A stretch of DNA of 64,000 bases from an uncultured Oscillospiraceae bacterium (GTDB taxonomy: Bacteria; Bacillota; Clostridia; Oscillospirales; Ruminococcaceae), in assembly GCA_934462925.1 (NCBI GenBank), contig CAKSIT010000008.1, positions 1 through 64,000 on the forward strand, in the 5' to 3' direction. The notes beneath the pieces were generated by a model. It was not told the DNA's origin. It saw nothing but the letters and a program-made list of their open reading frames with translations, and ran no database searches. Both the position numbers and the translations under genes were made by a program. Shown here one piece after another: positions 1 through 64,000 of this stretch (position 1 is its first letter; the number at the start of each line of letters is the position of its first letter).

Positions 1-1690
1 GAGTCGCCGTTGGAATCGGAATCACCGTCAGAGTCGGAGTCGCCGTCGGAATCAGAATCGCCGTCGGAGTCACCGTCAGAGTCGGAGTCGCCGTCTGAGT
101 CGGAGTCACCGTCGGAATCCGAATCGCCGTCAGAATTGGAATCACCGTCGGAATCCGAATCGCCGTCAGAATTGGAATCACCGTCGGAATCCGAATCACC
201 GTCAGAGTCGGAGTCGCCGTCTGAGTCGGAGTCACCGTCGGAATCCGAATCGCCGTCAGAATTGGAATCGCCGTCAGAATTGGAATCACCGTCGGAATCC
301 GAATCGCCGTCGGAATCCGAATCGCCGTCGGAATCCGAATCGCCGTCAGAGTCGCCGTCGGAATCCGAATCGCCATCAGAATCGGAGTCACCGTCGGAAT
401 CGGAGTCGCCGTTGGAATCGGAATCACCGTCAGAGTCGGAGTCGCCGTCGGAATCAGAATCGCCGTCGGAGTCACCGTCCGAGTCGGAATCGCCGTCGGA
501 ATCCGAATCACCGTCAGAGTCACCGTCGGAATCCGAATCACCGTCGGAATCCGAATCGCCGTCCGAGTCGGAGTCGCCGTCGGAATCGGAGTCGCCGTCG
601 GAATCGGAGTCACCGTCAGAGTCGGAGTCACCGTCAGAATCCGAATCGCCGTCCGAGTCGGAGTCACCGTCGGAGTCGGAATCACCGTCGGAATCCGAAT
701 CACCATCAGAATCAGAGTCGCCGTCGGAGTCGGAATCACCGTCGGAATCAGAGTCGCCGTCGGAATCGGAATCACTGTCCGAGTCGGAGTCGCCGTCGGA
801 ATCCGAATCGCCGTCGGAGTCGGAGTCGCCGTCAGAATCGGAGTCGCCGTCGGAATCCGAATCATCGTCAGAATCCGAATCGCCGTCAGAATCGGAGTCA
901 CCGTCAGAATCGGAATCGCCGTCCGAGTTGGAGTCACCGTCGGAATCCGAATCGCCGTCCGAGTCGGAGTCACCGTCGGAATCAGAGTCACCGTCAGAAT
1001 CCGAATCGCCGTCAGAGTCGGAGTCGCCGTCGGAATCCGAATCACCGTCGGAATCGGAATCACTGTCCGAGTCGGAGTCACCGTCAGAATCGGAGTCACC
1101 GTCAGAATCCGAATCGCCGTCAGAGTCGGAGTCACCGTCGGAATCGGAATCGCCGTCAGAATCCGAATCGCCGTCGGAGTCGGAGTCACCGTCGGAATCC
1201 GAATCACCGTCGGAGTCGGAGTCACCGTCGGAATCCGAATCACCGTCGGAGTCGGAGTCACCGTCCGAGTCGGAATCACTGTCCGAGTCGGAGTCACCGT
1301 CGGAGTCGGAGTCACCGTCCGAGTCGGAGTCACCGTCGGAATCAGAGTCGCCGTCGCCGTCAGAATCCGAATCGCCGTCAGAGTCGGAGTCGCCGTCAGA
1401 GTCGGAGTCACCGTCAGAGTCGGAGTCACCGTCGGAATCCGAATCGCCGTCGGAATCCGAATCGCCGTCAGAATCGGAGTCACCGTCAGAATCGGAATCA
1501 CCGTCAGAGTCGGAGTCGCCGTCGGAATCAGAATCACCGTCAGAATCGGAATCACCGTCAGAGTCGGAGTCGCCGTCGGAATCCGAATCACCGTCGGAAT
1601 CCGAATCGCCGTCGGAGTCGGAGTCACCGTCGGAATCCGAATCACCGTCGGAGTCGGAGTCACCGTCAGAATCGGAGTCAGAGTCATCTA
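1..1690 (-). repeat. 18-bp tandem repeat coding for SDSDGD
   Basis: About 1.69 kb of degenerate 18-bp units, read on the minus strand as Ser-Asp-Ser-Asp-Gly-Asp. Units vary mainly at third codon positions (TCC/TCA/TCG-type Ser, GAC/GAT Asp). Occasional Gly to Ser or Ser to Asn changes occur, and a few units are shortened to four codons (SDGD). Each unit contains DxDxDG, the core of EF-hand-like calcium loops. Frame is kept throughout the visible part. Confidence 0.95.
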
Positions 1691-2861
1691 TAATGGGTTC
1701 GTCCTTATCGTCGTCCTCCTCATCATCGCCGAACTTAAATTCGTCGCGTGTTACCTGGTGTATCTCATTGTTCTGGTCGAAGTTGCTGCAGATAAGCGCG
1801 CCGTTTACATGACCGCGGTCGGTTGTTACGTCGGCGTAGGGCGCGACAACAATGCCGCCCGCAGGCGCGGAAAGCGTCCCCGCGTATGTACCGAAGTTCC
1901 ACACAACATTTGCGCAGGAAGATTTGAACGAAGTGCCGTTGATGTTGCCGAAGCTCAGCGAGCCGCCGCTGTAGTCGGACGTGTCAACGTTGATTATGAT
2001 GTTTACGCCGCCGTTTTCGAGCAGCAGCTTCTCAAACAGGCTGCCGTAGTCGCTGCGGCTTACGTCGTTTGCGTTTACGTTAACAACCATGGTGTCGCCC
2101 GCAGCAACGCTGCCGCTTATTATAGCGGTGTACGCAGCGGTAAGGGTATCCGCGGTATTGCCCGCAGAGCGCTCCACAGCTTCGATAAGCTTGTCGCCGC
2201 TGGAGGCTATGCCAAGCATATTCTTGTCAAAGTTGAACGCCTTGTCCTCTGCGGCAGCGCGGCGAATGGTAAGCTGGTCAGTACGGATATCCAGCACGTT
2301 GTAGTGAACGCCGCCTGCAATAAAGCCCGCGCAGTTGCCGTGGTCGGTGTAGTCAAGCTCAAAGTCGAAGCCCAGCACCAGCTCGTACTTCATACCCGGC
2401 TTGAGATTCGATAGCTTTATATCCGTGGACTTGGGCGCGGAGGCAATGTAGCTTGTGAACGCGCCGCCCCTGTTCGTGCCGTTGCTGATAACGTTGTCGT
2501 AGCGCAGCGCTACCTCGTTTATCTCCTGCACACAGATGTTGCCCTCAACATGGTTGGAGGACGCGCTCTTTGCGTACAGCGAGTAGTCGCGCAGCGGGTC
2601 TATAGCCTTGTAGAAGCTTGTAATCTCCTTAGACTCGCTCGTTGCGGCGAACACGTTGCTCGTAATCCTGCGGTAAGCGGGCGAAGAACCTGTAAAGTCC
2701 TCGTCAACGCGGTTCTGCGTGAAGTCGGCGGGATTAACGGGCGACTCTGCCGCGGCGGAAACCGAGATAAGCTTTGTTGCCGCAACCGATACGGCAAACG
2801 CGAACATCGCGGCGTTTTTCGCCTTTTTTGACCTGCTGCTTTTGTTTTCGTTCTCGTTCAT
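1..2861 (-). CDS. Secreted choice-of-anchor-A-like adhesin with long SDSDGD repeat (partial, C-terminus off the window)
   Basis: The reading frame runs from the ATG at 2861 off the left edge without a stop, about 953 codons. AAGGAGG lies just before the start. Residues 1-40 are a Lys-rich then hydrophobic signal peptide ending near VSAAA. Residues of about 40-380 form a globular part. Its later half ([42 protein letters not shown]) resembles the choice-of-anchor-A/collagen-binding adhesin fold, in which a WNF strand and an APxAxV strand precede the NG segment. An acidic linker follows, then about 560 residues of Ser-Asp-Ser-Asp-Gly-Asp repeat. The protein is probably a surface stalk adhesin; any cell-wall anchor lies outside the window. 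The family call is by motif; secretion is well supported. Confidence 0.8.
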
Positions 2862-2953
2862 AAGGTGTGCCTCCTTATAAATGTCAAGCCAGCATTTGGC
2901 TATAATTGCTTGTGAAACCTACTTAGGGACAAAACTCCTCTATATTACCATGT

Positions 2954-2982
2954 ATTATACACTATTATATGGTTTTTGTCAA
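2954..2982 (-). promoter_or_regulatory. Sigma-A promoter of the adhesin gene
   Basis: On the minus strand, TTGACA (2977-2982), a 17-bp spacer and TATAAT (2954-2959) match consensus exactly. The leader is about 85 nt and contains a small GCCA/TGGC hairpin before the AAGGAGG site. Confidence 0.9.
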
Positions 2983-2984
2983 TG

Positions 2985-3019
2985 GAAAAGCGCACGGTTA
3001 CAGGCGTAAACTGTGCGCT
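2985..3019 (-). terminator. Terminator of the pilus-like operon
   Basis: On the minus strand a hairpin with outer stem GCGCAC/GTGCGC (2990-2995 with 3013-3018) and an inner GTTAC-type stem is followed by TTTTCC. It lies directly downstream of the pilT-like stop and just before the adhesin promoter. Confidence 0.75.
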
Positions 3020-3047
3020 CTAAAAATTTCGTCGGTTTGCACAAAAA

Positions 3048-4100
3048 CTAGCCCAGTCTTTTTTTCATAATGTCAGGGTTGTAGGCGTAGTTTACGGCGG
3101 TTTCACGCGTTATAGCACCCTCGCGGAACAGCCGCGTGATACAGCTGTCCATCGTCTGCATACCGGGGGTCGTCTGCAGCATGGCGTCTATCTGGTGGGT
3201 CTTTTCCTCGCGGATAAGCGTACGCACGGCGTTGTTCATCGTCATCACCTCAAACGCGGGAATCATTCTCCCGTCAACCGAGGGGAGAAGCTGCTGCGAC
3301 ACTACCGCAGTAAGCACCATTGAAAGCTGCACGCGTATCTGGTGCTGCTGATTTATCGGGAACACGTCTATAATGCGGTCTATCGTGTTCGCAGCGCCAA
3401 GCGTATGCAGCGTTGACAGCACGAGCTGCCCTGTTTCCGCGGCGGTCATTGCAACGCTTATCGTTTCATAGTCGCGCATTTCGCCTACTAGAATAACATC
3501 TGGCGACTGCCGCAGCGCAGCTCGCAGCGCGTCAAGGTAGCTTTCGGTGTCTATGTCTATCTCGCGCTGGCTTACAATGCACTTTTCGTGCTTGTGCAAA
3601 AACTCTATCGGGTCTTCAATCGTGATTATATGCCCCGTGCGCGTATGATTTATGCGGTCTATCATGCACGCAAGCGTTGTGGATTTGCCGCTGCTTGCAA
3701 CGCCCGTTATAAGGATTATGCCGTTCTTGCAGGCGCTGAGTTCCATTACCTCGTTTGGAATGCCGAGCGCCGACGCGTCGGGCAGCTCAAACGGGACGTA
3801 ACGCAGCACCGCAGAGCAGCTGCCGCGCTGCTTGTACACGTTCGCGCGGAAGCGGCCAACGCCCGCTACGGATATGGAGAAGTCAAGCTCGCGCGGGGGG
3901 AGCGTTTTTATGTCAAGCTCCATTCCCGCCAGCACGAACAGCTGGTGTACAAGGTGTTCGGTGTCGTCGCGCGTGAGCGGGGCTTCGCCCAAGGGCAGCA
4001 GCTTTCCGAGCGCCTTGCAGCTCAGCACCGCGCCCGACACTATGAAAATGTCGGAAGCGGCGTTTTCCGCAGCCTTTTTGAGTATGCTAATCATGTCCAT
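3048..4100 (-). CDS. pilT: PilT-type twitching/retraction ATPase
   Basis: A 350-residue cytoplasmic hexameric ATPase of the type II/IV secretion family. It would power pilus retraction or dynamics by ATP hydrolysis at the inner face of the membrane. Residues 1-110 are the N-terminal domain (SDIFI near 16-20). The Walker A motif is GVASSGKST (133-141, usually GPTGSGKST). IEDPIEF follows at about 161-167, then Walker B VILVGEMRD (202-210), and a His box is present (LSTLHTLGAANTIDRI). The length matches PilT rather than the longer PilB/GspE assembly ATPases, because the large N-terminal domain and the zinc tetracysteine motif are absent. It is the last gene of the run and ends at a terminator. 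No PilB is in the window. Confidence 0.9.
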   Translation of the reverse strand: MDMISILKKAAENAASDIFIVSGAVLSCKALGKLLPLGEAPLTRDDTEHLVHQLFVLAGMELDIKTLPPRELDFSISVAGVGRFRANVYKQRGSCSAVLRYVPFELPDASALGIPNEVMELSACKNGIILITGVASSGKSTTLACMIDRINHTRTGHIITIEDPIEFLHKHEKCIVSQREIDIDTESYLDALRAALRQSPDVILVGEMRDYETISVAMTAAETGQLVLSTLHTLGAANTIDRIIDVFPINQQHQIRVQLSMVLTAVVSQQLLPSVDGRMIPAFEVMTMNNAVRTLIREEKTHQIDAMLQTTPGMQTMDSCITRLFREGAITRETAVNYAYNPDIMKKRLG

Positions 4101-4136
4101 AAGGGTATGTCCTTTCGTTTGAGTGTACAGCGGCTG

Positions 4137-4598
4137 TCAGAACGACCCGTCCCACACGCCGAGCGACGCTTCTTCGTCCGCGTCCTGCGCGGTGGTCTGC
4201 CAGCGGTCTATGCGGTAGCGCGCGCCGTCTGGGCTTGCAAAAAACGTAATGCTCACCGACAGGCTCTGCCGCTCGTTTATTTCGCAGGAATACGCCGCGC
4301 GCGCGCCCTCCGCGCAGGGCGTTACCGCAGCCGCGCCGTCCGCTTCAAGCGCAAGCTCCTCCGCAAAAAACGGCGAACCCGCAGCCTGCGCCGCGTACCC
4401 GTCAAGCTGCGCCAGAATCTCCTTTGCGCGCGAATCCGCCGCGTAGAACTGCTGCGTGTATTCCTGCGCCCGCGCGCTAAGCCGCTCGTCGGCGTACGCC
4501 GCCTGAAAGCTCAGCACCGCGAACACCGTAAGGCACAGCAGCGCAAAAATCAGCATTATCGTAACATAGCCCGTACCCATGCCGCGTTTATTGTCCAT
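4137..4598 (-). CDS. Small membrane-anchored pilus-cluster protein
   Basis: A 153-residue protein. The ATG at 4598 is chosen because GGAGGTG lies 7 nt upstream; the frame stays open further upstream but only inside the neighbouring gene. A short basic N-terminus (MDNKRGMGTGYV) precedes one hydrophobic segment (residues 9-32) and then an alpha-helical, charged domain. This is the layout of a pseudopilin or minor pilin, without a clear prepilin-peptidase site. It overlaps the preceding gene by 11 nt, so the two are probably translationally coupled. Similar short proteins accompany GspF-like proteins in Clostridia. Its exact role is unknown. Confidence 0.75.
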   Translation of the reverse strand: MDNKRGMGTGYVTIMLIFALLCLTVFAVLSFQAAYADERLSARAQEYTQQFYAADSRAKEILAQLDGYAAQAAGSPFFAEELALEADGAAAVTPCAEGARAAYSCEINERQSLSVSITFFASPDGARYRIDRWQTTAQDADEEASLGVWDGSF

Positions 4599-5040
4599 CT
4601 GCCGCACCTCCGTTCGGGGCGTATGCCGTGCAGGAAAGCTCGCAAAGCTTGCCCTTTTCGGTTGAAAACACGAGCGTAAGCCGCGAGAGCGTACCCGCAG
4701 GCGAGGGCGTGCGGCTTTCTCTTGCGGTGAGCGTAAGCGCGCCCGCAGGCGAGGGGTTGCACTCGCTGTCAAGCCGCACGGTAAGCCCGTCCGCGCCCTC
4801 CGCCACGGCGCTTTCGCCGAAAACCGCGCACAGAGCCGCGCGGGGGTCTGCGTTTACAGAATAATGCTCCGCCGCAGACTGCGCGCACAGCATTGCGGCT
4901 TCCGCTGCGGCGGCCGTTTTGGCCTTGTTGTCCGCCGCCGCAAAAACGCGCACGATAACCGCGCCCGAAATAAGGAAGAACAGCAGCGCCATCATCATTT
5001 CGATAAAGAAAAGGCGCGCCCCGTTCGCCGTTCTTTTCAT
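4588..5040 (-). CDS. Pseudopilin-like membrane protein
   Basis: A 150-residue protein with a type IV pilin-like N-terminus: a short basic stretch, then LFFIEMMMALLFFLISGA (residues 10-27), which has a conserved Glu at the start of the hydrophobic helix. The Gly-Phe cleavage pair of classical prepilins is not exact (Gly7 followed by Ala). The globular part is Ala/Ser-rich with Cys residues that could form a disulfide. The start overlaps the upstream stop by 4 nt (ATGA). It is probably a minor pilin or pseudopilin of the assembly made with the GspF and PilT proteins. Confidence 0.75.
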   Translation of the reverse strand: MKRTANGARLFFIEMMMALLFFLISGAVIVRVFAAADNKAKTAAAAEAAMLCAQSAAEHYSVNADPRAALCAVFGESAVAEGADGLTVRLDSECNPSPAGALTLTARESRTPSPAGTLSRLTLVFSTEKGKLCELSCTAYAPNGGAADGQ

Positions 5041-5495
5041 TGCCCGCCGCCCCCTCTCACAAGGATTTCAGCGGCGCTCCCGGAGCATTCCACGGTTATT
5101 GTGTACAGCCCGCTGCTTTCGGTTATGCTAAGGCTCTGCGCGTCGGAAATGCGCTCGCCGCCCTGCGTTACGGGGGCGCTGCCCTGCGGCAGGCTGCGCT
5201 CGCGCAGGGCTTCGCCGTCGCAGTAGATAACGCAGGTAACGCCGTTTACAGAGAGCGCCGCGCCGCGCCCGTCGGGGAGAAGCTCCACGCTGTCCGCGCT
5301 TCTTATCCTGTTTGAAACGTATCGCAGCGGCACAGAAGCGCCGAACGCCGCGTCGAACCCCGCGTTTATGCGGCTGTAAACGCTCGCCGCCACAGCCGTC
5401 ATTATCAGCATACACACCGCAAACAGCGCGAACAGCAGCATACTGCCCGAAGCCTGCGTTATGTGCGCGAGCGCCTTTGTCCTGTGCTGCTTCAT
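5037..5495 (-). CDS. DUF4860-like membrane protein
   Basis: A 152-residue protein with one N-terminal membrane helix (residues about 17-38). A sequence of the form VYSRIN...PLRYVSNRIRSADSVELL follows, which I recognise as typical of the DUF4860 family found in Clostridia pilus-like clusters. The C-terminal half is beta-rich (SLSITESSGLYTITVEC) and ends in Gly-Gly-Gly-Gly-Gln. It overlaps both neighbours by 4 nt. It is probably a minor pilin-like subunit; the function of the family is not established. Confidence 0.75.
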   Translation of the reverse strand: MKQHRTKALAHITQASGSMLLFALFAVCMLIMTAVAASVYSRINAGFDAAFGASVPLRYVSNRIRSADSVELLPDGRGAALSVNGVTCVIYCDGEALRERSLPQGSAPVTQGGERISDAQSLSITESSGLYTITVECSGSAAEILVRGGGGQ

Positions 5496-5809
5496 GTGCT
5501 TCCTTTCCCTATAACCGTAACGTTCGGGCGGATATTCGCGCCGACATAGCCGTAATGCACGATAAACCTGTCCTCGTCGTATACCACGCCGTAGCTTTCC
5601 GTGAGCCGTTCAAGGCTTTCTGGGTATTCGCCCTCGATTGAATAGCAGAGCGTTATGCCGTTTTCCACGCTGTCCGCCACCGCCTGCCGCTGCCGCTCGC
5701 GCGACTGCTCCGCCGCGCCCGAAAGCGACAGGATAAGCCACGCAAGCGCCGCCGCGAACACTATTATTGCCGCTATCGGGTATACCGCGCGCAAAGAGCG
5801 TTTTTTCAT
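5492..5809 (-). CDS. Small pilin-like membrane protein
   Basis: A 105-residue protein: basic N-terminus (MKKRSLRAVYP), one membrane helix (residues 11-32), then an amphipathic helix rich in Arg, Gln and Glu, and a short domain containing EGEYPESLERLTESYGV. The last part resembles the region after the helix in GspG-type major pseudopilins (Tyr-Pro-x-x-Leu-x-x-Leu). It overlaps the next gene by 4 nt and follows the GspF-like gene by 19 nt. A pseudopilin role is inferred. Confidence 0.75.
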   Translation of the reverse strand: MKKRSLRAVYPIAAIIVFAAALAWLILSLSGAAEQSRERQRQAVADSVENGITLCYSIEGEYPESLERLTESYGVVYDEDRFIVHYGYVGANIRPNVTVIGKGST

Positions 5810-5828
5810 GCTAATGCTCCTTTCGCCG

Positions 5829-6881
5829 TCAGCCCAGCGCCGACATGATGTCCATGAGCGGCAGCATTACCGTAAGCAGTATAGCGCCGATAAGCGCCGC
5901 AAGTATTATAATTATTGCAGGCTCGATAAATCCCACCGCCGTTGCCGCGGTCTGCTCCGCCTCGTCCGCGCAGCGCTCGCTTATCTTGCGCCACGCCGCC
6001 TCAAACGACCCCGACCCGTACGCTATCACAAGCGAGCGGGAGTAGAGCCTTGGCAGCACGCCGCTTTCGTCAAGCGCGGCGGGGAAGCTCTCGCCCTCAA
6101 GCACGGACTGCCTGCACTTTTCAAGCGCCGCTTTCATTTTCACGTCTGAAACTAGCGGCTGCACGTTTTCCAGTATCTCGTCCGCGGGAATGCCCGCCGC
6201 AGTCATAATGCAAACGGCCTTTGTAAGCTTTGCGAGCGTGAATTTCCGCGCAGCGCCCTTTGTAAGGGGAAACGCGCAGGTGAACCGCGCGAGCGCTTCT
6301 CTCGCCGCGGGTATCTGCGAAAGCGCCGCAACTGCGAGCGCCGCCGCAGTCACCGCAATAAGCACGGCGAGAATGATACCGCCCGTTTTGTACGCTAAGC
6401 TTACCGCGGCGCTCACCGTTTCGCCGACCGAGCTGTCAAACTGCGAGAATATGTCCCCGAACATGGGTATTACCATCACGATAAGCACTATCATAACCAC
6501 CGTCATCATAACAAGCAGCATTATCGGGTGCAGTACCGCAGAGTGCACCGTTCTCGTCATTTCCGCGCGCTCCTCATAGTAGTCAGAAAGCCCGCGCAGC
6601 ACGTCCTCGAGGCTGCCCGTAAGGAAGCCTATGCGCGCCATGCTCACCGCGTACGCGGGGAAGCGGCGGCTTTTTTCCATAGCCTCGTGCAGGGGCGTTC
6701 CGCAGCCTATATCTTCGGCGAGCTGCGCGCACAGCCCGCTTAAGTCGCCCGCGTCCTGCGCTATAAGCTCAAGCCCGTCCGCAAGCTGCATTCCCGAACC
6801 CAGCATCATTGCAAGCTGCTCGCACAGGTACGCCGTTTCGTCGGGGGTGAGGAGCTTTGCCTTTTTTTCCTTTTGAGCCAT
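5829..6881 (-). CDS. GspF/PilC-type membrane platform protein
   Basis: A 350-residue inner-membrane protein of the type II secretion F family, the platform that couples the ATPase to pilin assembly. The ATG at 6881 follows GAGGT; a longer open frame starts inside the neighbouring gene and is not favoured. There are two T2SSF domains, each a cytoplasmic helical bundle followed by membrane segments. The first (about 15-140) carries LAMMLGSGMQLADGLE, the second (about 215-340) carries LTKAVCIMTAAGIPADEILENV. Three long hydrophobic segments are near 135-160, 182-210 and 325-345. It is slightly shorter than the typical 400 residues because the N-terminus is short. Confidence 0.9.
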   Translation of the reverse strand: MAQKEKKAKLLTPDETAYLCEQLAMMLGSGMQLADGLELIAQDAGDLSGLCAQLAEDIGCGTPLHEAMEKSRRFPAYAVSMARIGFLTGSLEDVLRGLSDYYEERAEMTRTVHSAVLHPIMLLVMMTVVMIVLIVMVIPMFGDIFSQFDSSVGETVSAAVSLAYKTGGIILAVLIAVTAAALAVAALSQIPAAREALARFTCAFPLTKGAARKFTLAKLTKAVCIMTAAGIPADEILENVQPLVSDVKMKAALEKCRQSVLEGESFPAALDESGVLPRLYSRSLVIAYGSGSFEAAWRKISERCADEAEQTAATAVGFIEPAIIIILAALIGAILLTVMLPLMDIMSALG

Positions 6882-6894
6882 TTTTATACCTCGC

Positions 6895-8094
6895 TCAGTA
6901 GTAGTATATCGCGGAGTAATTGCCCGCGTTGGAGATGTAGTCCGATATTTTGTCCTTGTCCGCAGCGCTTGCGTAAAACGTTGCGTCAACTATGTTGTAG
7001 CCCTTGCTTTTAAGCAGCAGCTGCGGGGTTATCCAGCCCGTTTCCTCGGTGTAGACCTCGTTCCACGCGTGGTATATGTCCGTTGCGGCGTAGCCCACCA
7101 CAAGCCGCGTGGGAACGCCCTGCGCGCGCATCATGGCGCACAGCAGGCTCGCGTAGTCAAAGCATATGCCCTTTTTCGCGGAAAGCGTTCTGTCAGGGTC
7201 GGGGCAGTAGCCGCTGCGCACCGTCTTTGCAAGCTCCTTGTCGTAGGTCACGTTGTCCGTAAGCCACGTGAACACCGCCGCCAGCTTTTCCACCGTGCCG
7301 CTTTTGCCCGCGCAGAGTTCCGCGGACTTTGCCACTGCCGCGGAGTTCTTGTCGAACGCTGCGTAATGGTTCGGCAGCAGGAACATCTCCGTGTCGCTGT
7401 TTACCGTAAGCTTTACGGTTTTGTCGATAAGCAGGGAGTACATCTTGCCCTCTGCGTGTTCGTAAAGCTGCAGCGTATAGCTGCCGCTGCCGCAGGAAAG
7501 CGGGAAATAATCGGCTTTCCCGAGCGCTATGTCGTGGTCGTATGTCTGCCCGCCGCATATCATGCGCAGCTTTGCGGAGTCGCTGCCGCCCGTGTATGTA
7601 ACGCTTATGTAGCCCTCTGCGGCGTTTGAGTAGTCTATGCAGCCGTTATCGCAGGTGAAAACGTCAGCGCCCGGCGAGGACACCGTTCTCACCTCGGGGA
7701 TAACCACGGGCGCGGGGGGCGTGGTCGTGGCTGCGGGGGTCGTGGCAGTCGCTGTAGTCGCGGAAGTCGCGGTCGTCAGCGTTGTCGCTGCGGGCGCGTC
7801 CGCGCTTTCCGCGGCAGGCTCGTTAAAGCTTTCCGTGGGCGGCTCGGCGCTCTCCTCCGCGCTTTCGGCAGGCTCTGTTGTCGGTGCAGGCTCGGGCGTG
7901 CTTTGCGCGGCTGCGGAGCTGTCCGCCGCGCTTGTCGTTACCTCTGTGGCAGGCGCTATGTCCTGCGGGGGAGAGGATTCTGCGGAAGCTGCGGGGGTAA
8001 CGGGCGCGGTGCTTTCGGGGGCTGCGCCCGTATCGCACGCGGTAAGCACCGCGCACAGCGAAAGCGCCGCCGCAAGCAGTTTTATTCGTCGCAT
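6895..8094 (-). CDS. Transglutaminase-like lipoprotein
   Basis: A 399-residue exported lipoprotein. The signal peptide ends in a lipobox (LTAC, Cys20). Residues 21-135 are a Thr/Ala/Ser/Pro/Glu-rich low-complexity linker. Residues 140-240 form a beta-sandwich-like part, and residues 255-399 form a transglutaminase/cysteine-protease fold. The triad is visible: Cys in KKGICFDYASLL, His in IYHAWNEVY and Asp in NIVDATFYA. It could cross-link or cleave surface proteins or peptidoglycan; the substrate is unknown. It sits between the CapA-fusion gene and the GspF-like gene in the same operon, which suggests action on the pilus-like structure or its envelope site. Confidence 0.85.
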   Translation of the reverse strand: MRRIKLLAAALSLCAVLTACDTGAAPESTAPVTPAASAESSPPQDIAPATEVTTSAADSSAAAQSTPEPAPTTEPAESAEESAEPPTESFNEPAAESADAPAATTLTTATSATTATATTPAATTTPPAPVVIPEVRTVSSPGADVFTCDNGCIDYSNAAEGYISVTYTGGSDSAKLRMICGGQTYDHDIALGKADYFPLSCGSGSYTLQLYEHAEGKMYSLLIDKTVKLTVNSDTEMFLLPNHYAAFDKNSAAVAKSAELCAGKSGTVEKLAAVFTWLTDNVTYDKELAKTVRSGYCPDPDRTLSAKKGICFDYASLLCAMMRAQGVPTRLVVGYAATDIYHAWNEVYTEETGWITPQLLLKSKGYNIVDATFYASAADKDKISDYISNAGNYSAIYYY

Positions 8095-8122
8095 AGCGCG
8101 CCCCCTTTCCGTTGGTGTAATG

Positions 8123-11100
8123 TCAGCTGCGGCTCAGTCTGAGCGAGCGCAGCAGCAGATAGTTTTCGTCCACGGCGCTGAACACCTGCCTGTCAGTCCC
8201 CGCGATGATTTCGCTTATGTAACGTCCCGCCGTGCGGTAGAACTCCTCCTCATAATGCACGATGTGCGCGCCGCCGAAAACGAAGCTGTCCGACGAGTAG
8301 AAGTGCTTTGAGATATCTATTACGTAGCACCCCGTCACCGCCGCAAAGCGCTCCTCGCACAGCGAGATGAACTTCTTCTTAAGCTCCGCCATTCCGTCGT
8401 CCTCAAGCGGGGCGAGCCTGTTGTCAAGCGTTATGTACTCGCTTTTCGGCTCTGCCTTTATGAGTATTATGTTGCCGCCGTATCTTTCGCTTATAACGCC
8501 CGCAAAGCGCGTCATGGCGTCAAAGCAGTATTTCATTCCGCGCCGCTCGAACAGGTAGGACAGCCTGCACGCGCTTTTTATGTCCTTGTAGAAGTCCATG
8601 CGCATAACCGTGTCGTCTATCTCGAACAGCCCGCCGCTGTACTCCGCCATTTTGCTTATAAGGTCGAAGAAATCGAGCAGAATCCAGCGCGCCTTTGAGC
8701 TTTCAATGTCGCGTATGCCGCTGCGGGAAAGTGCGTTTTCAAGCGTCCTTTTGCGCCATGCGTTGCCGCTGAACGCCTCCGTCCCCTCGGGCAGCTGCGC
8801 GTTTACGGGCGGCTCGAACGCAAGCAGCGCGGGCTGCTTGAATATGTACTTGCCGATAAACGCGTCGCTCATGTTGGCGGACTCGCGCGATACGCAGCTG
8901 CCCCATATGTCGAGCGTTTTAAGCCCCTGCGACTGAATGTAGCGCTTCTGCTGCGGTTTTCCGCGCAGCAGGAACATAAGCTCAACGCTCCTGTCGTTTA
9001 CCGCCGCGCCCGTTTCCTTTGCAAGAAGTCTCATCATCGTGCGCAGTATCACGTACTTCCCCTTAAACGCGCTTTCGTAAAAGTCGTACCCGCGCGACAA
9101 ATCGCCGTCGAGCAGCGCCTGTATCATCTGCGCGGTTTGCACAAGCTCGCGCGCTTCGGGTTCTCCCGCGAAAAACTCGCCCACGCAGGAAAGCTGCGCG
9201 CTCCCCGCGCGTTTTAGCCGTATAAGCTGCTCCGCGTGCTTTGCAGCGAACTCCGCCGAGGTAGAGGCGATTATCCTGTCCGCAGCGCAGTCCATGTCGA
9301 GCAGCCAGCTCTGGAACGAGCGCGCGGTCATGCTCGCGTAGTATTTCACCACGCGCGAGAACCATATCTCCTCCGACGGCGCGCTAATGCAGGTAACGCC
9401 CGCGTCCGATGAAACGGCGAGCGCCGCCCTGTACGCGTCAAGGCTGTAGTGCGGCTCAAAGCGCCCCTCGGCGTCCTCCGCAAGGGGGAAGTAGAAGCGC
9501 GACAGCTCCACCACGGCGGGGCGCGCAATGTCGATGAAGAAGTCCTCCATTTCGCGCATTAGCCTGTTGGCGCGGGTCTTAGGAGAAGCCGCGCGAAGCT
9601 CCGCGCCCTTTGCGGTGTGCGCGCCGTACTCCGTGCGGAAAAGGATTATCCGCGCGCCCGAAGCCGCGAGTATCTCGGCGTAGCGGCGCAGCGCAGGCTT
9701 CCAGAACTCCTCGCCGAACGGCGGCGCTACCCGCGTGAGCTGCTCCTTATGCTGCGCAAAGAACGCCGAGCGGCGCAGCACGCGCCTTGCGGTAAAGCAG
9801 CAGGGCGGCTCAGAGCCGTTTATCATGTAGCACGCCGAGGCCGCCGCCGTGCAGAAGTCCACCGCGATAATGTCGGGCGCGGTGCGCTTTATGTAGTCGG
9901 GCAGGTCCTTTGCAATGTCCAGTTTAAGGCGCTCGCTGCACCCCTCGTCGGGTGAGAAGCCGCCCACGCCCGACCCGAGCGACACCTGCGACAGCCGCAT
10001 TGCGGTCTTGTCAACGCGAAACGCGCTTCCTGCGGAGAAAATGTCCCCCAGTATCGGCGAGCCGCTCAGCAGCACGCGCGGGCGGCGGTTTTCGCAGCTT
10101 ATGTTCCTGCCGAGCCTGCGCGCGGTAAGGGCGGCGCATTCGCGGCTTTCCTCGCTGAACGGCTTGCGGCAGGGATAGGCGCGCACGCCGTCTTCTGCGG
10201 GCAGGCAGATGCACGGCGTGTAGGTAAGAAGCGCGTTAACGCCCGTCTGCGTTCTGTAAAGCTCGGCGCGCAAAAGTGCGCTGCCGCGGTATTCCGCAGG
10301 CGCTTCCGGCGAGGTGATAAGCCGCCCGAGCGAGTACGCGCAGGGGACTTTTCTGCCGTCGGGCGTTTCGATAAGGCTTACGCGCTGCACCGCCTGCGGG
10401 TGCGTGCCTATGATAAGGTCAGCGCCCGCCTGCGCCATAAAGCGCGCTTCCTCAGCCTGCTTTTTGGTGACGAGCGGGGAAGCCGCGCTGCCCCAGTGCG
10501 GCAGCGCTATTATGTATTCCGCGCCCAGACCGTGCGCCCTGTTCACAAGCTCCACGAAAAATTCGCGGCTGTAAACGGCGCAGGCGTTGGCGGCGGCTAT
10601 GTCGTCTTTTGGTACGGCGGTCATGGTAACGGCGATAAACGCAATGTTCATGCCCTTTACGGAGATAACCACGGGGTCGTCGCCGAGCGTGCCGAGGTTG
10701 TGCATTCCGCGCCCGCGTATGCCTGCGGCGGTGTCCTGTATGCCCTTAAAGCCCGCATCACAGCTGTGGCAGGCCGCCGTAACCACAACGCCGAAGCCCG
10801 CTGCGGAAAGCGCGTTGAGCAGGGTAGAGGGCGCGTTCGCGTTTTCGCCGCCGCGCTCGAGCAGCGGGCTTTCCGCAGCGTATGGCGCGCCGTCGCAGCA
10901 GCACGCTTCAAGCGCGCCAACGGCAAGGTCCGCGCCTGTTAAAAGCCCCTTTACGGCGCTGAACGCCCCGTGAAAGTCGCGCGAACGCACGCGCCTTTGC
11001 AGCGCCGCACCCGCGGTTATTCCGCCCGTAAACAAAAGCGCCGCGTGCGCCCCGCAGGAAACCTCCCTGCGCCCGACCTCCACAGCCGTGCGAAAGGTCT

Positions 11101-11587
11101 GCGAGTCCTCCTTAGAGGTGATGACAACGCCCGCCCTGCCGCGCGAGAGCGCCTTTACAACGCCGCTTGCGCTTACGGATACGACAGAGGGCGCGTCCGC
11201 TGCGAAGCGCACCTCGGGCGTTCTGCCGCGGCATTCCCACTTAAGCTGCGCGCTTTGCCCCACCTCAAGGCAGAGCGTCTCCTGCGCGCGCAGTCCCTCG
11301 CTTGCGGGTATGGCGCGAATGCGCTCGCTTTCAGCTCCCGCGGCTTCCTTTTGGTTTGCGGTATGCAGCGCGCGCACGGTCAGCAGGTACTCCCGCCCGT
11401 TTGCAAGCCCTTTAAGCGTAAGGCGGCAGGCTGCGGTGCTGCGCGTGCGTATCACCTTTTCGGGCGAATCCGCCGCCCGCAGGAACACGCGGTATTTTTC
11501 CGCGCCCTGCACGGCGTTCCAGCGAAGCCTTATGCACCTGTCCGCGCCAACTGCCGCAAAGCCCGACGGCGCTTTCAACTGTTCCAT
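8123..11587 (-). CDS. Fn3 - Big2 - CapA-like - DUF6270 - DUF6270 fusion protein
   Basis: A 1154-residue protein with an unusual domain order. Residues 1-95 are fibronectin type III-like (ApsGF...IRLRWNAVQGAEKYRV). Residues 100-172 are a bacterial Ig-like Big2 domain (VVSVSASGVVKALSRGRAGV). Residues 180-430 are a CapA/PgsA-like metallophosphatase fold, with altered metal motifs: FTGGITAG where family members have GD, HSCDAG, HWGSAAS and GTHPQAV. Residues 500-760 (RPRVLLSGSPILGDIF) and 890-1140 (TLDIWGSCVSRES, then FGGAHIVHY) are two DUF6270/SGNH-like domains; only the second has the family's GSCVSR signature. No signal peptide is visible, which is odd for Fn3, Big2 and CapA domains. It may act on cell-surface polymer synthesis; function unknown. 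Confidence 0.8.
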   Translation of the reverse strand: MEQLKAPSGFAAVGADRCIRLRWNAVQGAEKYRVFLRAADSPEKVIRTRSTAACRLTLKGLANGREYLLTVRALHTANQKEAAGAESERIRAIPASEGLRAQETLCLEVGQSAQLKWECRGRTPEVRFAADAPSVVSVSASGVVKALSRGRAGVVITSKEDSQTFRTAVEVGRREVSCGAHAALLFTGGITAGAALQRRVRSRDFHGAFSAVKGLLTGADLAVGALEACCCDGAPYAAESPLLERGGENANAPSTLLNALSAAGFGVVVTAACHSCDAGFKGIQDTAAGIRGRGMHNLGTLGDDPVVISVKGMNIAFIAVTMTAVPKDDIAAANACAVYSREFFVELVNRAHGLGAEYIIALPHWGSAASPLVTKKQAEEARFMAQAGADLIIGTHPQAVQRVSLIETPDGRKVPCAYSLGRLITSPEAPAEYRGSALLRAELYRTQTGVNALLTYTPCICLPAEDGVRAYPCRKPFSEESRECAALTARRLGRNISCENRRPRVLLSGSPILGDIFSAGSAFRVDKTAMRLSQVSLGSGVGGFSPDEGCSERLKLDIAKDLPDYIKRTAPDIIAVDFCTAAASACYMINGSEPPCCFTARRVLRRSAFFAQHKEQLTRVAPPFGEEFWKPALRRYAEILAASGARIILFRTEYGAHTAKGAELRAASPKTRANRLMREMEDFFIDIARPAVVELSRFYFPLAEDAEGRFEPHYSLDAYRAALAVSSDAGVTCISAPSEEIWFSRVVKYYASMTARSFQSWLLDMDCAADRIIASTSAEFAAKHAEQLIRLKRAGSAQLSCVGEFFAGEPEARELVQTAQMIQALLDGDLSRGYDFYESAFKGKYVILRTMMRLLAKETGAAVNDRSVELMFLLRGKPQQKRYIQSQGLKTLDIWGSCVSRESANMSDAFIGKYIFKQPALLAFEPPVNAQLPEGTEAFSGNAWRKRTLENALSRSGIRDIESSKARWILLDFFDLISKMAEYSGGLFEIDDTVMRMDFYKDIKSACRLSYLFERRGMKYCFDAMTRFAGVISERYGGNIILIKAEPKSEYITLDNRLAPLEDDGMAELKKKFISLCEERFAAVTGCYVIDISKHFYSSDSFVFGGAHIVHYEEEFYRTAGRYISEIIAGTDRQVFSAVDENYLLLRSLRLSRS

Positions 11588-11598
11588 GAGAATGCCCC

Positions 11599-13326
11599 CT
11601 ACTTAAGCCCCTGCACGGCGCTTTCGCCAAGCTCCGCGCGCAGCCTTTCAAGCTTTTCAAAATTCCTGTAAAACGAGCAGTACGCCGCACAGAAATGCCC
11701 GATATCGTCTATCCTTATGCGAAAATCTCCCTGCCGCACGACTATAGCGCCCACGCACGCCGCTGGCTCTTTAAAGTACATTGCAAGCTCGGGGTAGGCG
11801 TAGCCGTCGAGCATACGCCACACGCGGCGGTATATCGTGCGGATAAACAGCCCCTCGTCGAAGTCCGTAAGATAGCTGCATTCAAGCCGCTGCTCCTTAA
11901 TGCGCGCGTACAGCTCGAACGTTACGCACAGCAGCTCGAGCGAGGTGTGCGCAATGGTTTCGCGGCTGTAAAGGCTTTTAAGCGAAGCCGCGGCGTTTTT
12001 CAGCCCGAAGCTTAAGTACTTATCCTCGGGCAGGTGCTTTGAAAGCTCGTTTACCGCGTAAGCCACCCAATGGTCGCGGTACTGCGTGTAGTCCTCGCGG
12101 ATAAACCTGTCCACCGCCTGTTTCGCAGCGTCAAGCCAGCGCTGCTCGCGCGTGAGCGCGTATAATCGGCACAGCCCGAACACCGCCTCGCCGTCGTAGT
12201 ACACCGTGCGGAACTTGTCGCGCGGGGCGAGGGTGGGGTAGCGCAGCACGTGAAAGAAGCTGCCGTCGCGCTCGTCGAACAGCTCGAGAATGCCGTTGCC
12301 AAGCTCCACCGCCTGCTGTCTGTAGCGGTAGTCGCCCGTAAGCGCCATAAGCTCGGTAAGCGCGACTATGGCAATGCCGCTGCCGCCGAGCTTTACCTCG
12401 TTCGCGGTAGGGTCGGGCAAAAATGCGGTGTTCTCGCGCGCGGGGTTTGGCGCGTATTTGCAAAAAAGCAGGCTTACCATGTACTCAGCCGCCTTTTTCG
12501 CCTGCATAAGCGTAAATTTGTCGCCCGTAACGCGCGCGGCGCATACAAGACTCCATAGCGCGGAGGCGTGGCGCACGGTGTTATAGCCCGCAATAGCGTT
12601 GCCCGAAAGCGGGAAAAAGCCGTACTCGAACTTTCCGTCAAGCCCCTCCATCATAGCAAGAAAGTCTGAGGACGTAGAGATAACGCGCTTTACGTCGTCT
12701 GCGCTTACCTGCCCGCACACGCGCCGCCCGCAGCACGCGCCGTCGGTATAGAGCGTATGCACGGCGCACTTTTCGTCGCAGAAAACGCTCATGCAGTCAA
12801 AAAGCACCACCCGCTCGGGCAGCACGGAAAGCGTGGGCAGCGAACACGCCGCGAGATACCTGTTCACGCTTGTAAGCTCAAGGCGCTTTTTCTTGTAGGT
12901 GTAAACGCCGTAACAGTTAGCCTCCGCCTCGGTCACGGCGCGCTTCATTTCACCGTCAAAGCAAACGCCGCGGCGGAAAAAGCGCAGCTTGCCGTTTTCA
13001 AGCCGCTCGTTCACGTCTGCGAGCTGCGCGTATTCGCTGCGGCGCACAACGCCCGCCTTTACCCAAAGCGGCGCGTATCCGTTCGCAGCTGTGCGCTCCG
13101 CCTGCGCAAGAGCGCCGCGCCACGCCGCTTCAAGGCTGCCCGCTGTGCAGCGGAACACCCTCGCGCGCGAGTGAATGTCGCATATCTCGGCGAACGCCGT
13201 GTACAGCCCCTGCGTGCAAAGCGCGGGGGAAAGCTCGGCTTCAAGCGCCGTAAAGCTCCTGCCCGAAAGCAGCGCCGCTTCAAGCGCAGCCGCCTTTTGC
13301 GCAAACAGTCCTGCGTTATCGTTCAT
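11599..13326 (-). CDS. (alpha/alpha)6-toroid protein, six-hairpin glycosidase-like
   Basis: A 575-residue protein. The ATG at 13326 follows AGGGGAG and overlaps the HPt gene stop (ATGA). Residues 240-460 contain the repeated helix pairs of six-hairpin enzymes (glucuronyl C5-epimerase, cellobiose epimerase or GH88/105 types): YNTVRHASALWSL, GGSGIAIVALTEL, YYDGEAVFGLCRLY and WVAYAVNEL. These are the usual toroid motifs, spaced by about 50 residues. The first 230 residues are not recognised. No signal peptide is seen. It may hydrolyse or epimerise a surface polysaccharide together with the neighbouring CapA fusion. The catalytic residues cannot be assigned. Confidence 0.75.
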   Translation of the reverse strand: MNDNAGLFAQKAAALEAALLSGRSFTALEAELSPALCTQGLYTAFAEICDIHSRARVFRCTAGSLEAAWRGALAQAERTAANGYAPLWVKAGVVRRSEYAQLADVNERLENGKLRFFRRGVCFDGEMKRAVTEAEANCYGVYTYKKKRLELTSVNRYLAACSLPTLSVLPERVVLFDCMSVFCDEKCAVHTLYTDGACCGRRVCGQVSADDVKRVISTSSDFLAMMEGLDGKFEYGFFPLSGNAIAGYNTVRHASALWSLVCAARVTGDKFTLMQAKKAAEYMVSLLFCKYAPNPARENTAFLPDPTANEVKLGGSGIAIVALTELMALTGDYRYRQQAVELGNGILELFDERDGSFFHVLRYPTLAPRDKFRTVYYDGEAVFGLCRLYALTREQRWLDAAKQAVDRFIREDYTQYRDHWVAYAVNELSKHLPEDKYLSFGLKNAAASLKSLYSRETIAHTSLELLCVTFELYARIKEQRLECSYLTDFDEGLFIRTIYRRVWRMLDGYAYPELAMYFKEPAACVGAIVVRQGDFRIRIDDIGHFCAAYCSFYRNFEKLERLRAELGESAVQGLK

Positions 13327-13781
13327 GTCGAACTCCCCTCTGCGTATGGCAGGCGCTTTATCTGCGCCGCCGTTTTCCTGTACAGCCTTATGGTGCGCGC
13401 GGCAGCCCTGCGCACGTCTGCGGCGCTGCTGCGCTCTGCGGCGTGCTGCAGACGCGCGGAGAATTCCGCAAGCCTTACAAGCCCCACCGTGCGCGACATG
13501 GATTTGAGCGAATGCGCGCATATCACCGTGCCGCGCATATCGCCCGCGCGCACAAGGCGGGCAAGCTCCTCGTCCTTGCGAGAGAACGCGTATTCGCGCA
13601 GCATTTCAAGCAGAAAGCTCCTGCTGTCCACGCAGAAGCGCAGCCCCTGCGCCGCGTCAAGCCCGCTTACGGCGGCGTTAAGCGCCTGTATCTCCTGCGC
13701 GGACATAACGTCGTTTGCGGTATTCCGCCCGCTGAGCGTTTTAAGCGCCCGCCTGCGGTTAAGAAAAGCCAAAAGATTCAT
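13323..13781 (-). CDS. Stand-alone HPt phosphotransfer protein
   Basis: A 152-residue cytoplasmic protein. The HPt helix with the phospho-accepting His is ICAHSLKSMSRTVGLVRLAEFSARLQHAAE, from about residue 88, with the family pattern HxLKxxxxxxG. The preceding region (ALNAAVSGLDAAQGLRFCVDSRSFLLEMLREY) is typical of HPt domains. HPt proteins pass phosphate between receiver domains. The nearest candidates are the LytTR regulator and hybrid kinase transcribed divergently 0.7 kb away, and the receiver/hybrid kinase pair at 34018-36703. Its place in the pilus-like operon suggests that output is phosphorelay-controlled. Confidence 0.85.
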   Translation of the reverse strand: MNLLAFLNRRRALKTLSGRNTANDVMSAQEIQALNAAVSGLDAAQGLRFCVDSRSFLLEMLREYAFSRKDEELARLVRAGDMRGTVICAHSLKSMSRTVGLVRLAEFSARLQHAAERSSAADVRRAAARTIRLYRKTAAQIKRLPYAEGSST

Positions 13782-13803
13782 TGCAAGCCCTCTGAAAAAG
13801 CGC

Positions 13804-14286
13804 TCAGAACGTGAGCCTCATCTGATACCACACCGCGCCGCCGTGGGTGGAGGCGCTGACGCCCTCGCTCACAAAGCCGAATTTTGAGTAATAATGCAGC
13901 AGCCTTTCCTTGCAGGTAAGCACAAGCCCCTTGCGCCCCTGCGCCTTAGCGTCGCTTATGGCGCGCCCGATAAGCTGCCCCGCGTAGCCGTGCTTACGGT
14001 ACTCGGGCAGCGTGTTCACGCCGAAAATCATCTGCCACGCGCCGTTTTCGTCGTGCAGCCACGCGTTTTCGTACATAACGTCCGCAAGGTCCGCAGCGTC
14101 GGTCGTCATGCCGTCTGCAAAGGCAATAAGCCTGTCGCCGTCGAACATCAGCCAGAAGTGGTTCGCGTAGTTTCTTAAGCGCTGCGCAAGCTCCTCGCGC
14201 GGGGCTGCTTCCTCTGCGGGGAAGCAGGCGCTTTCAACCTGCGCTATGCTGTCGATGTCTGTTGTTTTCGCCGTTCTTATCGTCAT
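13804..14286 (-). CDS. GNAT-family N-acetyltransferase
   Basis: A 160-residue acetyl-CoA-dependent acetyltransferase. Motif A is VNTLPEYRKHGYAGQLIGRAI (about residues 90-110), followed by VLTCKERLLHYYSKFGF near the C-terminus, both typical of GNAT proteins. The ATG at 14286 is preferred over the in-frame GTG at 14295, because AAGGTGG overlaps the GTG and is correctly spaced for the ATG. It is the first gene behind a minus-strand promoter, with 22 nt before the HPt gene, so it probably leads the pilus-like operon. Substrate unknown. Confidence 0.85.
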   Translation of the reverse strand: MTIRTAKTTDIDSIAQVESACFPAEEAAPREELAQRLRNYANHFWLMFDGDRLIAFADGMTTDAADLADVMYENAWLHDENGAWQMIFGVNTLPEYRKHGYAGQLIGRAISDAKAQGRKGLVLTCKERLLHYYSKFGFVSEGVSASTHGGAVWYQMRLTF

Positions 14287-14341
14287 GGTTTCCACCTTAA
14301 ATTCCTGTTTCGGGCAGAGCTTTCCCCCTGCTCTTTAATGT

Positions 14342-14370
14342 ATTATAGCACATAATTCCCCGTGTGTAAA
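14342..14370 (-). promoter_or_regulatory. Sigma-A promoter of the GNAT/HPt/pilus-like operon
   Basis: TTTACA (14365-14370), 17 bp and TATAAT (14342-14347) on the minus strand. It is back to back with the promoter of the LytTR/kinase operon, only 43 bp away, so the regulator could control both. Confidence 0.8.
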
Positions 14371-14413
14371 GAGCGCGAAAGTAAAAAATCGTGTGAAAAG
14401 CCCTAATGATAAA

Positions 14414-14442
14414 TTGACAAAATCGTGCAAAAGAGTTATAAT
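14414..14442 (+). promoter_or_regulatory. Sigma-A promoter of the LytTR regulator/kinase operon
   Basis: TTGACA (14414-14419), 17 bp, TATAAT (14437-14442); start codon 32 nt further on. Confidence 0.88.
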
Positions 14443-14474
14443 AAAAATGCCCACAACGCTTACGGAGGAACGAA

Positions 14475-15191
14475 ATGCTTGTATTTGTTTGCGACGATTC
14501 AAAGGCGGACAGAATGCGCCTTTTGCACAATATAAAGACCTATTCGCAGGAAAATGAGTGCGATTTTACGGTAGAATGCTTCGAGAGCGCCGACAAGCTG
14601 CTCGGGGCGTTTTCCGCGCGCGCGCAGAAGCCCGACATCATCTTCCTCGACATATTCATGAGCGGCACAGACGGCATGGAGGCTGCGGAAAAGCTAATAG
14701 CGCTCGGCATGGAAAACGGGCTGGTGTTCACCACCTCGTCGGAGCAGCACGCGCTTAAGGCGTTCAGCATAGGCGCGGACGGGTATCTTCACAAGCCCTA
14801 CACCCACGAGGACTTTGTGCGCGCCATGAAGCGCTTTCAGCCGCTTATCGCGCAGTCGCGCAGGTTTATTACGGTGATTTACCGCCGCGAGGAAAAGCGC
14901 ATAAACCTGAGTTCGGTGCTGTATGTGGAAACCGCGCGGCACAACTCGGTGTTCCACACTACCTCGGGCGACGTCATAGCGTCAGAGCCGCTCGGCAGCC
15001 TTATGGACAGGCTGTGCGGCGAGTACGGGCTGTACCCCTGCGGGCGCAGCTACGCTGTAAATCTCGGGGCGGTAACGGCGTTCACCGCGGACGGAATGCT
15101 TATCTTTTCGGACGGCAGCAGCGTAAGCGTCCCCATAAGGCTGCGGCGCGAGCTTGCGCAGAAGCTTGTAGGAATCGATATGCACGCGTAA
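14475..15191 (+). CDS. LytTR-family response regulator
   Basis: A 238-residue response regulator. Residues 1-125 are a receiver domain: acidic pocket CDDSK, phospho-acceptor Asp in DIIFLDIFM at about residue 59, and HKPYTHEDF near the end. Residues 135-235 are a LytTR DNA-binding domain (KRINLSSVLYVETARHNSVFHTTSG, ... RSYAVNLGAVTAF). Regulators of this AgrA/LytR kind often control surface, adhesion or competence genes. The kinase gene begins 12 nt downstream. The gene starts next to the divergent promoter of the pilus-like operon, which is a plausible target. Confidence 0.92.
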   Translation: MLVFVCDDSKADRMRLLHNIKTYSQENECDFTVECFESADKLLGAFSARAQKPDIIFLDIFMSGTDGMEAAEKLIALGMENGLVFTTSSEQHALKAFSIGADGYLHKPYTHEDFVRAMKRFQPLIAQSRRFITVIYRREEKRINLSSVLYVETARHNSVFHTTSGDVIASEPLGSLMDRLCGEYGLYPCGRSYAVNLGAVTAFTADGMLIFSDGSSVSVPIRLRRELAQKLVGIDMHA

Positions 15192-15203
15192 GGGGGCGGC
15201 GAG

Positions 15204-17648
15204 ATGTTTTATGTGTTCTGCGGGGTACACGTTGCGGTGCTTGCGGCGCTTATCGTGCTTTTTGTGCTGTGCGTTGCGCGTGCAAATTCCCCTGCAAAAA
15301 GCGCTTTTCTGATGTTCTGCTACTCGCTTATCGTGCTTATACTCGGTATGCTGCTTGAAACGCTTGAATCAAGCACCACGCGCGAGGCGATAATGGCGCT
15401 TAAAATGCAATACACCGCGCTTTATCCGTTTTCGCTGTCAATGCTTGCGTTCTGCTCGCTTATGGGCAGGTTTAAGGTAAGCAAGGCGGTGTGGTGGGTG
15501 CTTGGCATTGTAGAGGGCGCTTCGCTGCTCGCAATAATTACCACAGGCACTACGCCCGAAAGCAACCACGGGCTGTTCTACTCAAGCATGGAGCTTGTGG
15601 AGGATGGCGCGTTCTCGCGCATAAACGTGGGCAAAGGGCCGTTCTGGTTCGTGACCTACATTACGATTGTGCTGCTGGCGGTGTACATACTCGTTTCGCT
15701 GATTATATCCTGCGCGAGGTGCGTAAACGTCGTTCAGCGGCGCAGGATACGGTACGTAATAGCAGGCATAGGCTGCCTGCTGTTTGAGTTCATTCTTAAA
15801 TGGTTCGGCGTTTTCGGAAGCTACAACCCGTTCGCGTTTGCGGCGCTGCTTATGGTGTGCTTTTTCTACCTGTCGCTTATACGCTACGGGTATTTCAACA
15901 CGGCCGCGGCAGCGCCCGCAAACGCCCTTGACCGCGGCGTTGAGGGCGTTGTAATGCTCGACGAGCGCGGAACGCTTCTATACATAAACGAAACGGCGAA
16001 GGCTATAATCCCCGAAATTACCAAAATGAAGAACGCGGGCGAGCATACCCTTATACAGCGCGCGCTGAACGAGGGCGAGATTTCCGCGAGCCTTGGCGGC
16101 AGCGTTTACGACGTGCGCTCAGAGCGCGTTGAGGACTACGCCGCGCTCGGCGGGTACATGGTGTGGTTCGTTAATATGACGAAATATCAGGAGCAGCTCG
16201 ACAAGATAAACGCCGCCAACCGCGCCAAAAGCGAGTTCCTTGCGCGCATGAGCCACGAGATTCGCACGCCCATAAACACGATACTCGGCCTTAACGAAGT
16301 TATCCGCACCGAAACGCAGCGCGACGATATCCGCGAGTATTCCGAGGACATAGCGGACGCGGGAAGCACGCTCATGGCGCTTATAAACGACATTCTCGAC
16401 ATCTCAAAGGCGGAGGCGGGTACGTTCGCGCTCTCGCCAAAGCCCTACGGCACAATGGCGCTTTTCGGGGAGATACGCCTTATGGCGGCGCAGAAAACGC
16501 ACGAAAAGGGACTGGAGCTTATCTTCGACATAAGCCCGCGCATACCCGAGCGGCTTACGGGCGACAGCGTGCGCATAAAGCAGATGGTGCTGAATCTTCT
16601 CACCAACGCCGCCAAGTACACCGAGCGCGGCGTGGTACGGCTGAGCGCCGAAATGCGGCGGGACGACCTCGTGATTTCCGTGTCCGACACGGGTATCGGC
16701 ATTAAGCCGGAGGACATAAAGGTTATTTTCGAGAACTTCGGCAGAGTGCCATCGAACAAGGATGGGACGGGACTCGGGCTTACCATTACAAAGCAGCTTG
16801 CGCAGGCTATGGGGGGAACGCTCACCGTAGAAAGCGAATACGGCAGGGGCAGCGTGTTTACGCTTACGCTGCCGCAAAAGCCCGCGGGAACGTCCGCCGC
16901 CGCGCCGAACGCCGCAGCGGAGAGCTGCTTTTCCTGCCCGTGGGCGCAGATACTCGCCGTGGACGACAACCGCTACAACAGGCTTGTCGCTGAAAAGCTG
17001 CTCGGCCGCACGGGCGCGCGCATATCCATTGCCGAAAGCGGCGCGGAAATGCTCGAGCTGTGCGCAAAGCAGCGCTACGACCTTATCCTGCTTGATATCA
17101 TGATGCCTTATATGGACGGAACGCAGGCGCTTGAAAAGCTGCGCGGCTCTAACGGGCGGAACGCGCGCACGCCCGTTGTGGCGCTCACCGCCGACGCCGT
17201 TGTGGGCGTGCGGGAAACCTACCTTGCAATGGGCTTCGACGACTACCTTTCAAAGCCCGTGCTGCCCGAGGAGCTTGACGCGCTGCTGCGCAGGCGGCTG
17301 TCGCGCACGTCTGCGGCGATTGACGAGGAGGCGGGGCTTTCCTATTCCGACAACGACAGGGAGTTTTATATGCAGCTTCTCGGCGTGTTCTGCGAGGAGC
17401 GCGGGCAGACAGAAGCCGCGCTCGGCGGGGCGCTTTCCGCGGGCGACATGGCGCTTTACAGAACGCTTGTGCATGGGCTTAAGAACAACGCGCGCGGCAT
17501 AGGCGCGATGTCCTGCGCGGACGTCTGCCTTGAAGCGGAGCAGGCGGCTGCTGCGGGACAGCTCGACGAGGAGCTTCACGCGCGGGTTGTTGAAGCGCTG
17601 CGCGAGGCGGCACGCGCCGCGGAGAGGCTTTGCGGACAGAACGCGTAA
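15204..17648 (+). CDS. Hybrid sensor histidine kinase (7TM-PAS-HisKA-HATPase-REC-HPt)
   Basis: An 814-residue membrane sensor. Residues 1-230 hold seven hydrophobic segments (7TM histidine-kinase sensor type). Residues 240-330 are a PAS-like region (EGVVMLDERGTLLYINETA). The HisKA box is MSHEIRTPIN with His351. The ATPase domain has N (LLTNAAKYT), G1 (DTGIGI) and G2 (GTGLGLTI) boxes. The receiver domain at about 582-695 has Asp631 in LILLDIMMP, and an HPt domain at about 710-814 has His757 (LVHGLKNNARG). It carries all modules of a multistep phosphorelay and is in an operon with the LytTR regulator. The signal is unknown. Confidence 0.93.
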   Translation: MFYVFCGVHVAVLAALIVLFVLCVARANSPAKSAFLMFCYSLIVLILGMLLETLESSTTREAIMALKMQYTALYPFSLSMLAFCSLMGRFKVSKAVWWVLGIVEGASLLAIITTGTTPESNHGLFYSSMELVEDGAFSRINVGKGPFWFVTYITIVLLAVYILVSLIISCARCVNVVQRRRIRYVIAGIGCLLFEFILKWFGVFGSYNPFAFAALLMVCFFYLSLIRYGYFNTAAAAPANALDRGVEGVVMLDERGTLLYINETAKAIIPEITKMKNAGEHTLIQRALNEGEISASLGGSVYDVRSERVEDYAALGGYMVWFVNMTKYQEQLDKINAANRAKSEFLARMSHEIRTPINTILGLNEVIRTETQRDDIREYSEDIADAGSTLMALINDILDISKAEAGTFALSPKPYGTMALFGEIRLMAAQKTHEKGLELIFDISPRIPERLTGDSVRIKQMVLNLLTNAAKYTERGVVRLSAEMRRDDLVISVSDTGIGIKPEDIKVIFENFGRVPSNKDGTGLGLTITKQLAQAMGGTLTVESEYGRGSVFTLTLPQKPAGTSAAAPNAAAESCFSCPWAQILAVDDNRYNRLVAEKLLGRTGARISIAESGAEMLELCAKQRYDLILLDIMMPYMDGTQALEKLRGSNGRNARTPVVALTADAVVGVRETYLAMGFDDYLSKPVLPEELDALLRRRLSRTSAAIDEEAGLSYSDNDREFYMQLLGVFCEERGQTEAALGGALSAGDMALYRTLVHGLKNNARGIGAMSCADVCLEAEQAAAAGQLDEELHARVVEALREAARAAERLCGQNA

Positions 17649-17660
17649 CAGAATAATCCG

Positions 17661-17717
17661 AACAGCCCCCTGCGGCGTTTCGCATTCCTGCGAAGCCCGT
17701 TTTTGGGGGCTGTTTTT
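17661..17717 (+). terminator. Rho-independent terminator of the kinase operon
   Basis: Perfect 10-bp stem AACAGCCCCC (17661-17670) / GGGGGCTGTT (17705-17714), with a second small hairpin in the loop, followed by a T run. Confidence 0.9.
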
Positions 17718-17779
17718 GCCGCATGAATCATCTGCGAATAAATGGGAAAGCTATTCAGCAGATGAAGGGAGTGTGTGCG

Positions 17780-18949
17780 ATGATAACGGACGGTTCTGCG
17801 TATATTGCCGTGCTTGTGGCTGCGGCTGCGCTTATAGTATGTCTGCCGCGATTTTTTACGGGTAAGGGCGCGGGAGTGTTTTTCAGCTTTGTGCCGCCTG
17901 TGGTGCTGATTTACCTTGTGATGATGACGCTATGCACGGCGCGCGTGTGGAGTCTTTCGGACACGGCTGCGGCGTATTCTGCGGTAAAGAACCCCGTGCT
18001 TTACGCTATGGTGTTCCTTATGCTGCTGCGGTGCGACCTGCGCAGGATTGCAAGGCTCGGTCCGAAATTGCTTGTGGGCTTCTTTTCGGCGGCGCTCACC
18101 ATAGGCGTGGGGTTTGTCGTATCTCACGCGATTTTCGGGGGCGTTCTCGGGGAAAACTCGTGGAAATCCATGGGCGCGCTCTGCGGCAGCTGGATGGGCG
18201 GGGGCGGCAATATGCTTGCGGTGCAGGCGGCGCTTGACGTAAGCGAGGGCGACATGGCGTACGCGCTCGTTATGGACTCGATTTGCGGCACGCTTTACGT
18301 TATGTTCCTGCTGTGGGCGGTGGGCTTCGGCAGGGCGTTTAACAAATGGACGCGCGCGGACACCTCCGCCATAGAGCAGGTGGGGCAGGCGCTCGGCGCG
18401 CAGCAGGCGGAAAAGCAGCCCTTAGCCTATCAGGACATTCTGCTGCTGTTGGGGCTTGGGCTTGGCGCTTCGGCGCTCTCGTCGTTTATAGGCGCGCAGC
18501 TTAACGCCCTGCTGCCGCTTTTTGACGCGGCGACTTGGACGGTAGTCGCCGTAACGCTGTTTGGCATACTGGCGGCGCTCACGCCGTTTGGCAGGCTGCG
18601 CGGAACAGAGGAGCTGTCGAACGTGCTGCTTTACGTTACCATAGCGCTTATAGCCTCGCGCGCCGACCTTGGCGCAGTCGCGGACGCGCACCTGTGGCTG
18701 CTTGCGGGGATAACGGTGCTTGTTGTTCACGCGGGGCTTATGGCGCTGCTTGCAAAGCTTTTCAGGCTGGATATATTCACGTGCTGCGTGTCGTCGCTCG
18801 CGAATATAGGCGGCACGGCGACAGCGCCTATTCTCGCGGGGTCTTACAGCAGCGCGCTTGTGCCTGTGGGGGTGGTAATGGCGCTTTTAGGGTACGTTAT
18901 AGGCACGGGCGGCGGGCTTCTTGCGGCAAGAATTATGAGCGTAATATAA
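17780..18949 (+). CDS. DUF819-family membrane protein
   Basis: A 389-residue polytopic membrane protein with about ten hydrophobic segments. Start: the ATG at 17780 is preceded by AAGGGAG at 8 nt, while the upstream in-frame ATGs lack a site; MITDGSAY is also how this family usually begins. DUF819 signatures include SWMGGGGNMLAVQ (about 148-160), the domain repeat around RADLGAVADA and SSLANIGGTATAPILAGSY (about 348-366). DUF819 proteins are thought to be transporters, possibly of organic anions or amino acids; the substrate is not established. It stands alone behind the kinase terminator. Confidence 0.85.
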   Translation: MITDGSAYIAVLVAAAALIVCLPRFFTGKGAGVFFSFVPPVVLIYLVMMTLCTARVWSLSDTAAAYSAVKNPVLYAMVFLMLLRCDLRRIARLGPKLLVGFFSAALTIGVGFVVSHAIFGGVLGENSWKSMGALCGSWMGGGGNMLAVQAALDVSEGDMAYALVMDSICGTLYVMFLLWAVGFGRAFNKWTRADTSAIEQVGQALGAQQAEKQPLAYQDILLLLGLGLGASALSSFIGAQLNALLPLFDAATWTVVAVTLFGILAALTPFGRLRGTEELSNVLLYVTIALIASRADLGAVADAHLWLLAGITVLVVHAGLMALLAKLFRLDIFTCCVSSLANIGGTATAPILAGSYSSALVPVGVVMALLGYVIGTGGGLLAARIMSVI

Positions 18950-18989
18950 CGGGTTCGCTTTTAACGTACAAAAGCGGTCGGGTCACAGC

Positions 18990-19018
18990 AAAAAAACGGC
19001 GGGAAAAGCTCCCGCCGT
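18990..19018 (-). terminator. Terminator of the GumN-like/phosphatase operon
   Basis: 9-bp stem ACGGCGGGA/TCCCGCCGT (18996-19004 with 19010-19018). On the minus strand it is followed by seven T residues. Confidence 0.92.
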
Positions 19019-19021
19019 AAT

Positions 19022-19942
19022 TTATGCCGCCAAATCCGCGTCCGAGCCGCGCACCTCGCTTACCGTCCACCCCTCGTTTTCAAGCAGGGTGATTATGTCG
19101 GGTTCTGCGTAATAATGCAGCGCGCCCACAAACATGAACACGCCGCCGTCCTTGTCCGCGCTGATAAGGGTCTGCGCCATTACCTCCTGCCTGTCGGCGT
19201 ACATTGCGCGGCAGTATTCGGCGTAGGCGTCGGCGTACTCCTCGGGTACGTCCTCGTCAAGCAGCCCCTCAAGCGCCGCGCCGTCAAACTGCGACCACGC
19301 GCGGTAAAGCTCCTCAAGGCTCTCGCACTGCGCCGCAAAGCCGTCCTGCGCCGCCGTTTCAAGCGTGTACACGTCAAGCTCCGCGGGTGAAGCCGCAAGC
19401 ACCTCGTACTGCGCGCGGGCGCTTTCCGCTTCGATTATCGTCTTTCCCTGCGACTTCGCGCGCTCCAAAAGCAGCGTTTCCGTGCCGAGCGCGCCGTCAA
19501 GCCCGCATTTGTCCGCCGTTTTGTTTGAAAGCGCCGTGGTCCACAGCACGGGCAGGTAGCGCTCGTAGGCGGGGGAGTACATACCGTTTTTCACAAAAAA
19601 CGCCTTTATCCCGTCGTAGCTCTCGCCGAACAAATCGCGCGCCGTTGTGCCGTCGGGGCATAGCAGCAGCGACAGGCACTCGGCAAGCTCGGCGCTGTCC
19701 GCTTCAAGCGCTATCGTGTCAACCTCGCATATAACGCTTTCGCACTCGTCGAACGCTTCGAGAATGTAGTCGGGGTAGGCGGCGTTCTTTTTGCCCGCGT
19801 GCATTGAGCCTAAAAGCCACGCCTGCTCGCCCTCGGGCGAAACCGCCAGCCAGAACGGCGGCGTGAGCGTATCGGGCGTTTTCGCGGCGCAGCCCGTGAG
19901 CAGCAAAATCGCAGCCGCTGCCGCTGCAAGCGCTTTTTTCAT
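19022..19942 (-). CDS. TraB/GumN-family lipoprotein
   Basis: A 306-residue exported protein with lipobox LLTGC (Cys18). The TraB/GumN (Tiki-like) fold is marked by AWLLGSMHAGKK near residues 41-52 and by MFVGALHYYAEPDIITLLENEGWTV near the C-terminus; both paired GxxH motifs are intact. Family members resemble metal-dependent proteases, but their bacterial substrates are unknown. The start overlaps the upstream phosphatase stop by 4 nt. It probably sits on the outer face of the membrane. Confidence 0.88.
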   Translation of the reverse strand: MKKALAAAAAAILLLTGCAAKTPDTLTPPFWLAVSPEGEQAWLLGSMHAGKKNAAYPDYILEAFDECESVICEVDTIALEADSAELAECLSLLLCPDGTTARDLFGESYDGIKAFFVKNGMYSPAYERYLPVLWTTALSNKTADKCGLDGALGTETLLLERAKSQGKTIIEAESARAQYEVLAASPAELDVYTLETAAQDGFAAQCESLEELYRAWSQFDGAALEGLLDEDVPEEYADAYAEYCRAMYADRQEVMAQTLISADKDGGVFMFVGALHYYAEPDIITLLENEGWTVSEVRGSDADLAA

Positions 19943-20547
19943 ACAAGCCTCCCGCTTATCTCAAACGCTGGGCCTCTTTGCCACATAAACGCCGAGAGGA
20001 TTATCTCGAACCCCTCGCCCGGGCCGCACATAAAGTCGGCGGGTCTGCCCTTTGGCAGCCCGAAGCCCGCCAGAAGGTTCGTGATAACGCCGCCGTGGGT
20101 GACGCACGCCGCGCGCTGTATGTCGTGCTGCGACATATCCCGAAAGATGATGTCCAGCCCCTCCGCGCAGCGCTCCGTAAAGCTGCCGAAGCGCTCGCCG
20201 TTCGGGGGACACGCGTCCGCGCCGCCGCGAAGCCACTTTGTGTAGTCGGGCAGGTCCTGCAGCTGCTGCTGCGTTTTGTTCTCAAATTCGCCAAAGTTCA
20301 TTTCGCTTATCTCGTCAACTATCATCAGCTTATGCTCGGGGTAGATTATCTCCGCCGTTTCAAGGCAGCGCGCAAGCGGGCTTGAGTAGACCTTTTCCAC
20401 CTCGGGGTAAACGTCCTGCGCGGCAAGCGCGCGGATAGCCTGCGCGCCCTGCGGGCAGAGCGAAAGGTCGGTCTGCCCGATGTACTTTCCGTCCAGATTT
20501 CCCTGAGTAAGCCCGTGGCGTATCAGATAAAGATAATAGTTTTTCAT
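19939..20547 (-). CDS. Histidine phosphatase (phosphoglycerate-mutase-like)
   Basis: A 202-residue cytoplasmic phosphatase. The catalytic LIRHGLTQGN (residues 8-17) carries the phosphohistidine, YSSPLARCLETAEI (about 54-67) supplies the second Arg, and CVTHGGVITNLL (about 155-166) the second His. The family covers alpha-ribazole phosphatase (CobC) and general phosphatases; no cobalamin gene is nearby, so the substrate is open. It is followed without a gap by the GumN-like gene. Confidence 0.88.
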   Translation of the reverse strand: MKNYYLYLIRHGLTQGNLDGKYIGQTDLSLCPQGAQAIRALAAQDVYPEVEKVYSSPLARCLETAEIIYPEHKLMIVDEISEMNFGEFENKTQQQLQDLPDYTKWLRGGADACPPNGERFGSFTERCAEGLDIIFRDMSQHDIQRAACVTHGGVITNLLAGFGLPKGRPADFMCGPGEGFEIILSAFMWQRGPAFEISGRLV

Positions 20548-20633
20548 GCTAAGTCCTCTCTTTCTTCGGGGAATACGCCCCGAATTATGAATTATATCCT
20601 AGAAGCGGCGCGATTTTTTGGCTATTATGCCGC

Positions 20634-20662
20634 TTTACAAATCGACATATAAAAGATATAAT
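20634..20662 (+). promoter_or_regulatory. Sigma-A promoter of the XRE regulator
   Basis: TTTACA (20634-20639), 17 bp, TATAAT (20657-20662); the leader before the ATG at 20788 is about 118 nt and contains no recognised RNA element. Confidence 0.78.
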
Positions 20663-20787
20663 ATACTATGTGGTTTGTTTAGTTTTTAGGGGAGAATTTT
20701 ACCCCTTTTTATGGAAAAGCTGCAATATTTACCTTTCGCCCGTCGTTTCGGGCGGTGCGAATAAAATAGATATGGGAGAAAAAGCAG

Positions 20788-21471
20788 ATGAACAATGATT
20801 TTCCGCGCAACAGGGATTTCCCGCGGGTGCTTACGCTTTTGCGCAAGGAGCGCGGGCTGAGCCAGAAAAAGGTCGCAGCAGACCTTGGTATAGCGCAGGC
20901 GCTGCTTTCGCATTACGAAAACGGCAAGCGCGAGTGCGGGCTGAATTTCCTTGTGCAGGCGGCGGATTACTACGGCGTGTCCGTTGATTATCTGCTTGGC
21001 AGGACAGGCTCGAGTACAGGCACGGTAGTGTCCGAGCAGGAGCTGCCCGAGAGCAGCGTGAATGAAAAGTACACGGGCAGTATCGCGGGTTCTGCGGTGT
21101 TCTTCCGCAAAAAGCTGCTTACAAACGCGCTCGAGGTTGTGTTCGCGCTTCTTTCTAAGACGAAGAACGCGGAGCTTTCAAAGCACGTTTCGGATTTTCT
21201 TACAACCGCCGTATACCGCAGCTACCGCATGGTGTACAGCGCGGGCGGGCAGAACGACGAGAGAAGCTTCGCCGTTCCCGCAGAACACGCCGCGGCGCTT
21301 GCCGCTGCGAGAATGCAGCTTGACGGGATAAAGGCCGCCGACGCCGCAAAGAGCGGCAGCGAGGACGAGAAGATAACCTCCTCGCGTCTTGAAGCGGAGT
21401 TTCCCAAGCAGTCCGCCGCGCTTTTCTCTATCGTAAGCTCGACTGAAAAGAGCATAGGCAAGCTCGAATGA
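20788..21471 (+). CDS. XRE-family transcriptional regulator
   Basis: A 227-residue protein. Residues 12-72 form a helix-turn-helix domain (LRKERGLSQKKVAADLGIAQALLSHYENGKRE, then YYGVSVDYLLGRTG), the classic HTH_3 pattern. The rest is helical and holds a hydrophobic patch (NALEVVFALLSKTKNAELSKHVSDFL). It resembles Clostridia regulators of unknown target. It is monocistronic, with GGGAG before the start and a strong terminator after the stop. Confidence 0.88.
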   Translation: MNNDFPRNRDFPRVLTLLRKERGLSQKKVAADLGIAQALLSHYENGKRECGLNFLVQAADYYGVSVDYLLGRTGSSTGTVVSEQELPESSVNEKYTGSIAGSAVFFRKKLLTNALEVVFALLSKTKNAELSKHVSDFLTTAVYRSYRMVYSAGGQNDERSFAVPAEHAAALAAARMQLDGIKAADAAKSGSEDEKITSSRLEAEFPKQSAALFSIVSSTEKSIGKLE

Positions 21472-21497
21472 GAGGACGAAGCTAAGCATACATAATT

Positions 21498-21526
21498 ATG
21501 GGCTGTGTAAAAGCAGCCCATTTTTG
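21498..21526 (+). terminator. Terminator of the XRE regulator gene
   Basis: ATGGGCTG/CAGCCCAT stem (21498-21505 with 21514-21521) followed by TTTTT. Confidence 0.9.
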
Positions 21527-21532
21527 TGCGCG

Positions 21533-22963
21533 TTATTCCTGCCCGCTTTTTTTGCCCCTGCCGAATTTCTTGCTGATGAACATATCCACCGCGTTCATGC
21601 AGGTTTTGAAGTTCACCGCGACAATGACGATAAAGATAACGCAGTTAAGCATATTGAACATAACGCCGTACGGCACGAACATCACTACAAGCGACATTGC
21701 CACAAGCAGCGCGAGGTTGAGCGCTATCCTGCCCCAGTATATCTTCATGTAAAGGTACTTTTTCGTGTCTATAACGCGGTAGGTGAACACCACAACGTAG
21801 CTTGCAAGCGTTGCTATGGCAGCGCCGATTATGCCAATGGCGTTTATGAGAACAAGGTTGAGCGCGACGTTTGTAACAGCGCCTATTACGGCGGAAATAA
21901 GCGAATGCCCCGTCTTGTCCGCCGCCTCGTAAATGGAGCTTAAAAAGTTGTTGAAGCTCTGGAACACCACCGCCAGCAGCAGGCACGGAACGTAGAAATA
22001 CGCGCTCTGGAAGTCCGCGCTGCCAAAGAACGGCATGATTATCGGGCGCAGCACGAGCATTATTCCCGCGGATACAATGTACATGACCGTCTGCATCATC
22101 TTAAAGATGTTGGAGTAGAAGTTTGACACCGTGCGCGAGTTGCGCTCGGTTATGGCGGACATATGCCACGCCTGCGAGAAAATGCCCACCGCGATAGCCG
22201 CAAGGCTCGGGAACTTGTATGCAAAGCTGAATATTCCGTTCGCCTCGTCGCCGTGAATGTATGTTATCATAAACGTGTCGGAAACGTTTGTTATCCACCA
22301 CATTACGGACGTTGGCATAAGCGGCACGGAGTAGCGCAGCATGGCGTTGCGCAGCGACTTGTCGTTGCCCAAGGGGCGGTAGTCGTTGTAGAGCTTTGCG
22401 ACAGCCGAGAGGAATACTATGGAGCAAAGGTCCGCAAGGGAAACCGAAAGCACGTACCCCACTACGCCCATCTTGAAAACGCCGAGCAGAAGCAGGTTCA
22501 GCAGTATGTTTACAATGGTGGTGAGTATCCCGTCCACCGCGAAAAGCCGCACCTGCCCGCGCGCGCGGACGTAAATGCTGCAAATGCCCTTTATGCTGCC
22601 CGTGCATACGTACATATATATCAGCCACTGATAGCCCTTAAGCATGGGGATAAGCCCCACGAGCGGCACTCCCGCGGCGAACACCACAAGCCCTATGAGC
22701 GCTGTGTTTATGCCTATAGAAAGCACCATTTTATGGTTTACCTGCTTGTCGAGGGCATAGCGCAGCACGCCCTCGCTTATGGAGAGCGTAACCACGGATA
22801 TGAGCAGCGCCGAGGCGTTGACTATGTTTGTGACTTGGCTGAAGCCGTCCGTGCCGAGCATACCGGTGTAAAACCGCAGCATTACGTAGACCAGCAGCTT
22901 TGAGCTGAACTGACCTATTGCAAGAACGACCGTATTGCTTGCCAGCGTCTGGTATTTGTTCAT
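21533..22963 (-). CDS. Polysaccharide flippase (MATE/MVF-like)
   Basis: A 476-residue polytopic membrane protein with about 14 hydrophobic segments. The N-terminus (ASNTVVLAIGQFSSKLLVYVMLRFYTG) and the central MWWITNVSDTFMITYIHG follow the Wzx/oligosaccharide-flippase family of the MOP superfamily. These proteins move lipid-linked saccharides across the cytoplasmic membrane. No glycosyltransferase genes are adjacent, so the glycan is unknown. It is the last gene of a four-gene minus-strand run, 35 nt after tadA. Confidence 0.88.
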   Translation of the reverse strand: MNKYQTLASNTVVLAIGQFSSKLLVYVMLRFYTGMLGTDGFSQVTNIVNASALLISVVTLSISEGVLRYALDKQVNHKMVLSIGINTALIGLVVFAAGVPLVGLIPMLKGYQWLIYMYVCTGSIKGICSIYVRARGQVRLFAVDGILTTIVNILLNLLLLGVFKMGVVGYVLSVSLADLCSIVFLSAVAKLYNDYRPLGNDKSLRNAMLRYSVPLMPTSVMWWITNVSDTFMITYIHGDEANGIFSFAYKFPSLAAIAVGIFSQAWHMSAITERNSRTVSNFYSNIFKMMQTVMYIVSAGIMLVLRPIIMPFFGSADFQSAYFYVPCLLLAVVFQSFNNFLSSIYEAADKTGHSLISAVIGAVTNVALNLVLINAIGIIGAAIATLASYVVVFTYRVIDTKKYLYMKIYWGRIALNLALLVAMSLVVMFVPYGVMFNMLNCVIFIVIVAVNFKTCMNAVDMFISKKFGRGKKSGQE

Positions 22964-22998
22964 GAAGTAAAGCGTCCTGTCAGAATGTGATGTAGCGC

Positions 22999-23451
22999 CT
23001 AGTCCCTCAGCTGCCTGAAGAACCGCGTGAGTATGTCCCCGCAGCGCTCTTCCAGTATACGGCTGCGCACGCGCGGGATATGCGTGAATTTTTCGTCAAA
23101 AAGCGCCGCGACTGAAGCGCACGCGCCGTTTTTCTCGTCGAACGCCCCGTATACTATCCGCGCGAGCCTTGCGTTCATTGCAGCGCCCGCGCACATGGGG
23201 CAGGGTTCAAGCGTAACGTAAAGCGTGCAGCCCGTAAGCCGCCAGCTGCCGAGCGCCCTCGCCGCCTGCTCTATTGCAAGCACCTCCGCGTGCGCGGTGG
23301 GGGAGAGCAGCGTTTCGCGCTGGTTGTACCCCTCGCCGATAACTGCGCCCTGCTGGTCTACGACAAGCGCGCCCACGGGTATCTCGCCCATGTCGTACGC
23401 CTTTTGCGCAAGCGCCAGCGCACGCTCCATATACTCCTCGTCGAGCGTCAT
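22999..23451 (-). CDS. tadA: tRNA(adenosine-34) deaminase TadA
   Basis: A 150-residue enzyme that converts wobble A34 to inosine in tRNA-Arg(ACG). Zinc site: His in TAHAEVLAI with Glu as proton shuttle, and the two Cys of EPCPMCAGA. The start at 23451 (MTLDEEYMERAL) forms a 4-nt ATGA overlap with the stop of the upstream gene. A longer frame begins inside that gene and lacks support. The length is standard for TadA. Confidence 0.93.
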   Translation of the reverse strand: MTLDEEYMERALALAQKAYDMGEIPVGALVVDQQGAVIGEGYNQRETLLSPTAHAEVLAIEQAARALGSWRLTGCTLYVTLEPCPMCAGAAMNARLARIVYGAFDEKNGACASVAALFDEKFTHIPRVRSRILEERCGDILTRFFRQLRD

Positions 23452-26400
23452 AGCCTTTTTATTGCCTGCGCGCCCGCCGTGATAAGCAGCCATGCTGCGT
23501 TAAAGCCGATAAGGTACAGGCAGTTAAGCATATCGTAGTTTCTGAACAGCATAAACAGCACTACAAGCACTATTCCGAGCGCCGTCCCCGCCGCTTCCAG
23601 TATGCAGCCTGTGGTTATCTTGCTGCGCAGCGCCTTTGCGCCGTTTATCGCCGCTGCAAACGCCGAGAACGTGCCGTCGCACGACACCGCAGCGCTGCCC
23701 TTGGGCGAGTAGCGGGTCTTTTCTGAGAACGCCGCGTGCGCCTCGAACGGAAGCACGCGCACGCGCGCCGCCTCTATGTCGAAAAGCTCTGCTATCACAG
23801 CGGAGGTTATCATGCCGTCCACCGCCTTTATCACAAGGCTTACGCCGTTTGCGCTCAGCCTGCGCACGGATTCCTTTACCTGCTGGTTTGCGCTGAGTTC
23901 AACAAAGAACAGCATACAAATCTCGCCGCCCACGGCAAGGTAAATAACCTCGTCGCCGTTCTTGTTCGCGGCGCTCTCCTTTTTCATGTCGGGCACTACT
24001 ATCTCGTGCGACTTCATATGCTCGCGGTTGCCAAGCAGCACGCGCCTGTGGTCTATCCACCCGAGAATGCCAAGGCCGCTTTCGTAAACGCACCCGCTTA
24101 CAGGCTTAAGCAGCTGCTGCTTGTAGTTGAGCATATTGAAAAACGCGTCCGCAAGCACGCTGTCCGCGTTCATGGAAAGGCTTGCGGCGTATATTATCGC
24201 CTCGTCTATGGGGACTTTGGGGGAGTTTGAGCTGCGGTGCTTGTTGTAGTCCCAGATGTTGTTGATTTTAACGGAATTTACGGGGAAAAGGCTCTTAGCC
24301 TCAATGAGTACGGCGTTCGTTTCGCTGAACTCCTCTACCGCGCTGCACCCGAGTATAGCGGCGTTTCTGCCCGGCATTACCTTTGCGGCGCGCAGCATGG
24401 GCAGCGTTACAATAAACGAACCCGTAAACGCAGCGCCCACGGCGAACACCGCGCTCGCAGCGGTAAACGCCCACGAAAGGCAGTTTGTCGCTATCTCGCT
24501 TTCGCAGGTAAGGTACGCGATAACGCCGCATACGATAGCCGAGATAAGCGTTGCGGGGGCGATAATGCGCGCGGTCCTGTCCGAAGCGTCCTCGCAGTAG
24601 GTGGAGATGATGAAGTCGCAGAGCATTTCAGTCTTGCGCATGGAAGCCACGCAGGGCATTTCGCCCGTTACCGCGCCCTTTGCGAGCTGCTCCGCGCCCT
24701 CGTCCGCGCTCGTCTGCACAAAGAACTTTGCGCCGTCGCCCGCGGTGAAGCGGAAGTTGCGCTGCGCCGCCTTAACAAGGCAGAGCTTTGAGACGGTGTT
24801 GAAGCACAGCGCCGCTAGCGATACCGCAAGGTAAACGTGCGAGCGCCCGCGCTGTATAAATTCCTCGTTTGAGAGGTAGGGGATAAGCGAACCTATGGCG
24901 GCAATGTGCGCAAACGCGCAAAGCGTGTCGCCGTCGGGGTGAAGCCTTACAAGGCGCGAAAGTCCGTGCGTCACCACGCCCGAGCAGGCGGAGAAGCTCA
25001 ATATGCCTATGATAAGGTACGCGTAAAGGTAGTAGTCGGGGTGCGAGATTTTGCTTACGTACTCCGTTATAAAGCCCCAGTCCGCGCCAAAGTGGTTGGT
25101 AAGCGCAATGAAAAGTGCCGCTGCAAGCATTATCCCAAGAATTACGAGCCTGCCCGTAAGCCCTTTTGCCTCGTGGCGCAGGCGCTCTGCAATAACGTTC
25201 TCGTCGTCGAGGTCGATTTCCTCGTCTTCCTCGTCGTAGTCGTCCTCGCCGTCCTCTGCGGCGGCGTCAACGCCCTCCTCAATGTCCTCTAGCATAAAGG
25301 AAGCGAGCTTGCTCTTTTTCTTCTGCGCCAGCTCGTCCGCGCGGCGCACCTCGTCAACGGGGTCGCTGCCGCTTATTATCGAGGTGTCTATCATCTTCTT
25401 GCTGTCGATGTTGAGCGGCTCTGCGGGCGCGGCTCTCACGCCGCCTATATCGTCTACCACAACGGTTTTGTCGGAGTGGAGCGCCTGCTGCGCCGCAAGC
25501 TGCTTGTTAAGCGAGTTTACCAGCGCGTCGCTGCCGCCCTGCGCTTTTTGCGGGGCGAGCGGGCGCTGCTTGCCCGTGCGCGGCGTGAACAGGATATCGT
25601 CCGCGCGCTTCTCGGCGTCGGTCTTTTTCCTGCTTATGGCGGGGGAGTACTCCTTGACGGTTTCCTCGCTGTTTGCGGCGTTTGCAAGGTTCTTAAGGTC
25701 GTTGCCGCTTACCGCGCGGGTGTCCTCAAGCTCCTCGTCCGTGGAAGCCTTAAGCTGCTCCGCCGCCTTTGCGCGCGAGTCCATGGGGTTTATCGAATCA
25801 AGCAGCTCGTCGGGGGATTCCGCCGCGCTGTCCGCGCTCAGCAGCGCGCGGTTTATTTCCTCGATACGCTGCTGCTTGCGCAGCTCCATTGTTTCGGTGG
25901 TAACAAGCTCGCTTTCGCTGTGGAAAACGATATCGTCGTCTGCGGGCGCGGTTTTCTCCTCGGCTTCCTTCTCGGGTTCGTCGGGGAAAAGCAGCAGCGA
26001 CGCTTCCGCAGCGGACGCCAGCTCCTCCGTAAGACCCGTATGCTCGGTCACCTTGTGCGCCTTTATCTTGTCCGCAGCGTCGGAGATATCGGCGGCTATG
26101 CGCTCGTTTACTTCCTCGTCGGTGCGCTGCTTTGCGGCAAGGCTGCTTTCGCGGCGCTCCTTTGCAAGGCGCTCGCGCGCTTCACGCTCGCGGGCTGCTT
26201 TCTGCGCTTTTTCCGCCTTGCGCTGCTTTGTGCGCTCGGCTGCGGCTGCTATTTCTGCGGCGCGGCGCTCGTTCTCCTCGCGCTCGGTGCGCTGTTTTGC
26301 GGCAAGGCCGCACTGCTGCTCGGCAGGCTTATGCGGTGCTATCGCTTCGACCGCTGCGCGCTTTTCGGGCGCTGCCTGTGCTTCAGGCGCTGCCTGTGCT

Positions 26401-26588
26401 TCAGGTGCTGCCTGCGCTTCAGGAACGCTTTCTTCGGCGTGCTTTGCGGTGCTGCGTATCGCCTCGTCAATCTCGCTGCCGCCGATTATTTCGGTCACGC
26501 TGCCCTCGTAATGGGCGTGGGTTTCGCCGCCGCGCTTGCGGTCTATTTCCGCAAGTATGTCGTCTATGCTGTATTTTTCGTCGGACAT
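23448..26588 (-). CDS. Large protein with disordered N-terminus and degenerate P-type-ATPase-like membrane core
   Basis: A 1046-residue protein. Residues 1-475 are charged and probably disordered or coiled: a PEAQAA triple repeat at 56-75, a duplicated LAAKQRTxxExNER block (95-108 and 150-163), and an acidic stretch at 445-463. From 478 a membrane core follows with the P1-type ATPase order: hydrophobic hairpins, a membrane Pro (TLPML, 728-732), and a region aligning with the phosphorylation site but reading VLIEAKSLF (760-768) instead of DKTGT. An N-domain-like stretch is GWIDHRRVLLGNREHM (843-858), and the hinge-like part ends in SCDGTFSAF (969-977) instead of GDGxND. Catalytic residues are lost, so an ATP-driven pump is unlikely. 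Confidence 0.75.
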   Translation of the reverse strand: MSDEKYSIDDILAEIDRKRGGETHAHYEGSVTEIIGGSEIDEAIRSTAKHAEESVPEAQAAPEAQAAPEAQAAPEKRAAVEAIAPHKPAEQQCGLAAKQRTEREENERRAAEIAAAAERTKQRKAEKAQKAAREREARERLAKERRESSLAAKQRTDEEVNERIAADISDAADKIKAHKVTEHTGLTEELASAAEASLLLFPDEPEKEAEEKTAPADDDIVFHSESELVTTETMELRKQQRIEEINRALLSADSAAESPDELLDSINPMDSRAKAAEQLKASTDEELEDTRAVSGNDLKNLANAANSEETVKEYSPAISRKKTDAEKRADDILFTPRTGKQRPLAPQKAQGGSDALVNSLNKQLAAQQALHSDKTVVVDDIGGVRAAPAEPLNIDSKKMIDTSIISGSDPVDEVRRADELAQKKKSKLASFMLEDIEEGVDAAAEDGEDDYDEEDEEIDLDDENVIAERLRHEAKGLTGRLVILGIMLAAALFIALTNHFGADWGFITEYVSKISHPDYYLYAYLIIGILSFSACSGVVTHGLSRLVRLHPDGDTLCAFAHIAAIGSLIPYLSNEEFIQRGRSHVYLAVSLAALCFNTVSKLCLVKAAQRNFRFTAGDGAKFFVQTSADEGAEQLAKGAVTGEMPCVASMRKTEMLCDFIISTYCEDASDRTARIIAPATLISAIVCGVIAYLTCESEIATNCLSWAFTAASAVFAVGAAFTGSFIVTLPMLRAAKVMPGRNAAILGCSAVEEFSETNAVLIEAKSLFPVNSVKINNIWDYNKHRSSNSPKVPIDEAIIYAASLSMNADSVLADAFFNMLNYKQQLLKPVSGCVYESGLGILGWIDHRRVLLGNREHMKSHEIVVPDMKKESAANKNGDEVIYLAVGGEICMLFFVELSANQQVKESVRRLSANGVSLVIKAVDGMITSAVIAELFDIEAARVRVLPFEAHAAFSEKTRYSPKGSAAVSCDGTFSAFAAAINGAKALRSKITTGCILEAAGTALGIVLVVLFMLFRNYDMLNCLYLIGFNAAWLLITAGAQAIKRL

Positions 26589-26626
26589 CAGTTTCTCTCC
26601 ATTATATAGCGTTTAATGCGCCGCAC

Positions 26627-27373
26627 TTACTTTGCCGCGCGCTGCTTTACTATCTCGTACATCAGTATTCCCGCGGAAACAGAAGCGTTGAGCGAGTTTA
26701 CGCGCCCGTTCATCGGCAGCGAAAGCGTCATGTCGCAGCTTTCGCGGACAAGCCTGCCCAGCCCGAAGCCCTCAGAGCCTACCACGAGCGCCGCCGCGCC
26801 GCTTAAATCCGCCTTACCGAACGGCGTGCCGTCCGCTTCCATGCCGTACACCCAGATGTTCTCCTGTTTGAGCCGCCTTATCGTGTCGCAAAGGTTGCTT
26901 ACGCGCGCTACCTTTATCCACGCCGCCGCGCCCGCGGAGGTCTTGAACACCGTGCCGTTGAGCGACGCGCTGCGGCGCTTCGGGATAATAACGCCGTCCG
27001 CGCCCGCAGCCTCCGCAGTTCGGATTATCGCGCCGAGGTTGTGCGGGTCTGCTATCTCGTCGCATATGACGATGAACGGGGGAGTACCCTTTTCGCGCGA
27101 CACGGCGAGGATATCGTCCACCGTGGCGTAGGCGCACGCCGCAAGCTCTGCCGCGACCCCGCCGTGCTTCGGCGTTCCCGCAAGGGCTGCGAGCTTCTCG
27201 TCGCTCACGTCCTTTACAACGATACCGCGCTGCTTTGCAAGGGGAATCACTCTGCCGAGCGCCGCGCCGCGCTGTACGAACACCGTGTCAAGCTCGGCGT
27301 CTGAGGTGAGCGCCTCGATAACGGCGTTCTTACCGTAAATTATTCTGCTTTCGCTTTCGTTTATATTCTCCAT
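26627..27373 (-). CDS. rlmB: TrmH-family rRNA 2'-O-methyltransferase, RlmB-like
   Basis: A 248-residue SpoU/TrmH methyltransferase. It has an N-terminal substrate-binding domain (IIYGKNAVIEALTSD), then the knotted SAM domain with motifs 1-3: DPHNLGAIIRTAEAAGADGVIIP, ALVVGSEGFGLGRLV and LPMNGRVNSLNASVSAGILMYE. RlmB methylates G2251 of 23S rRNA; a tRNA target cannot be excluded by sequence alone. The ATG at 27373 is chosen because AAAGGA lies 6 nt upstream; two in-frame ATGs further up are too close to or before the site. It leads the rlmB/1046-aa/tadA/flippase run. Confidence 0.9.
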   Translation of the reverse strand: MENINESESRIIYGKNAVIEALTSDAELDTVFVQRGAALGRVIPLAKQRGIVVKDVSDEKLAALAGTPKHGGVAAELAACAYATVDDILAVSREKGTPPFIVICDEIADPHNLGAIIRTAEAAGADGVIIPKRRSASLNGTVFKTSAGAAAWIKVARVSNLCDTIRRLKQENIWVYGMEADGTPFGKADLSGAAALVVGSEGFGLGRLVRESCDMTLSLPMNGRVNSLNASVSAGILMYEIVKQRAAK

Positions 27374-27417
27374 AGACATTTCATTCCTTTGGGCATAGTT
27401 ATAATCATACATTATCT

Positions 27418-27446
27418 ATTATACCACAACTTTCCCATTATTTCAA
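27418..27446 (-). promoter_or_regulatory. Sigma-A promoter of the rlmB operon
   Basis: TTGAAA (27441-27446), 17 bp, TATAAT (27418-27423) on the minus strand, 45 bp before the start codon. Confidence 0.85.
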
Positions 27447-27490
27447 CTACCTGTCCGCACAGTTGTGTGAAAATTATGCAAAAAATTCTT

Positions 27491-27664
27491 GGGCAACACC
27501 GCACAATTAACGGCAAATGCCTTTTCCGCACGCTTGCTTGCATCTTTTCCGCCATATTGCACAATTCGTCCTAGCAAGGCGCGAGCCTTGCGTCGTCCTC
27601 ATTGTACAATCTGACGAAAAATCTGACTGCGCAATCATGCGAAAATAATTATGCGGTATTGCCC
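27491..27664. mobile_element. MITE-like palindromic element 1 (174 bp)
   Basis: Non-coding. Terminal inverted repeats of 18 bp (27491-27508 and 27647-27664) match at 16 positions, starting GGGCAAyACCGCA. A nested inverted repeat TTGCACAAT/ATTGTACAA lies inside. At the centre is a perfect hairpin GCAAGGC-gcga-GCCTTGC (27574-27591). TT flanks both ends, a weak target-duplication candidate. It fills most of the 387-nt gap between rlmB and malQ. Confidence 0.6.
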
Positions 27665-27691
27665 TTGCTTTGGGGTGCGGGACGGGCGTTC

Positions 27692-27720
27692 TTGACAACG
27701 AGTGAGAAAAGTATTATAAT
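27692..27720 (+). promoter_or_regulatory. Sigma-A promoter of malQ
   Basis: TTGACA (27692-27697), 17 bp, TATAAT (27715-27720); the start codon follows 40 nt downstream. Confidence 0.9.
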
Positions 27721-27759
27721 ATTCTTGGAACACAATCCCTTAATAAAAGGAGAATAAAT

Positions 27760-29262
27760 ATGACACAGAGAAGCTGCGGTATTCTTATGCACATAACCGC
27801 GCTGCCCTCGCCGTACGGCATAGGCACGTTCGGCAAGGAGGCGGAGCGCTTTGCGGACTGGCTTAAGGCTGCGGGGCAGACCTACTGGCAGGTGCTGCCC
27901 ATAGGGCCTACGGGCTACGGGGATTCGCCCTATCAGCCGTTCTCGTCCTTTGCGGGCAACCCGCTTATGATAGACCTTGACGAGCTTGTGGAGAACGGGT
28001 GGCTTACGCGTGAGCAATGTATGGCGGCGGATTTCGGCGCAGACCCGTCCTACGTCGATTTCGACAAGGTGGCGCAAACGCGCAAGGAGCTTCTGCACGA
28101 GGCGTTCAAGAGCTTTACGGACGACGTGGGCTACACCTCGTTCGTGCTTAAAGAGGCGGAGTGGCTGGATGACTACGCGCTGTTTACCGCGCTTAAGGAC
28201 AGGTTCGGCGGCAGACCGTGGACGCAATGGGACGACGATATCAAAATGCGCCTGCCCGACGCCATGGAGCGCTACACAGAGGAGCTTAAGGACGAGATAC
28301 ACTGCATAAAATTCACGCAGTACCTTTTCTTCCGCCAGTGGGACAGATTCCACCGCTACTGCAACAAAAACGGCATAAAAATAATCGGCGATATCCCGAT
28401 TTATGTGTCGCCCGACTGCGCGGACGTATGGGCGCAGCCCGAGCTTTTCGAGCTTGACGAGCGCCGCAACCCGCGCCGCGTTGCAGGCGTGCCGCCCGAC
28501 TACTTCTCAAAGACGGGGCAGCTGTGGGGCAACCCGCTCTACGACTGGGTTGAGATGAAGCGCACGGGCTATGAGTGGTGGATAAGGCGCGTTAAAAAGT
28601 CGGCGGAATATTACGATATGCTGCGCATAGACCACTTCCGCGCGTTCGACACGTACTACGCGATACCCTTTGGCAGCGCTACCGCCGAAAAGGGTACGTG
28701 GGAGCATGGCCCGGGCATGGACCTTTTCAACGCGATACGCGCGGAGCTTGGCGAGGTGAGCATTATTGCGGAGGACCTCGGCGACATATTTGACAGCGTA
28801 AAAGAGCTTCTGCGCGATTCGGGCTTCCCGGGAATGCGCGTGCTTCAGTTCGGCTTTAACCCCGAGAACGCCGACAACGACCACCTGCCGCACCGCTACC
28901 CCGAAAACTGCGTTGCTTACACGGGAACGCACGACAACGCCACCGTTGTTCAATGGTACAAGGAGGCGGACGGCGCTTCGCGCGCTATGGCTAAGCGCTA
29001 CCTTAACAAGGGGCTGTTCGAGAAGGTTCAGAGCGGCTTTATAAGGGGCGTTTACGCAAGCCCCGCGCAGCTTGCCATAGTACCCATGCAGGACGTTCTC
29101 GGGCTTGGCGCGCAGGCGAGAATGAACGTACCCTCCACCCTTGGCGGCAACTGGAAGTGGCGCATGAAGCAGGGCGCTACTACCGAAGCGTGCGCGGCGC
29201 GGCTTCACGAGCTTGCTGAAACGTATTTCAGACTGCCTGTGCAGGAAAAGCAGGGTAAGTAA
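27760..29262 (+). CDS. malQ: 4-alpha-glucanotransferase
   Basis: A 500-residue GH77 enzyme (amylomaltase/disproportionating enzyme) that transfers alpha-1,4-glucan segments during maltodextrin and glycogen use. Family motifs: SPYGIGTFGKEAERFADWL at the N-terminus, GDIPIYVSPDCADVWAQPELF, the nucleophile region MLRIDHFRAFDTYYAIP (catalytic Asp), IIAEDLGDIF (acid/base Glu) and YTGTHDNATVVQWY. Length is standard for the bacterial form. The gene is monocistronic, between its own promoter and terminator. Confidence 0.97.
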   Translation: MTQRSCGILMHITALPSPYGIGTFGKEAERFADWLKAAGQTYWQVLPIGPTGYGDSPYQPFSSFAGNPLMIDLDELVENGWLTREQCMAADFGADPSYVDFDKVAQTRKELLHEAFKSFTDDVGYTSFVLKEAEWLDDYALFTALKDRFGGRPWTQWDDDIKMRLPDAMERYTEELKDEIHCIKFTQYLFFRQWDRFHRYCNKNGIKIIGDIPIYVSPDCADVWAQPELFELDERRNPRRVAGVPPDYFSKTGQLWGNPLYDWVEMKRTGYEWWIRRVKKSAEYYDMLRIDHFRAFDTYYAIPFGSATAEKGTWEHGPGMDLFNAIRAELGEVSIIAEDLGDIFDSVKELLRDSGFPGMRVLQFGFNPENADNDHLPHRYPENCVAYTGTHDNATVVQWYKEADGASRAMAKRYLNKGLFEKVQSGFIRGVYASPAQLAIVPMQDVLGLGAQARMNVPSTLGGNWKWRMKQGATTEACAARLHELAETYFRLPVQEKQGK

Positions 29263-29278
29263 CGCGTGCAAAATCCCC

Positions 29279-29303
29279 AAAAGCGCAGACAAACGCGCTT
29301 TTT
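29279..29303 (+). terminator. Terminator of malQ
   Basis: AAAAGCGC/GCGCTTTT stem (29279-29286 with 29295-29302), with the T run extending one base beyond the stem. Confidence 0.82.
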
Positions 29304-29348
29304 ACCCCCGCAGGTTTGTGGGAGAGTTCAAAAAAAATTGCCCCGTGC

Positions 29349-29377
29349 TTGACAAGCGCGGGGCTTTGTTGTATAAT
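29349..29377 (+). promoter_or_regulatory. Sigma-A promoter of the alpha/beta hydrolase gene
   Basis: TTGACA (29349-29354), 17 bp, TATAAT (29372-29377). Confidence 0.9.
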
Positions 29378-29429
29378 ATAAGGTAACAGCTGTTGCGTAT
29401 ACTCAAACAAATCGAAACGGAGGAAAATT

Positions 29430-30158
29430 ATGTATTACGAGGAGCTTGGCGCAGGGCATGAAAAGACGATAGTAATGCTCCACGGCGCGAATTATGTAAA
29501 CACTTTTGCAAAGCAATATCCGCTTGCGGAGAAGTTCCGCATAATCGTGCCGCACCTTATGGGCTACGGCAGGGAAACCGAGCAGGTTTTCAGCGCGGAC
29601 GCGCAGACAGCGGCGCTCGGCGAGTTTATAGAAAGCCTTGGCGGCAGGGTGACGCTCGTGGGGTTCTCGCTCGGCGCGCAGCTTGCGTACAGGCTCTGCG
29701 CGGAACGCCCCGAGCTGTTCAGCGCCGCTGTTATAATAAGTCCGTGGCTCATAAAGCCCGAGGAAATGCTCAAAAAGGTCGTCGCTTCCAACGAAAAGAG
29801 CCTGCGGCTTTTCAAAAAGAAGCCGCTGTGCGGGCTGATAGGACGGCTCAACGGCTTTTCGCCCGAGGAGCGCGCGGAATTTGTTGCGCAAATGCAGCGC
29901 GTTAAGCCCGAAACGGCGCACAACGCCGCCGATAACGGTATCACTATCGAGTCGGTGCAGGGGTTCGGGCGCGTGGATTTCCCCGTGTACGCGCTTGCAG
30001 GCGCGAAAGAGCAGCGTGAGGTAAAGGACAGCATTTTTACGCTTGCGAAGCTCAACCGCCGCTGCAAGGCGGAGGTGTGGGAGCGTGCGGGGCATAATAT
30101 CCCGATGGCGTTCCCGCAGCGGCTGAACGAGCTTATAGAAAAGGCTGCGTACGAGTGA
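29430..30158 (+). CDS. Alpha/beta hydrolase
   Basis: A 242-residue cytoplasmic hydrolase. The oxyanion motif is MLHGANYV (residues 16-23), the nucleophile elbow is VGFSLGAQLA with the Ser near residue 79, and the catalytic His is in AGHNIPMAFP near the C-terminus. Length and motif spacing fit the small esterase/lyase-like alpha/beta hydrolases. The substrate is not predictable. It is monocistronic and convergent with cysK. Confidence 0.88.
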   Translation: MYYEELGAGHEKTIVMLHGANYVNTFAKQYPLAEKFRIIVPHLMGYGRETEQVFSADAQTAALGEFIESLGGRVTLVGFSLGAQLAYRLCAERPELFSAAVIISPWLIKPEEMLKKVVASNEKSLRLFKKKPLCGLIGRLNGFSPEERAEFVAQMQRVKPETAHNAADNGITIESVQGFGRVDFPVYALAGAKEQREVKDSIFTLAKLNRRCKAEVWERAGHNIPMAFPQRLNELIEKAAYE

Positions 30159-30164
30159 TTTGCG

Positions 30165-30200
30165 AAAAAACAAGCCCTCCCGTTTCCGAGAGGGCTTTCT
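30165..30200. terminator. Bidirectional terminator between the hydrolase gene and cysK
   Basis: AAGCCCTC/GAGGGCTT stem (30172-30179 with 30190-30197). An A run precedes it, which gives a T run for the minus-strand cysK transcript; the plus-strand T run is short. Confidence 0.85.
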
Positions 30201-30225
30201 GCCGTCTGAACTCCGACAGACTTTA

Positions 30226-31155
30226 TTATTCAGCGAACATGGGCGTGGAGAGGTATCTCTCGCCTGTGTCGGGCAGCAGTACTACAATAGTCTTGCCCTT
30301 GTTCTCCTCGCGCTTTGCAAGCTGGATTGCAGCCCACAGAGCCGCACCCGAGGATATCCCGACAAGAACGCCCTCCGTGCGGGCAATGCGCCTGCCTGTT
30401 TCAAACGCGTCCTCGTTCTCAACAGGGATTATCTCGTCGTAAATCTTGGTGTTGAGCGTGTCAGGAACGAAGCCCGCGCCGATACCCTGAATTTTGTGCG
30501 GGCCTGCGTGACCCTCGGAGAGGACGGGGGAGCTTTTCGGCTCTACCGCAACCACCTTTACGGAGGGCTTGCGCTCCTTAAGCGCCTTGCCCGTACCCGA
30601 AATAGTGCCGCCCGTGCCAACGCCCGCAACGAAGATGTCTACCGTGCCGTCGGTGTCGTTCCATATCTCAACGCCCGTGGTCTGCTCGTGCGTTGCAGGG
30701 TTTACGGGGTTTACAAACTGCCCCGGGATAAAGCTGTTCGGTATCTCCTTGGCAAGCTCGTTCGCCTTTTCGATAGCGCCTTTCATGCCCTTTGCGCCGT
30801 CGGTCAGCACAAGCTCCGCGCCGTATGCTTTCATCAGGTTGCGGCGCTCAACGCTCATCGTTTCGGGCATGGTGATGATTATGCGGTAGCCCTTCGCCGC
30901 TGCAATGGAGCAAAGACCTATGCCCGTGTTGCCGCTGGTAGGCTCGATTATTACGCTGCCTGCCTTAAGCGCGCCGGTTTTCTCGGCGTTTTCAATCATC
31001 GCCTTTGCTATTCTGTCCTTTACGCTTCCGCCAGGGTTGAAAAGCTCGAGCTTTGCGTAAATCTTCGCGCCAAGCCCATCCTCCTTTTCAATTTTCTTGA
31101 GTTCAAGCAGGGGAGTAGAGCCGACAAGCTCTGTTACAGAATCGTACACTTTCAT
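30226..31155 (-). CDS. cysK: Cysteine synthase A (O-acetylserine sulfhydrylase)
   Basis: A 309-residue PLP enzyme that makes cysteine from O-acetylserine and sulfide. The PLP-Lys motif is [11 protein letters not shown] (Lys about 42), the substrate loop is [11 protein letters not shown], the phosphate loop is [12 protein letters not shown], and the C-terminal Ser is in GISSGAA. The start at 31155 is preferred because the GGAGGAA ribosome site overlaps the upstream in-frame ATGs. It has its own promoter; cysE is not adjacent. Confidence 0.96.
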
Positions 31156-31209
31156 GGTCATTTCCTCCATTGATTTTGGGTTCAGCTTTCGCTGTTATCT
31201 TACGCTTAG

Positions 31210-31238
31210 ATTATAACATACAAAGCCTATAAAGTCAA
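31210..31238 (-). promoter_or_regulatory. Sigma-A promoter of cysK
   Basis: TTGACT (31233-31238), 17 bp, TATAAT (31210-31215) on the minus strand. The leader is about 50 nt, too short for a T-box or SAM riboswitch. Confidence 0.87.
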
Positions 31239-31353
31239 TAGGTAAACAGGAATTTCTTCTATTTCGGCGATATGCCCAAAACAAATCAACTTAAAGCGCG
31301 CCTTTCGTTTAACATGGCGGGAATTTCCTGCGAATGCGGGTGGCTTAGGGGAC

Positions 31354-31385
31354 AAAAAAATCCCCGCTCAAAGCGAGCGGGGATT
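31354..31385 (-). terminator. Terminator of the rpmG-rplA operon
   Basis: Perfect 11-bp stem AATCCCCGCTC/GAGCGGGGATT (31359-31369 with 31375-31385) followed by seven T on the minus strand. Confidence 0.95.
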
Positions 31386-31403
31386 ACGTATCTGTATCAG
31401 ATA

Positions 31404-32096
31404 TTAAACGCCGAATCTTGTGGTGTTTACCTTAACGCCGGGGCCCATTGTGGAAGAAACGGTGCAGGACTTGATGTACTGACCCTTTGCAGCAGCGGGC
31501 TTAGCCTTTGCTACAGCTTCCATGAGCGCGTTGAAGTTCTCCTCGAGCTTGCCAGCGCCGAACGACGCCTTGCCGATAGGGCAGTGAATGATGTTCGCCT
31601 TGTCAAGACGGTACTCAATCTTACCTGCCTTAGCCTCGGTAACTGCCTTAGCTACATCGGGGGTAACCGTACCTGCCTTGGGGTTAGGCATAAGGCCTCT
31701 CGGACCGAGAACCTTACCGAGTCTGCCGACAACGCCCATCATGTCGGGTGTTGCGATAACAACCTCAAAGTCCATCCAGCCGCCGTTAATCTTGGCAACG
31801 GTCTCGTTGTCAGCGATAAAATCAGCGCCTGCCGCCTTAGCGTCTGCTTCCTTCTCGGGCTTGCAGAAAACGAGGGTTCTGATGGTCTTACCTGTGCCGT
31901 TGGGAAGAACAACCGCGCCGCGAACCTGCTGGTCAGCGTGGCGGGAGTCAACGCCCAGACGAATGTGCAGCTCAACAGTTTCGTCGAACTTTGCCTTAGC
32001 GGTCTGGCATACTAAATCAAGAGCTTCGCCGGATTCGTAAACCTTGGTCGAATCAACGAGCTTTGTGCTTTCAACGTACTTCTTACCGTGTTTCAT
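31404..32096 (-). CDS. rplA: 50S ribosomal protein L1
   Basis: A 230-residue L1, the stalk protein that moves E-site tRNA. Typical segments are [61 protein letters not shown] and [12 protein letters not shown] near the C-terminus. Normal length. It lies 51 nt after rplK and ends the operon: rplJ and rplL, which usually follow, are not here. Confidence 0.98.
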
Positions 32097-32147
32097 TGTA
32101 TATTATCCTCCTTGTGGTCAAGCGGAATATTTCCTCCCACTGTATTA

Positions 32148-32573
32148 TTAGTCAACTACCTCTACGCCCATGGAACGTGCAGTACCTGCTATCATGGACA
32201 TTGCTGTATCGATGTTTGCAGCGTTAAGGTCGGGCATCTTGGTCTCTGCGATTTCCTTGAGCTGTGCCTTGGTAATCTTTGCAACCTTTGTCTTGTTGGG
32301 AACGCCCGAACCGCTCTCAATCTTGCAAGCCTTCTTGATGAGTACGCTTGCAGGAGGAGTCTTGGTGATGAATGTGAAGCTTCTGTCTGCGTAAACCGTG
32401 ATAACAACAGGGATAATAAGACCTGCCTTGTCCTTGGTACGCTCGTTGAACTCCTTGGTGAACGCCATGATGTTTACACCGTGCTGACCGAGTGCAGGGC
32501 CAACAGGGGGAGCAGGCGTAGCCTTACCAGCAGGAATCTGTAACTTGATAAATCCTGTAACCTTCTGTGCCAT
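32148..32573 (-). CDS. rplK: 50S ribosomal protein L11
   Basis: A 141-residue L11 of the GTPase-associated centre. It has the conserved N-terminal [20 protein letters not shown], then [14 protein letters not shown] and a C-terminal RNA-binding domain ending [10 protein letters not shown]. The ATG at 32573 follows GGAGG at 9 nt; an in-frame TTG upstream is not favoured. Confidence 0.98.
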
Positions 32574-32611
32574 TATAAACAACCTCCATTAAAATTTTGA
32601 AGAAATTCCGC

Positions 32612-33139
32612 TCAAATCTTGCGGATAGCGGAAAGCTCGACTGTGGTGGGCGTCGCCTCGCCGAACATATTGCTGACCTCCACAACGGCGGACTGCTGTT
32701 CGGTATCGATTTCCTTTACTACGCCCTCGAAGTTTTCGAGTACACCGCTCTTGATGACCACTCTGTCGCCGACCTCGAACGAAGCCGTAACGGTCTTTGA
32801 CGAGTGCTCAAGGTTTCTGACCTCTTCCTCGCTGAGAGGGGTGGGCTTTGATTCCGGACCTACGAAGCCTGTAACGCCTCTGGTGTTTCTGCAAATCTGC
32901 CACGACTCGTCGGTCTTGACCATCTTTACAAAAACGTACCCGGGATATACCTTGTCCTCGACCTCGTCAACTTTTCCGTCTTCTTTCTCGACCGTGCGCT
33001 TGGTCGTAGGTACTGCAACGTCCTCGATAAGGTGCTGGAGATTTCTGTTCTCAACAACCTTCATCAGGTCCGCGGCGACCTTCTTTTCGTATCCCGAATA
33101 GGTGTGGAGTATATACCACTTTACTTCTGAATCAGCCAT
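32612..33139 (-). CDS. nusG: Transcription termination/antitermination protein NusG
   Basis: A 175-residue NusG. The N-terminal NGN domain starts VKWYILHTYSGYEKKVAADL and includes the loop GYVFVKM and FVGPESKPTPL. A C-terminal KOW domain begins FEVGDRVVIKSGVLENFEGVV. It binds RNA polymerase and ribosomal S10. Normal length and normal place between secE and rplK. Confidence 0.98.
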   Translation of the reverse strand: MADSEVKWYILHTYSGYEKKVAADLMKVVENRNLQHLIEDVAVPTTKRTVEKEDGKVDEVEDKVYPGYVFVKMVKTDESWQICRNTRGVTGFVGPESKPTPLSEEEVRNLEHSSKTVTASFEVGDRVVIKSGVLENFEGVVKEIDTEQQSAVVEVSNMFGEATPTTVELSAIRKI

Positions 33140-33156
33140 GTTTACCCCCTAGCGTC

Positions 33157-33465
33157 TTAACCCATGCCGAGAACCAGCTTGTTTATCAGTGCGAAAAGCG
33201 AGTCTATGCCGAAGATGAACAGCGCGGCAAGACCGCACATCACGATAACGACAACGGTGTTATGCGTGGTTTCCTTCGGGGTGGGCCATACGACCTTCTT
33301 GAACTCCGACTTTGCGTCCTTGAAAAACTTGACTATAGACTTTTTGGGCTTGCCGTTCTTGGCAGGCTTCTTAGCCTTCTCGTCCTTGGGCTTTTTTGCC
33401 TTTAATTGTTTCTGCTCGGCAGATTCATCGGGAGCAACCTTTTCGATGTCCAAATCTTTTGCCAT
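33157..33465 (-). CDS. secE: Preprotein translocase subunit SecE
   Basis: A 102-residue SecE. A Lys-rich N-terminal extension of about 45 residues precedes the conserved amphipathic helix FFKDAKSEFKKVVWPTPKET and a single membrane helix (about 72-93). It clamps SecY in the translocon. It lies 18 nt before nusG, the standard gene order. Confidence 0.97.
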   Translation of the reverse strand: MAKDLDIEKVAPDESAEQKQLKAKKPKDEKAKKPAKNGKPKKSIVKFFKDAKSEFKKVVWPTPKETTHNTVVVIVMCGLAALFIFGIDSLFALINKLVLGMG

Positions 33466-33485
33466 TTGTGACTCTCCCTTCTGAA

Positions 33486-33635
33486 TTACTTGGTTTCCTT
33501 GTGAAGAGTATGCTTCTTGCAGAAACGGCAGTACTTGTTCATCTCAAGTCTGTCAGGGTCGTTCTTCTTGTTCTTCATGGTGTTGTAGTTGCGCTGCTTG
33601 CATTCAGAACACGCCAGTGTGATTTTAACTCTCAT
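33486..33635 (-). CDS. rpmG: 50S ribosomal protein L33
   Basis: A 49-residue zinc-ribbon protein, [17 protein letters not shown] at the N-terminus. Two CxxC pairs (Cys9/Cys12 and Cys36/Cys39) show the zinc-binding form. The central [16 protein letters not shown] is typical of L33. GGAGGTG precedes the ATG at 33635, and it heads the secE-nusG operon as is common in Firmicutes. Confidence 0.97.
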
Positions 33636-33768
33636 TATTTCGGCACCTCCTATTTACCGCCCTTTGCGGGCATTATTGCCTCCCTCAGCCGCGGAATTGC
33701 GGATTTAACGGGGAACGTGTATGCGAAAAAAACGCACAAAAAAATAGCACCCCATTCGAGGTAATAAC

Positions 33769-33797
33769 ATTTTACCACAAAAAACCCCGCTTGTCAA
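33769..33797 (-). promoter_or_regulatory. Sigma-A promoter of the rpmG-secE-nusG-rplKA operon
   Basis: TTGACA (33792-33797), 17 bp, TAAAAT (33769-33774) on the minus strand. Confidence 0.85.
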
Positions 33798-33928
33798 GCA
33801 CTTTTTTAATTTTTTTGTATTATCCGCTCAGCGCAGGTTGCGCAACGCCTGTTTTGGCAAAAAGAAACAAAAATCCGCCTGCGATTTGTGCAATAAAGCA
33901 TATTTGGGCGCATTAACTTATAACCCTG

Positions 33929-33957
33929 TTGCAATTCACGGTAATTTATGTTATTAT
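33929..33957 (+). promoter_or_regulatory. Probable promoter of the receiver/hybrid kinase operon
   Basis: TTGCAA (33929-33934), 17 bp, TATTAT (33952-33957). Weaker match than its neighbours, but correctly placed 61 nt before the start. Confidence 0.6.
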
Positions 33958-34017
33958 ATAAGTAGAGCCGTGCACTAAAAGCGCCGTGCAAAAAATCGAG
34001 GAGCAGCTAAAGACGTA

Positions 34018-34401
34018 ATGAAAAACAGAATCATGGTCGTTGACGACGACCTTATCACTATAAAAATGTGCGAGTTTATCCTCTCGCAGAACGACTATGA
34101 GGTGGTTTCCATGCCGTCGGGGGTGTACTGCCTTGACTACCTGCGCAACAGCGCAAATCCCCCTGTGGACCTTATTCTGCTCGACATTGAAATGCCGCTG
34201 CTCAACGGCTATAACACGCTTTCCAGCATACGTCAGGGTGAGTCCACAAAGCACATACCCGTGATGTTCCTGACGGCCTCCGCAACGCAGGAAACGGTGC
34301 GCGAGGCTATAAGGCTCGGGGTGAACTCCTACCTTAAAAAACCGTTTTTGCCGCAGGAGCTGCTTGCAAAGGTGCAGGATATGCTCTCGCCGAAAAAATA
34401 A
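34018..34401 (+). CDS. Single-domain response regulator (CheY-like)
   Basis: A 127-residue receiver protein with no output domain. Acidic pair VVDDD (8-12), phospho-acceptor Asp in LILLDIEMP (about 60), switch Thr in MFLTASA and Lys in SYLKKPF. Such proteins act by protein contact or as intermediates of a phosphorelay. A hybrid kinase gene starts 25 nt downstream. The upstream context gives no clue to the signal. Confidence 0.93.
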   Translation: MKNRIMVVDDDLITIKMCEFILSQNDYEVVSMPSGVYCLDYLRNSANPPVDLILLDIEMPLLNGYNTLSSIRQGESTKHIPVMFLTASATQETVREAIRLGVNSYLKKPFLPQELLAKVQDMLSPKK

Positions 34402-34426
34402 AACAAAGCCGCATTGTAAGGACACT

Positions 34427-36703
34427 ATGCTATATAACATCTATTTTGAGCTGAGCGCGCTTACCTTTCTAATCGTCCTCAACGTGTATATGAGGCTTCA
34501 ATACAGCTCCGAGCCTGTGCGCAACAGGCGCTTCAAGGCGTTGGCGCTTACGCTTGCCGCCGCCGTTTCGCTCGATATCGTAACGGCGGTGACGATAAGC
34601 TACGCCTATTTAGTACCCGTGTGGCTCAACACCGCGCTCAACACGCTTTACTTAGCTTCAGACCTGCTTTTGGAGTACCGCTTTATACTCTACTGCGTAA
34701 TGTGCGTTGGCATGGACGCGGAAAAGGGTGTTGTAATGCGCGTTCAGCGTATAGTAACGGCCGTGGGGGCGGTGGTTCTTGCGGTAAACGTGCCGACAGG
34801 CTTCATATTTTCGTTTACGCGCGCGGACGGTTATGTCCACGGGCCGTTTTATTATGCCATTCACGCGTTGCCGCTGGCTACCGTCGCGGGCAGCATTATC
34901 ATATTTCTCACGCATTTCGGGCAGTTCCGCAAAAATCAGCGCTTCTCGCTGCTGGTGTATATTGCCGTGCTTATCTCAGGACCTGTGGTGCAGCTTATTT
35001 TCCCGAACGTGCTGTTCTTCCTGTTCTCGGTTTCCGTGGGATTCGTCATGCTCATGTTCTCGCTTGAAACGCCCGATTATCAGGCGCTTGTGAACGCCAA
35101 CAAGGCGCTCAGTCAGGCGCGCGACGAAGCGAACGAGGCTATGAACACCGCGCAGCTCGCGAGCCGCGCCAAGACCGATTTTCTCTCCGCCATGTCGCAC
35201 GACGTGCGCACGCCGATAAACGCGATACTCGGCTACAACGAAAGGATAATCAGCAGCACCAACGAGGAGGAGACTGCGCGCTGCTCCGAAAAGATACGCA
35301 GCGCGGGAAAAACGCTCCTGTCCGTTGTAAACAACGCTATCGACTACACCGAGATGGACTCTGGCGCGTTTGCAATTGAAAACGCGCCGTACTCCACCGC
35401 CGCCGTGCTGCACGACGCCGCCGCCTGCGCGGAGCATTACGCGCAGGGCAAGCCGATAGAGCTGCGCTTTGAAGCAGACCCGCGCATACCGAGCGTGCTT
35501 TCGGGAGACGGCGGCAGGCTCACGCAGATACTTAACAACCTGCTGTCGAACGCCGTGAAGTTCACCGAGGACGGGTGGGCTTCCATGAGTGCTTCGTGGG
35601 AGCAGGAGGACGAGAGCAGCGGCTTTCTGCGGGTGAGCATTCGCGACAGCGGCGCGGGAATGTCGCGCGAGGCGGTGCGGCGCGTTGAGCGCGACGCGCT
35701 TGTAACGGAATCTGCGGGCAAGCGCGGCGCGGGTATGGGGCTGCCGATAGTTACGCGGCTGCTGGCGCTTATGGGCAGCACGCTGGAGCTTGACAGCGCG
35801 CCCGACAGGGGTACTTGCGCGCAGTTTCGCGTAAGGCAGGACATAGTAGACCCCACGCCCGTGGGCGAGCTTTCGCTTACCGCGGAGAGCGCGGCTGCCG
35901 CGCCCTGCTTCCATGCGGACGTGAGGATTCTCTGCGCGGACGACAACGCGATGAACCTTGAGCTTATGCGCGGCAATCTCGCGCGCATGGGCGCGCTTGT
36001 AGAAACCGCGCGCAACGGCGCTGAGGCGCTCGAAATGATACGCCGCAGGCGCTACGACCTTGTTTTCCTCGACCACATGATGCCCGTTATGGACGGAATG
36101 CGCACGATGGAGCAGATACGCCGCGAGCGGCTCTGCCCCGACACGCCCGTGGTGGTGGTAACGGCAAACGCGCTTTCGGGCGACCGCGAAAAGTACCTTG
36201 CGGCGGGCTTTGCGGAGTACCTTGCAAAGCCGCTGTCCTCGCAGGGGCTGTTTTCCGCGGTGAGGAGGCTGCTGCCGCCGCACCTTGTGCGCGAGCGCGC
36301 GCAGGCCTCCGCCGCTGCAAAAGCTCCCCTTACGGGGGTTGACGCGCTGCACAAAATGGGCTTTCTCGACACGCGCGCGGGGCTTGCCTACTGCTGCGAA
36401 AACGTGGACTTCTACCTCGATATAGTGCGCACGTACCTGTCTGAGGACAAGAGCGCGGACATACTGCGCTGCCGCGAAAACGGCGATACGGAGGGCTTTC
36501 GCATACTGGTGCACGCGCTTAAAAGCACCTCGCGCACGATAGGCGCGGCGGAGCTTTCCGCGCAGGCGGAGCGGCTTGAAGCTGCGGCGCGCGGCGGCGA
36601 CGAGGAGTACCTCGCCCACAACACCGCAAGGGTGGTGGAAGCGTACAGGGGACTTCTCAAACGGCTGGCAGAGGTGCTGGGAGAGGCAAGCAAGGCACAT
36701 TAG
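34427..36703 (+). CDS. Hybrid sensor histidine kinase (membrane sensor-HisKA-HATPase-REC-HPt)
   Basis: A 758-residue kinase from the ATG at 34427 (AAGGA upstream); an overlapping longer frame begins inside the receiver gene. Residues 1-215 hold about seven membrane segments. A coiled stretch precedes HisKA (MSHDVRTPIN, His258). ATPase boxes are LLSNAVKFT, DSGAGM and GAGMGLPI; the G1 box is close to consensus. The receiver domain (about 497-615) has Asp549 in LVFLDHMMP, and the HPt domain (about 640-758) has His696 (LVHALKSTSR). Its layout matches the kinase at 15204-17648 except that the PAS-like region is missing, so the two are probably paralogues. Confidence 0.93.
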   Translation: MLYNIYFELSALTFLIVLNVYMRLQYSSEPVRNRRFKALALTLAAAVSLDIVTAVTISYAYLVPVWLNTALNTLYLASDLLLEYRFILYCVMCVGMDAEKGVVMRVQRIVTAVGAVVLAVNVPTGFIFSFTRADGYVHGPFYYAIHALPLATVAGSIIIFLTHFGQFRKNQRFSLLVYIAVLISGPVVQLIFPNVLFFLFSVSVGFVMLMFSLETPDYQALVNANKALSQARDEANEAMNTAQLASRAKTDFLSAMSHDVRTPINAILGYNERIISSTNEEETARCSEKIRSAGKTLLSVVNNAIDYTEMDSGAFAIENAPYSTAAVLHDAAACAEHYAQGKPIELRFEADPRIPSVLSGDGGRLTQILNNLLSNAVKFTEDGWASMSASWEQEDESSGFLRVSIRDSGAGMSREAVRRVERDALVTESAGKRGAGMGLPIVTRLLALMGSTLELDSAPDRGTCAQFRVRQDIVDPTPVGELSLTAESAAAAPCFHADVRILCADDNAMNLELMRGNLARMGALVETARNGAEALEMIRRRRYDLVFLDHMMPVMDGMRTMEQIRRERLCPDTPVVVVTANALSGDREKYLAAGFAEYLAKPLSSQGLFSAVRRLLPPHLVRERAQASAAAKAPLTGVDALHKMGFLDTRAGLAYCCENVDFYLDIVRTYLSEDKSADILRCRENGDTEGFRILVHALKSTSRTIGAAELSAQAERLEAAARGGDEEYLAHNTARVVEAYRGLLKRLAEVLGEASKAH

Positions 36704-36749
36704 CCAAAAAAAATGTATAAAACATACGAAATTTAAGATAAATAATATA

Positions 36750-36778
36750 TTGCCCCGTGTACAAAATAATGCTATAAT
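36750..36778 (+). promoter_or_regulatory. Probable promoter of the mreB operon
   Basis: TTGCCC (36750-36755), 17 bp, TATAAT (36773-36778). The leader before mreB is about 115 nt; nothing else is recognised in it. Confidence 0.65.
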
Positions 36779-36898
36779 ATAGTGTGGATATCTGTTGCGG
36801 GGCTTGTCGGACGGTTTCGGCGGCTTTGCGATAATATACAGAACGCGCTTAAATGGCGCTTATAAAACATCACACCACTACAACGGAGGATAATTCAA

Positions 36899-37918
36899 AT
36901 GTTTGGTATCAACAAGGACATAGGCATAGACCTCGGCACAGCCAACACGCTTGTATATATGAGAGGAAAGGGCATAATCATACGCGAGCCGTCTGTCGTA
37001 GCCGTTGACAAGAAGGCGGGGCAGGTGCGCTACGTAGGGCAGGAGGCAAAGGACGTTATCGGCCGTACCCCCGGCTCTATCGTTGCGGTACGCCCGCTTA
37101 AGGACGGCGTTATCGCCGATTTCGACATGACCAGCGTTATGCTCGGGCAGTTCATAAAAAAAGCGCTTAAGGGCAGGTCCAAGGCGAGAGTTATCATCTG
37201 CATTCCCTCGGGCGTTACCGCTGTTGAGCGCCGCGCCGTAAAGGAAGCCGCAGAGCAGGCGGGCGCAAAGCGCGTTTCGATAATAGAAGAACCTATGGCT
37301 GCGGCTATCGGCGCGGGACTCCCCGTGGCGGAGCCTATGGGCAGCATGATAGTGGACATCGGCGGCGGCACGAGCGAGGTCGCGATAATTTCGCTCGGCG
37401 GCATTGTTACGGCGCGTTCTGTAAGAGTCGCAGGCGACGAGTTCGATTCCGCGATAATCAACTTTATTAAAAAGAAGTACAACCTGCTTATCGGCGAGAG
37501 AACCGCGGAGAACATCAAGACGGGCATAGGCTCGGCGTTCAAGACCGAGGAAACAGAGCCTGTTATGGACATCAAGGGCAGAAACCTCCTTAACGGCCTG
37601 CCCGAGAACATCACGATAACCTCCGAGGAGGTGCGTCAGGCTATTTCCGAGCCGCTCTCCCACGTTATCGACGCTATCAAGACCACCCTTGAGAAATGCC
37701 CGCCCGAGCTTGCAGCGGACATCATCGAAAGCGGCATTATGCTTGCGGGCGGCGGCGCGCTGCTCAAAGGGCTTGACCTGCTGATACATGAGGAAACGGG
37801 TATGCCCGTAAAAATCGCGGAACACCCGCTTGACTGCGTTGCGGACGGCACGGGCAAGGTGCTTGAAAACATCGACAAGCTTGAGGACGTTCTGAGCGAG
37901 GACGAAACTATCTATTGA
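36899..37918 (+). CDS. mreB: Rod shape-determining protein MreB
   Basis: A 339-residue actin homologue that forms membrane-bound filaments and guides the elongation machinery. ATP-site motifs: [13 protein letters not shown] (phosphate 1), [18 protein letters not shown] (phosphate 2), and the adenosine motif [28 protein letters not shown] is also conserved. Length is standard. It heads mreB-mreC-mreD-mrdA. Confidence 0.98.
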
Positions 37919-37978
37919 TGATTTGCGGGGCGGTCCTGCGTTACGGGAGCGCCCCGCAGGCTCATTTTACGGAGTACG

Positions 37979-38842
37979 ATGAAGGATTTTTTTCACAGCA
38001 TAAGATTCAGAATACTTATCTGCATAGGCGCGCTTGTTCTCGGGCTTATGACCTATGTTGCGGTAACAAACGGCGCGGAAACTATCCCCGAGCAGATAGT
38101 AAGCACGGTGACATATCCGTTCGTCACCGCCGCTAACGCCATTTCCAACGGGGTGAGCGGCTTTATCGACAAGCTTGTAAACGCCGACAGCTACAAGCAG
38201 CAGAACGACGAGCTGCGCGCGCAGCTCACGGATATGTACAAGCACACCATGGACGCAGACCGTCTGCGCGAGGAAAACGACCGCCTGCGCGAAATGCTCG
38301 GGCTTAAGGAGCAGCACGAGGACTACATTTTCAGCGAGCCGTGCAGCGTTATCTCGCGCAACGCCAACGACATTTACGGCGGCTTTACGATAGACCGCGG
38401 CACGAACGACGGGCTGTCGCTCAACGACCCCGTGATAACGAGCGTCGGTCTTATCGGCAGGGTGACGAGCCTTGCGCCCAACTACGCGAGAGTTACAACA
38501 ATTTTAAGCCCGCAGGTCAATGTGGGCGTGTTTGTCATGCGCTCAAAGGCTACGGGCTTTATTGAGAACGACCTTACAACGTCCGAGCAGGGCAAGTGCC
38601 TGATGAGCGGCATACTAAAGGACGCGGACATAGAGGTAGGGGACGTGGTGTTCACCTCGGGGCAGAGCGGGCTTTTCCCCGACGACCTGCTTGTAGGCAC
38701 GGTGACGGAGGTCTTCGACGACCCCAACGGCCTTTCAAAGCACGCGCTCATAGAGCCTGCGGAGAACGTTTTTGCGGCGACCTCGGTGTTTGCCGTGGTG
38801 GATTTCGACGGCAAGGGGCTGTCGTTCAATGCGGGAGAATAG
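37979..38842 (+). CDS. mreC: Rod shape-determining protein MreC
   Basis: A 287-residue bitopic protein: membrane helix at about 11-30, coiled coil at about 65-105 (QQNDELRAQLTDM ... LREENDRLREMLGL), then the extracellular beta domain with VISRNANDIYGGFTIDRGTNDGL and GDVVFTSGQSGLFPDDLLVG. It links MreB to the PBP2 elongation complex. Normal length. Confidence 0.96.
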   Translation: MKDFFHSIRFRILICIGALVLGLMTYVAVTNGAETIPEQIVSTVTYPFVTAANAISNGVSGFIDKLVNADSYKQQNDELRAQLTDMYKHTMDADRLREENDRLREMLGLKEQHEDYIFSEPCSVISRNANDIYGGFTIDRGTNDGLSLNDPVITSVGLIGRVTSLAPNYARVTTILSPQVNVGVFVMRSKATGFIENDLTTSEQGKCLMSGILKDADIEVGDVVFTSGQSGLFPDDLLVGTVTEVFDDPNGLSKHALIEPAENVFAATSVFAVVDFDGKGLSFNAGE

Positions 38843-38848
38843 CGGGCT

Positions 38849-39445
38849 ATGAGAAGATTATCCGGCAAGGCGCGCTCGCGCAGGGCTATGCTGCGGTGCT
38901 TTATGCGCTGGTTTTTGTATTCTGCGGCGCTGCTGCTGTTTTACGCTGCAGAGTGCAGCGCGCTTATCCGCGGGTTCTGCCCGCTGCTTATAATTCCGCT
39001 TGCTACGGCGGTTGCAATGTTTGAGGGCGACCTTGCCGCGGGAGTGTTCGGCGCGGTGTGCGGGCTTATGCTGGACATGGCGAACGGCGTTACCGTAGCG
39101 GGCTTCTCGTCGCTCTGGCTGCTGGCGTTCTGCCCGCTTATCTCGCTGCTTTCACGGTTCTTTGTAAAAAGCAACTTTTTCAGCCACTTTGTGATGAACG
39201 CGGTTGTCTGCGCGGTAATGGCGGCGATGGATATGCTTTTCCTGCACTGGGCGTGGGAGGGCGGCGAGTCCGTGATATCCTTTACGCACAGCGTTCTGCC
39301 CGCGTACGGCGGCGCGGTATTGCTGTCCGTCCCCATATTCCTGCTGGTAAGGCTCGTTTCCCGCAAGACCCGCCCCGCAGAGGAGCGCAGGCTGGAGGAA
39401 TCCGCGCAGGAGGCAGAGGAAGCAGAGGACAAGGAGCGCACCTGA
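38849..39445 (+). CDS. mreD: Rod shape-determining protein MreD
   Basis: A 198-residue polytopic membrane protein with about five hydrophobic segments. Features typical of MreD are the segment ending VFGAVCGLMLDMANGVTVAGFSSLWLLAF and a long charged tail of Arg, Glu and Ala. It lies 6 nt after mreC and 27 nt before mrdA. Low-identity family, so the assignment rests on topology and context. Confidence 0.92.
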   Translation: MRRLSGKARSRRAMLRCFMRWFLYSAALLLFYAAECSALIRGFCPLLIIPLATAVAMFEGDLAAGVFGAVCGLMLDMANGVTVAGFSSLWLLAFCPLISLLSRFFVKSNFFSHFVMNAVVCAVMAAMDMLFLHWAWEGGESVISFTHSVLPAYGGAVLLSVPIFLLVRLVSRKTRPAEERRLEESAQEAEEAEDKERT

Positions 39446-39472
39446 CGCCCACATACCCTATCGGAGGAAAAG

Positions 39473-41557
39473 ATGAAGAAAATCTCGGTTACTGTCCGCT
39501 CGCTTATTCTCGCGGCGCTTGTTGTGGTGGTTTCGTTTATGTGCGGGCTGCGGCTGCTACAGATACAGCTTGTTGACGGGGCTAAGTACCTTGCAATGAC
39601 CAAAAGCACACAGACCGCAACGCAGGATATCGAGGCTGCGCGCGGCAAAATCGCCGACTGCAACGGTAAAATTCTCAATACAAACAAAATAGTATATAAT
39701 GTGAACCTGCAGCGTTCTTCGCTTGCGCAGGGTACGGAAAACAAGATAATCTTCCGCATTCTCACCGTTTTGCAGAAAAACGGCGAGGAGTGGAACGAGA
39801 GCCTGCCCATAACGCGCACGCAGCCCTATTCATTTACTACCGACAACGAGAGCGTGCTTACTCGCGTAAAGGAAAATCTCGGCATGGGAAGCTACGCCAC
39901 GGTTGATAACGTGATTTATCAGCTCTACAAAACGTACGAAATAAGCGATGAATACCCCGAGCAGATGAAGCGCTGCATTGCGGGCGTGCGCTATGAAATG
40001 CAGATTAAGGACTTTTCGTTCAGAAACAAGTTTGTGCTTGCAAGCGAAATAAGCGAAAAGACCGTGCAGGAGCTTAAGGAGCTTGACTCGCTGCTGAGCG
40101 GCATGGACATCACCGAGGGGTGGGAGCGCGTGTACCTTGACGGAACGCTCGCGCCGCATATCCGCGGGACTGTCGGGGCTATCTCGCCCGAAAAATACGC
40201 CGAGCTTCAGAGCAGCGGCTACACGATGAACGACATTTTAGGGCTTTCGGGCGTTGAGCAGGCGCTTGAAAGCGAGCTTCGCGGTACGCGCGGCGTGAGG
40301 ACGATAACGCGCAGCAGCGACGGCGTGGAGCTTCAGGACGAGGTGACCGAAGAACCGCAGGCGGGGCATTCTGTAATGCTGACGATAGACAGCGACTTCC
40401 AGCAAATGGTGCAGGATATCGTGCAGAACTACATGGACTTTCTGCAAGGACCGCACTACACAACGCTCCACGACGCGCAGCTAAGAGGCACGGAGTGCAA
40501 CGCGGGCGCGGTGGTGGTGCTTGACGTAAAGACGGCGGGCGTGCTTGCGTGCGTAAGCGCTCCGGGGTACGATATCAACGACTACATCAACGACTACGCC
40601 GAGGTTATGAGCAGGGACTACACGCCCGTGTTCAACCGCGCGCTTAACGGCGTGTACCGCCCGGGGTCTACTTTCAAGACGATAACCGCCACAGCGGGGC
40701 TTGCTGAGGGCGTTATCACCCCGCAGACGCATATCACCTGCAACAAGGTCTACCACTACTACACCGACTACACCCCCAGCTGCACGGGCTTCCACGGCTC
40801 TATAACCGTGCAGGACGGTCTGCGCTATTCCTGCAACATATTTTTCTACGAAACCGCGCGCCTGCTCGGCATAGACAAGCTCGCCTACTGGGGCGGGCGC
40901 TACGGCATAGGCGAAACGCTCGGGCTTGAAATACCCATGGCAGCGGGGCAGATGACCTCGCTTGCGCTGTTTGACGAGCTGGGTCTCGAGTGGAACGCGG
41001 GCAACGTTATTCAGGCGGGCATAGGGCAGAGCGAAACCGCCGTTACCCCCATGCACCTTGCCGTGCAGGCAATGACAATAGCCAACAGGGGCATTCGCTA
41101 CGAGCCGCACATTGTAAAGGCCGTCTACAACTACGATTACACCGAGCTTATAGAGGAAAAGCAGCCCGTAATTGCGGACGATTTTTCCGAGGGCATGGAC
41201 GAGGTGTTCGACGCGGTGACAGAGGGCATGAAGCGCGTAAGCGCAAACGCGGGAATGTGGGTGCATAACAACTGGTATAACATCTACGACTACGTGGGCG
41301 TCGGCAAGGAGAACGTCGCTACCAAAACGGGAACGCCGCAGACGAGCGTCAGCACCTACAACTCCGCGATAATCGGCTTTTACCCCGCGGACGACCCCGA
41401 GATAGCGTTCGGCATTGTTATGGAAAAGGGCGAGTTCAGCCGACACATTGCCGCGAACCTTATTTCGGCATACGCCACGGGCGAGTTCAACCCCGAGTAC
41501 GACGAGGATGGCTTTGCATTAGAGCCGCTGCAGCCCGCAAAAAACGCCGCAGAGTAA
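39473..41557 (+). CDS. mrdA: Penicillin-binding protein 2, elongation transpeptidase
   Basis: A 694-residue class B PBP. Residues 11-30 are a membrane anchor, about 35-280 the dimerisation/pedestal domain, and about 320-670 the transpeptidase. Catalytic motifs: GSTFK with the acyl-Ser (YRPGSTFKTIT), SCN (RYSCNIFFYE) as the SxN motif, and KTGT (ATKTGTPQ). It cross-links lateral-wall peptidoglycan in the MreB complex. RodA, its usual partner glycosyltransferase, is not adjacent. Confidence 0.96.
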   Translation: MKKISVTVRSLILAALVVVVSFMCGLRLLQIQLVDGAKYLAMTKSTQTATQDIEAARGKIADCNGKILNTNKIVYNVNLQRSSLAQGTENKIIFRILTVLQKNGEEWNESLPITRTQPYSFTTDNESVLTRVKENLGMGSYATVDNVIYQLYKTYEISDEYPEQMKRCIAGVRYEMQIKDFSFRNKFVLASEISEKTVQELKELDSLLSGMDITEGWERVYLDGTLAPHIRGTVGAISPEKYAELQSSGYTMNDILGLSGVEQALESELRGTRGVRTITRSSDGVELQDEVTEEPQAGHSVMLTIDSDFQQMVQDIVQNYMDFLQGPHYTTLHDAQLRGTECNAGAVVVLDVKTAGVLACVSAPGYDINDYINDYAEVMSRDYTPVFNRALNGVYRPGSTFKTITATAGLAEGVITPQTHITCNKVYHYYTDYTPSCTGFHGSITVQDGLRYSCNIFFYETARLLGIDKLAYWGGRYGIGETLGLEIPMAAGQMTSLALFDELGLEWNAGNVIQAGIGQSETAVTPMHLAVQAMTIANRGIRYEPHIVKAVYNYDYTELIEEKQPVIADDFSEGMDEVFDAVTEGMKRVSANAGMWVHNNWYNIYDYVGVGKENVATKTGTPQTSVSTYNSAIIGFYPADDPEIAFGIVMEKGEFSRHIAANLISAYATGEFNPEYDEDGFALEPLQPAKNAAE

Positions 41558-41578
41558 CGCGCAGGGGAATGTGCGCGG

Positions 41579-41594
41579 TGAAAACCGGTTTTCA
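41579..41594. repeat. 16-bp perfect palindrome after mrdA
   Basis: TGAAAACCGGTTTTCA, within a longer CGGTGAAAA/TTTTCAACCG context, 22 bp after the mrdA stop. It could be a weak terminator or an operator. The rest of 41595-41821 is AT-rich and holds only a possible TAAAAT -10 box near 41712 upstream of minD. Confidence 0.5.
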
Positions 41595-41821
41595 ACCGTG
41601 AAAATAATTTTTGTTGAAAATAGCCAAGATTAGGGTGAGAAAATTACTCTTAATTCACAAAAATTTGCGATATTGAAAAAAACTCTTTTCATTCTGAGAA
41701 TTTTGTGATAAAATATAGAAAGAGAATCTATGATGATGGCGTGCGCGATATGCCGCAGATATAATGCGGTGCGTGCAGCTGTTTTGACATCATGAAACCG
41801 ATGTCGGAGAGGGGAATTTAT

Positions 41822-42559
41822 ATGTCACAGATAATTGCGGTAACAGCAGGAAAGGGCGGCACGGGCAAATCAACAACATCTGCAAATGTTGCTTCGGGGC
41901 TTGCGGCGCTCGGCAAGAAAACTCTGGTGGTAGAGCTTGACTTCGGTCTGCGCTGTCTTGATATTATGCTTGGCATAAAGGATAAGGTAAAGCACGATAT
42001 CGGCGAATATCTCGAGGGAAAAATAGACATTCTTACTGCAACGACAAAGGTTGACAGGGTGGATAACCTCTACCTTGTGTGCGCGACAAGAAACCCCTTT
42101 ATGGACATAAACCCCGAGAAGATTATGGGCGTATGCGAGGAAATGCGCAAGCACTTCGACTACATAATCATCGACACGGCGGGCGTCGGCAGCTCTGTAT
42201 TCAGCGTTATCAAGGCGGCGGAGCTTATCCTTATGGTAACCACCCCCGATACCGTGTGCGTGCGCGACGGCGCTATCCTTTCAGACTTCCTTTATGTAAA
42301 GAACTGCACGAATCAGCGTCTTGTCATAAACAAGGTCAGCCCCAACTTCAAGGACGAAGAGATACTCTACGACCTCGACGAGGTAATGGACAGCGTGGGC
42401 ATTCCGCTCATAGGCGTTGTACCCGAGGACCAGAATATCAAGATATGCGGCGCAAAGGGTCAGCCGCTGCCCACGACCTGCGGCGGCTACAAGGCGTATT
42501 CTGCAATTGCAAGGCGTATTCTTGGCGAGGACGTTCCGCTGACGATAAAAATAGACTGA
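41822..42559 (+). CDS. minD: MinD-like septum-site ATPase lacking the C-terminal membrane helix
   Basis: A 245-residue deviant Walker ATPase. Motif GKGGTGKSTTSANVA at residues 10-24 has the signature Lys; LVVELDFGLRCLDIMLG corresponds to MinD's GLRNLD segment; IIIDTAGVG is Walker B. The start follows GAGGGGA. The protein ends GEDVPLTIKID, where MinD normally has a Lys-rich amphipathic helix that binds membrane. minC and minE, often neighbours, are absent here. It may act by another attachment, or be a MinD/ParA relative with a different cargo. Confidence 0.85.
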   Translation: MSQIIAVTAGKGGTGKSTTSANVASGLAALGKKTLVVELDFGLRCLDIMLGIKDKVKHDIGEYLEGKIDILTATTKVDRVDNLYLVCATRNPFMDINPEKIMGVCEEMRKHFDYIIIDTAGVGSSVFSVIKAAELILMVTTPDTVCVRDGAILSDFLYVKNCTNQRLVINKVSPNFKDEEILYDLDEVMDSVGIPLIGVVPEDQNIKICGAKGQPLPTTCGGYKAYSAIARRILGEDVPLTIKID

Positions 42560-42586
42560 TTTGGTTTGGACAGAGAGGCTTAAAAA

Positions 42587-42985
42587 ATGAACATTGCGCT
42601 AATCGCACATGACTCGAAAAAGGAACTGATGGTTCAGTTCTGTATTGCATACTGCGGCATTCTCAGTCGCCACAACATCTGCGCTACGGGTACGACCGGC
42701 AAGCTCGTTGCGGAGGCTACGGGACTGCATATCCAGCGTTTTCTGAGCGGCTCGCAGGGCGGCGACCAGCAGCTCGCTTCCAGCATAAGCTGCAACGAGA
42801 TAGACCTGCTCATATTCTTCCGCGACCCGCTTAACGCAAAGTCGCACGAGCCGAACGACATCAATCTCCTGCGCCTGTGCGATGTGCATAATATCCCCGT
42901 CGCTACCAACATTGCAACGGCTGAGGCGCTTATTCACGCGCTTGAGCGCGGCGACCTTGACTGGCGCGAGTATATGCGCAACTGA
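42587..42985 (+). CDS. mgsA: Methylglyoxal synthase
   Basis: A 132-residue enzyme that converts dihydroxyacetone phosphate to methylglyoxal and phosphate. Conserved features: [22 protein letters not shown] (phosphate loop), [12 protein letters not shown] with the catalytic Asp, and [17 protein letters not shown]. Normal length. It follows minD by 27 nt, the end of the mre/min cluster as in other Clostridia. Confidence 0.97.
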
Positions 42986-43002
42986 TTTTTGCGCGTTTGT
43001 TA

Positions 43003-43067
43003 CGGCTGCGGCAGCGCAGCCGCGGTTTTAATGCAGATTTTTCCCCGCTCAGGCGGGGATTTGTTTT
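43003..43067 (+). terminator. Tandem terminators after mgsA
   Basis: Two hairpins: CGGCTGCG/CGCAGCCG (43003-43022, then CGGTTTT) and TCCCCGC/GCGGGGA (43042-43059, then TTTGTTTTT). Confidence 0.88.
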
Positions 43068-43095
43068 TGCAGGCGAAAAAAATGCGCGCCCCTAC

Positions 43096-43124
43096 TTGAA
43101 AAATACGCGGGAATATGTTATAAT
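43096..43124 (+). promoter_or_regulatory. Sigma-A promoter of prfB-rlmD
   Basis: TTGAAA (43096-43101), 17 bp, TATAAT (43119-43124). Confidence 0.87.
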
Positions 43125-43189
43125 AAAATGTAGTTTTGTGCTAATAAATTAACAGCGGTCGATTTCCGCAGATACAGGAGTGAACCGAA

Positions 43190-44302
43190 ATGATACAGTA
43201 TGACGAAACGCGCCTTGCTATGGAGGCGCTCACGCCGCAGATTGAGGAGCTTCGCGGAGCGCTCAACCTTGACGGAATCAAAATAAAGCTTGACGAGCTT
43301 GAGATGAAAACGACAGAGCCGGGCTTCTGGGACGACCCCGAAAAAAGTCAGGCTATATTGCAGCAGATAGGGCAGTACAAGTCCACGATAAACGGCTTTG
43401 AGAAGCTGCGCACGAACCACGAGGAAGTCCTTACCATGATAGAGCTTGCCGAGGAAGAACAGGACGGCAGCATGGAGGAGGAAGCAAAGGCTCTCGCGCA
43501 GACCGTCACCACCGAGCTTGAGGAGCAGAAGCTTGCAACGCTGCTTACGGGCGAGTACGACAGCTGCAACGCTATTCTGTCCTTCCACGCGGGCGCGGGC
43601 GGCACGGAGGCGCAGGACTGGGTGTCCATGCTGCTGAGAATGTACAACAAGTGGGCTGACCACCACGGCTTTAAGGTGGAGCTGCTCGACCAGCTCGACG
43701 GCGACGAGGCGGGCATTAAGAGCGCTTCTATTCAGATACAGGGGTACAACGCCTACGGCTTCCTTAAGAGCGAGCATGGCGTTCACAGACTTGTACGCAT
43801 TTCCCCGTTCGACGCTTCGGGCAGGCGGCAGACGAGCTTCGCTTCCGTCGAGGTAATGCCCGAAATTGAAAAGGACGTTTCGGTTGAGATACGCCCCGAG
43901 GATATTGAAATGGAAGTGTACCGTGCAAGCGGCGCGGGCGGTCAGCATATCAACAAAACGTCCTCTGCGGTACGCCTTATCCACAAGCCCACGGGTATAG
44001 TAACCTCCTGCCAGACGCAGAGAAGTCAGGTGCAGAACCGCGACTTCGCCATGAAAATGCTTATGGCAAAGCTTGTTGAGATAAAGGAGCGCGAGCATCT
44101 CGACAAGATAAGCGACATTAAGGGCGAGCAGCTTAAAATCGAGTGGGGCAGCCAGATTCGCTCGTATGTATTCATGCCGTACACCCTTGCAAAGGACCAC
44201 CGCACGGGCTTTGAAAACGGCAACATACAGGCGGTAATGGACGGCGATATCGACGGCTTTATCAACGCTTACCTTAAGGCGCGCAGCCTTGGCGAGATAT
44301 GA
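43190..44302 (+). CDS. prfB: Peptide chain release factor 2 (no programmed frameshift)
   Basis: A 370-residue class I release factor that reads UAA and UGA. Anticodon-like motif SPF (RISPFDASGRRQ) and the GGQ loop SGAGGQHINK are intact. The gene is one uninterrupted frame. At the place where most bacterial prfB genes carry CTT TGA C, this gene reads CTT GAC (43268-43273), so the autoregulatory +1 frameshift is missing. It overlaps rlmD by 4 nt. Confidence 0.96.
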   Translation: MIQYDETRLAMEALTPQIEELRGALNLDGIKIKLDELEMKTTEPGFWDDPEKSQAILQQIGQYKSTINGFEKLRTNHEEVLTMIELAEEEQDGSMEEEAKALAQTVTTELEEQKLATLLTGEYDSCNAILSFHAGAGGTEAQDWVSMLLRMYNKWADHHGFKVELLDQLDGDEAGIKSASIQIQGYNAYGFLKSEHGVHRLVRISPFDASGRRQTSFASVEVMPEIEKDVSVEIRPEDIEMEVYRASGAGGQHINKTSSAVRLIHKPTGIVTSCQTQRSQVQNRDFAMKMLMAKLVEIKEREHLDKISDIKGEQLKIEWGSQIRSYVFMPYTLAKDHRTGFENGNIQAVMDGDIDGFINAYLKARSLGEI

Positions 44303-45645
44303 AGAAGAACGACATAATAACGGTTGAAATCACCGCCATGACGAGTGAGGGCAGCGGAATCGCCCGCCACGAGGGCATGGCGGTGTTCGTGCCGTTCACG
44401 GCGGTTGGGGACGTTATTTCCTGCCGTATAGTAAAGGCGCTTAAAAGCTACGCCTTTGGCAGGGTAGAAGCTGTGCTGACGCCCTCGCCCGACAGAACGG
44501 ACAACGACTGCCCTGTTTACGGCAGGTGCGGCGGCTGCTGCTTTCGCCACATGAGCTACGAGGCGGAGCTGCGCGCAAAGGACGGCATAGTAAGGGACGC
44601 TTTCGCGAGGATAGGCGGGCTTTCGCCCGAGTTTTTGCCGATAGCGCCAAGCCCCGCCGTGAGCGGATACCGCAACAAGCTGCAAATGCCCGTGGCGCGT
44701 ATCGACGGGCGGACGGTCTGCGGGTTTTACTCCGAGCGCTCGCACAGGGTAACGGCGGTGGAAAGCTGCCTGCTGCAGCCCGCCGTTTTCGGGGAGATAA
44801 CGCAGTTTGTAACGCTCGCCGCCGACAGGCTTCGCATAAGCCCCTATAACGAGGAGAAGCACGAGGGCGTTTTGCGGCACATATTCCTGCGTAAAGGCAA
44901 TTACAGCGGCGAGATTTGCCTGTGCCTTGTAGTGCGCAGAAAAGTCCCCGAGCTTTCGCGGCTTGCCGCGGAGGTCTGCGCGGCGTTCCCGCAGATAACG
45001 GGCGTTGTCGCTAATATCAATCCCGACAGGACAAACGTTGTTTTAGGCGAGCGCGAGATAGTTCTGCGCGGAAAGGCGGCCATAGCCGACACAATGTGCG
45101 GGGTAAGCGTTGAGATATCGCCGCGCGCGTTCTATCAGGTGAACACGCCCGCCGCCGAGCGGCTTTACGCGCAGGCGCGCGAGTTCGCAGAGCCGCGCGG
45201 CAAGCTGGTTCTCGACCTGTACTGCGGCGCGGGAACGATAGGGCTTTCAATGGCGGGAGAGGCGGCGCGCGTTATCGGCGCGGAGATAGTCCCCGACGCG
45301 GTGGAGAATGCGCGGCAGAACGCGCTTCGCAGCGGATTTGACAACGCGCAGTTTATTTGCGCGGACGCGGGACAGGCGGCGGAGCGCTTCACAAAAGAGG
45401 GCGTAAAGCCCGACGTTATCATGCTCGACCCGCCGCGCAAGGGCTGTTCCGCGCAAACGCTGCATGCGTGCGCGCAAATGTCGCCAGAGCGTATCGTGAT
45501 GATTTCCTGCGACCCTGCCACGGCCGCGCGCGACGCAAAGCTGCTGGGCGAGCTTGGCTACAGGGCGGTAAGGGCAAGGGCGTTCGATTTGTTCCCGAGA
45601 ACAAGGCACGTTGAGTGCGTGGTTTTATTAAGAAAAAACATTTAA
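44299..45645 (+). CDS. rlmD: 23S rRNA (uracil-C5)-methyltransferase, RlmD/TrmA family
   Basis: A 448-residue SAM-dependent RNA methyltransferase. N-terminal TRAM domain (about 1-58), four Fe-S Cys (CPVYGRCGGC plus a later Cys), SAM motif LVLDLYCGAGTIGLSMA, and the catalytic Cys in VMISCDPATAARD. The family makes m5U1939 or m5U747 in 23S rRNA; the exact site cannot be told. Start overlaps the prfB stop (ATGA). Confidence 0.92.
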   Translation: MKKNDIITVEITAMTSEGSGIARHEGMAVFVPFTAVGDVISCRIVKALKSYAFGRVEAVLTPSPDRTDNDCPVYGRCGGCCFRHMSYEAELRAKDGIVRDAFARIGGLSPEFLPIAPSPAVSGYRNKLQMPVARIDGRTVCGFYSERSHRVTAVESCLLQPAVFGEITQFVTLAADRLRISPYNEEKHEGVLRHIFLRKGNYSGEICLCLVVRRKVPELSRLAAEVCAAFPQITGVVANINPDRTNVVLGEREIVLRGKAAIADTMCGVSVEISPRAFYQVNTPAAERLYAQAREFAEPRGKLVLDLYCGAGTIGLSMAGEAARVIGAEIVPDAVENARQNALRSGFDNAQFICADAGQAAERFTKEGVKPDVIMLDPPRKGCSAQTLHACAQMSPERIVMISCDPATAARDAKLLGELGYRAVRARAFDLFPRTRHVECVVLLRKNI

Positions 45646-45665
45646 TTTAACGGGAGGACTTGTAC

Positions 45666-46661
45666 ATGAGTGGTGAAGAAATTCAGGTTTGGGGTATCCA
45701 TGCTCAGGACGATAATATGTTTCGCAAGGATAATATAATCGCTCTGGGATGGAAAGATTTTGGCGACCTTAGTAAAGTTGACGCTTCTCGTGAAGCATTT
45801 AAGGAACACTATCAAAAAATATACCCCAATGGAAAGAAAGGGGCTGTAGGTACTTGCTCCGGAATGCTTTACAGATTTATTCACGAAATCAAAATCGGAG
45901 ATTATATAGTATACCCCTCAAAGGCGGACAGAATGATAAATATTGGCGTTGTTGAGGGTGAATACACATACGCTCCCGAGGCAGGTGAATATGTTCAGCA
46001 AAGAGCTGTAAAGTGGCTGAAACACCTTCCGCGCACTGCTTTCTCGCAGGGAGCTTTATATGAAGCGGGGTCTGCTCTGTCATTATTTGCGGTTAAAAAT
46101 TATGCAGGTGAATATTTATCTGCGCTTGACAGCAAATTTAAGCCGACTATTCCTCCTGCTGAAGATGATGGAAGTGTTGCTGCAACAGCAAACGAAATAA
46201 AAGAATCCACACGTGATTTTGTTCTGAAAGAGCTCAGTAAAAATCTCAAGGGATATGATTTTGAAGAATTTGTTGCTGACCTGCTCCGAGCTATGGGTTA
46301 CAGAACTACTGTGTCTCAACATGGTGGCGACAGCGGAATAGACATCACCGCATACAAAGATGAACTCCCGCCGCGTATTCTGGTACAGGTTAAAAGTCAG
46401 GCCAGCGACATCAATGAATCGCTTATACAGTCGCTTAAAGGTGCAATGCGAGAGGGAGATTACGGACTTTTCGTAACGCTGTCCAAATACACTAAAAATG
46501 CGACAAAATACTTAGAAAATACTCCGATAATCCGAGGTATAAACGGCGAAGAACTAGTTGAACTTATTCTGCAATACTATGACCAACTTAGCGAGAAGTA
46601 TCAAAGGGTGATACCGTTGGAGATGGTTTACATACCCGTGTCAAAGGATAGTCTGAGTTAA
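45666..46661 (+). CDS. Mrr-like restriction endonuclease with PUA/EVE-like N-terminus
   Basis: A 331-residue protein. The ATG at 45666 follows GGGAGG; an upstream TTG is not favoured. Residues 5-110 look like a PUA/EVE-type modified-base reader (VWGIHAQDDN, ALGWKDFGDLSK, IKIGDYIVYPSKADRMINIGVVEGEY). Residues 197-300 are an Mrr catalytic domain: FEEFVADLLRAMGY, GGDSGIDI with Asp226, then VQVKSQ with Gln241 and Lys243. It is probably a modification-dependent type IV nuclease. Its codons are AT-rich compared with both neighbours, which suggests recent transfer. No methyltransferase partner is present. Confidence 0.88.
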   Translation: MSGEEIQVWGIHAQDDNMFRKDNIIALGWKDFGDLSKVDASREAFKEHYQKIYPNGKKGAVGTCSGMLYRFIHEIKIGDYIVYPSKADRMINIGVVEGEYTYAPEAGEYVQQRAVKWLKHLPRTAFSQGALYEAGSALSLFAVKNYAGEYLSALDSKFKPTIPPAEDDGSVAATANEIKESTRDFVLKELSKNLKGYDFEEFVADLLRAMGYRTTVSQHGGDSGIDITAYKDELPPRILVQVKSQASDINESLIQSLKGAMREGDYGLFVTLSKYTKNATKYLENTPIIRGINGEELVELILQYYDQLSEKYQRVIPLEMVYIPVSKDSLS

Positions 46662-46799
46662 CGCTTAAATAATGTTGAAAATATTTGTTTTCTATTTGTG
46701 TTAGAATACTATGAAAACAAGTCAGTAGATGATATTTTGCCCTATGCGTTCCCACAAAAGCAAGTTATATTTAATGACCGCACGACGAAAGGACGATAT

Positions 46800-47459
46800 A
46801 TGAAAAGAGCGTATGCCAAATCATCATATGCTAAGCCCTACGAGCAGTATTGCAGGGAGCATTTCCCCGACGAAGCGGACTTTATATTCAGCAAGGCGGA
46901 GGAGTGGTACGGCAGACTTATAAAGGATATGCCCGACCTTGGCAAGAACATGATGGCGCAGAATATGCTGGACTGGTTCACCATTCTCGCGTTTTACGAG
47001 GCGAGCCGCCGCAGGCTGGACGGCGAGGCGCTTCTTGCTGTAAAGCGCATGGCAGTCGATAAAATGAAGTTCCTTGGCAAAATCGTGGACGGCAACAAAA
47101 GCAAGTGGCCCTACAGGCTGTTTGAAAAGACATATGTCAAGTACATAAAGGCTGTAAAAAAGCACCAAGCAAAGGGCGAGTGGCTTGACAGCTGGCGCGT
47201 GGAGCTGAATCCCGACAACCGCACTGAAGGCTTTTGCTTTCACCTTGTGGGCTGCCCGCTTGCGAAGCACGCAAAGGCGCACGGCTACGAGAAGCTGCTG
47301 CCGTACCTTTGCAGGACGGACCACTTTCTTGCCGAGGTAATGCACGCGCGGCTCGTCCGCACGCAGACCGAGGCGCTTGGCGGGGACTGCTGCGATTACT
47401 GGTACGTTGGCGACAAAAGCCCCGCGCTCAAGCCGTATAAGGATTTGGAGCTTATATAA
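46800..47459 (+). CDS. Probable L-2-amino-thiazoline-4-carboxylate hydrolase family protein
   Basis: A 219-residue cytoplasmic protein. The ATG at 46800 has AAAGGA 6 nt upstream; the open frame extends to 46698 without a site. The pattern fits the ATC-hydrolase family (PF14196): an N-terminal helical part, MDWF-like NMLDWFTILAFYEA, a central GFCFHLVGCPLAKHAKAHGYEKLLPYLCRTDHFLAEVM, and a C-terminal GGDCCDYWYV with paired Cys. In characterised members the reaction opens the ATC ring toward L-cysteine, but many homologues have unknown substrates. Its GC content returns to that of the chromosome. Confidence 0.6.
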   Translation: MKRAYAKSSYAKPYEQYCREHFPDEADFIFSKAEEWYGRLIKDMPDLGKNMMAQNMLDWFTILAFYEASRRRLDGEALLAVKRMAVDKMKFLGKIVDGNKSKWPYRLFEKTYVKYIKAVKKHQAKGEWLDSWRVELNPDNRTEGFCFHLVGCPLAKHAKAHGYEKLLPYLCRTDHFLAEVMHARLVRTQTEALGGDCCDYWYVGDKSPALKPYKDLELI

Positions 47460-47482
47460 ACGACAGCGAGGGGTAAGCGGGG

Positions 47483-48631
47483 GTGAGTGCGTTGCGGCGC
47501 GTAGCCGATTTTATAAAGCGCGAGGCGGTGCTGTGTATAGCGGTGCTGCTGGCGCTCGTTTCTATGTTTTTTGTGCCGCCCGACGCGGAATACGCGGGAT
47601 ACATAGACCTGCGCACGCTCGGCATATTGTTCTGCCTGATGACGGTGGTGGCGGGGCTTAAGGGACTCGGCGTGTTCTCTGCGCTTGCGCAGGGGCTGCT
47701 TAAGCGCGTAAGGACGGTGCGGGCGCTTGTTGTGGCGCTTGTGCTGATGTGCTTCTTTTTCAGCATGGTTATAACAAACGACGTGGCGCTTATAACGTTC
47801 GTGCCGTTTACGTTTGAGCTGCTGCACCTTGCGGGCGAACAGGCGGAGCGCGAGTGGCTCGTGAGCGCGGTTGCAATGCAGACCGCCGCGGCGAATCTCG
47901 GCAGTATGCTTACTCCCCTTGGCAACCCGCAGAACCTTTACCTGTACGGCCGCGCGGGCATGACAGCGGGCGGGCTTGCAGCGCTTATGCTTCCGTACAG
48001 CGCGCTTTCCCTTGCGATGATAATGCTGTGGATAGCGCTAAGGCGCGGCGGGGGGAGCATAATGGTGCGCTTTGAGGAAAAAGCGGAGATTGCGGGCAAA
48101 AAGCGCCTTGCGATGTACATAGCGCTTTTTGCGGTCTGCCTGCTTGCGGTGCTGCGCGTGATTTGGTGGCAGGCGGCGGCAGCCGTGGTGCTTGTATGCG
48201 TGCTTGCGGCGGACAGAAAGACGCTGCGCAGCGTTGACTGGGGGCTGCTGGCAACGTTTGTGGGCTTCTTTGTGTTTGTGGGGAACATGGGGCGCATTCC
48301 TGCGCTGCGGCAGCTGCTTGAAAGCGTTGTCGCGGGAAACGAGGTGCTGACGGCGGCAGCTTCGAGCCAGATAATAAGCAACGTGCCTGCGGCGCTGCTG
48401 CTGTCGGGCTTCACGCAGGATATGCGTGGGCTTATTATCGGCACGAATATAGGCGGACTTGGCACGCTCATAGCTTCAATGGCAAGCCTTATCTCGTATA
48501 AGCAGCTCTGCGCGCAGCGCCCGCAGGAAAAGGGGCGGTATATGCTGTGCTTCACGGTATCCAACGTTGTAATGCTCGCCGCGCTTCTCGGGGAGTATTT
48601 CGCGCTAAGGGCGCTCGGGGCGTATTCGTAA
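47483..48631 (+). CDS. SLC13/ArsB-like anion permease
   Basis: A 382-residue polytopic membrane protein with about eleven hydrophobic segments. The GTG start at 47483 is preceded by GAGGGG. Motifs of the ion-transporter superfamily: SMVITNDVALITFVPFTFELL and its inverted repeat counterpart SQIISNVPAALLLSGFTQD, each with the Ser/Asn-Asp or Asn-Val-Pro hairpin tip, and GSMLTPLGNPQNL. Candidate substrates are dicarboxylates, phosphate or arsenite; no arsenic or citrate genes are adjacent. Confidence 0.85.
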   Translation: MSALRRVADFIKREAVLCIAVLLALVSMFFVPPDAEYAGYIDLRTLGILFCLMTVVAGLKGLGVFSALAQGLLKRVRTVRALVVALVLMCFFFSMVITNDVALITFVPFTFELLHLAGEQAEREWLVSAVAMQTAAANLGSMLTPLGNPQNLYLYGRAGMTAGGLAALMLPYSALSLAMIMLWIALRRGGGSIMVRFEEKAEIAGKKRLAMYIALFAVCLLAVLRVIWWQAAAAVVLVCVLAADRKTLRSVDWGLLATFVGFFVFVGNMGRIPALRQLLESVVAGNEVLTAAASSQIISNVPAALLLSGFTQDMRGLIIGTNIGGLGTLIASMASLISYKQLCAQRPQEKGRYMLCFTVSNVVMLAALLGEYFALRALGAYS

Positions 48632-48638
48632 ACAAATT

Positions 48639-48666
48639 AAGCGGGACTGATTTCAGCCCCGCTTTT
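48639..48666 (+). terminator. Terminator after the anion permease gene
   Basis: AAGCGGG/CCCGCTT stem (48639-48645 with 48658-48664) followed by TT; convergent with the ABC permease gene. Confidence 0.78.
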
Positions 48667-48678
48667 GCGTATATTGCC

Positions 48679-49443
48679 TTAAGCCAAATCCGCGCGCATT
48701 CTGCTTCTGAAAACAAGCACCGAAGCCACCGCTACGACCGCCGTGTACGCGAGCGTTATAAGCATATGAACGCCCAGCCCCTCCGTTTCCATTGCAAACA
48801 GCAGGTGAGCTGTCTTTACGCTGTGGTAGAACGGCAGCGCCCTGCATATCGTCAGCAGAATGCCGCCCGTGCCGTCCGCGTCGAACCATATGCCGCCGAG
48901 GAACGAAGCGAGCGATATCAGCACCGAGCAAAGCCCGGGAGCTGCCTTTTCGCTGAAAAGCGTGCCGAACAGCAGCCCGAAGCATATGAACATTACAGCG
49001 CTTGGAATGAGCGCCGCCGCCGCAAGCAGCATTCCGCCGACGTTGAGCGACTGCCCTGTGATAAGCGAAATCACAAATCCAGCCGCGAACGTTATAATTA
49101 TCTGCGCAAACGCAAGCGCCAGCATGGGCAGCGTGTAGCCGAGGATAAAATCCGCGCCTTTCATGGGCGTTGCGTAAAGCCGCACGAGGAACGAGCCGCT
49201 CCTGTCCTTTGAGATGTTAAGGCAGGTAAAGAGCATTACGAACGTAAGCCCAAACACCGCCATTCCGCCAGTAAGCTGGTTAATGTTAAAAAGCGTCATG
49301 TTCGCTTCGGGGGGAATGCTCTCGTTTACAAGCGTCATTACAACAAGCATAACCAGCGGGAAGCCAAGGCAGAATATGTAGGCGAGCGGGTCGCGCAGTA
49401 TTTCCTTTATGTTGCGCGAAGCGAAAGACATTGTTTTTTTCAT
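48679..49443 (-). CDS. ABC-2 type export permease
   Basis: A 254-residue membrane protein with six hydrophobic segments; after a short amphipathic N-terminus (SFASRNIKEILRDPLAYIFCLGFPLVML) come the pore segments, with the conserved FGLTFVMLFTCLNISKDRSGSFLVRLYATPM loop typical of ABC-2 permeases for drugs, lipids or lantibiotics. The start overlaps the ATPase stop (ATGA). Together they make an ABC exporter controlled by the regulator upstream. Confidence 0.9.
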   Translation of the reverse strand: MKKTMSFASRNIKEILRDPLAYIFCLGFPLVMLVVMTLVNESIPPEANMTLFNINQLTGGMAVFGLTFVMLFTCLNISKDRSGSFLVRLYATPMKGADFILGYTLPMLALAFAQIIITFAAGFVISLITGQSLNVGGMLLAAAALIPSAVMFICFGLLFGTLFSEKAAPGLCSVLISLASFLGGIWFDADGTGGILLTICRALPFYHSVKTAHLLFAMETEGLGVHMLITLAYTAVVAVASVLVFRSRMRADLA

Positions 49444-50180
49444 ACCGCAGCCCCCTTTTTGTGCGATTCCGCGATTTTTATAAACGTGTTTTCAAGCCCC
49501 TGCTCGCCCGAGAACGCCTCAAGCTCCGCGAGCGTGCCGCAGGTTACAAGCGAGCCGTCTATCATTATCCCTATTCGGTCGGAGAGGTGTTCCGCTTCTT
49601 CCATATAGTGCGTTGTAAGGATTATGGTTATCTTCCCCTTAAGGGCGGAAATAACGCTCCACAGCTCGCGCCTTGCAAGCACGTCAAGCCCGAGCGTGGG
49701 TTCGTCCAGAAACAGCACCTGCGGCTTTGAGATAAGCGCCATTGCAATGGAGAGTCTGCGCTTCCAGCCGCCCGAGAGCGTTTTCGCGCGGGAATCGCGC
49801 ACCTCGCCCATGCCGAAAAGCGTTATCATCTCCTCAACGCGCGCGCGGCGCTCCTCGCCCTCAATGCCGAATATCCCGCACATAAGCGCAAGGTTTTCCT
49901 GCACCGAAAGATTATCCGCTACCGCCGTATCCTGCGGGGAAATGCCCACAATGCTCTTTACCGCGGCGCTTTCGGTTTTGCAGCTGTGGCCGCACACATA
50001 GCACTCGCCGTCCGTCGGCGCGGAAAGGCACGACAGCATTCTTATCGTGGTGGTTTTGCCCGCGCCGTTCACGCCAAGCAGCGCGAAAAGCTCGCCCTGC
50101 GCCACCGTGAGCGACAGGGCGTTTACGGCGGTTTTGGACTTATATCTTTTTGTAAGTCCTTTGGTTTCTATCGCGTTCAT
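49440..50180 (-). CDS. ABC transporter ATP-binding protein
   Basis: A 246-residue ATPase. Walker A GVNGAGKTT, Q-loop GISPQDTAV, signature LSGGWKRRLSIAMALI, Walker B VLFLDEPTLGLD and switch His in TTHYMEEAEHL. The ATG at 50180 follows AAGGAGC; a longer frame overlaps the regulator gene and is not preferred. The DrrA/CcmA-type sequence fits drug or lantibiotic efflux. It lies 17 nt after the regulator gene. Confidence 0.94.
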   Translation of the reverse strand: MNAIETKGLTKRYKSKTAVNALSLTVAQGELFALLGVNGAGKTTTIRMLSCLSAPTDGECYVCGHSCKTESAAVKSIVGISPQDTAVADNLSVQENLALMCGIFGIEGEERRARVEEMITLFGMGEVRDSRAKTLSGGWKRRLSIAMALISKPQVLFLDEPTLGLDVLARRELWSVISALKGKITIILTTHYMEEAEHLSDRIGIMIDGSLVTCGTLAELEAFSGEQGLENTFIKIAESHKKGAAV

Positions 50181-50197
50181 GTTTTGCTCCTTTTTTA

Positions 50198-50593
50198 CTA
50201 TTTGTCGAAAAGGCACTCGGACATTTTAACAAGCGCAATGCCCTTGTCCTCGTCAGCAAGCACGAGAAGCGCCGTCCCCGCGCCAAGCCCGAACAGCTCG
50301 CGGCATTTTTTCGGCAGCGTTATCTGCCCCTTGTCGTTTACCATCGTCATGCCGAACATATGCCGTCTGCCCTCGGGGTCGGACACGGGCTGCGTCATAT
50401 TCCGCACGAGAAAGTCAACGCTCGTGCCGTACAGGTCCGAAAGCGCTATGATGTTCTCGATGTCGGGCAGGCTCTCGCCGCTTTCCCATTTTGCCACGGC
50501 CTGCCGCGACACGCCGAGCTTTTCGGCTACCTGCTCCTGCGTCATGCCGCTTTGCTTTCTGTACAGCTTAAGGTTGTTGAACTCTATTGCCAT
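50198..50593 (-). CDS. HTH (XRE) - AbrB fusion regulator
   Basis: A 131-residue regulator. Residues 7-65 are an XRE HTH (YRKQSGMTQEQVAEKLGVSRQAVAKWESGES); residues 83-125 form a SpoVT/AbrB swapped-hairpin DNA-binding or dimerisation domain (MVNDKGQITLPKKCRELFGLGAGTALLVLADEDKGIALVK). ATG at 50593 follows GGAAGTG. It leads the ABC exporter operon and probably senses its substrate and regulates it. GTTACG direct repeats (50654-50659 and 50665-50670) upstream are possible binding sites. Confidence 0.9.
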   Translation of the reverse strand: MAIEFNNLKLYRKQSGMTQEQVAEKLGVSRQAVAKWESGESLPDIENIIALSDLYGTSVDFLVRNMTQPVSDPEGRRHMFGMTMVNDKGQITLPKKCRELFGLGAGTALLVLADEDKGIALVKMSECLFDK

Positions 50594-50687
50594 GCTTTCA
50601 CTTCCTTTATTCAAGTTTACCATATTGTTACGCGATATTCTACCAACTGCGGGTTACGTCAATGTTACGTTGAGTTTACATTTTCGG

Positions 50688-50727
50688 AAAAAGTGGGGCG
50701 GCACGGTTATTTTCCGATACCGCCCCA
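50688..50727 (-). terminator. Terminator of the lipoprotein gene
   Basis: TGGGGCGG/CCGCCCCA stem (50694-50701 with 50720-50727), followed on the minus strand by CTTTTTCC. Confidence 0.85.
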
Positions 50728-50739
50728 TACGGGTGCATT

Positions 50740-51189
50740 TTATTCCGCCGTTTCGGGCGCTGCGCTTTCCCCGTCAAACGGGAACATATCCGTGTAGTAA
50801 TTTATCTCGTCCACGCTGTTTACATAACCGTTAGCTATTTCCCATGTAAAGCGCGAATACTCGCCTACGTCGCCGTTTTTGAACGCCTTTTCAAGCTCCT
50901 TTGCGCCGCTGTAGTCCGTGGGATTCCACGCGCCGACAAGGTCGGGCTGCTGGAACGACGCTTCAACGTCGTTTGAAAGCCGCAGCGTTACGTACTCGCC
51001 GCTTTCGCTGTCCTCCGAGGCTTCAAGGCAGTAGCACCCGAGCGTTTTGCTGTAGTAAATGTCGCGCAGGTAAAGCTCGTCCGACGCGTCCGAGCGGTTC
51101 TCCACCACGTTGTACACGGGTTCGCTGCTGCCCGCGCACGCCGTAAGCGAAAGCGCCAGCAGCGCCGCGGGAATTATCGTCCTATTCAT
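50740..51189 (-). CDS. Small lipoprotein of unknown function
   Basis: A 149-residue exported lipoprotein with lipobox LSLTAC (Cys18). The start ATG at 51189 follows AGGAGGT. The mature part is acidic, with DIYYSKTLGCYCLEASEDSESGEYVTLRLSND and a C-terminal helix-like segment; two Cys are close together (GCYC). I do not recognise the family. It has its own promoter and terminator, so it is monocistronic. Confidence 0.8.
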   Translation of the reverse strand: MNRTIIPAALLALSLTACAGSSEPVYNVVENRSDASDELYLRDIYYSKTLGCYCLEASEDSESGEYVTLRLSNDVEASFQQPDLVGAWNPTDYSGAKELEKAFKNGDVGEYSRFTWEIANGYVNSVDEINYYTDMFPFDGESAAPETAE

Positions 51190-51229
51190 AAAGTACCTCC
51201 TGTAAAATCGCGCTTCTGCGTTTAATAGG

Positions 51230-51258
51230 ATTATACCATATTTTCGCATAGTTTGCAA
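51230..51258 (-). promoter_or_regulatory. Sigma-A promoter of the lipoprotein gene
   Basis: TTGCAA (51253-51258), 17 bp, TATAAT (51230-51235) on the minus strand. Confidence 0.82.
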
Positions 51259-51293
51259 TGCTCAAAGGGCGCTTGCTGTAATTTTTTTCATAA

Positions 51294-51452
51294 GGTCACC
51301 TCTAAAAACCTTGTTTGAGGGAAAATGTGTATAGCGCACCGACTGCTTCTTCAAACCTCCTCGTAAGGCATACAGCCTTACTTCGTCGGCTTTCATCGCA
51401 TTCGGCGCACTCTACCCATTTTCCCTTTTCAAACCGGTTTTTAGAAGTTCCC
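51294..51452. mobile_element. MITE-like palindromic element 2 (159 bp) with ATAA target duplication
   Basis: Non-coding. Ends GGTCACCTCTAAAAACC (51294-51310) and, inverted, GGGAACTTCTAAAAACC (from 51452 back) match at 14 of 17 positions. A further 24-bp inverted pair beginning GGGAAAATG matches at 20 positions. A perfect central hairpin GTAAGGC-ataca-GCCTTAC sits at 51363-51381. ATAA flanks both ends (51290-51293 and 51453-51456). It fills most of the 390-nt gap between the lipoprotein and CobW genes. Confidence 0.72.
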
Positions 51453-51495
51453 ATAAAACGTTCACAGAAAGCGGCACTCATTTTTGCGGCGGCGC

Positions 51496-51524
51496 TTGAC
51501 TATCTCGGAAAAGTGTGGTACAAT
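51496..51524 (+). promoter_or_regulatory. Sigma-A promoter of the CobW gene pair
   Basis: TTGACT (51496-51501), 17 bp, TACAAT (51519-51524). Confidence 0.85.
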
Positions 51525-51579
51525 ATAATGTGGAGCGCATAAGGCGCGTATGCAATCAAAAGAAAGAGGTAGATACAAA

Positions 51580-52689
51580 ATGACAAAGATAGATGTTTTT
51601 TCCGGCTTCCTCGGCGCGGGCAAGACGACCCTTATCAAGAAGCTTCTTAAAGAGGGCTACAACGGCGAGAAGCTCGTGCTTATCGAGAACGAGTTCGGCG
51701 AGATAGGCATAGACGGCGGTTTTATGAAAGACGCGGGCATTCAGGTAACGGAGATGAATCAGGGCTGCATTTGCTGCTCGCTGGTAGGCGACTTCGGCAA
51801 GGCGCTCAAAAAGGTTATAGAGCAGTTCAGCCCCGACAGAATACTTATCGAGCCGTCGGGCGTTGGCAAGCTGTCGGACGTTATAAAGGCCGTAATGGAT
51901 TCCGACTGCGGCGACATAAAGCTCAACAGCTACACCACCGTAGTTGACGCTTCCAAGATAAAGATGTATATGAAGAACTTCGGCGAGTTCTACAAGAATC
52001 AGGTTGAAACCGCAAAGACCATCATCTTCAGCCGCACGCAGAAGCTCTCCGAGGAAAAGCTCGCGCAGGCTGTAGCCATGATAAAGGAGCTTAACGACCG
52101 CGCGACTATCGTAACCACGCCGTGGGACGAGATAAACGGCGCGCAGATACTCGCTGCAATGGAGGCTGAAAACAGCTTTGCGGACGAGCTTCTTAAGGAC
52201 GAGGATATCTGCCCCGTATGCGGGCATTCCCACCACGACCACGACGAGCATGAGCATCACCACCACGACCATGACGACGAGTGCTGCTGCCACGACCATG
52301 ACCATGATGAACACGAACATCATCACGACCACGACGAGCATGAGCATCACCACGACCATGACGGCGAGTGCTGCTGCCACGACCACGACCATGACCACCA
52401 TCATCACCACCACGCGGACGAGGTGTTCACGACCTTTGGCGTTGAAACGGCAAAGAAGTTCACAAAGGACGAGCTGGAGGCGGCGCTTACCGCGCTTTCT
52501 TCCGAGGAATACGGCAGCGTTCTGCGCGCAAAGGGCATAGTTGCGGGCGCAGAGGGCGTGTGGTATCACTTTGACTTTGTGCCGGGCGAGCATGAGGTGC
52601 GCACAGGCTCTGCGGACGTTACGGGCAGAATGTGCGTTATAGGCGCAAAGCTTGAAGAAGACAAGATAAAGGCGCTGTTCGGCGTGTAA
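51580..52689 (+). CDS. CobW/G3E GTPase with His-rich metal-binding insert
   Basis: A 369-residue G3E-family metallochaperone. Walker A FLGAGKTTLIKKLL (residues 10-23), metal motif GCICC (about 65-69), EPSG (about 95-98) and the guanine-recognition region. Residues 215-285 are almost entirely His, Asp, Glu and Cys (blocks of HDHDEHEHH and ECCCHDHDHD), a metal store or sensor. A C-terminal CobW_C domain follows. The protein probably handles zinc or another transition metal. The ATG at 51580 follows GAGGT. The second CobW-type gene follows after 18 nt. Confidence 0.93.
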   Translation: MTKIDVFSGFLGAGKTTLIKKLLKEGYNGEKLVLIENEFGEIGIDGGFMKDAGIQVTEMNQGCICCSLVGDFGKALKKVIEQFSPDRILIEPSGVGKLSDVIKAVMDSDCGDIKLNSYTTVVDASKIKMYMKNFGEFYKNQVETAKTIIFSRTQKLSEEKLAQAVAMIKELNDRATIVTTPWDEINGAQILAAMEAENSFADELLKDEDICPVCGHSHHDHDEHEHHHHDHDDECCCHDHDHDEHEHHHDHDEHEHHHDHDGECCCHDHDHDHHHHHHADEVFTTFGVETAKKFTKDELEAALTALSSEEYGSVLRAKGIVAGAEGVWYHFDFVPGEHEVRTGSADVTGRMCVIGAKLEEDKIKALFGV

Positions 52690-52707
52690 CCGAAAGGAGA
52701 CAGCGGT

Positions 52708-53655
52708 ATGGAAATACCTGTTTATATGATGACCGGCTTTCTCGAAAGCGGAAAGACCTCGTTCATTCTCGAAACGCTTGCGGACAAGGAGTTCAGCAGG
52801 GGCGAAAAGACCCTTGTTATAGCGTGCGAGGACGGCGAGGTTGAGTACGACGAGAAAGTGCTTAAGGACTCAAACTCCGTTGTGGAGTTTGTGGAGAACG
52901 AGGAGGACTTCAACCCCGAGAACCTTGAGGGGCTTGTAAAAAAGCACAGACCATCGCGCATTATGCTCGAGTTCAACGGAATGTGGAGCTTGCGCAACAT
53001 GGCGAAGCAAGCGCCAAAGGGGTGGATATTCTACCAGATATTCATGTTTGTAGACCACACCCGCTTTGACGTTTACATGAATAATATGCGCCAGCTGCTG
53101 TCCGACAACATTTCGATAGCGGACGTTATCGTGTTCAACCGCTGCGAGCAGGGCAAGGTGGACAAAAAGCGCATTCGCCGCAGCGTAAAGGCGCTCAACC
53201 CCAAAATCGACTTTATGTTCGAGTATATGGACGGCACGGTTGAGCAGGGCTTTCAGGGCGACGACGAAATGCCGTTCGACGTTAAGGCAGACCCGATAGA
53301 CATCGTTCACGACGATTTCGGGCTGTGGTATATAGACATAATGAGCAACGCGCCGCGCTACAAGGGTAAGAACGTGCGCGTAAGGGGCATGGTGTTCCGC
53401 GCGCCTAACGTACCCAAGGGCTACTTTGTTATTTCGCGCCGCGCCATGACCTGCTGCGCGGACGATATACAGGTGGTGGGCATTCTCGTAAAGTCCGCAG
53501 AGGCTGCAAAGTTTGCCGACGGCGAGTGGGTCGAGGTATGCGGCAGGGTGATTTCAGAGAAGCAGGCCGCATATAAGGGGCAAGGTCCTGTTATCACGGC
53601 CGATTACGTAAAGCCCACGGAAAAGGCAGACAGCGAGCTGGTTTACTTTAACTGA
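52708..53655 (+). CDS. CobW-like GTPase fused to YcgQ/TIGR03943-type C-terminal domain
   Basis: A 315-residue protein. Residues 1-180 are a G3E GTPase: MMTGFLESGKTSFILETL (P-loop GxxESGKT instead of GAGKTT) and EFNG in place of the EPSG-type segment. The GCxCC metal motif of the family is not seen. Residues about 205-310 match the C-terminal domain of YcgQ/TIGR03943 proteins: RVRGMVFRAPNVPKGYFVISR followed by MTCCADDIQVVGILV with paired Cys. In other Firmicutes that domain is a separate protein next to a permease and is linked to zinc stress. It is probably a metal-delivery partner of the His-rich GTPase. Confidence 0.88.
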   Translation: MEIPVYMMTGFLESGKTSFILETLADKEFSRGEKTLVIACEDGEVEYDEKVLKDSNSVVEFVENEEDFNPENLEGLVKKHRPSRIMLEFNGMWSLRNMAKQAPKGWIFYQIFMFVDHTRFDVYMNNMRQLLSDNISIADVIVFNRCEQGKVDKKRIRRSVKALNPKIDFMFEYMDGTVEQGFQGDDEMPFDVKADPIDIVHDDFGLWYIDIMSNAPRYKGKNVRVRGMVFRAPNVPKGYFVISRRAMTCCADDIQVVGILVKSAEAAKFADGEWVEVCGRVISEKQAAYKGQGPVITADYVKPTEKADSELVYFN

Positions 53656-53682
53656 CTTGCCGTGTGCCGCAGCGACAGGCGC

Positions 53683-53731
53683 AGCCTGCCCGTGCTTTGG
53701 CAGGAATGCCTGCCGCGCGGGCGGGCTTTTT
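53683..53731 (+). terminator. Terminator of the CobW pair
   Basis: AGCCTGCCCG (53683-53692) pairs with CGGGCGGGCT (53718-53727) with one G-T mismatch; an inner GGCAGG hairpin and a T run follow. Confidence 0.8.
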
Positions 53732-53780
53732 GTTTGTGGATATTGCGCGGCGTTTTTTCGCCCTGCGGGAAAGGGACATA

Positions 53781-54836
53781 ATGGACAAGCTGTTTACCGT
53801 GCGCCTGTCGGAGGACGGCGGCGCTGTTGAGATACTCGACCAGACGCTTTTGCCAAACGAGGTGAAGTACTTAAGGCTTGAAACGCCAGAGAGCCTTTTC
53901 GAGGCGATATTTAAGCTAAGGGTGAGGGGCGCGCCCGCTATAGGCGTTGCGGCGGGCTTTGGTATGTACGTTGCAGCGCAGGCTCTGCCCTTTACGGGCG
54001 CGGAGGATTTTTTGCGCGCCTTGCGCAAAACGGGGGAGTACCTTGTATCCTCGCGCCCTACGGCGGTAAACCTTAGCTGGGCGGTAAGCCGTATGGCAGC
54101 GTGCGCGGAGAACGCCCCGAGAGAGCGGCAGGCGATACTTGAGGCGCTGCGGCGCGAGTGCGCGGCGATTTACGACGAGGACAGGGCGGTGTGCCGCGCG
54201 ATAAGCGAAAACGGGCTTACGCTAGTAAAATGCGGCGACGGTATACTTACGCACTGCAACGCGGGCGCGCTTGCCGCAACGGAGTACGGCACGGGTTTAG
54301 GGCCGCTTCTGCTGGGGGCGGAGCGCGGGTATAATTTCCGTGTTTACTGCGATGAAACGCGGCCGCTTTTGCAGGGCGCGCGGCTTACTTCGTTCGAGCT
54401 TTACAACGCGGGGCTTGACGTTACGCTGATATGCGACGGCGCGGCTTCGCTGCTGATGAAGCAGGGGCGCATACAGGCGTGCTTTGTGGGGTGCGACAGG
54501 GTAGCCGCAAACGGCGACGTCGCGAACAAGATAGGCACGCGCTCCGTGGCGGTAAACGCGAAATACCACGGCGTGCCGCTCTACGTGTTCTGCCCGCTGT
54601 CTACGATAGACCTTACGTGCGAAAGCGGCGCGGACATTGTTATTGAGGAGCGCGGCGGTGACGAGATAAAGTCGCTTTATTTTGCAAAACCCACCGCGCC
54701 CGAGGGCGTAATGTGCTATAACCCCGCGTTTGACGTAACTGACGCGGAGCTTGTAAGCGCTATCGTTACCGAAAAGGGAATAGCGCGCTATCCCTACACG
54801 CAGTCGCTTAAGGCGCTTTTTGAGGAGGAGCAATGA
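53781..54836 (+). CDS. mtnA: S-methyl-5-thioribose-1-phosphate isomerase
   Basis: A 351-residue isomerase of the methionine salvage pathway. Motif RGAPAIGVAAGFGMY, catalytic Cys in ILTHCNAGALA, and catalytic Asp in GCDRVAANGDVANKIGT. The ATG at 53781 follows AAAGGGA; a longer frame reaching to 53664 has no site. It overlaps the methyltransferase by 4 nt and is in a unit with an MTA/SAH deaminase, so the product may come from MTA via methylthioinosine. Confidence 0.95.
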   Translation: MDKLFTVRLSEDGGAVEILDQTLLPNEVKYLRLETPESLFEAIFKLRVRGAPAIGVAAGFGMYVAAQALPFTGAEDFLRALRKTGEYLVSSRPTAVNLSWAVSRMAACAENAPRERQAILEALRRECAAIYDEDRAVCRAISENGLTLVKCGDGILTHCNAGALAATEYGTGLGPLLLGAERGYNFRVYCDETRPLLQGARLTSFELYNAGLDVTLICDGAASLLMKQGRIQACFVGCDRVAANGDVANKIGTRSVAVNAKYHGVPLYVFCPLSTIDLTCESGADIVIEERGGDEIKSLYFAKPTAPEGVMCYNPAFDVTDAELVSAIVTEKGIARYPYTQSLKALFEEEQ

Positions 54837-55618
54837 AAAACGAACATATAGACGGCGGCAGGGCGTTCGACTGGGGCAAAGCCTCGGCGGATTACGCAAA
54901 ATACCGCGACATTTACCCGCAGGAGTTTTACGACAGGATAAGGGCGCTCGGGCTTTGCCAAAAGGGAACGCGCGTGCTTGACATCGGCACGGGTACGGGA
55001 GTTCTGCCGCGCGCGCTTTACGACACGGGCGCGCAGTTCACGGGCGCGGACATCGCTGAGAACCAGATAGCGCAGGCGAGGGCGCTTGCGGCGCAGGGCG
55101 GCATGGCTATCGACTTTGTGTGCAGCCCTGCGGAGGAGCTGCCGTTCCCCGAAAAGAGCTTTGACGCGGCGCTTGCGTGTCAATGCTTCTGGTATTTCGA
55201 CCACGAGCGGCTGTCGCAGCGCTTGCACGCGCTGCTTAAGGACGGCGGGCGGTTTGCGGCGCTTGAAATGGAATGGCTGCCGTTTGAGGACGAAACCGCT
55301 GCGGCGACGGAGCGGCTGGTGCTTAAGTACAACCCGCAATGGAGCGGCAAGGGCGAGGTGCGCCACAAAGTAAGCGTCCCCGAATGCTGGTTCAGGTACT
55401 TCGACAAGGAAAGCGAGGAGCTTTTCGACCTTGACGTGCCATTTACGCGCGAGAGCTGGAACGGCAGGATAAAGGCGTGCCGCGGCATAGGCGCGTCGCT
55501 TTCGGAGGAGCTTACGGACAGGTTCAGCCGCGAACACATGGCGCTGCTTGAGGAGATTGCTCCCGAGCGCTTTACGATAAAGCATTTTGCGGCGATAACG
55601 GTGCTTAAGGCACGCTGA
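54833..55618 (+). CDS. Class I SAM-dependent methyltransferase
   Basis: A 261-residue methyltransferase of the UbiE/Methyltransf_11 type. SAM motif I VLDIGTGTGVLPRALYDTG (about 49-67), acidic motif II GADIAENQI, then AEELPFPEKSFDAALACQCFWYF. The substrate is unknown. Position between mtnA and mtaD suggests a link to SAM-derived sulfur metabolism, perhaps producing the SAH that mtaD uses. Confidence 0.9.
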   Translation: MKNEHIDGGRAFDWGKASADYAKYRDIYPQEFYDRIRALGLCQKGTRVLDIGTGTGVLPRALYDTGAQFTGADIAENQIAQARALAAQGGMAIDFVCSPAEELPFPEKSFDAALACQCFWYFDHERLSQRLHALLKDGGRFAALEMEWLPFEDETAAATERLVLKYNPQWSGKGEVRHKVSVPECWFRYFDKESEELFDLDVPFTRESWNGRIKACRGIGASLSEELTDRFSREHMALLEEIAPERFTIKHFAAITVLKAR

Positions 55619-55632
55619 CAAAGGAGAAACGC

Positions 55633-56889
55633 ATGAAACTCAGATTCTACAACGCAAAGATACTCACCCCGAACGGCATTATAAGCGGGGAGCTGCACAC
55701 CGACGGCGCGCGCATTTCGCACATAGGCGCGGGCGGCGCGCAGGGCTTCGACAGGGAGATTGACTTAGGCGGCGACCTTATTATCCCGGGGTTCAAGAAC
55801 GCGCACACCCACACCGCAATGACGTTCCTGCGCTCGCTTGCGGACGACCTGCCGCTTGCGGAATGGCTCAACAACACCGTCTTTCCAAGAGAAGCGAAGC
55901 TCACGGAGGAGGCTGTATACGTATTCACGCAGCTTGGCATAATGGAGTATCTAACAAGCGGCATAACCGCGTCGTTCGATATGTATTTAAAGCTGCCCGC
56001 TTACGCTAAGGCTAATATCGACGCTGGCTTCCGCACGGTAATATGCGGCTCAATAAACGACTACGGCGGCACTATCGAGGAGATAGAGCGGGAGTACAAC
56101 ACTTACAACTCGCTTGACAGCCTTATAAGCTATCAGCTCGGCTTCCATGCGGAGTACACCACAAAGCGCGAAACGCTTGAGGGCATGGCGCGCCTGTCGC
56201 AGAAATACAAAGCGCCCGTTTACACCCACAGCAGCGAAACCGCGCCGGAGGTGCAGGGCTGCCGCGAGCGCTACGGCATGACTCCCACGCAGCTTTTCGA
56301 GAGCCTTGGTATGCTGGAGTACGGCGGCGGAGGCTTCCATTGCGTGTGGCTTGACGAGCGCGACATGGAGATAATACGCGACAGAGGGCTTTGGGTGGTG
56401 ACGAATCCCTCGTCCAACCTTAAGCTTGCGAGCGGCATTGCGCCCCTTTGCAAAATGCGCAGGGCGGGCATAACGCGCTTCGCTATCGGCACGGACGGCG
56501 CTGCAAGCAACAACTGCCTCGATATGTTCAGAGAGATGTTCCTTGTGACGGGGCTGCAAAAGGTCGTTGAGAACGACGCCGCAGCGTGTCCCGCGCACGA
56601 GGTGCTTGAAATGGCGACAAAGGGCGGCGCGCTTGCAATGGGCCTTACGGAGTGCGCGGAGCTTACCGAGGGCAGCCTTGCGGACCTTGCGGTGATAGAC
56701 CTGTCGCAGCCGAATATGCGCCCGCTTCACAATATCGAAAAGAATATCGTGTATTCCGGCAGCAAGCAGAACGTCCGCATGACCGTTGTAAACGGCAGAA
56801 TACTCTACGAAAACGGAGCGTTCACCACCATAGACAGGGACGACATTTATAAGCGCGCGGAAGCTCTCGCCGCGCAGATATGCAGGTAA
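55633..56889 (+). CDS. mtaD: 5'-methylthioadenosine/S-adenosylhomocysteine deaminase
   Basis: A 418-residue amidohydrolase that deaminates MTA, SAH or adenosine derivatives to the inosyl form. Metal site: NAHTHTAM (HxH), the HAEYT/HSSETAPE region, His in FHCVWLD, and GTDGAASNN with the catalytic Asp. An ALAMGLTE...GSLADLAVIDL tail supports the family. Length fits MtaD/DadD. It closes the three-gene salvage unit. Confidence 0.9.
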   Translation: MKLRFYNAKILTPNGIISGELHTDGARISHIGAGGAQGFDREIDLGGDLIIPGFKNAHTHTAMTFLRSLADDLPLAEWLNNTVFPREAKLTEEAVYVFTQLGIMEYLTSGITASFDMYLKLPAYAKANIDAGFRTVICGSINDYGGTIEEIEREYNTYNSLDSLISYQLGFHAEYTTKRETLEGMARLSQKYKAPVYTHSSETAPEVQGCRERYGMTPTQLFESLGMLEYGGGGFHCVWLDERDMEIIRDRGLWVVTNPSSNLKLASGIAPLCKMRRAGITRFAIGTDGAASNNCLDMFREMFLVTGLQKVVENDAAACPAHEVLEMATKGGALAMGLTECAELTEGSLADLAVIDLSQPNMRPLHNIEKNIVYSGSKQNVRMTVVNGRILYENGAFTTIDRDDIYKRAEALAAQICR

Positions 56890-56899
56890 AAAAATCCTA

Positions 56900-56928
56900 T
56901 TGACAAGTTTGCGCTCATGTGTTATAAT
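56900..56928 (+). promoter_or_regulatory. Sigma-A promoter of the Fur-family regulator
   Basis: TTGACA (56900-56905), 17 bp, TATAAT (56923-56928). An AT-rich AATATCAATAACAGTTACT stretch just after could be a self-operator; the match to a PerR or Fur box is only partial. Confidence 0.87.
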
Positions 56929-56963
56929 ATCAATAACAGTTACTGATTTTATGGAGGAAGCAC

Positions 56964-57350
56964 ATGAAGTATTCACACCAGCGCGAGCTTATATACGAGC
57001 AGGTGAAGCAGCACCCTGTTCACCCTACGGCGGACATGGTGTATTCCGCGCTTAAAGCGGAACACCCGAACCTGAGCCTTGGCACGGTATACCGCAACCT
57101 TAACCTGTTAAGCGAGCTTGGTATGCTGATGAAGATTCGCATAGCCGACGGCAGCGACCGCTTCGACGGGCGCACGGACGCGCACTACCACATGGTGTGC
57201 GAAAAATGCGGGCGCGTTTTCGATATCGAGCTTAACGGGCTTGAGGACGAGGTGCGCGCCGCAGCCTCAGGGGACGGTCATACGCTTACGCGCGTAACGC
57301 TTACGCTTGCGGGCGTTTGCAGCGACTGTACGGCTGAAAATAATACTTGA
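56964..57350 (+). CDS. Fur-family transcriptional regulator
   Basis: A 128-residue metalloregulator. Winged-helix part with HPTADMVYSALKAEHPNLSLGTVYRNLNLLSELGML; dimerisation/metal part with FDGRTDAHYHMVCEKCGRVFDIE and CSDC. His and Asp of the HYH motif plus two CxxC pairs are kept. The DNA-binding helix resembles PerR/Zur types, but iron, zinc and peroxide sensing cannot be told apart. The nearby CobW pair makes zinc a reasonable guess. Confidence 0.92.
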   Translation: MKYSHQRELIYEQVKQHPVHPTADMVYSALKAEHPNLSLGTVYRNLNLLSELGMLMKIRIADGSDRFDGRTDAHYHMVCEKCGRVFDIELNGLEDEVRAAASGDGHTLTRVTLTLAGVCSDCTAENNT

Positions 57351-57484
57351 ATTTTTGCGAAACATTACCTTTAATATTTTTTCGCTCCGAGAAAATAATA
57401 TTAGAGCAAAGGAAACGCGGAGAAAAAACCGCAGCGGATAAAATGCACCTTTGCAGAATAATTTTTTCTAAGGAGAATACGATT

Positions 57485-57664
57485 ATGTCATCTAACAAGC
57501 AGACTAAGGCATCTCTCGAGAACATTAAGCAGCAGGCAGCCAACGAAGTAGGCGTTACCCTGAGCAACGGCTACAACGGCGAACTCACTTCCAGACAGGC
57601 CGGCTCTATCGGCGGCATGATGGTAAAGAAGATGGTTGAGGCTTACGAGCAGAACAACCAGTAA
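57485..57664 (+). CDS. Alpha/beta-type small acid-soluble spore protein
   Basis: A 59-residue protein that coats DNA in the forespore. The sequence carries the family's GPR protease site region (KQQAANEVGV, with the NEVG element) and the second signature GYNGELTSRQAGSIGGMMVKKM. The ATG at 57485 follows AAGGAGAA; a longer frame upstream starts near the preceding gene and lacks support. A hairpin TAATATT/AATATTA lies 80-110 nt upstream. No sigma-G promoter could be assigned with confidence. Confidence 0.95.
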   Translation: MSSNKQTKASLENIKQQAANEVGVTLSNGYNGELTSRQAGSIGGMMVKKMVEAYEQNNQ

Positions 57665-57691
57665 TCATTGCTGACGCAATAAAATAAAAAT

Positions 57692-57728
57692 CCGCCCTCT
57701 CGGGCAATAGTCCGAGAGGGCGGTATTC
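57692..57728 (+). terminator. Terminator of the SASP gene, first copy of a repeated hairpin
   Basis: 12-bp stem CCGCCCTCTCGG/CCGAGAGGGCGG (57692-57703 with 57712-57723), loop GCAATAGT, followed by TATTCCTTTTT. Confidence 0.85.
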
Positions 57729-57938
57729 CTTTTTGCCCGCGTATGCGGGCTTTGAAATAACTTTTTTGCCTCGGGTTTCCCGAGGCAAAAAACTCTTATA
57801 TCCGCACAAGTGTACGGGTTGACGGTGTGCCGTCAACCCGTGCGCGCAGCGCGGATGTTTCGGCGGAAAACCCCCGTATGGGGGTTTTTCGCCGGGCTAA
57901 TCCTTCCTCTCGGGCAATAGTCCGAGAGGGCGGTATTC
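57692..57938. repeat. Array of five to six stable hairpins between the SASP gene and spoIVA
   Basis: In order: the hairpin above; GCCCGC/GCGGGC (57735-57750); a perfect 14-bp palindromic stem with three-base loop and T/A runs on both sides (57762-57792); a 12-bp stem ACGGGTTGACGG/CCGTCAACCCGT (57814-57841) inside an outer ATCCGC/GCGGAT pair (57800-57856); a stem of AAAACCCCC/GGGGGTTTT inside CGGCG/CGCCG (57861-57894); and a second copy of the first hairpin. The 33-nt unit at 57696-57728 recurs identically at 57906-57938. No gene is seen here. Confidence 0.9.
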
Positions 57939-57947
57939 TGTTCGCAG

Positions 57948-59423
57948 TTAAAGAATTATGCAGATAAGTCCGCCGCAGCCGTCGTTGATTATGCGCTGAA
58001 TGGTTTCCTGAAGCTTCATGCGCGCGTCCTGCGGCATACGGTAAAGCTTGTTGTGAAGCCCCTCGTTCACAAGGTCCGACAGCGACTTGCCGAAGATGTT
58101 GCTCTCCCATATCTTCGTGGGGTTCTCCTCAAAGTCCGTAAGCAGGTAGGAAATAAGCTCCTCGGACTGCTTTTCGCTGCCGACTATCGGGTTTATCTCG
58201 GTGGTAATGTCCGCGGACATCATGTGGATAGAGGGCGCGCTCGCTTTAAGGCGCACGCCGTACTTGCCGCCCTGCTTGATTATCTCGGGTTCTTCAAGCG
58301 TAAGCTCCTCCATCGTCGGCAGGACTATTCCGTAGCCCGTAGCCTCTACTTCCTCGAGAGCGCCGCGCACGCGCTCGTATTTGCGTTTTATCTGCGCAAG
58401 CTCTATCATGCAGGGCATAAGGTCGCTTTCGTCCGCAAGCTCCAGCCCCGTGGCTTCGCCCAGTATCTTGTAGAACAGCTCGTTTTTAAGCGCTATGTCA
58501 AGCACGCCCGTACCCGTGCCAAGGTCGAGCGACTCGGTCTGCGCGCGCGTTACATACTCGCACTGAGCGATTTTCTCGGCTGCGGTCTTTATGTCGTTAA
58601 TGCCGTGAATGTCCGCTGCCGCAGCCTTAACGCACTCGAAAACCTCTTTTCTCAGCCAGTGCTCCCTGTCAAGCGCGGTTATCCATTTGGGCATACGTAC
58701 CCTTACTTCGCACACGGGGAATTTAAGCAGCAGCTCGCCCAGTATCTCGCGTATCTTCTCCTCGTCAAGGTCAAGGCAGTTTACGGGGATAACCGAAGCG
58801 CCGTACTTCTCCGCCATCTGTGCGGCGAGCGCCCTTGACGAAGCGGACTCGGGCTGCTGGCAGTTGAGCAGCACCACGAACGGCTTGTTTATCTCGTTAA
58901 GCTCGGTGATTATGCGCGCCTCGGCTTCGGCGTACTCGTCGCGCGGAATGTCCGTAATGCTGCCGTCGGTGGTTACTACAATCCCAACGGTGGAGTGGTC
59001 GGTGATTACCTTGCGCGTGCCTATCTCAGCCGCCATGTTAAAGGGTATCTCCTCGTCGAACCACGGGGTCATTACCATGCGCGGCGCGTCGTTTTCTATG
59101 TAACCGATAGCGCCGGGGACGATATAGCCCACGCAGTCGATAAGGCGCACGTTCATTTTAACGCCGTCGTCAAGCTCTACGGTTACCGCTTCCTCGGGGA
59201 CGAACTTCGGCTCGGTGGTCATAATGGTTTTGCCTGCGGAGGACTGCGGCAGCTCGTCGTTTGCGCGGCTGCGGCGGTATTCGTCGGGGATATTGGGCAG
59301 CACGAGGGTGTTCATGAGCCTGCTGATAAAGGTGGATTTGCCCGAGCGGACAGGTCCTACCACGCCAAGGTAGATGTTCCCGCCCGTGCGCTTTGCGATG
59401 TCGGAATAGATGTTGTTGTTCAT
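57948..59423 (-). CDS. spoIVA: Stage IV sporulation protein A
   Basis: A 491-residue ATPase that assembles the basement layer of the spore coat on the forespore. Walker A GVVGPVRSGKST (residues 20-31), FVPEEAVTVELDDG, LIDCVGY and NEINKPFVVLLNCQ are the P-loop part, followed by the long helical middle region. The end GGLICIIL matches the family's C-terminal membrane-binding peptide. It follows the DUF3794-LysM gene by 12 nt in the same transcript. Confidence 0.98.
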   Translation of the reverse strand: MNNNIYSDIAKRTGGNIYLGVVGPVRSGKSTFISRLMNTLVLPNIPDEYRRSRANDELPQSSAGKTIMTTEPKFVPEEAVTVELDDGVKMNVRLIDCVGYIVPGAIGYIENDAPRMVMTPWFDEEIPFNMAAEIGTRKVITDHSTVGIVVTTDGSITDIPRDEYAEAEARIITELNEINKPFVVLLNCQQPESASSRALAAQMAEKYGASVIPVNCLDLDEEKIREILGELLLKFPVCEVRVRMPKWITALDREHWLRKEVFECVKAAAADIHGINDIKTAAEKIAQCEYVTRAQTESLDLGTGTGVLDIALKNELFYKILGEATGLELADESDLMPCMIELAQIKRKYERVRGALEEVEATGYGIVLPTMEELTLEEPEIIKQGGKYGVRLKASAPSIHMMSADITTEINPIVGSEKQSEELISYLLTDFEENPTKIWESNIFGKSLSDLVNEGLHNKLYRMPQDARMKLQETIQRIINDGCGGLICIIL

Positions 59424-59435
59424 GCTTTTTCTCCT

Positions 59436-61010
59436 TTACATGGTGGGAATGAATATCATGCCCGAAAGCGCCGACTGCTCGTTTTCAACATCGTTTTCGC
59501 GCATAACGGCGTCCGCGGTGGTGTTAAAGCGCTTGGCTACCGTCCAGCAGTCCTCGCCGCCCTGCGTGTAGTAAACGCGCAGCGCGTACTCGTCGCTGCG
59601 GGGCTTCGGCTTATCCTCGTGCAGGGAAACGGCGTTGATAGCGTCCACGCTCGTCTGCTCGCGAAGCCAGCCGTTCATCTCCGCCTGCACGGTTATGTCA
59701 AGCGCGCCGTCGGACCTTATGGAAAAGCCCGTGTCGGTTATCTGCGCGCAGAAGTCCGCGGCGGTGCTGTCGCTTACGCGGGCTGCGGGTATCTCCTGCT
59801 CGAACGCCTCCTGCTTTTCTATGAAAACAGGCACGCCCTCGGCGTTTCTGCCCGCCGCGCGGCACATAAGCTGCCCCGAAAGCGTGAGCGCGTCGGCGTC
59901 CTTGGGGCGGCACACGAGGTTTGAAAGCTCGCTGCGGCAATCCCATACGCTTTGCATTTCGCCGTTTTCCGCGCCGAGCGTTGCTTTAAGCGTCATCTGG
60001 CGGGAAACCGTGCGCGGGTCTGCGCTAAGCTTTACGGGCGCGCAGGTAAACTCGCTTTCATATTCGGTGGAATACGCGTCCGTGGGTATTTCGGCGGTCT
60101 GCTCCATAACGGCGCTCACGCGGCATTTTATCAGCAGCTCGCAGGAAATAAGCCCGCTGTTCTCGCTGGGCGAAAGCTCGCAGCTCATCACCGAAAGCTC
60201 GGGGAAAGCGGCGTGCCTGTCGGTTATGCCGTCAATGTCGAGAATGGCGCTCACGGGGATATCGGCGGTCATCTTCTCGGTTTCGGTGCAGCCGCCGCCG
60301 TCCGCAGGGCGCAGGGCGTAAAGCGCGCTTACCGTAACAACGCCCTTAAGCACCGCCTTGTCCGCGATAACGCGCAGGTCCGTTACCTTAACGGGGGCGC
60401 TGCTCCATATGATAAAGCCTATTCCCGCCGCGCCCGTGTCTATCTCCTCGCGCACGGTAAGCTGTTTTTCCGCGCAGAGCGTTCTGCCGCAGCAGGTCAC
60501 CTGCCTTGTGCGCACCTGCATTCCCTGCGGCATTTCTGGCAGCACGCACTCAACGGGCGCGGTCGCCTTTATTCTTATCGTAAGCGCGCCCCTAACGTCG
60601 ATACGGCGGGGGCTTGTGGCGCGGCAGTTGCAGTAATCCGCGCGCGGCGTTACGGTAAGGTGAGCCTGCGCGCCGCGCCGCCCGAGGTCCACGGTTTTTG
60701 AAAAGGTGTAGCGCTGGTCTATGCAGTACACCGCGCTGCTGCCCTCTGCAAGGTAAAGCACCTTTATCGCGGCAGCGCCGTCAAGCGTGAGCTTCCCCTC
60801 GGGGGACACGCTCTCGGAGCTTATCGAGGGCGTTATCGTGCATTTAAGAATGCGGAATATCTCGGGAAAGTAATCGGGCAGGACATGGTCAAGCTCAACG
60901 CCCTGTTCCGCAGCGCCGTCAAAGATGACCTCCTGCGCGCAAATGCTTCTGTCTGCGCGTGTTTCGGGGGTTTCTCCCCGCTCCTTTTTAAGTATAGTGT
61001 TGATATCCAT
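59436..61010 (-). CDS. DUF3794 (SPOCS) - LysM spore envelope protein
   Basis: A 524-residue protein from the ATG at 61010 (GGAGG 6 nt upstream; a longer frame lacks a site). Three or four DUF3794/SPOCS beta repeats (for example VEVDHVLPDYFPEIFRILKC-like region, then VKVTDLRVIADKAVLKGVV, TDAYSTEYESEFTC, ADALTLSGQLMCRAAGR) precede a C-terminal LysM domain (ALRVYYTQGGEDCWTVAKRFNTTADAVMREND). LysM binds peptidoglycan. Proteins of this layout are found next to spoIVA in Clostridia and belong to the spore envelope. Confidence 0.93.
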   Translation of the reverse strand: MDINTILKKERGETPETRADRSICAQEVIFDGAAEQGVELDHVLPDYFPEIFRILKCTITPSISSESVSPEGKLTLDGAAAIKVLYLAEGSSAVYCIDQRYTFSKTVDLGRRGAQAHLTVTPRADYCNCRATSPRRIDVRGALTIRIKATAPVECVLPEMPQGMQVRTRQVTCCGRTLCAEKQLTVREEIDTGAAGIGFIIWSSAPVKVTDLRVIADKAVLKGVVTVSALYALRPADGGGCTETEKMTADIPVSAILDIDGITDRHAAFPELSVMSCELSPSENSGLISCELLIKCRVSAVMEQTAEIPTDAYSTEYESEFTCAPVKLSADPRTVSRQMTLKATLGAENGEMQSVWDCRSELSNLVCRPKDADALTLSGQLMCRAAGRNAEGVPVFIEKQEAFEQEIPAARVSDSTAADFCAQITDTGFSIRSDGALDITVQAEMNGWLREQTSVDAINAVSLHEDKPKPRSDEYALRVYYTQGGEDCWTVAKRFNTTADAVMRENDVENEQSALSGMIFIPTM

Positions 61011-61062
61011 ATTTTCCTCCTTGGTCAAAGCCGCGTTGTCGCGCTGCCCTTTATTCAAGGAG

Positions 61063-61092
61063 ATTATATGCGCCGCGCGGGACAGGTATGAC
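61063..61092 (-). promoter_or_regulatory. Candidate sigma-E promoter of the DUF3794-spoIVA operon
   Basis: On the minus strand GTCATACC (61085-61092), 14 bp and CATATAAT (61063-61070) fit the sigma-E pattern (GTCATATT, 14-15 bp, CATAxxxT). No sigma-A match is as good. Confidence 0.7.
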
Positions 61093-61196
61093 AGGCTTGC
61101 GGAGATTAGTTGCGGCAGGACGGGGGAAAATGCGGGGAAAATCTGCGAACAGCGCCCGTATCGTAAGTGCATAAAAGCTAGGCTATGCCGTACAAA

Positions 61197-61227
61197 GCAA
61201 AAACGCAAATCCTGCGACCTGCGTTTT
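61197..61227 (-). terminator. Terminator of the small Cys-rich protein gene
   Basis: AAAACGCA/TGCGTTTT stem (61200-61207 with 61220-61227) ending in a T run on the minus strand, 22 nt after the stop. Confidence 0.8.
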
Positions 61228-61248
61228 TACCATATGTTTTGCAAAGGC

Positions 61249-61428
61249 TTATCTGTCTTTGTAAACGGGACATTTTTCGTACTCGCTGCCATAATCGGGA
61301 TTACAGGTGTGCTTTACCCTGCTGTCGTCAATATCCATCTGCTGCCCGCAAAGACCGCATATGTACTTGTCCGAGCTTCTGAATACAGCGTTGTTCGATT
61401 CGTACTCAAGGTACGGACATCTTGCCAT
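61249..61428 (-). CDS. Small Cys-rich, probably zinc-binding protein
   Basis: A 59-residue protein, start at 61428 with AAAGGAGGTG upstream. Cys at positions 4, 24, 27, 42 and 53 (CPYLEY, CGLCG, HTCNPDYGSEYEKCPVYK) could bind a metal; CxxC is zinc-ribbon-like. I have seen this layout as short uncharacterised proteins of Clostridia. It has its own terminator and lies upstream of the spoIVA operon. No function is proposed. Confidence 0.8.
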   Translation of the reverse strand: MARCPYLEYESNNAVFRSSDKYICGLCGQQMDIDDSRVKHTCNPDYGSEYEKCPVYKDR

Positions 61429-61459
61429 GGTATCACCTCCTTTCATGCGTGAGATATTC

Positions 61460-61750
61460 TTACGACCTTTTTTTATGAATGATAATTCTGATAAAAACGC
61501 CTATAAAAAAAGACCCTAGTAAAATGCCAAAACAGATTATCCCTGAAATATGAAGACATACTGTCCAAATAATTCCCAAGATTGCTCCAATAATCAATAA
61601 AAAAGTAATTCTATATATGTTTTTAAGGGAAGTTGCCTCTTTCCATTCACGGTTTTCATCGGAAACATTGTCCATAATGTATATGTTTGATATAAGCAAA
61701 ACACCTGCCATTATGTACATTAAAGTCGCGATAATAATCATTACAATCAT
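61460..61750 (-). CDS. Small membrane protein with two to three helices
   Basis: A 96-residue hydrophobic protein, start at 61750 with AAGGAG 6 nt upstream. Helices at about 3-25, 48-67 and 70-90, with a charged loop (DENREWKEATSLKN) between and a basic tail (IIHKKRS). AT-rich coding sequence compared with most neighbours. It faces the divergent XRE gene across a promoter with an inverted repeat, an arrangement seen for regulator/target pairs. The family is not recognised. Confidence 0.8.
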   Translation of the reverse strand: MIVMIIIATLMYIMAGVLLISNIYIMDNVSDENREWKEATSLKNIYRITFLLIIGAILGIIWTVCLHISGIICFGILLGSFFIGVFIRIIIHKKRS

Positions 61751-61879
61751 ATTTACTCCTTAAATCTCTGAACCGATTCCTGAAATTGAACGTATTTCCG
61801 CGTTTTCAGCGCTTTTTAATTCGCGTTTGTGCGGCGCTGACTTAACATCTGTATTACCCCCTAAATCTTTCTTGATTTT

Positions 61880-61908
61880 ATTATATCCTTGTTTTGAGTA
61901 TTTGTCAA
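61880..61908 (-). promoter_or_regulatory. Sigma-A promoter of the small membrane protein gene
   Basis: TTGACA (61903-61908), 17 bp, TATAAT (61880-61885) on the minus strand; the -35 box lies within the inverted repeat listed next. Confidence 0.88.
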
Positions 61909-61923
61909 GTGTTAAATACTCAA
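61894..61923. promoter_or_regulatory. Operator-like inverted repeat between the divergent membrane protein and XRE genes
   Basis: Perfect 10-bp arms TTGAGTATTT (61894-61903) and AAATACTCAA (61914-61923) with a 10-bp spacer. A third half-site TACTCAA is at 61967-61973, directly before the XRE ribosome site. Repressor binding would cover the minus-strand -35 region. Confidence 0.78.
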
Positions 61924-61988
61924 TTTGTGAATATGCACAAAAGAAGCGGGGAAATAATGTATAATATACTCAACGAGGGGTGATGAAC

Positions 61989-62309
61989 ATGGAATTTGGG
62001 GATAAGTTACTGCTGACTCTTAACGAAAAGGAAATAACGCAAAAGGACTTTGCGGTATTGCTCAACATTGCCCCTACTACTCTTAACGGCTATATAAAAA
62101 ATAAGCGGCAGCCCGATTTTGCGCTTGTAAAGCAAATTGCATTCCTGCTGAATGTTTCTGTAGATTATCTTCTGGATTATAATAACGGTCAGCTGAATGC
62201 CGATATAAAGGAGCTGTCGCTGATTTCTAAAATAAGAAAAATGGACGAAAAGGAAAGAAATATAGTTTACGGACTGGTAAATCTGATTGACAAGAACCGC
62301 GAAGAATAG
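61989..62309 (+). CDS. XRE-family regulator
   Basis: A 106-residue protein. The ATG at 61989 lies 8 nt after GAGGGG; upstream in-frame GTG and ATG codons overlap that site. HTH domain at residues 8-65 (LNEKEITQKDFAVLLNIAPTTLNGYIKNKRQPDFALVKQIAFLLNVSVDYLLDY), with a C-terminal helix (SLISKIRKMDEKERNIVYGLVNLI). It is a likely repressor of itself and of the divergent membrane gene through the inverted repeat. Confidence 0.88.
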   Translation: MEFGDKLLLTLNEKEITQKDFAVLLNIAPTTLNGYIKNKRQPDFALVKQIAFLLNVSVDYLLDYNNGQLNADIKELSLISKIRKMDEKERNIVYGLVNLIDKNREE

Positions 62310-62508
62310 AAAAGCCGATACGATAATTGCGTATCAACAAAACTCGGCTCATGTGCAGGCTATATCAAGGAAAATGCCTATACTTCTGACAAGGCGGAAG
62401 TATGGGCATATTTGTCATAGCTTAGCGGCAAATGTTCGGCTTCTTTGTTCCGCTTTATTTTTATTGTAAGCCTGCGCCAAAAAAACTGAAAATGTGTCAT
62501 GAAAGTAT
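62310..62508. other. Gene-free stretch with small hairpins and a possible gene remnant
   Basis: About 340 nt separate the XRE stop from tepA. A GATACG/CGTATC hairpin (about 62317-62336) and a TATACTTC/GAAGTATG hairpin (about 62380-62406) are visible. One plus-strand frame ends with a protein-like TKLGSCAGYIKENAYTS and AEVWAYLS before TAG but has no start. Nothing else is recognised. Confidence 0.4.
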
Positions 62509-62537
62509 TTGAAATTTCTGCGAAACTGTGCTATAAT
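62509..62537 (+). promoter_or_regulatory. Sigma-A promoter of tepA
   Basis: TTGAAA (62509-62514), 17 bp, TATAAT (62532-62537); the leader is about 108 nt. Confidence 0.85.
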
Positions 62538-62651
62538 TAAAAGAGCGGCGTGTACGCCGCCGCATTCTGCATAAATATACCTTTTGTGAAAATAATATAC
62601 ACAGAGCCTGACCGCAGCTTTGCGGCAGAATATTCCGAAAGGTGGCAGAAT

Positions 62652-63542
62652 ATGAGCGAAGAAACTGTAAACGACGCACCGTTCAGCGAGGAGCAGAACC
62701 GGCAGATAATAGACATGGGCATAGTGGCGACGCCGAACGCGCCGCACTGCATACATTGCCTGTCGATAATCGGGCAGATAGAGGGACATTACATTCTCCC
62801 CGCGCAGAACAAGACGACGAAATACGAGCATATCATTCCCGCGCTTGTGGCGGTAGAGCAGGACAGCACCGTAGAGGGGCTGCTGGTGCTGCTCAACACC
62901 GTCGGCGGCGACGTGGAGGCGGGGCTTGCCATATCCGAGCTTATCGCGGGAATGTCGAAGCCCACGGTGTCGATAGTGGTAGGCGGCGGGCATTCCATAG
63001 GCGTGCCGCTTGCGGTGAGTGCCAAGAGAAGCTTTATCGTACCATCTGCGACAATGACCATTCACCCCGTGCGAATGAACGGCATGATGCTGGGCGTTCC
63101 GCAGACAATGAGCTACTTTGAGAAAATGCAGGAGCGCATAACGCGCTTTGTTACGGAAAACAGCAACATGACCGCGCAGCGCTTTAAGGAGCTGATGATG
63201 GAGCGCGACGAGCTTGTAATGGACGTAGGCTCGGTGCTGGAGGGCGCGGCCGCCGTAAAGGAGGGGCTTATCGACAGGCTGGGCGGGCTGTCCGACGCGG
63301 TAGAGTGCCTTTACGAGCTTATAGAGCAGCGCGGCGGCAAAGCGCCGCATTCCGCAGGGAATAAAGCGCCCGCGAAATCCGCGAAGCCCTCGGGCAAAAG
63401 CGCCAAAACCACGGCAACGCCCAAGACGGCTCAGACCGCGCCAACAGAGCCTACGCCGAAAAAGCGCGGCAGAAAGCCGAAAAACACGGTAAACACAATG
63501 AGCGCCGCCGTATCCCGCGTGGCGCAGGACAAACGGCGTTAA
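62652..63542 (+). CDS. tepA: ClpP-like translocation-enhancing protease TepA
   Basis: A 296-residue ClpP/crotonase-fold serine protease. VLLNTVGGDVEAGLAISELIAG resembles ClpP's GG strand, the Ser sits in GGGHSIGVPLAVSA, and the His in ATMTIHPVRMNG. Residues about 225-296 are a Lys/Ala/Pro/Thr-rich tail (PTPKKRGRKPKN) likely to bind nucleic acid or membrane. The ATG at 62652 follows AAAGGTGG. TepA is linked to protein export and sporulation in Bacillus; its substrate here is unknown. uppP follows after 43 nt. Confidence 0.9.
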   Translation: MSEETVNDAPFSEEQNRQIIDMGIVATPNAPHCIHCLSIIGQIEGHYILPAQNKTTKYEHIIPALVAVEQDSTVEGLLVLLNTVGGDVEAGLAISELIAGMSKPTVSIVVGGGHSIGVPLAVSAKRSFIVPSATMTIHPVRMNGMMLGVPQTMSYFEKMQERITRFVTENSNMTAQRFKELMMERDELVMDVGSVLEGAAAVKEGLIDRLGGLSDAVECLYELIEQRGGKAPHSAGNKAPAKSAKPSGKSAKTTATPKTAQTAPTEPTPKKRGRKPKNTVNTMSAAVSRVAQDKRR

Positions 63543-63585
63543 CACACCCGCCCGCGCAGGGCGGCTACATATAAAGGGGAAACAT

Positions 63586-64000
63586 ATGGACTACATAACG
63601 GTAATAATTCAGGCTGTAATACAGGGGCTTACGGAGTTTCTGCCCGTGTCAAGCTCGGGGCATTTGTCCGTGGTGCAGCACGTCACGGGCGTTGACGGCG
63701 AAGCGGCGCTGCTGCTGTCGCTCGTGCTTCATCTCGGCACGCTGGCGGCGGTGTTCGCGGCGTTCCGGGGGACTATATGGGGCATGATAAAGGAATTCTT
63801 CCTAACGTTCCGCGACATTTTCACGGGTAAGTTCTCGTGGAAAGGCATGAACGGAACGCGCCGCATGATGTTTATGGTGATAATAGCGACGGCGCTGCTT
63901 GTTCCCGTGCTGCCGATAAAGGACTTTTTCACCGCGCGGCAGGGCGACGGGGACATTGTTTTCGAGGGAATAGCGTTTTTGTTTACGGCGGTGCTGCTGT
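63586..64000 (+). CDS. uppP: Undecaprenyl-diphosphatase UppP/BacA (partial, runs off the right edge)
   Basis: The first 138 residues of an integral membrane phosphatase that recycles the C55 lipid carrier of peptidoglycan synthesis. The family signature GLTEFLPVSSSGHL (residues 15-28) and the second motif region LLLSLVLHLGTLAAVF are intact, with membrane segments alternating as expected. GGGG lies 6 nt before the ATG. The second catalytic motif (GxSRSG) is beyond the window. Confidence 0.95.
   Translation, partial: MDYITVIIQAVIQGLTEFLPVSSSGHLSVVQHVTGVDGEAALLLSLVLHLGTLAAVFAAFRGTIWGMIKEFFLTFRDIFTGKFSWKGMNGTRRMMFMVIIATALLVPVLPIKDFFTARQGDGDIVFEGIAFLFTAVLL

Follow-up and report, generated by a model that had tools for sequence, protein, structure and literature searches.

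A seven-gene core, which encodes a transglutaminase, GspF, p105, DUF4860, p150, p154 and PilT, persists in some genomes in which neither PilB nor a prepilin peptidase was detected. The core was analysed in a window of 64,000 nucleotides, the whole stretch of DNA studied here, from an uncultured Oscillospiraceae bacterium (contig CAKSIT010000008.1). On balance, we think that the core encodes a machine of the type IV filament class, predicted from its genes, in which the pilins are unprocessed and a PilT-family ATPase is the single motor.

The core is part of an unbroken minus-strand series of ORFs at 3048–14286, in which the largest gap is 36 nt. ATGA overlaps of 4 nt join the HPt and toroid genes, p105 and DUF4860, and DUF4860 and p150, and p150 overlaps p154 by 11 nt. 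The initial annotation described a single run of ten genes; the single run with its short gaps and ATGA overlaps was borne out, but it has 11 ORFs. The promoter and terminator that had been proposed were also found. A promoter-like site lies at 14342–14370 on the minus strand (TTTACA-17-TATAAT, 11/12 matches, with TG before the −10 element), although promoter-like sites across the region are not in excess (7 observed vs 5.7 ± 2.0 in shuffled sequences). At the other end, a terminator-like hairpin with a short U-run is located on the same strand at about 2987–3021 (−15.7 kcal/mol, z −3.5), and none of 200 shuffles was equally stable. Our pattern scan omits this hairpin because its loop exceeds the length that the scan allows. 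Upstream of the run, a hybrid kinase and a LytTR regulator are encoded divergently.

The run in the window is not one conserved operon; its conserved unit is the seven genes. Among the PilT-selected loci L001–L080, the best 80 of 584 relatives, 59 have at least 5.5 kb upstream of pilT; the full core was found in 58 of these 59 and in identical order in 53, and median intergenic distances are −4 to 17.5 nt. The core-gene profiles were made from these loci, and five of the seven also included the window; counts on L001–L080 are therefore in-sample. A second sample, selected by p105 with the best 16 candidates per genome scored, gave at least 34 strong p105 loci in at least 31 of 293 genomes from the class. 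Of the 34 p105-selected loci, 26 have a T2SSE ATPase at a distance of up to 3 kb, and at least 20 have a transglutaminase no more than about 2.5 kb from p105, with the best 7 candidates per genome scored. The transglutaminase gene is present in 71 of the 80 PilT-selected loci (best 80 of 584) and is missing from L044. Thus, the connection drawn earlier between the transglutaminase and a pilus module is upheld in both samples, as is the claim of a pilus- or type II secretion-like assembly module, for which a T2SSE-type PilT and a T2SSF platform were found in a conserved core. Co-occurrence in order, proposed as a check of the run, held for the seven-gene core, but not for CapA, toroid, HPt and GNAT. 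The core ranges across Clostridia and one Erysipelotrichaceae genome, and its named hosts include Coprococcus comes and Acetobacterium tundrae. Departures from the arrangement were also observed. The ATPase gene lies apart from the pilin cluster in five genomes (G038, G160, G191, G283 and G307), G243 keeps the pilin cluster with no pilT beside it, and the cluster of G112 has no adjacent motor gene, with no T2SSE match at E 1e-20.

The motor gene (core gene 7; 3048–4100, minus strand, as are all genes of the run) encodes an ATPase with a T2SSE domain. It is assigned to the PilT family by TIGR01420 (402.2 bits vs a cut-off of 319.1) and falls below the ComGA cut-off (128.6 vs 300) and the GspE equivalog cut-off (117.1 vs 630.25). 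Walker A and B and an AIRNLIRE-like motif are conserved across the 78 rows of group B, the group to which the window belongs. In the tree, group B forms a single clade (100/100) and joins sister group A in a single clade (100/96) within PilT-family rows, and the rows that carry canonical signals lie outside the group B clade. The transglutaminase gene is not upstream of the cluster in any of the 13 group A loci. The GspF/PilC-type membrane platform (core gene 2; 5829–6881) matches T2SSF with 145 bits and scores below the ComGB (103.8 vs 240) and GspF equivalog (168.9 vs 424) cut-offs. As judged by these family matches, the cluster carries the T2SSE-type ATPase and GspF-type platform of the type IV filament superfamily. 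No match to the PilB, PilMNO or prepilin peptidase families was found among the cluster's proteins, and neither was a GspE-type ATPase or a secretin. The first core gene (6895–8094) encodes a transglutaminase-family protein (Transglut_core, E 1.3e-24), probably a lipoprotein, with an LTAC lipobox read at its N-terminus. Its Cys311, His342 and Asp370 are invariant in 67 of 67 rows and are presumably catalytic, given the role of these residues in the family. Pfam cut-offs were passed for Transglut_core, T2SSF and T2SSE as well as for GNAT, Hpt, PGA_cap and DUF6270, and barely for DUF4860 (25.2 vs 25).

The four small core proteins carry N-terminal hydrophobic stretches. p105 (core gene 3; 5492–5809) has a pilin-like AlphaFold model, and the model of DUF4860 (core gene 4; 5037–5495) matches GspJ-family structures. 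Neither model gave a Foldseek match with an E-value of 0.001 or less; the fold calls therefore rest on the VIA rows, in which pilins are topmost. A p105 profile found no relative among PDB sequences, its single row being at chance level (E 0.64). Both proteins are thus predicted to be pilin-fold subunits. p150 (core gene 5; 4588–5040) is a putative pilin-like subunit by its sequence, with no Pfam match, and p154 (core gene 6; 4137–4598) resembles PilX and GspK (PilX_N E 0.0018, below the cut-off). We searched for the prepilin cleavage motif with a custom pattern, which does not reach past residue 75 counted from a start chosen by script. In group B plus L114, the motif was found in 0 of 62 rows of p105 and 0 of 72 rows of DUF4860; L114 lacks an upstream transglutaminase, yet is counted in the transglutaminase-upstream set for these tallies. 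In group A, DUF4860 has the motif in 11 of 13 rows. By this pattern, p105 and DUF4860 of the window's group B do not carry a class III signal peptide. In p150, the residue at −1 is G or A in 13/13 rows of group A vs 17/68 of the group B set, or 38/68 if S or T is also counted, and it reads as Arg in the window. Glu14 of p150, which corresponds to Glu+5, is invariant (52/52 rows). With Glu+5 in all rows and a complete G/A-xxxxE site in 17 of 68, p150 seems open to processing in some members. p154 has an invariant Gly10 (58/58 aligned rows) and lacks the Glu+5 motif.

Among the tested group B genomes, the prepilin peptidase tends to go together with a second ATPase. Peptidase_A24 was found in 79 of 79 tested group B genomes that have another T2SSE ATPase and in one of the six in which the core PilT is the sole one (Fisher p 1.8e-7, not corrected for kinship). 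The one is G349. The other five (G284, G207, G136, G347 and G348) gave no prepilin peptidase with a 13-row profile at E up to 1. In G284, G207 and G136, PF01478 had no match at E up to 10 and no second T2SSE match was obtained at E 1e-20; for G347 and G348, scoring covered 31 of the 36 ATPase candidates from the first look. The initial annotation had noted the absence of PilB and prepilin peptidase, and this is correct for the cluster. All 12 tested close relatives of the window (G001–G004 and G310–G317), however, carry a PilB-type ATPase and the peptidase elsewhere, and supply in trans is therefore possible for the window's species.

This bears on the strongest alternative, in which the core is an ordinary minimal Com-like filament that borrows PilB and the peptidase from other loci, while PilT retracts only. 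Passages of one paper (PMC6668835) treat the prepilin peptidase as recruitable from other systems, and the Glu+5 that p150 retains is consistent with borrowing, as are the 12 close relatives. Nevertheless, we consider it unlikely, since in five genomes the core PilT is the sole T2SSE ATPase and no peptidase was detected, and p105 and DUF4860 of group B lack the cleavage motif. A more improbable alternative is that the missing peptidases reflect incomplete genomes and that the pilins are atypical in their motifs but processed. The peptidase of G186 was missed at first and was recovered as pieces at contig ends, and none was found in the group A genomes G279 and G077, though p150 (and DUF4860) keep canonical sites there; absence calls can therefore mislead. 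Three of the five assemblies (G207, G347 and G348) are fragmented, and G207 has a G/A-xxxxE site in p150. However, absence among the tested group B genomes is confined to those with no other T2SSE ATPase (5/6 vs 0/79), so that random assembly gaps are a poor explanation, and G136 is nearly a single contig (C1 has 2,969,292 bases and the genome is listed as 3.0 Mb).

The other four genes of the run behave differently from the core. The CapA-DUF6270 protein (8123–11587; 1154 aa, fn3/Big_2/CapA (PGA_cap)/DUF6270 by Pfam, with fn3 below its cut-off) has no signal peptide by eye. The putative six-hairpin toroid protein (11599–13326) is a weak call from sub-cut-off GH127 and lyase matches, the best being GH127 with E 0.0014. 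Among the best 80 of 584 loci, CapA-DUF6270 adjoins the core in 11 loci and the toroid does so in eight, all of them close relatives; a ninth toroid match, in L066, is on the opposite strand. With the best two candidates per genome scored, at least four full-length relatives and one partial relative of CapA-DUF6270 were found in five other genomes with no core genes around them, and L138 has a lone toroid-CapA pair. The two look like a separate module that arrived upstream of the core in one clade. The HPt protein (13323–13781; Hpt 31.9 bits vs a cut-off of 24.6) and the GNAT acetyltransferase (13804–14286, the first ORF of the run; Acetyltransf_9 E 5.8e-12) had no match in the same 80 loci, many of which end near the toroid. 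About 5 to 13 kb of extra upstream DNA from seven close relatives gave no match to HPt, GNAT or the kinase either, and a single chance-level match to the regulator (E 0.98). These last two genes seem to have been added locally. It had been suggested that CapA and toroid help to make or process a surface polymer around the pilus, with HPt as a tie to a phosphorelay. These counts do not support a polymer-making set of CapA, toroid and HPt that belongs to the core (CapA 11/80, toroid 8/80, HPt 0/80), and for these genes they are the kind of result that the initial annotation had named as refuting the link to the pilin cluster. It is thus very improbable that CapA, toroid, transglutaminase and pilus act jointly as a surface-polymer system under a phosphorelay: the short-gap single run, the 11 CapA neighbours and the divergent kinase and regulator are in its favour, but CapA-DUF6270 and toroid occur elsewhere without the core, and HPt and GNAT are in none of the 80 loci or the seven longer stretches. 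The 11-gene run as a single system was rejected on the same findings, and so was a CapA-based polymer pathway, whose sole support is the neighbourhood.

Among known systems, one paper (PMC10790768) describes Com as the simplest known type IV filament, with eight components. The core resembles the Com pilus (ComGA–GG and ComC) in its small ATPase, its platform, its several small pilins and its single operon. It differs in that the ATPase is of the PilT family and not ComGA, the platform scores too low for ComGB, no prepilin peptidase is present in the cluster, p105 has no cleavage motif, and a transglutaminase gene is added. With the type IVa pilus it shares the PilT-family ATPase above the TIGR01420 cut-off, a GspF/PilC platform and pilin-like predicted folds, but it lacks PilB, PilMNO and the peptidase; separate pilB-type loci coexist with the core in many genomes. 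GspK of the type II secretion pseudopilus (GspG–K) lacks Glu+5, as does p154, and the DUF4860 model is GspJ-like; the cluster differs from type II secretion in having no GspE-type ATPase or secretin and in its low GspF equivalog score. No description of the cluster was found in titles and abstracts of open-licence papers, although it may be described elsewhere, and DUF4860 was in no open-licence paper searched.

In our preferred reading, a filament-class machine with unprocessed pilins, the ancestor would have processed its prepilins normally and had a motor of the PilT type, and in a descendant lineage the subunits would remain uncleaved and anchored in the membrane, N-terminus inward. Rotation or rocking of GspF by the PilT hexamer would push and pull a short pseudopilus through the wall, with p105 as its shaft and p150, DUF4860 and p154 as its tip. 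The surface transglutaminase may join or trim material that the filament brings to the wall. More tentatively, a branch of the type IV filament superfamily may have discarded prepilin processing, one PilT-type motor may drive its uncleaved pilins in both directions, and the surface transglutaminase may form covalent links between the wall and the filament or its cargo.

Parts of one paper (PMC10191384) state that cleavage of the class III signal peptide is required before type 4 pilins assemble, and count the prepilin peptidase and the extension ATPase among the ancestral parts. In the MSHA pilus of Vibrio cholerae, PilT promotes extension as well as retraction, according to sections of another (PMC9815625). 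A widespread relative that has neither the peptidase nor the extension ATPase in some genomes would make the purpose of processing testable, and also the ability of a PilT-type motor to extend a filament by itself. Since Coprococcus comes and Acetobacterium tundrae are among its hosts, such work would be possible at the bench.

The run at 3048-14286 on the minus strand comprises 11 ORFs separated by no more than 36 nt, with three overlaps of 4 nt (ATGA) and one of 11 nt; a promoter-like site precedes it and a terminator-like hairpin follows it. The initial annotation had described a single run with short gaps and ATGA overlaps, and this stands, with 11 ORFs counted instead of ten genes. Its family calls were supported by Pfam and NCBIfam, except for the toroid (putative six-hairpin) protein, which gave sub-cut-off matches alone. 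We scanned the window's PilT against one genome per species (84,980 species) and kept the best 80 of 584 confirmed relatives as loci. Profiles of the core genes were built from the same 80 loci, so counts on them are in-sample. Among these best 80 of 584, profiles matched pilT and p154 in 80 loci each, p150 in 78, DUF4860 in 77, p105 in 76, gspF in 75 and the transglutaminase gene in 71. Where 5.5 kb or more was available upstream of pilT (59 loci), all seven core genes were present in 58 loci, and in the same order in 53. Six loci depart from this set or order: L044 lacks the transglutaminase gene, and it is relocated or inverted in L019, L034, L065, L066 and L069. By record title, the hosts include Lachnospiraceae, Oscillospiraceae, Caproiciproducens, Acetobacterium, Anaerovorax and Massilimicrobiota. 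In L034, L065 and L069, p154 and pilT are separated by the transglutaminase gene, with two common genes upstream; the L034 copy of one has GH18 and SH3 domains. L023, L028 and L043 have two or three common genes immediately upstream of the transglutaminase gene. The last of these forms one cluster, represented in L023 by a Peptidase_S26 signal peptidase; in those species it might act as an alternative processing enzyme. Downstream of pilT, the window encodes a surface-like protein with long Ser-Asp repeats (3-2861, minus strand), which continues past the window edge, has its own perfect promoter-like site at 2982-2954 and has no Pfam match at 0.01. Of the 18 nearest loci (L001-L018), 16 encode large proteins from two clusters at this position, most of them repeat-bearing.

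Linkage of the core was also seen in a second sample independent of PilT: 293 genomes of the class, requested at 95% completeness (values were not printed), were searched with a p105 profile. The profile matched 37 genomes, strongly (E 1e-20 or better) in 31, corresponding to 34 loci. By coordinates, 26 of these loci have a T2SSE ATPase (the family of PilT- and PilB-type motors) no more than 3 kb from p105; the other eight are in G038, G160, G191, G283, G307, G291 (C225, at a contig end), G243 and G112. The loci of G112 (L114) and G243 (L106) have GspF and four pilin-like genes with pilT not adjoining, and G112 has no T2SSE match at E 1e-20. The transglutaminase (E 1.2e-91 or better) is within about 2.5 kb of p105 in 20/34 strong loci, and a weaker one is found about 3 kb downstream in G227. 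Weaker relatives (E 1e-53 to 1e-77) also occur far from p105 and in genomes without p105, indicating that the transglutaminase family is not restricted to the cluster.

The genes upstream of the core behave differently, and the co-occurrence search did not find the whole gene set kept together. CapA-DUF6270 adjoins the core in 11/80 loci and the toroid in 8/80, all of them the window's nearest relatives (in L066 a toroid relative is on the opposite strand). HPt and GNAT had no match in the best 80 of 584 PilT-selected loci. Because many of these loci end near the toroid, we examined about 5 to 13 kb of extra upstream sequence in seven close relatives; relatives of HPt, GNAT and the kinase were absent at E up to 1, and the regulator gave one chance-level match (E 0.98). 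In four of these relatives, the gene next upstream of the toroid encodes a U32 peptidase-like protein of 683-691 aa (named by eye). Outside the window's group, a CapA profile run on 245 genomes from the order of G001 found four relatives of full length (in G554, G502, G452 and G524; that of G502 has one in-frame stop) and a partial one in G562. No core gene was found around the relatives outside the group (tblastn, 1e-3). Named by eye, the neighbouring genes include U32-peptidase-like ones (L135, L137) and sigma-factor-like ones (L133, L136). L138 carries a toroid-CapA pair (5178-10672) with no pilus gene. Its genome, G452, has a second CapA-DUF6270 beside the U32-peptidase-like gene of L135. 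The proposed tie of CapA and toroid to the pilin cluster is thus not supported, since both occur in other genomes without core genes, and the two look like a separate module placed upstream of the core within one clade. Divergent to the run, 14475-17648 (plus strand) encodes a LytTR response regulator and a 7TM hybrid histidine kinase with a sub-cut-off C-terminal Hpt match. A second hybrid kinase at 34364-36703 likewise ends, by eye, in an HPt-like stretch. The orphan HPt may partner with either kinase.

Cleavage motifs differ between two groups of relatives. In 13 p105-selected loci without an upstream transglutaminase of the window's kind (group A, L101-L113), the canonical motif is present on p150 in 13/13 and on DUF4860 in 11/13. 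In the comparison set (window, L001-L080 and L114-L120, with L114 included although it lacks the transglutaminase), p150 has the motif in 17/68, or 38/68 when S or T is accepted at -1, and DUF4860 in 0/72. On p105 the motif is absent from both sets (0/75). In an ATPase tree of 68 rows, midpoint-rooted for drawing, the window's group (group B) is a single clade (100/100), as are group B and its sister group A jointly (100/96), and both are nested among PilT-family rows. Canonical-motif rows fall outside group B, with L102 and L113 adjoining it (94/91). This branching and the motif distribution fit a loss of prepilin processing in the window's group. Four close relatives (L081-L084) have an extra PilT copy apart from both the core and the pilB-pilT locus.

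T2SSE and Peptidase_A24 (prepilin peptidase, PF01478) profiles were run on 17, 30 and 50 genomes, the third set leaving out 13 further loci. The peptidase was found in all 79 group B genomes with a further T2SSE ATPase (17/17, 15/15 and 47/47). In six other group B genomes the core PilT is the sole T2SSE ATPase, at E 1e-20 for G284, G207 and G136 and at E 1e-15 for G347, G348 and G349; scoring in the latter three covered 31 candidates out of the 35 or 36 from the first look. Five of the six had no Peptidase_A24 match, the exception being G349 (Fisher p 1.8e-7 for peptidase vs further ATPase in group B, kinship uncorrected). These five were also negative with a peptidase profile of 13 rows (E up to 1), which recovered the peptidase in G349, G160, G346 and G353; PF01478 at E up to 10 was negative in G284, G207 and G136. 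Four of the six are in the ATPase tree, spread over three clades. The assembly of G136 is nearly a single contig and that of G284 includes one of 1.29 Mb; those of G207, G347 and G348 are fragmented. Group A, however, points in the opposite direction and indicates that a negative peptidase search may be misleading: no peptidase was found in the close kin G279 and G077 despite canonical sites on their pilins, and G186, first negative, proved to have peptidase pieces at contig ends.

By its motor, platform and predicted fold, the cluster belongs to the type IV filament superfamily. Its proteins are under the equivalog cut-offs of ComGA and ComGB (Com pilus), of GspE and GspF (T2SS), and of PilB (type IV pilus extension motor). 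p105 and DUF4860 were negative in the class III signal test. Literature searches of open-licence papers found no published description of the seven-gene cluster. Sequence evidence establishes the motor, the platform, the subunits and the linkage between them, and the pilin folds of p105 and DUF4860 are predicted by modelling. That prepilin processing is absent is our inference, based on the lost motifs and on the genomes in which no peptidase was detected. The uncleaved, single-motor claim is weakest for the window's own species, because PilB and the peptidase are encoded elsewhere in 12/12 tested close relatives. In summary, we propose that the cluster encodes a type IV filament-class machine with one PilT-type ATPase and uncleaved subunits, to which putative shaft, tip and transglutaminase roles are assigned.
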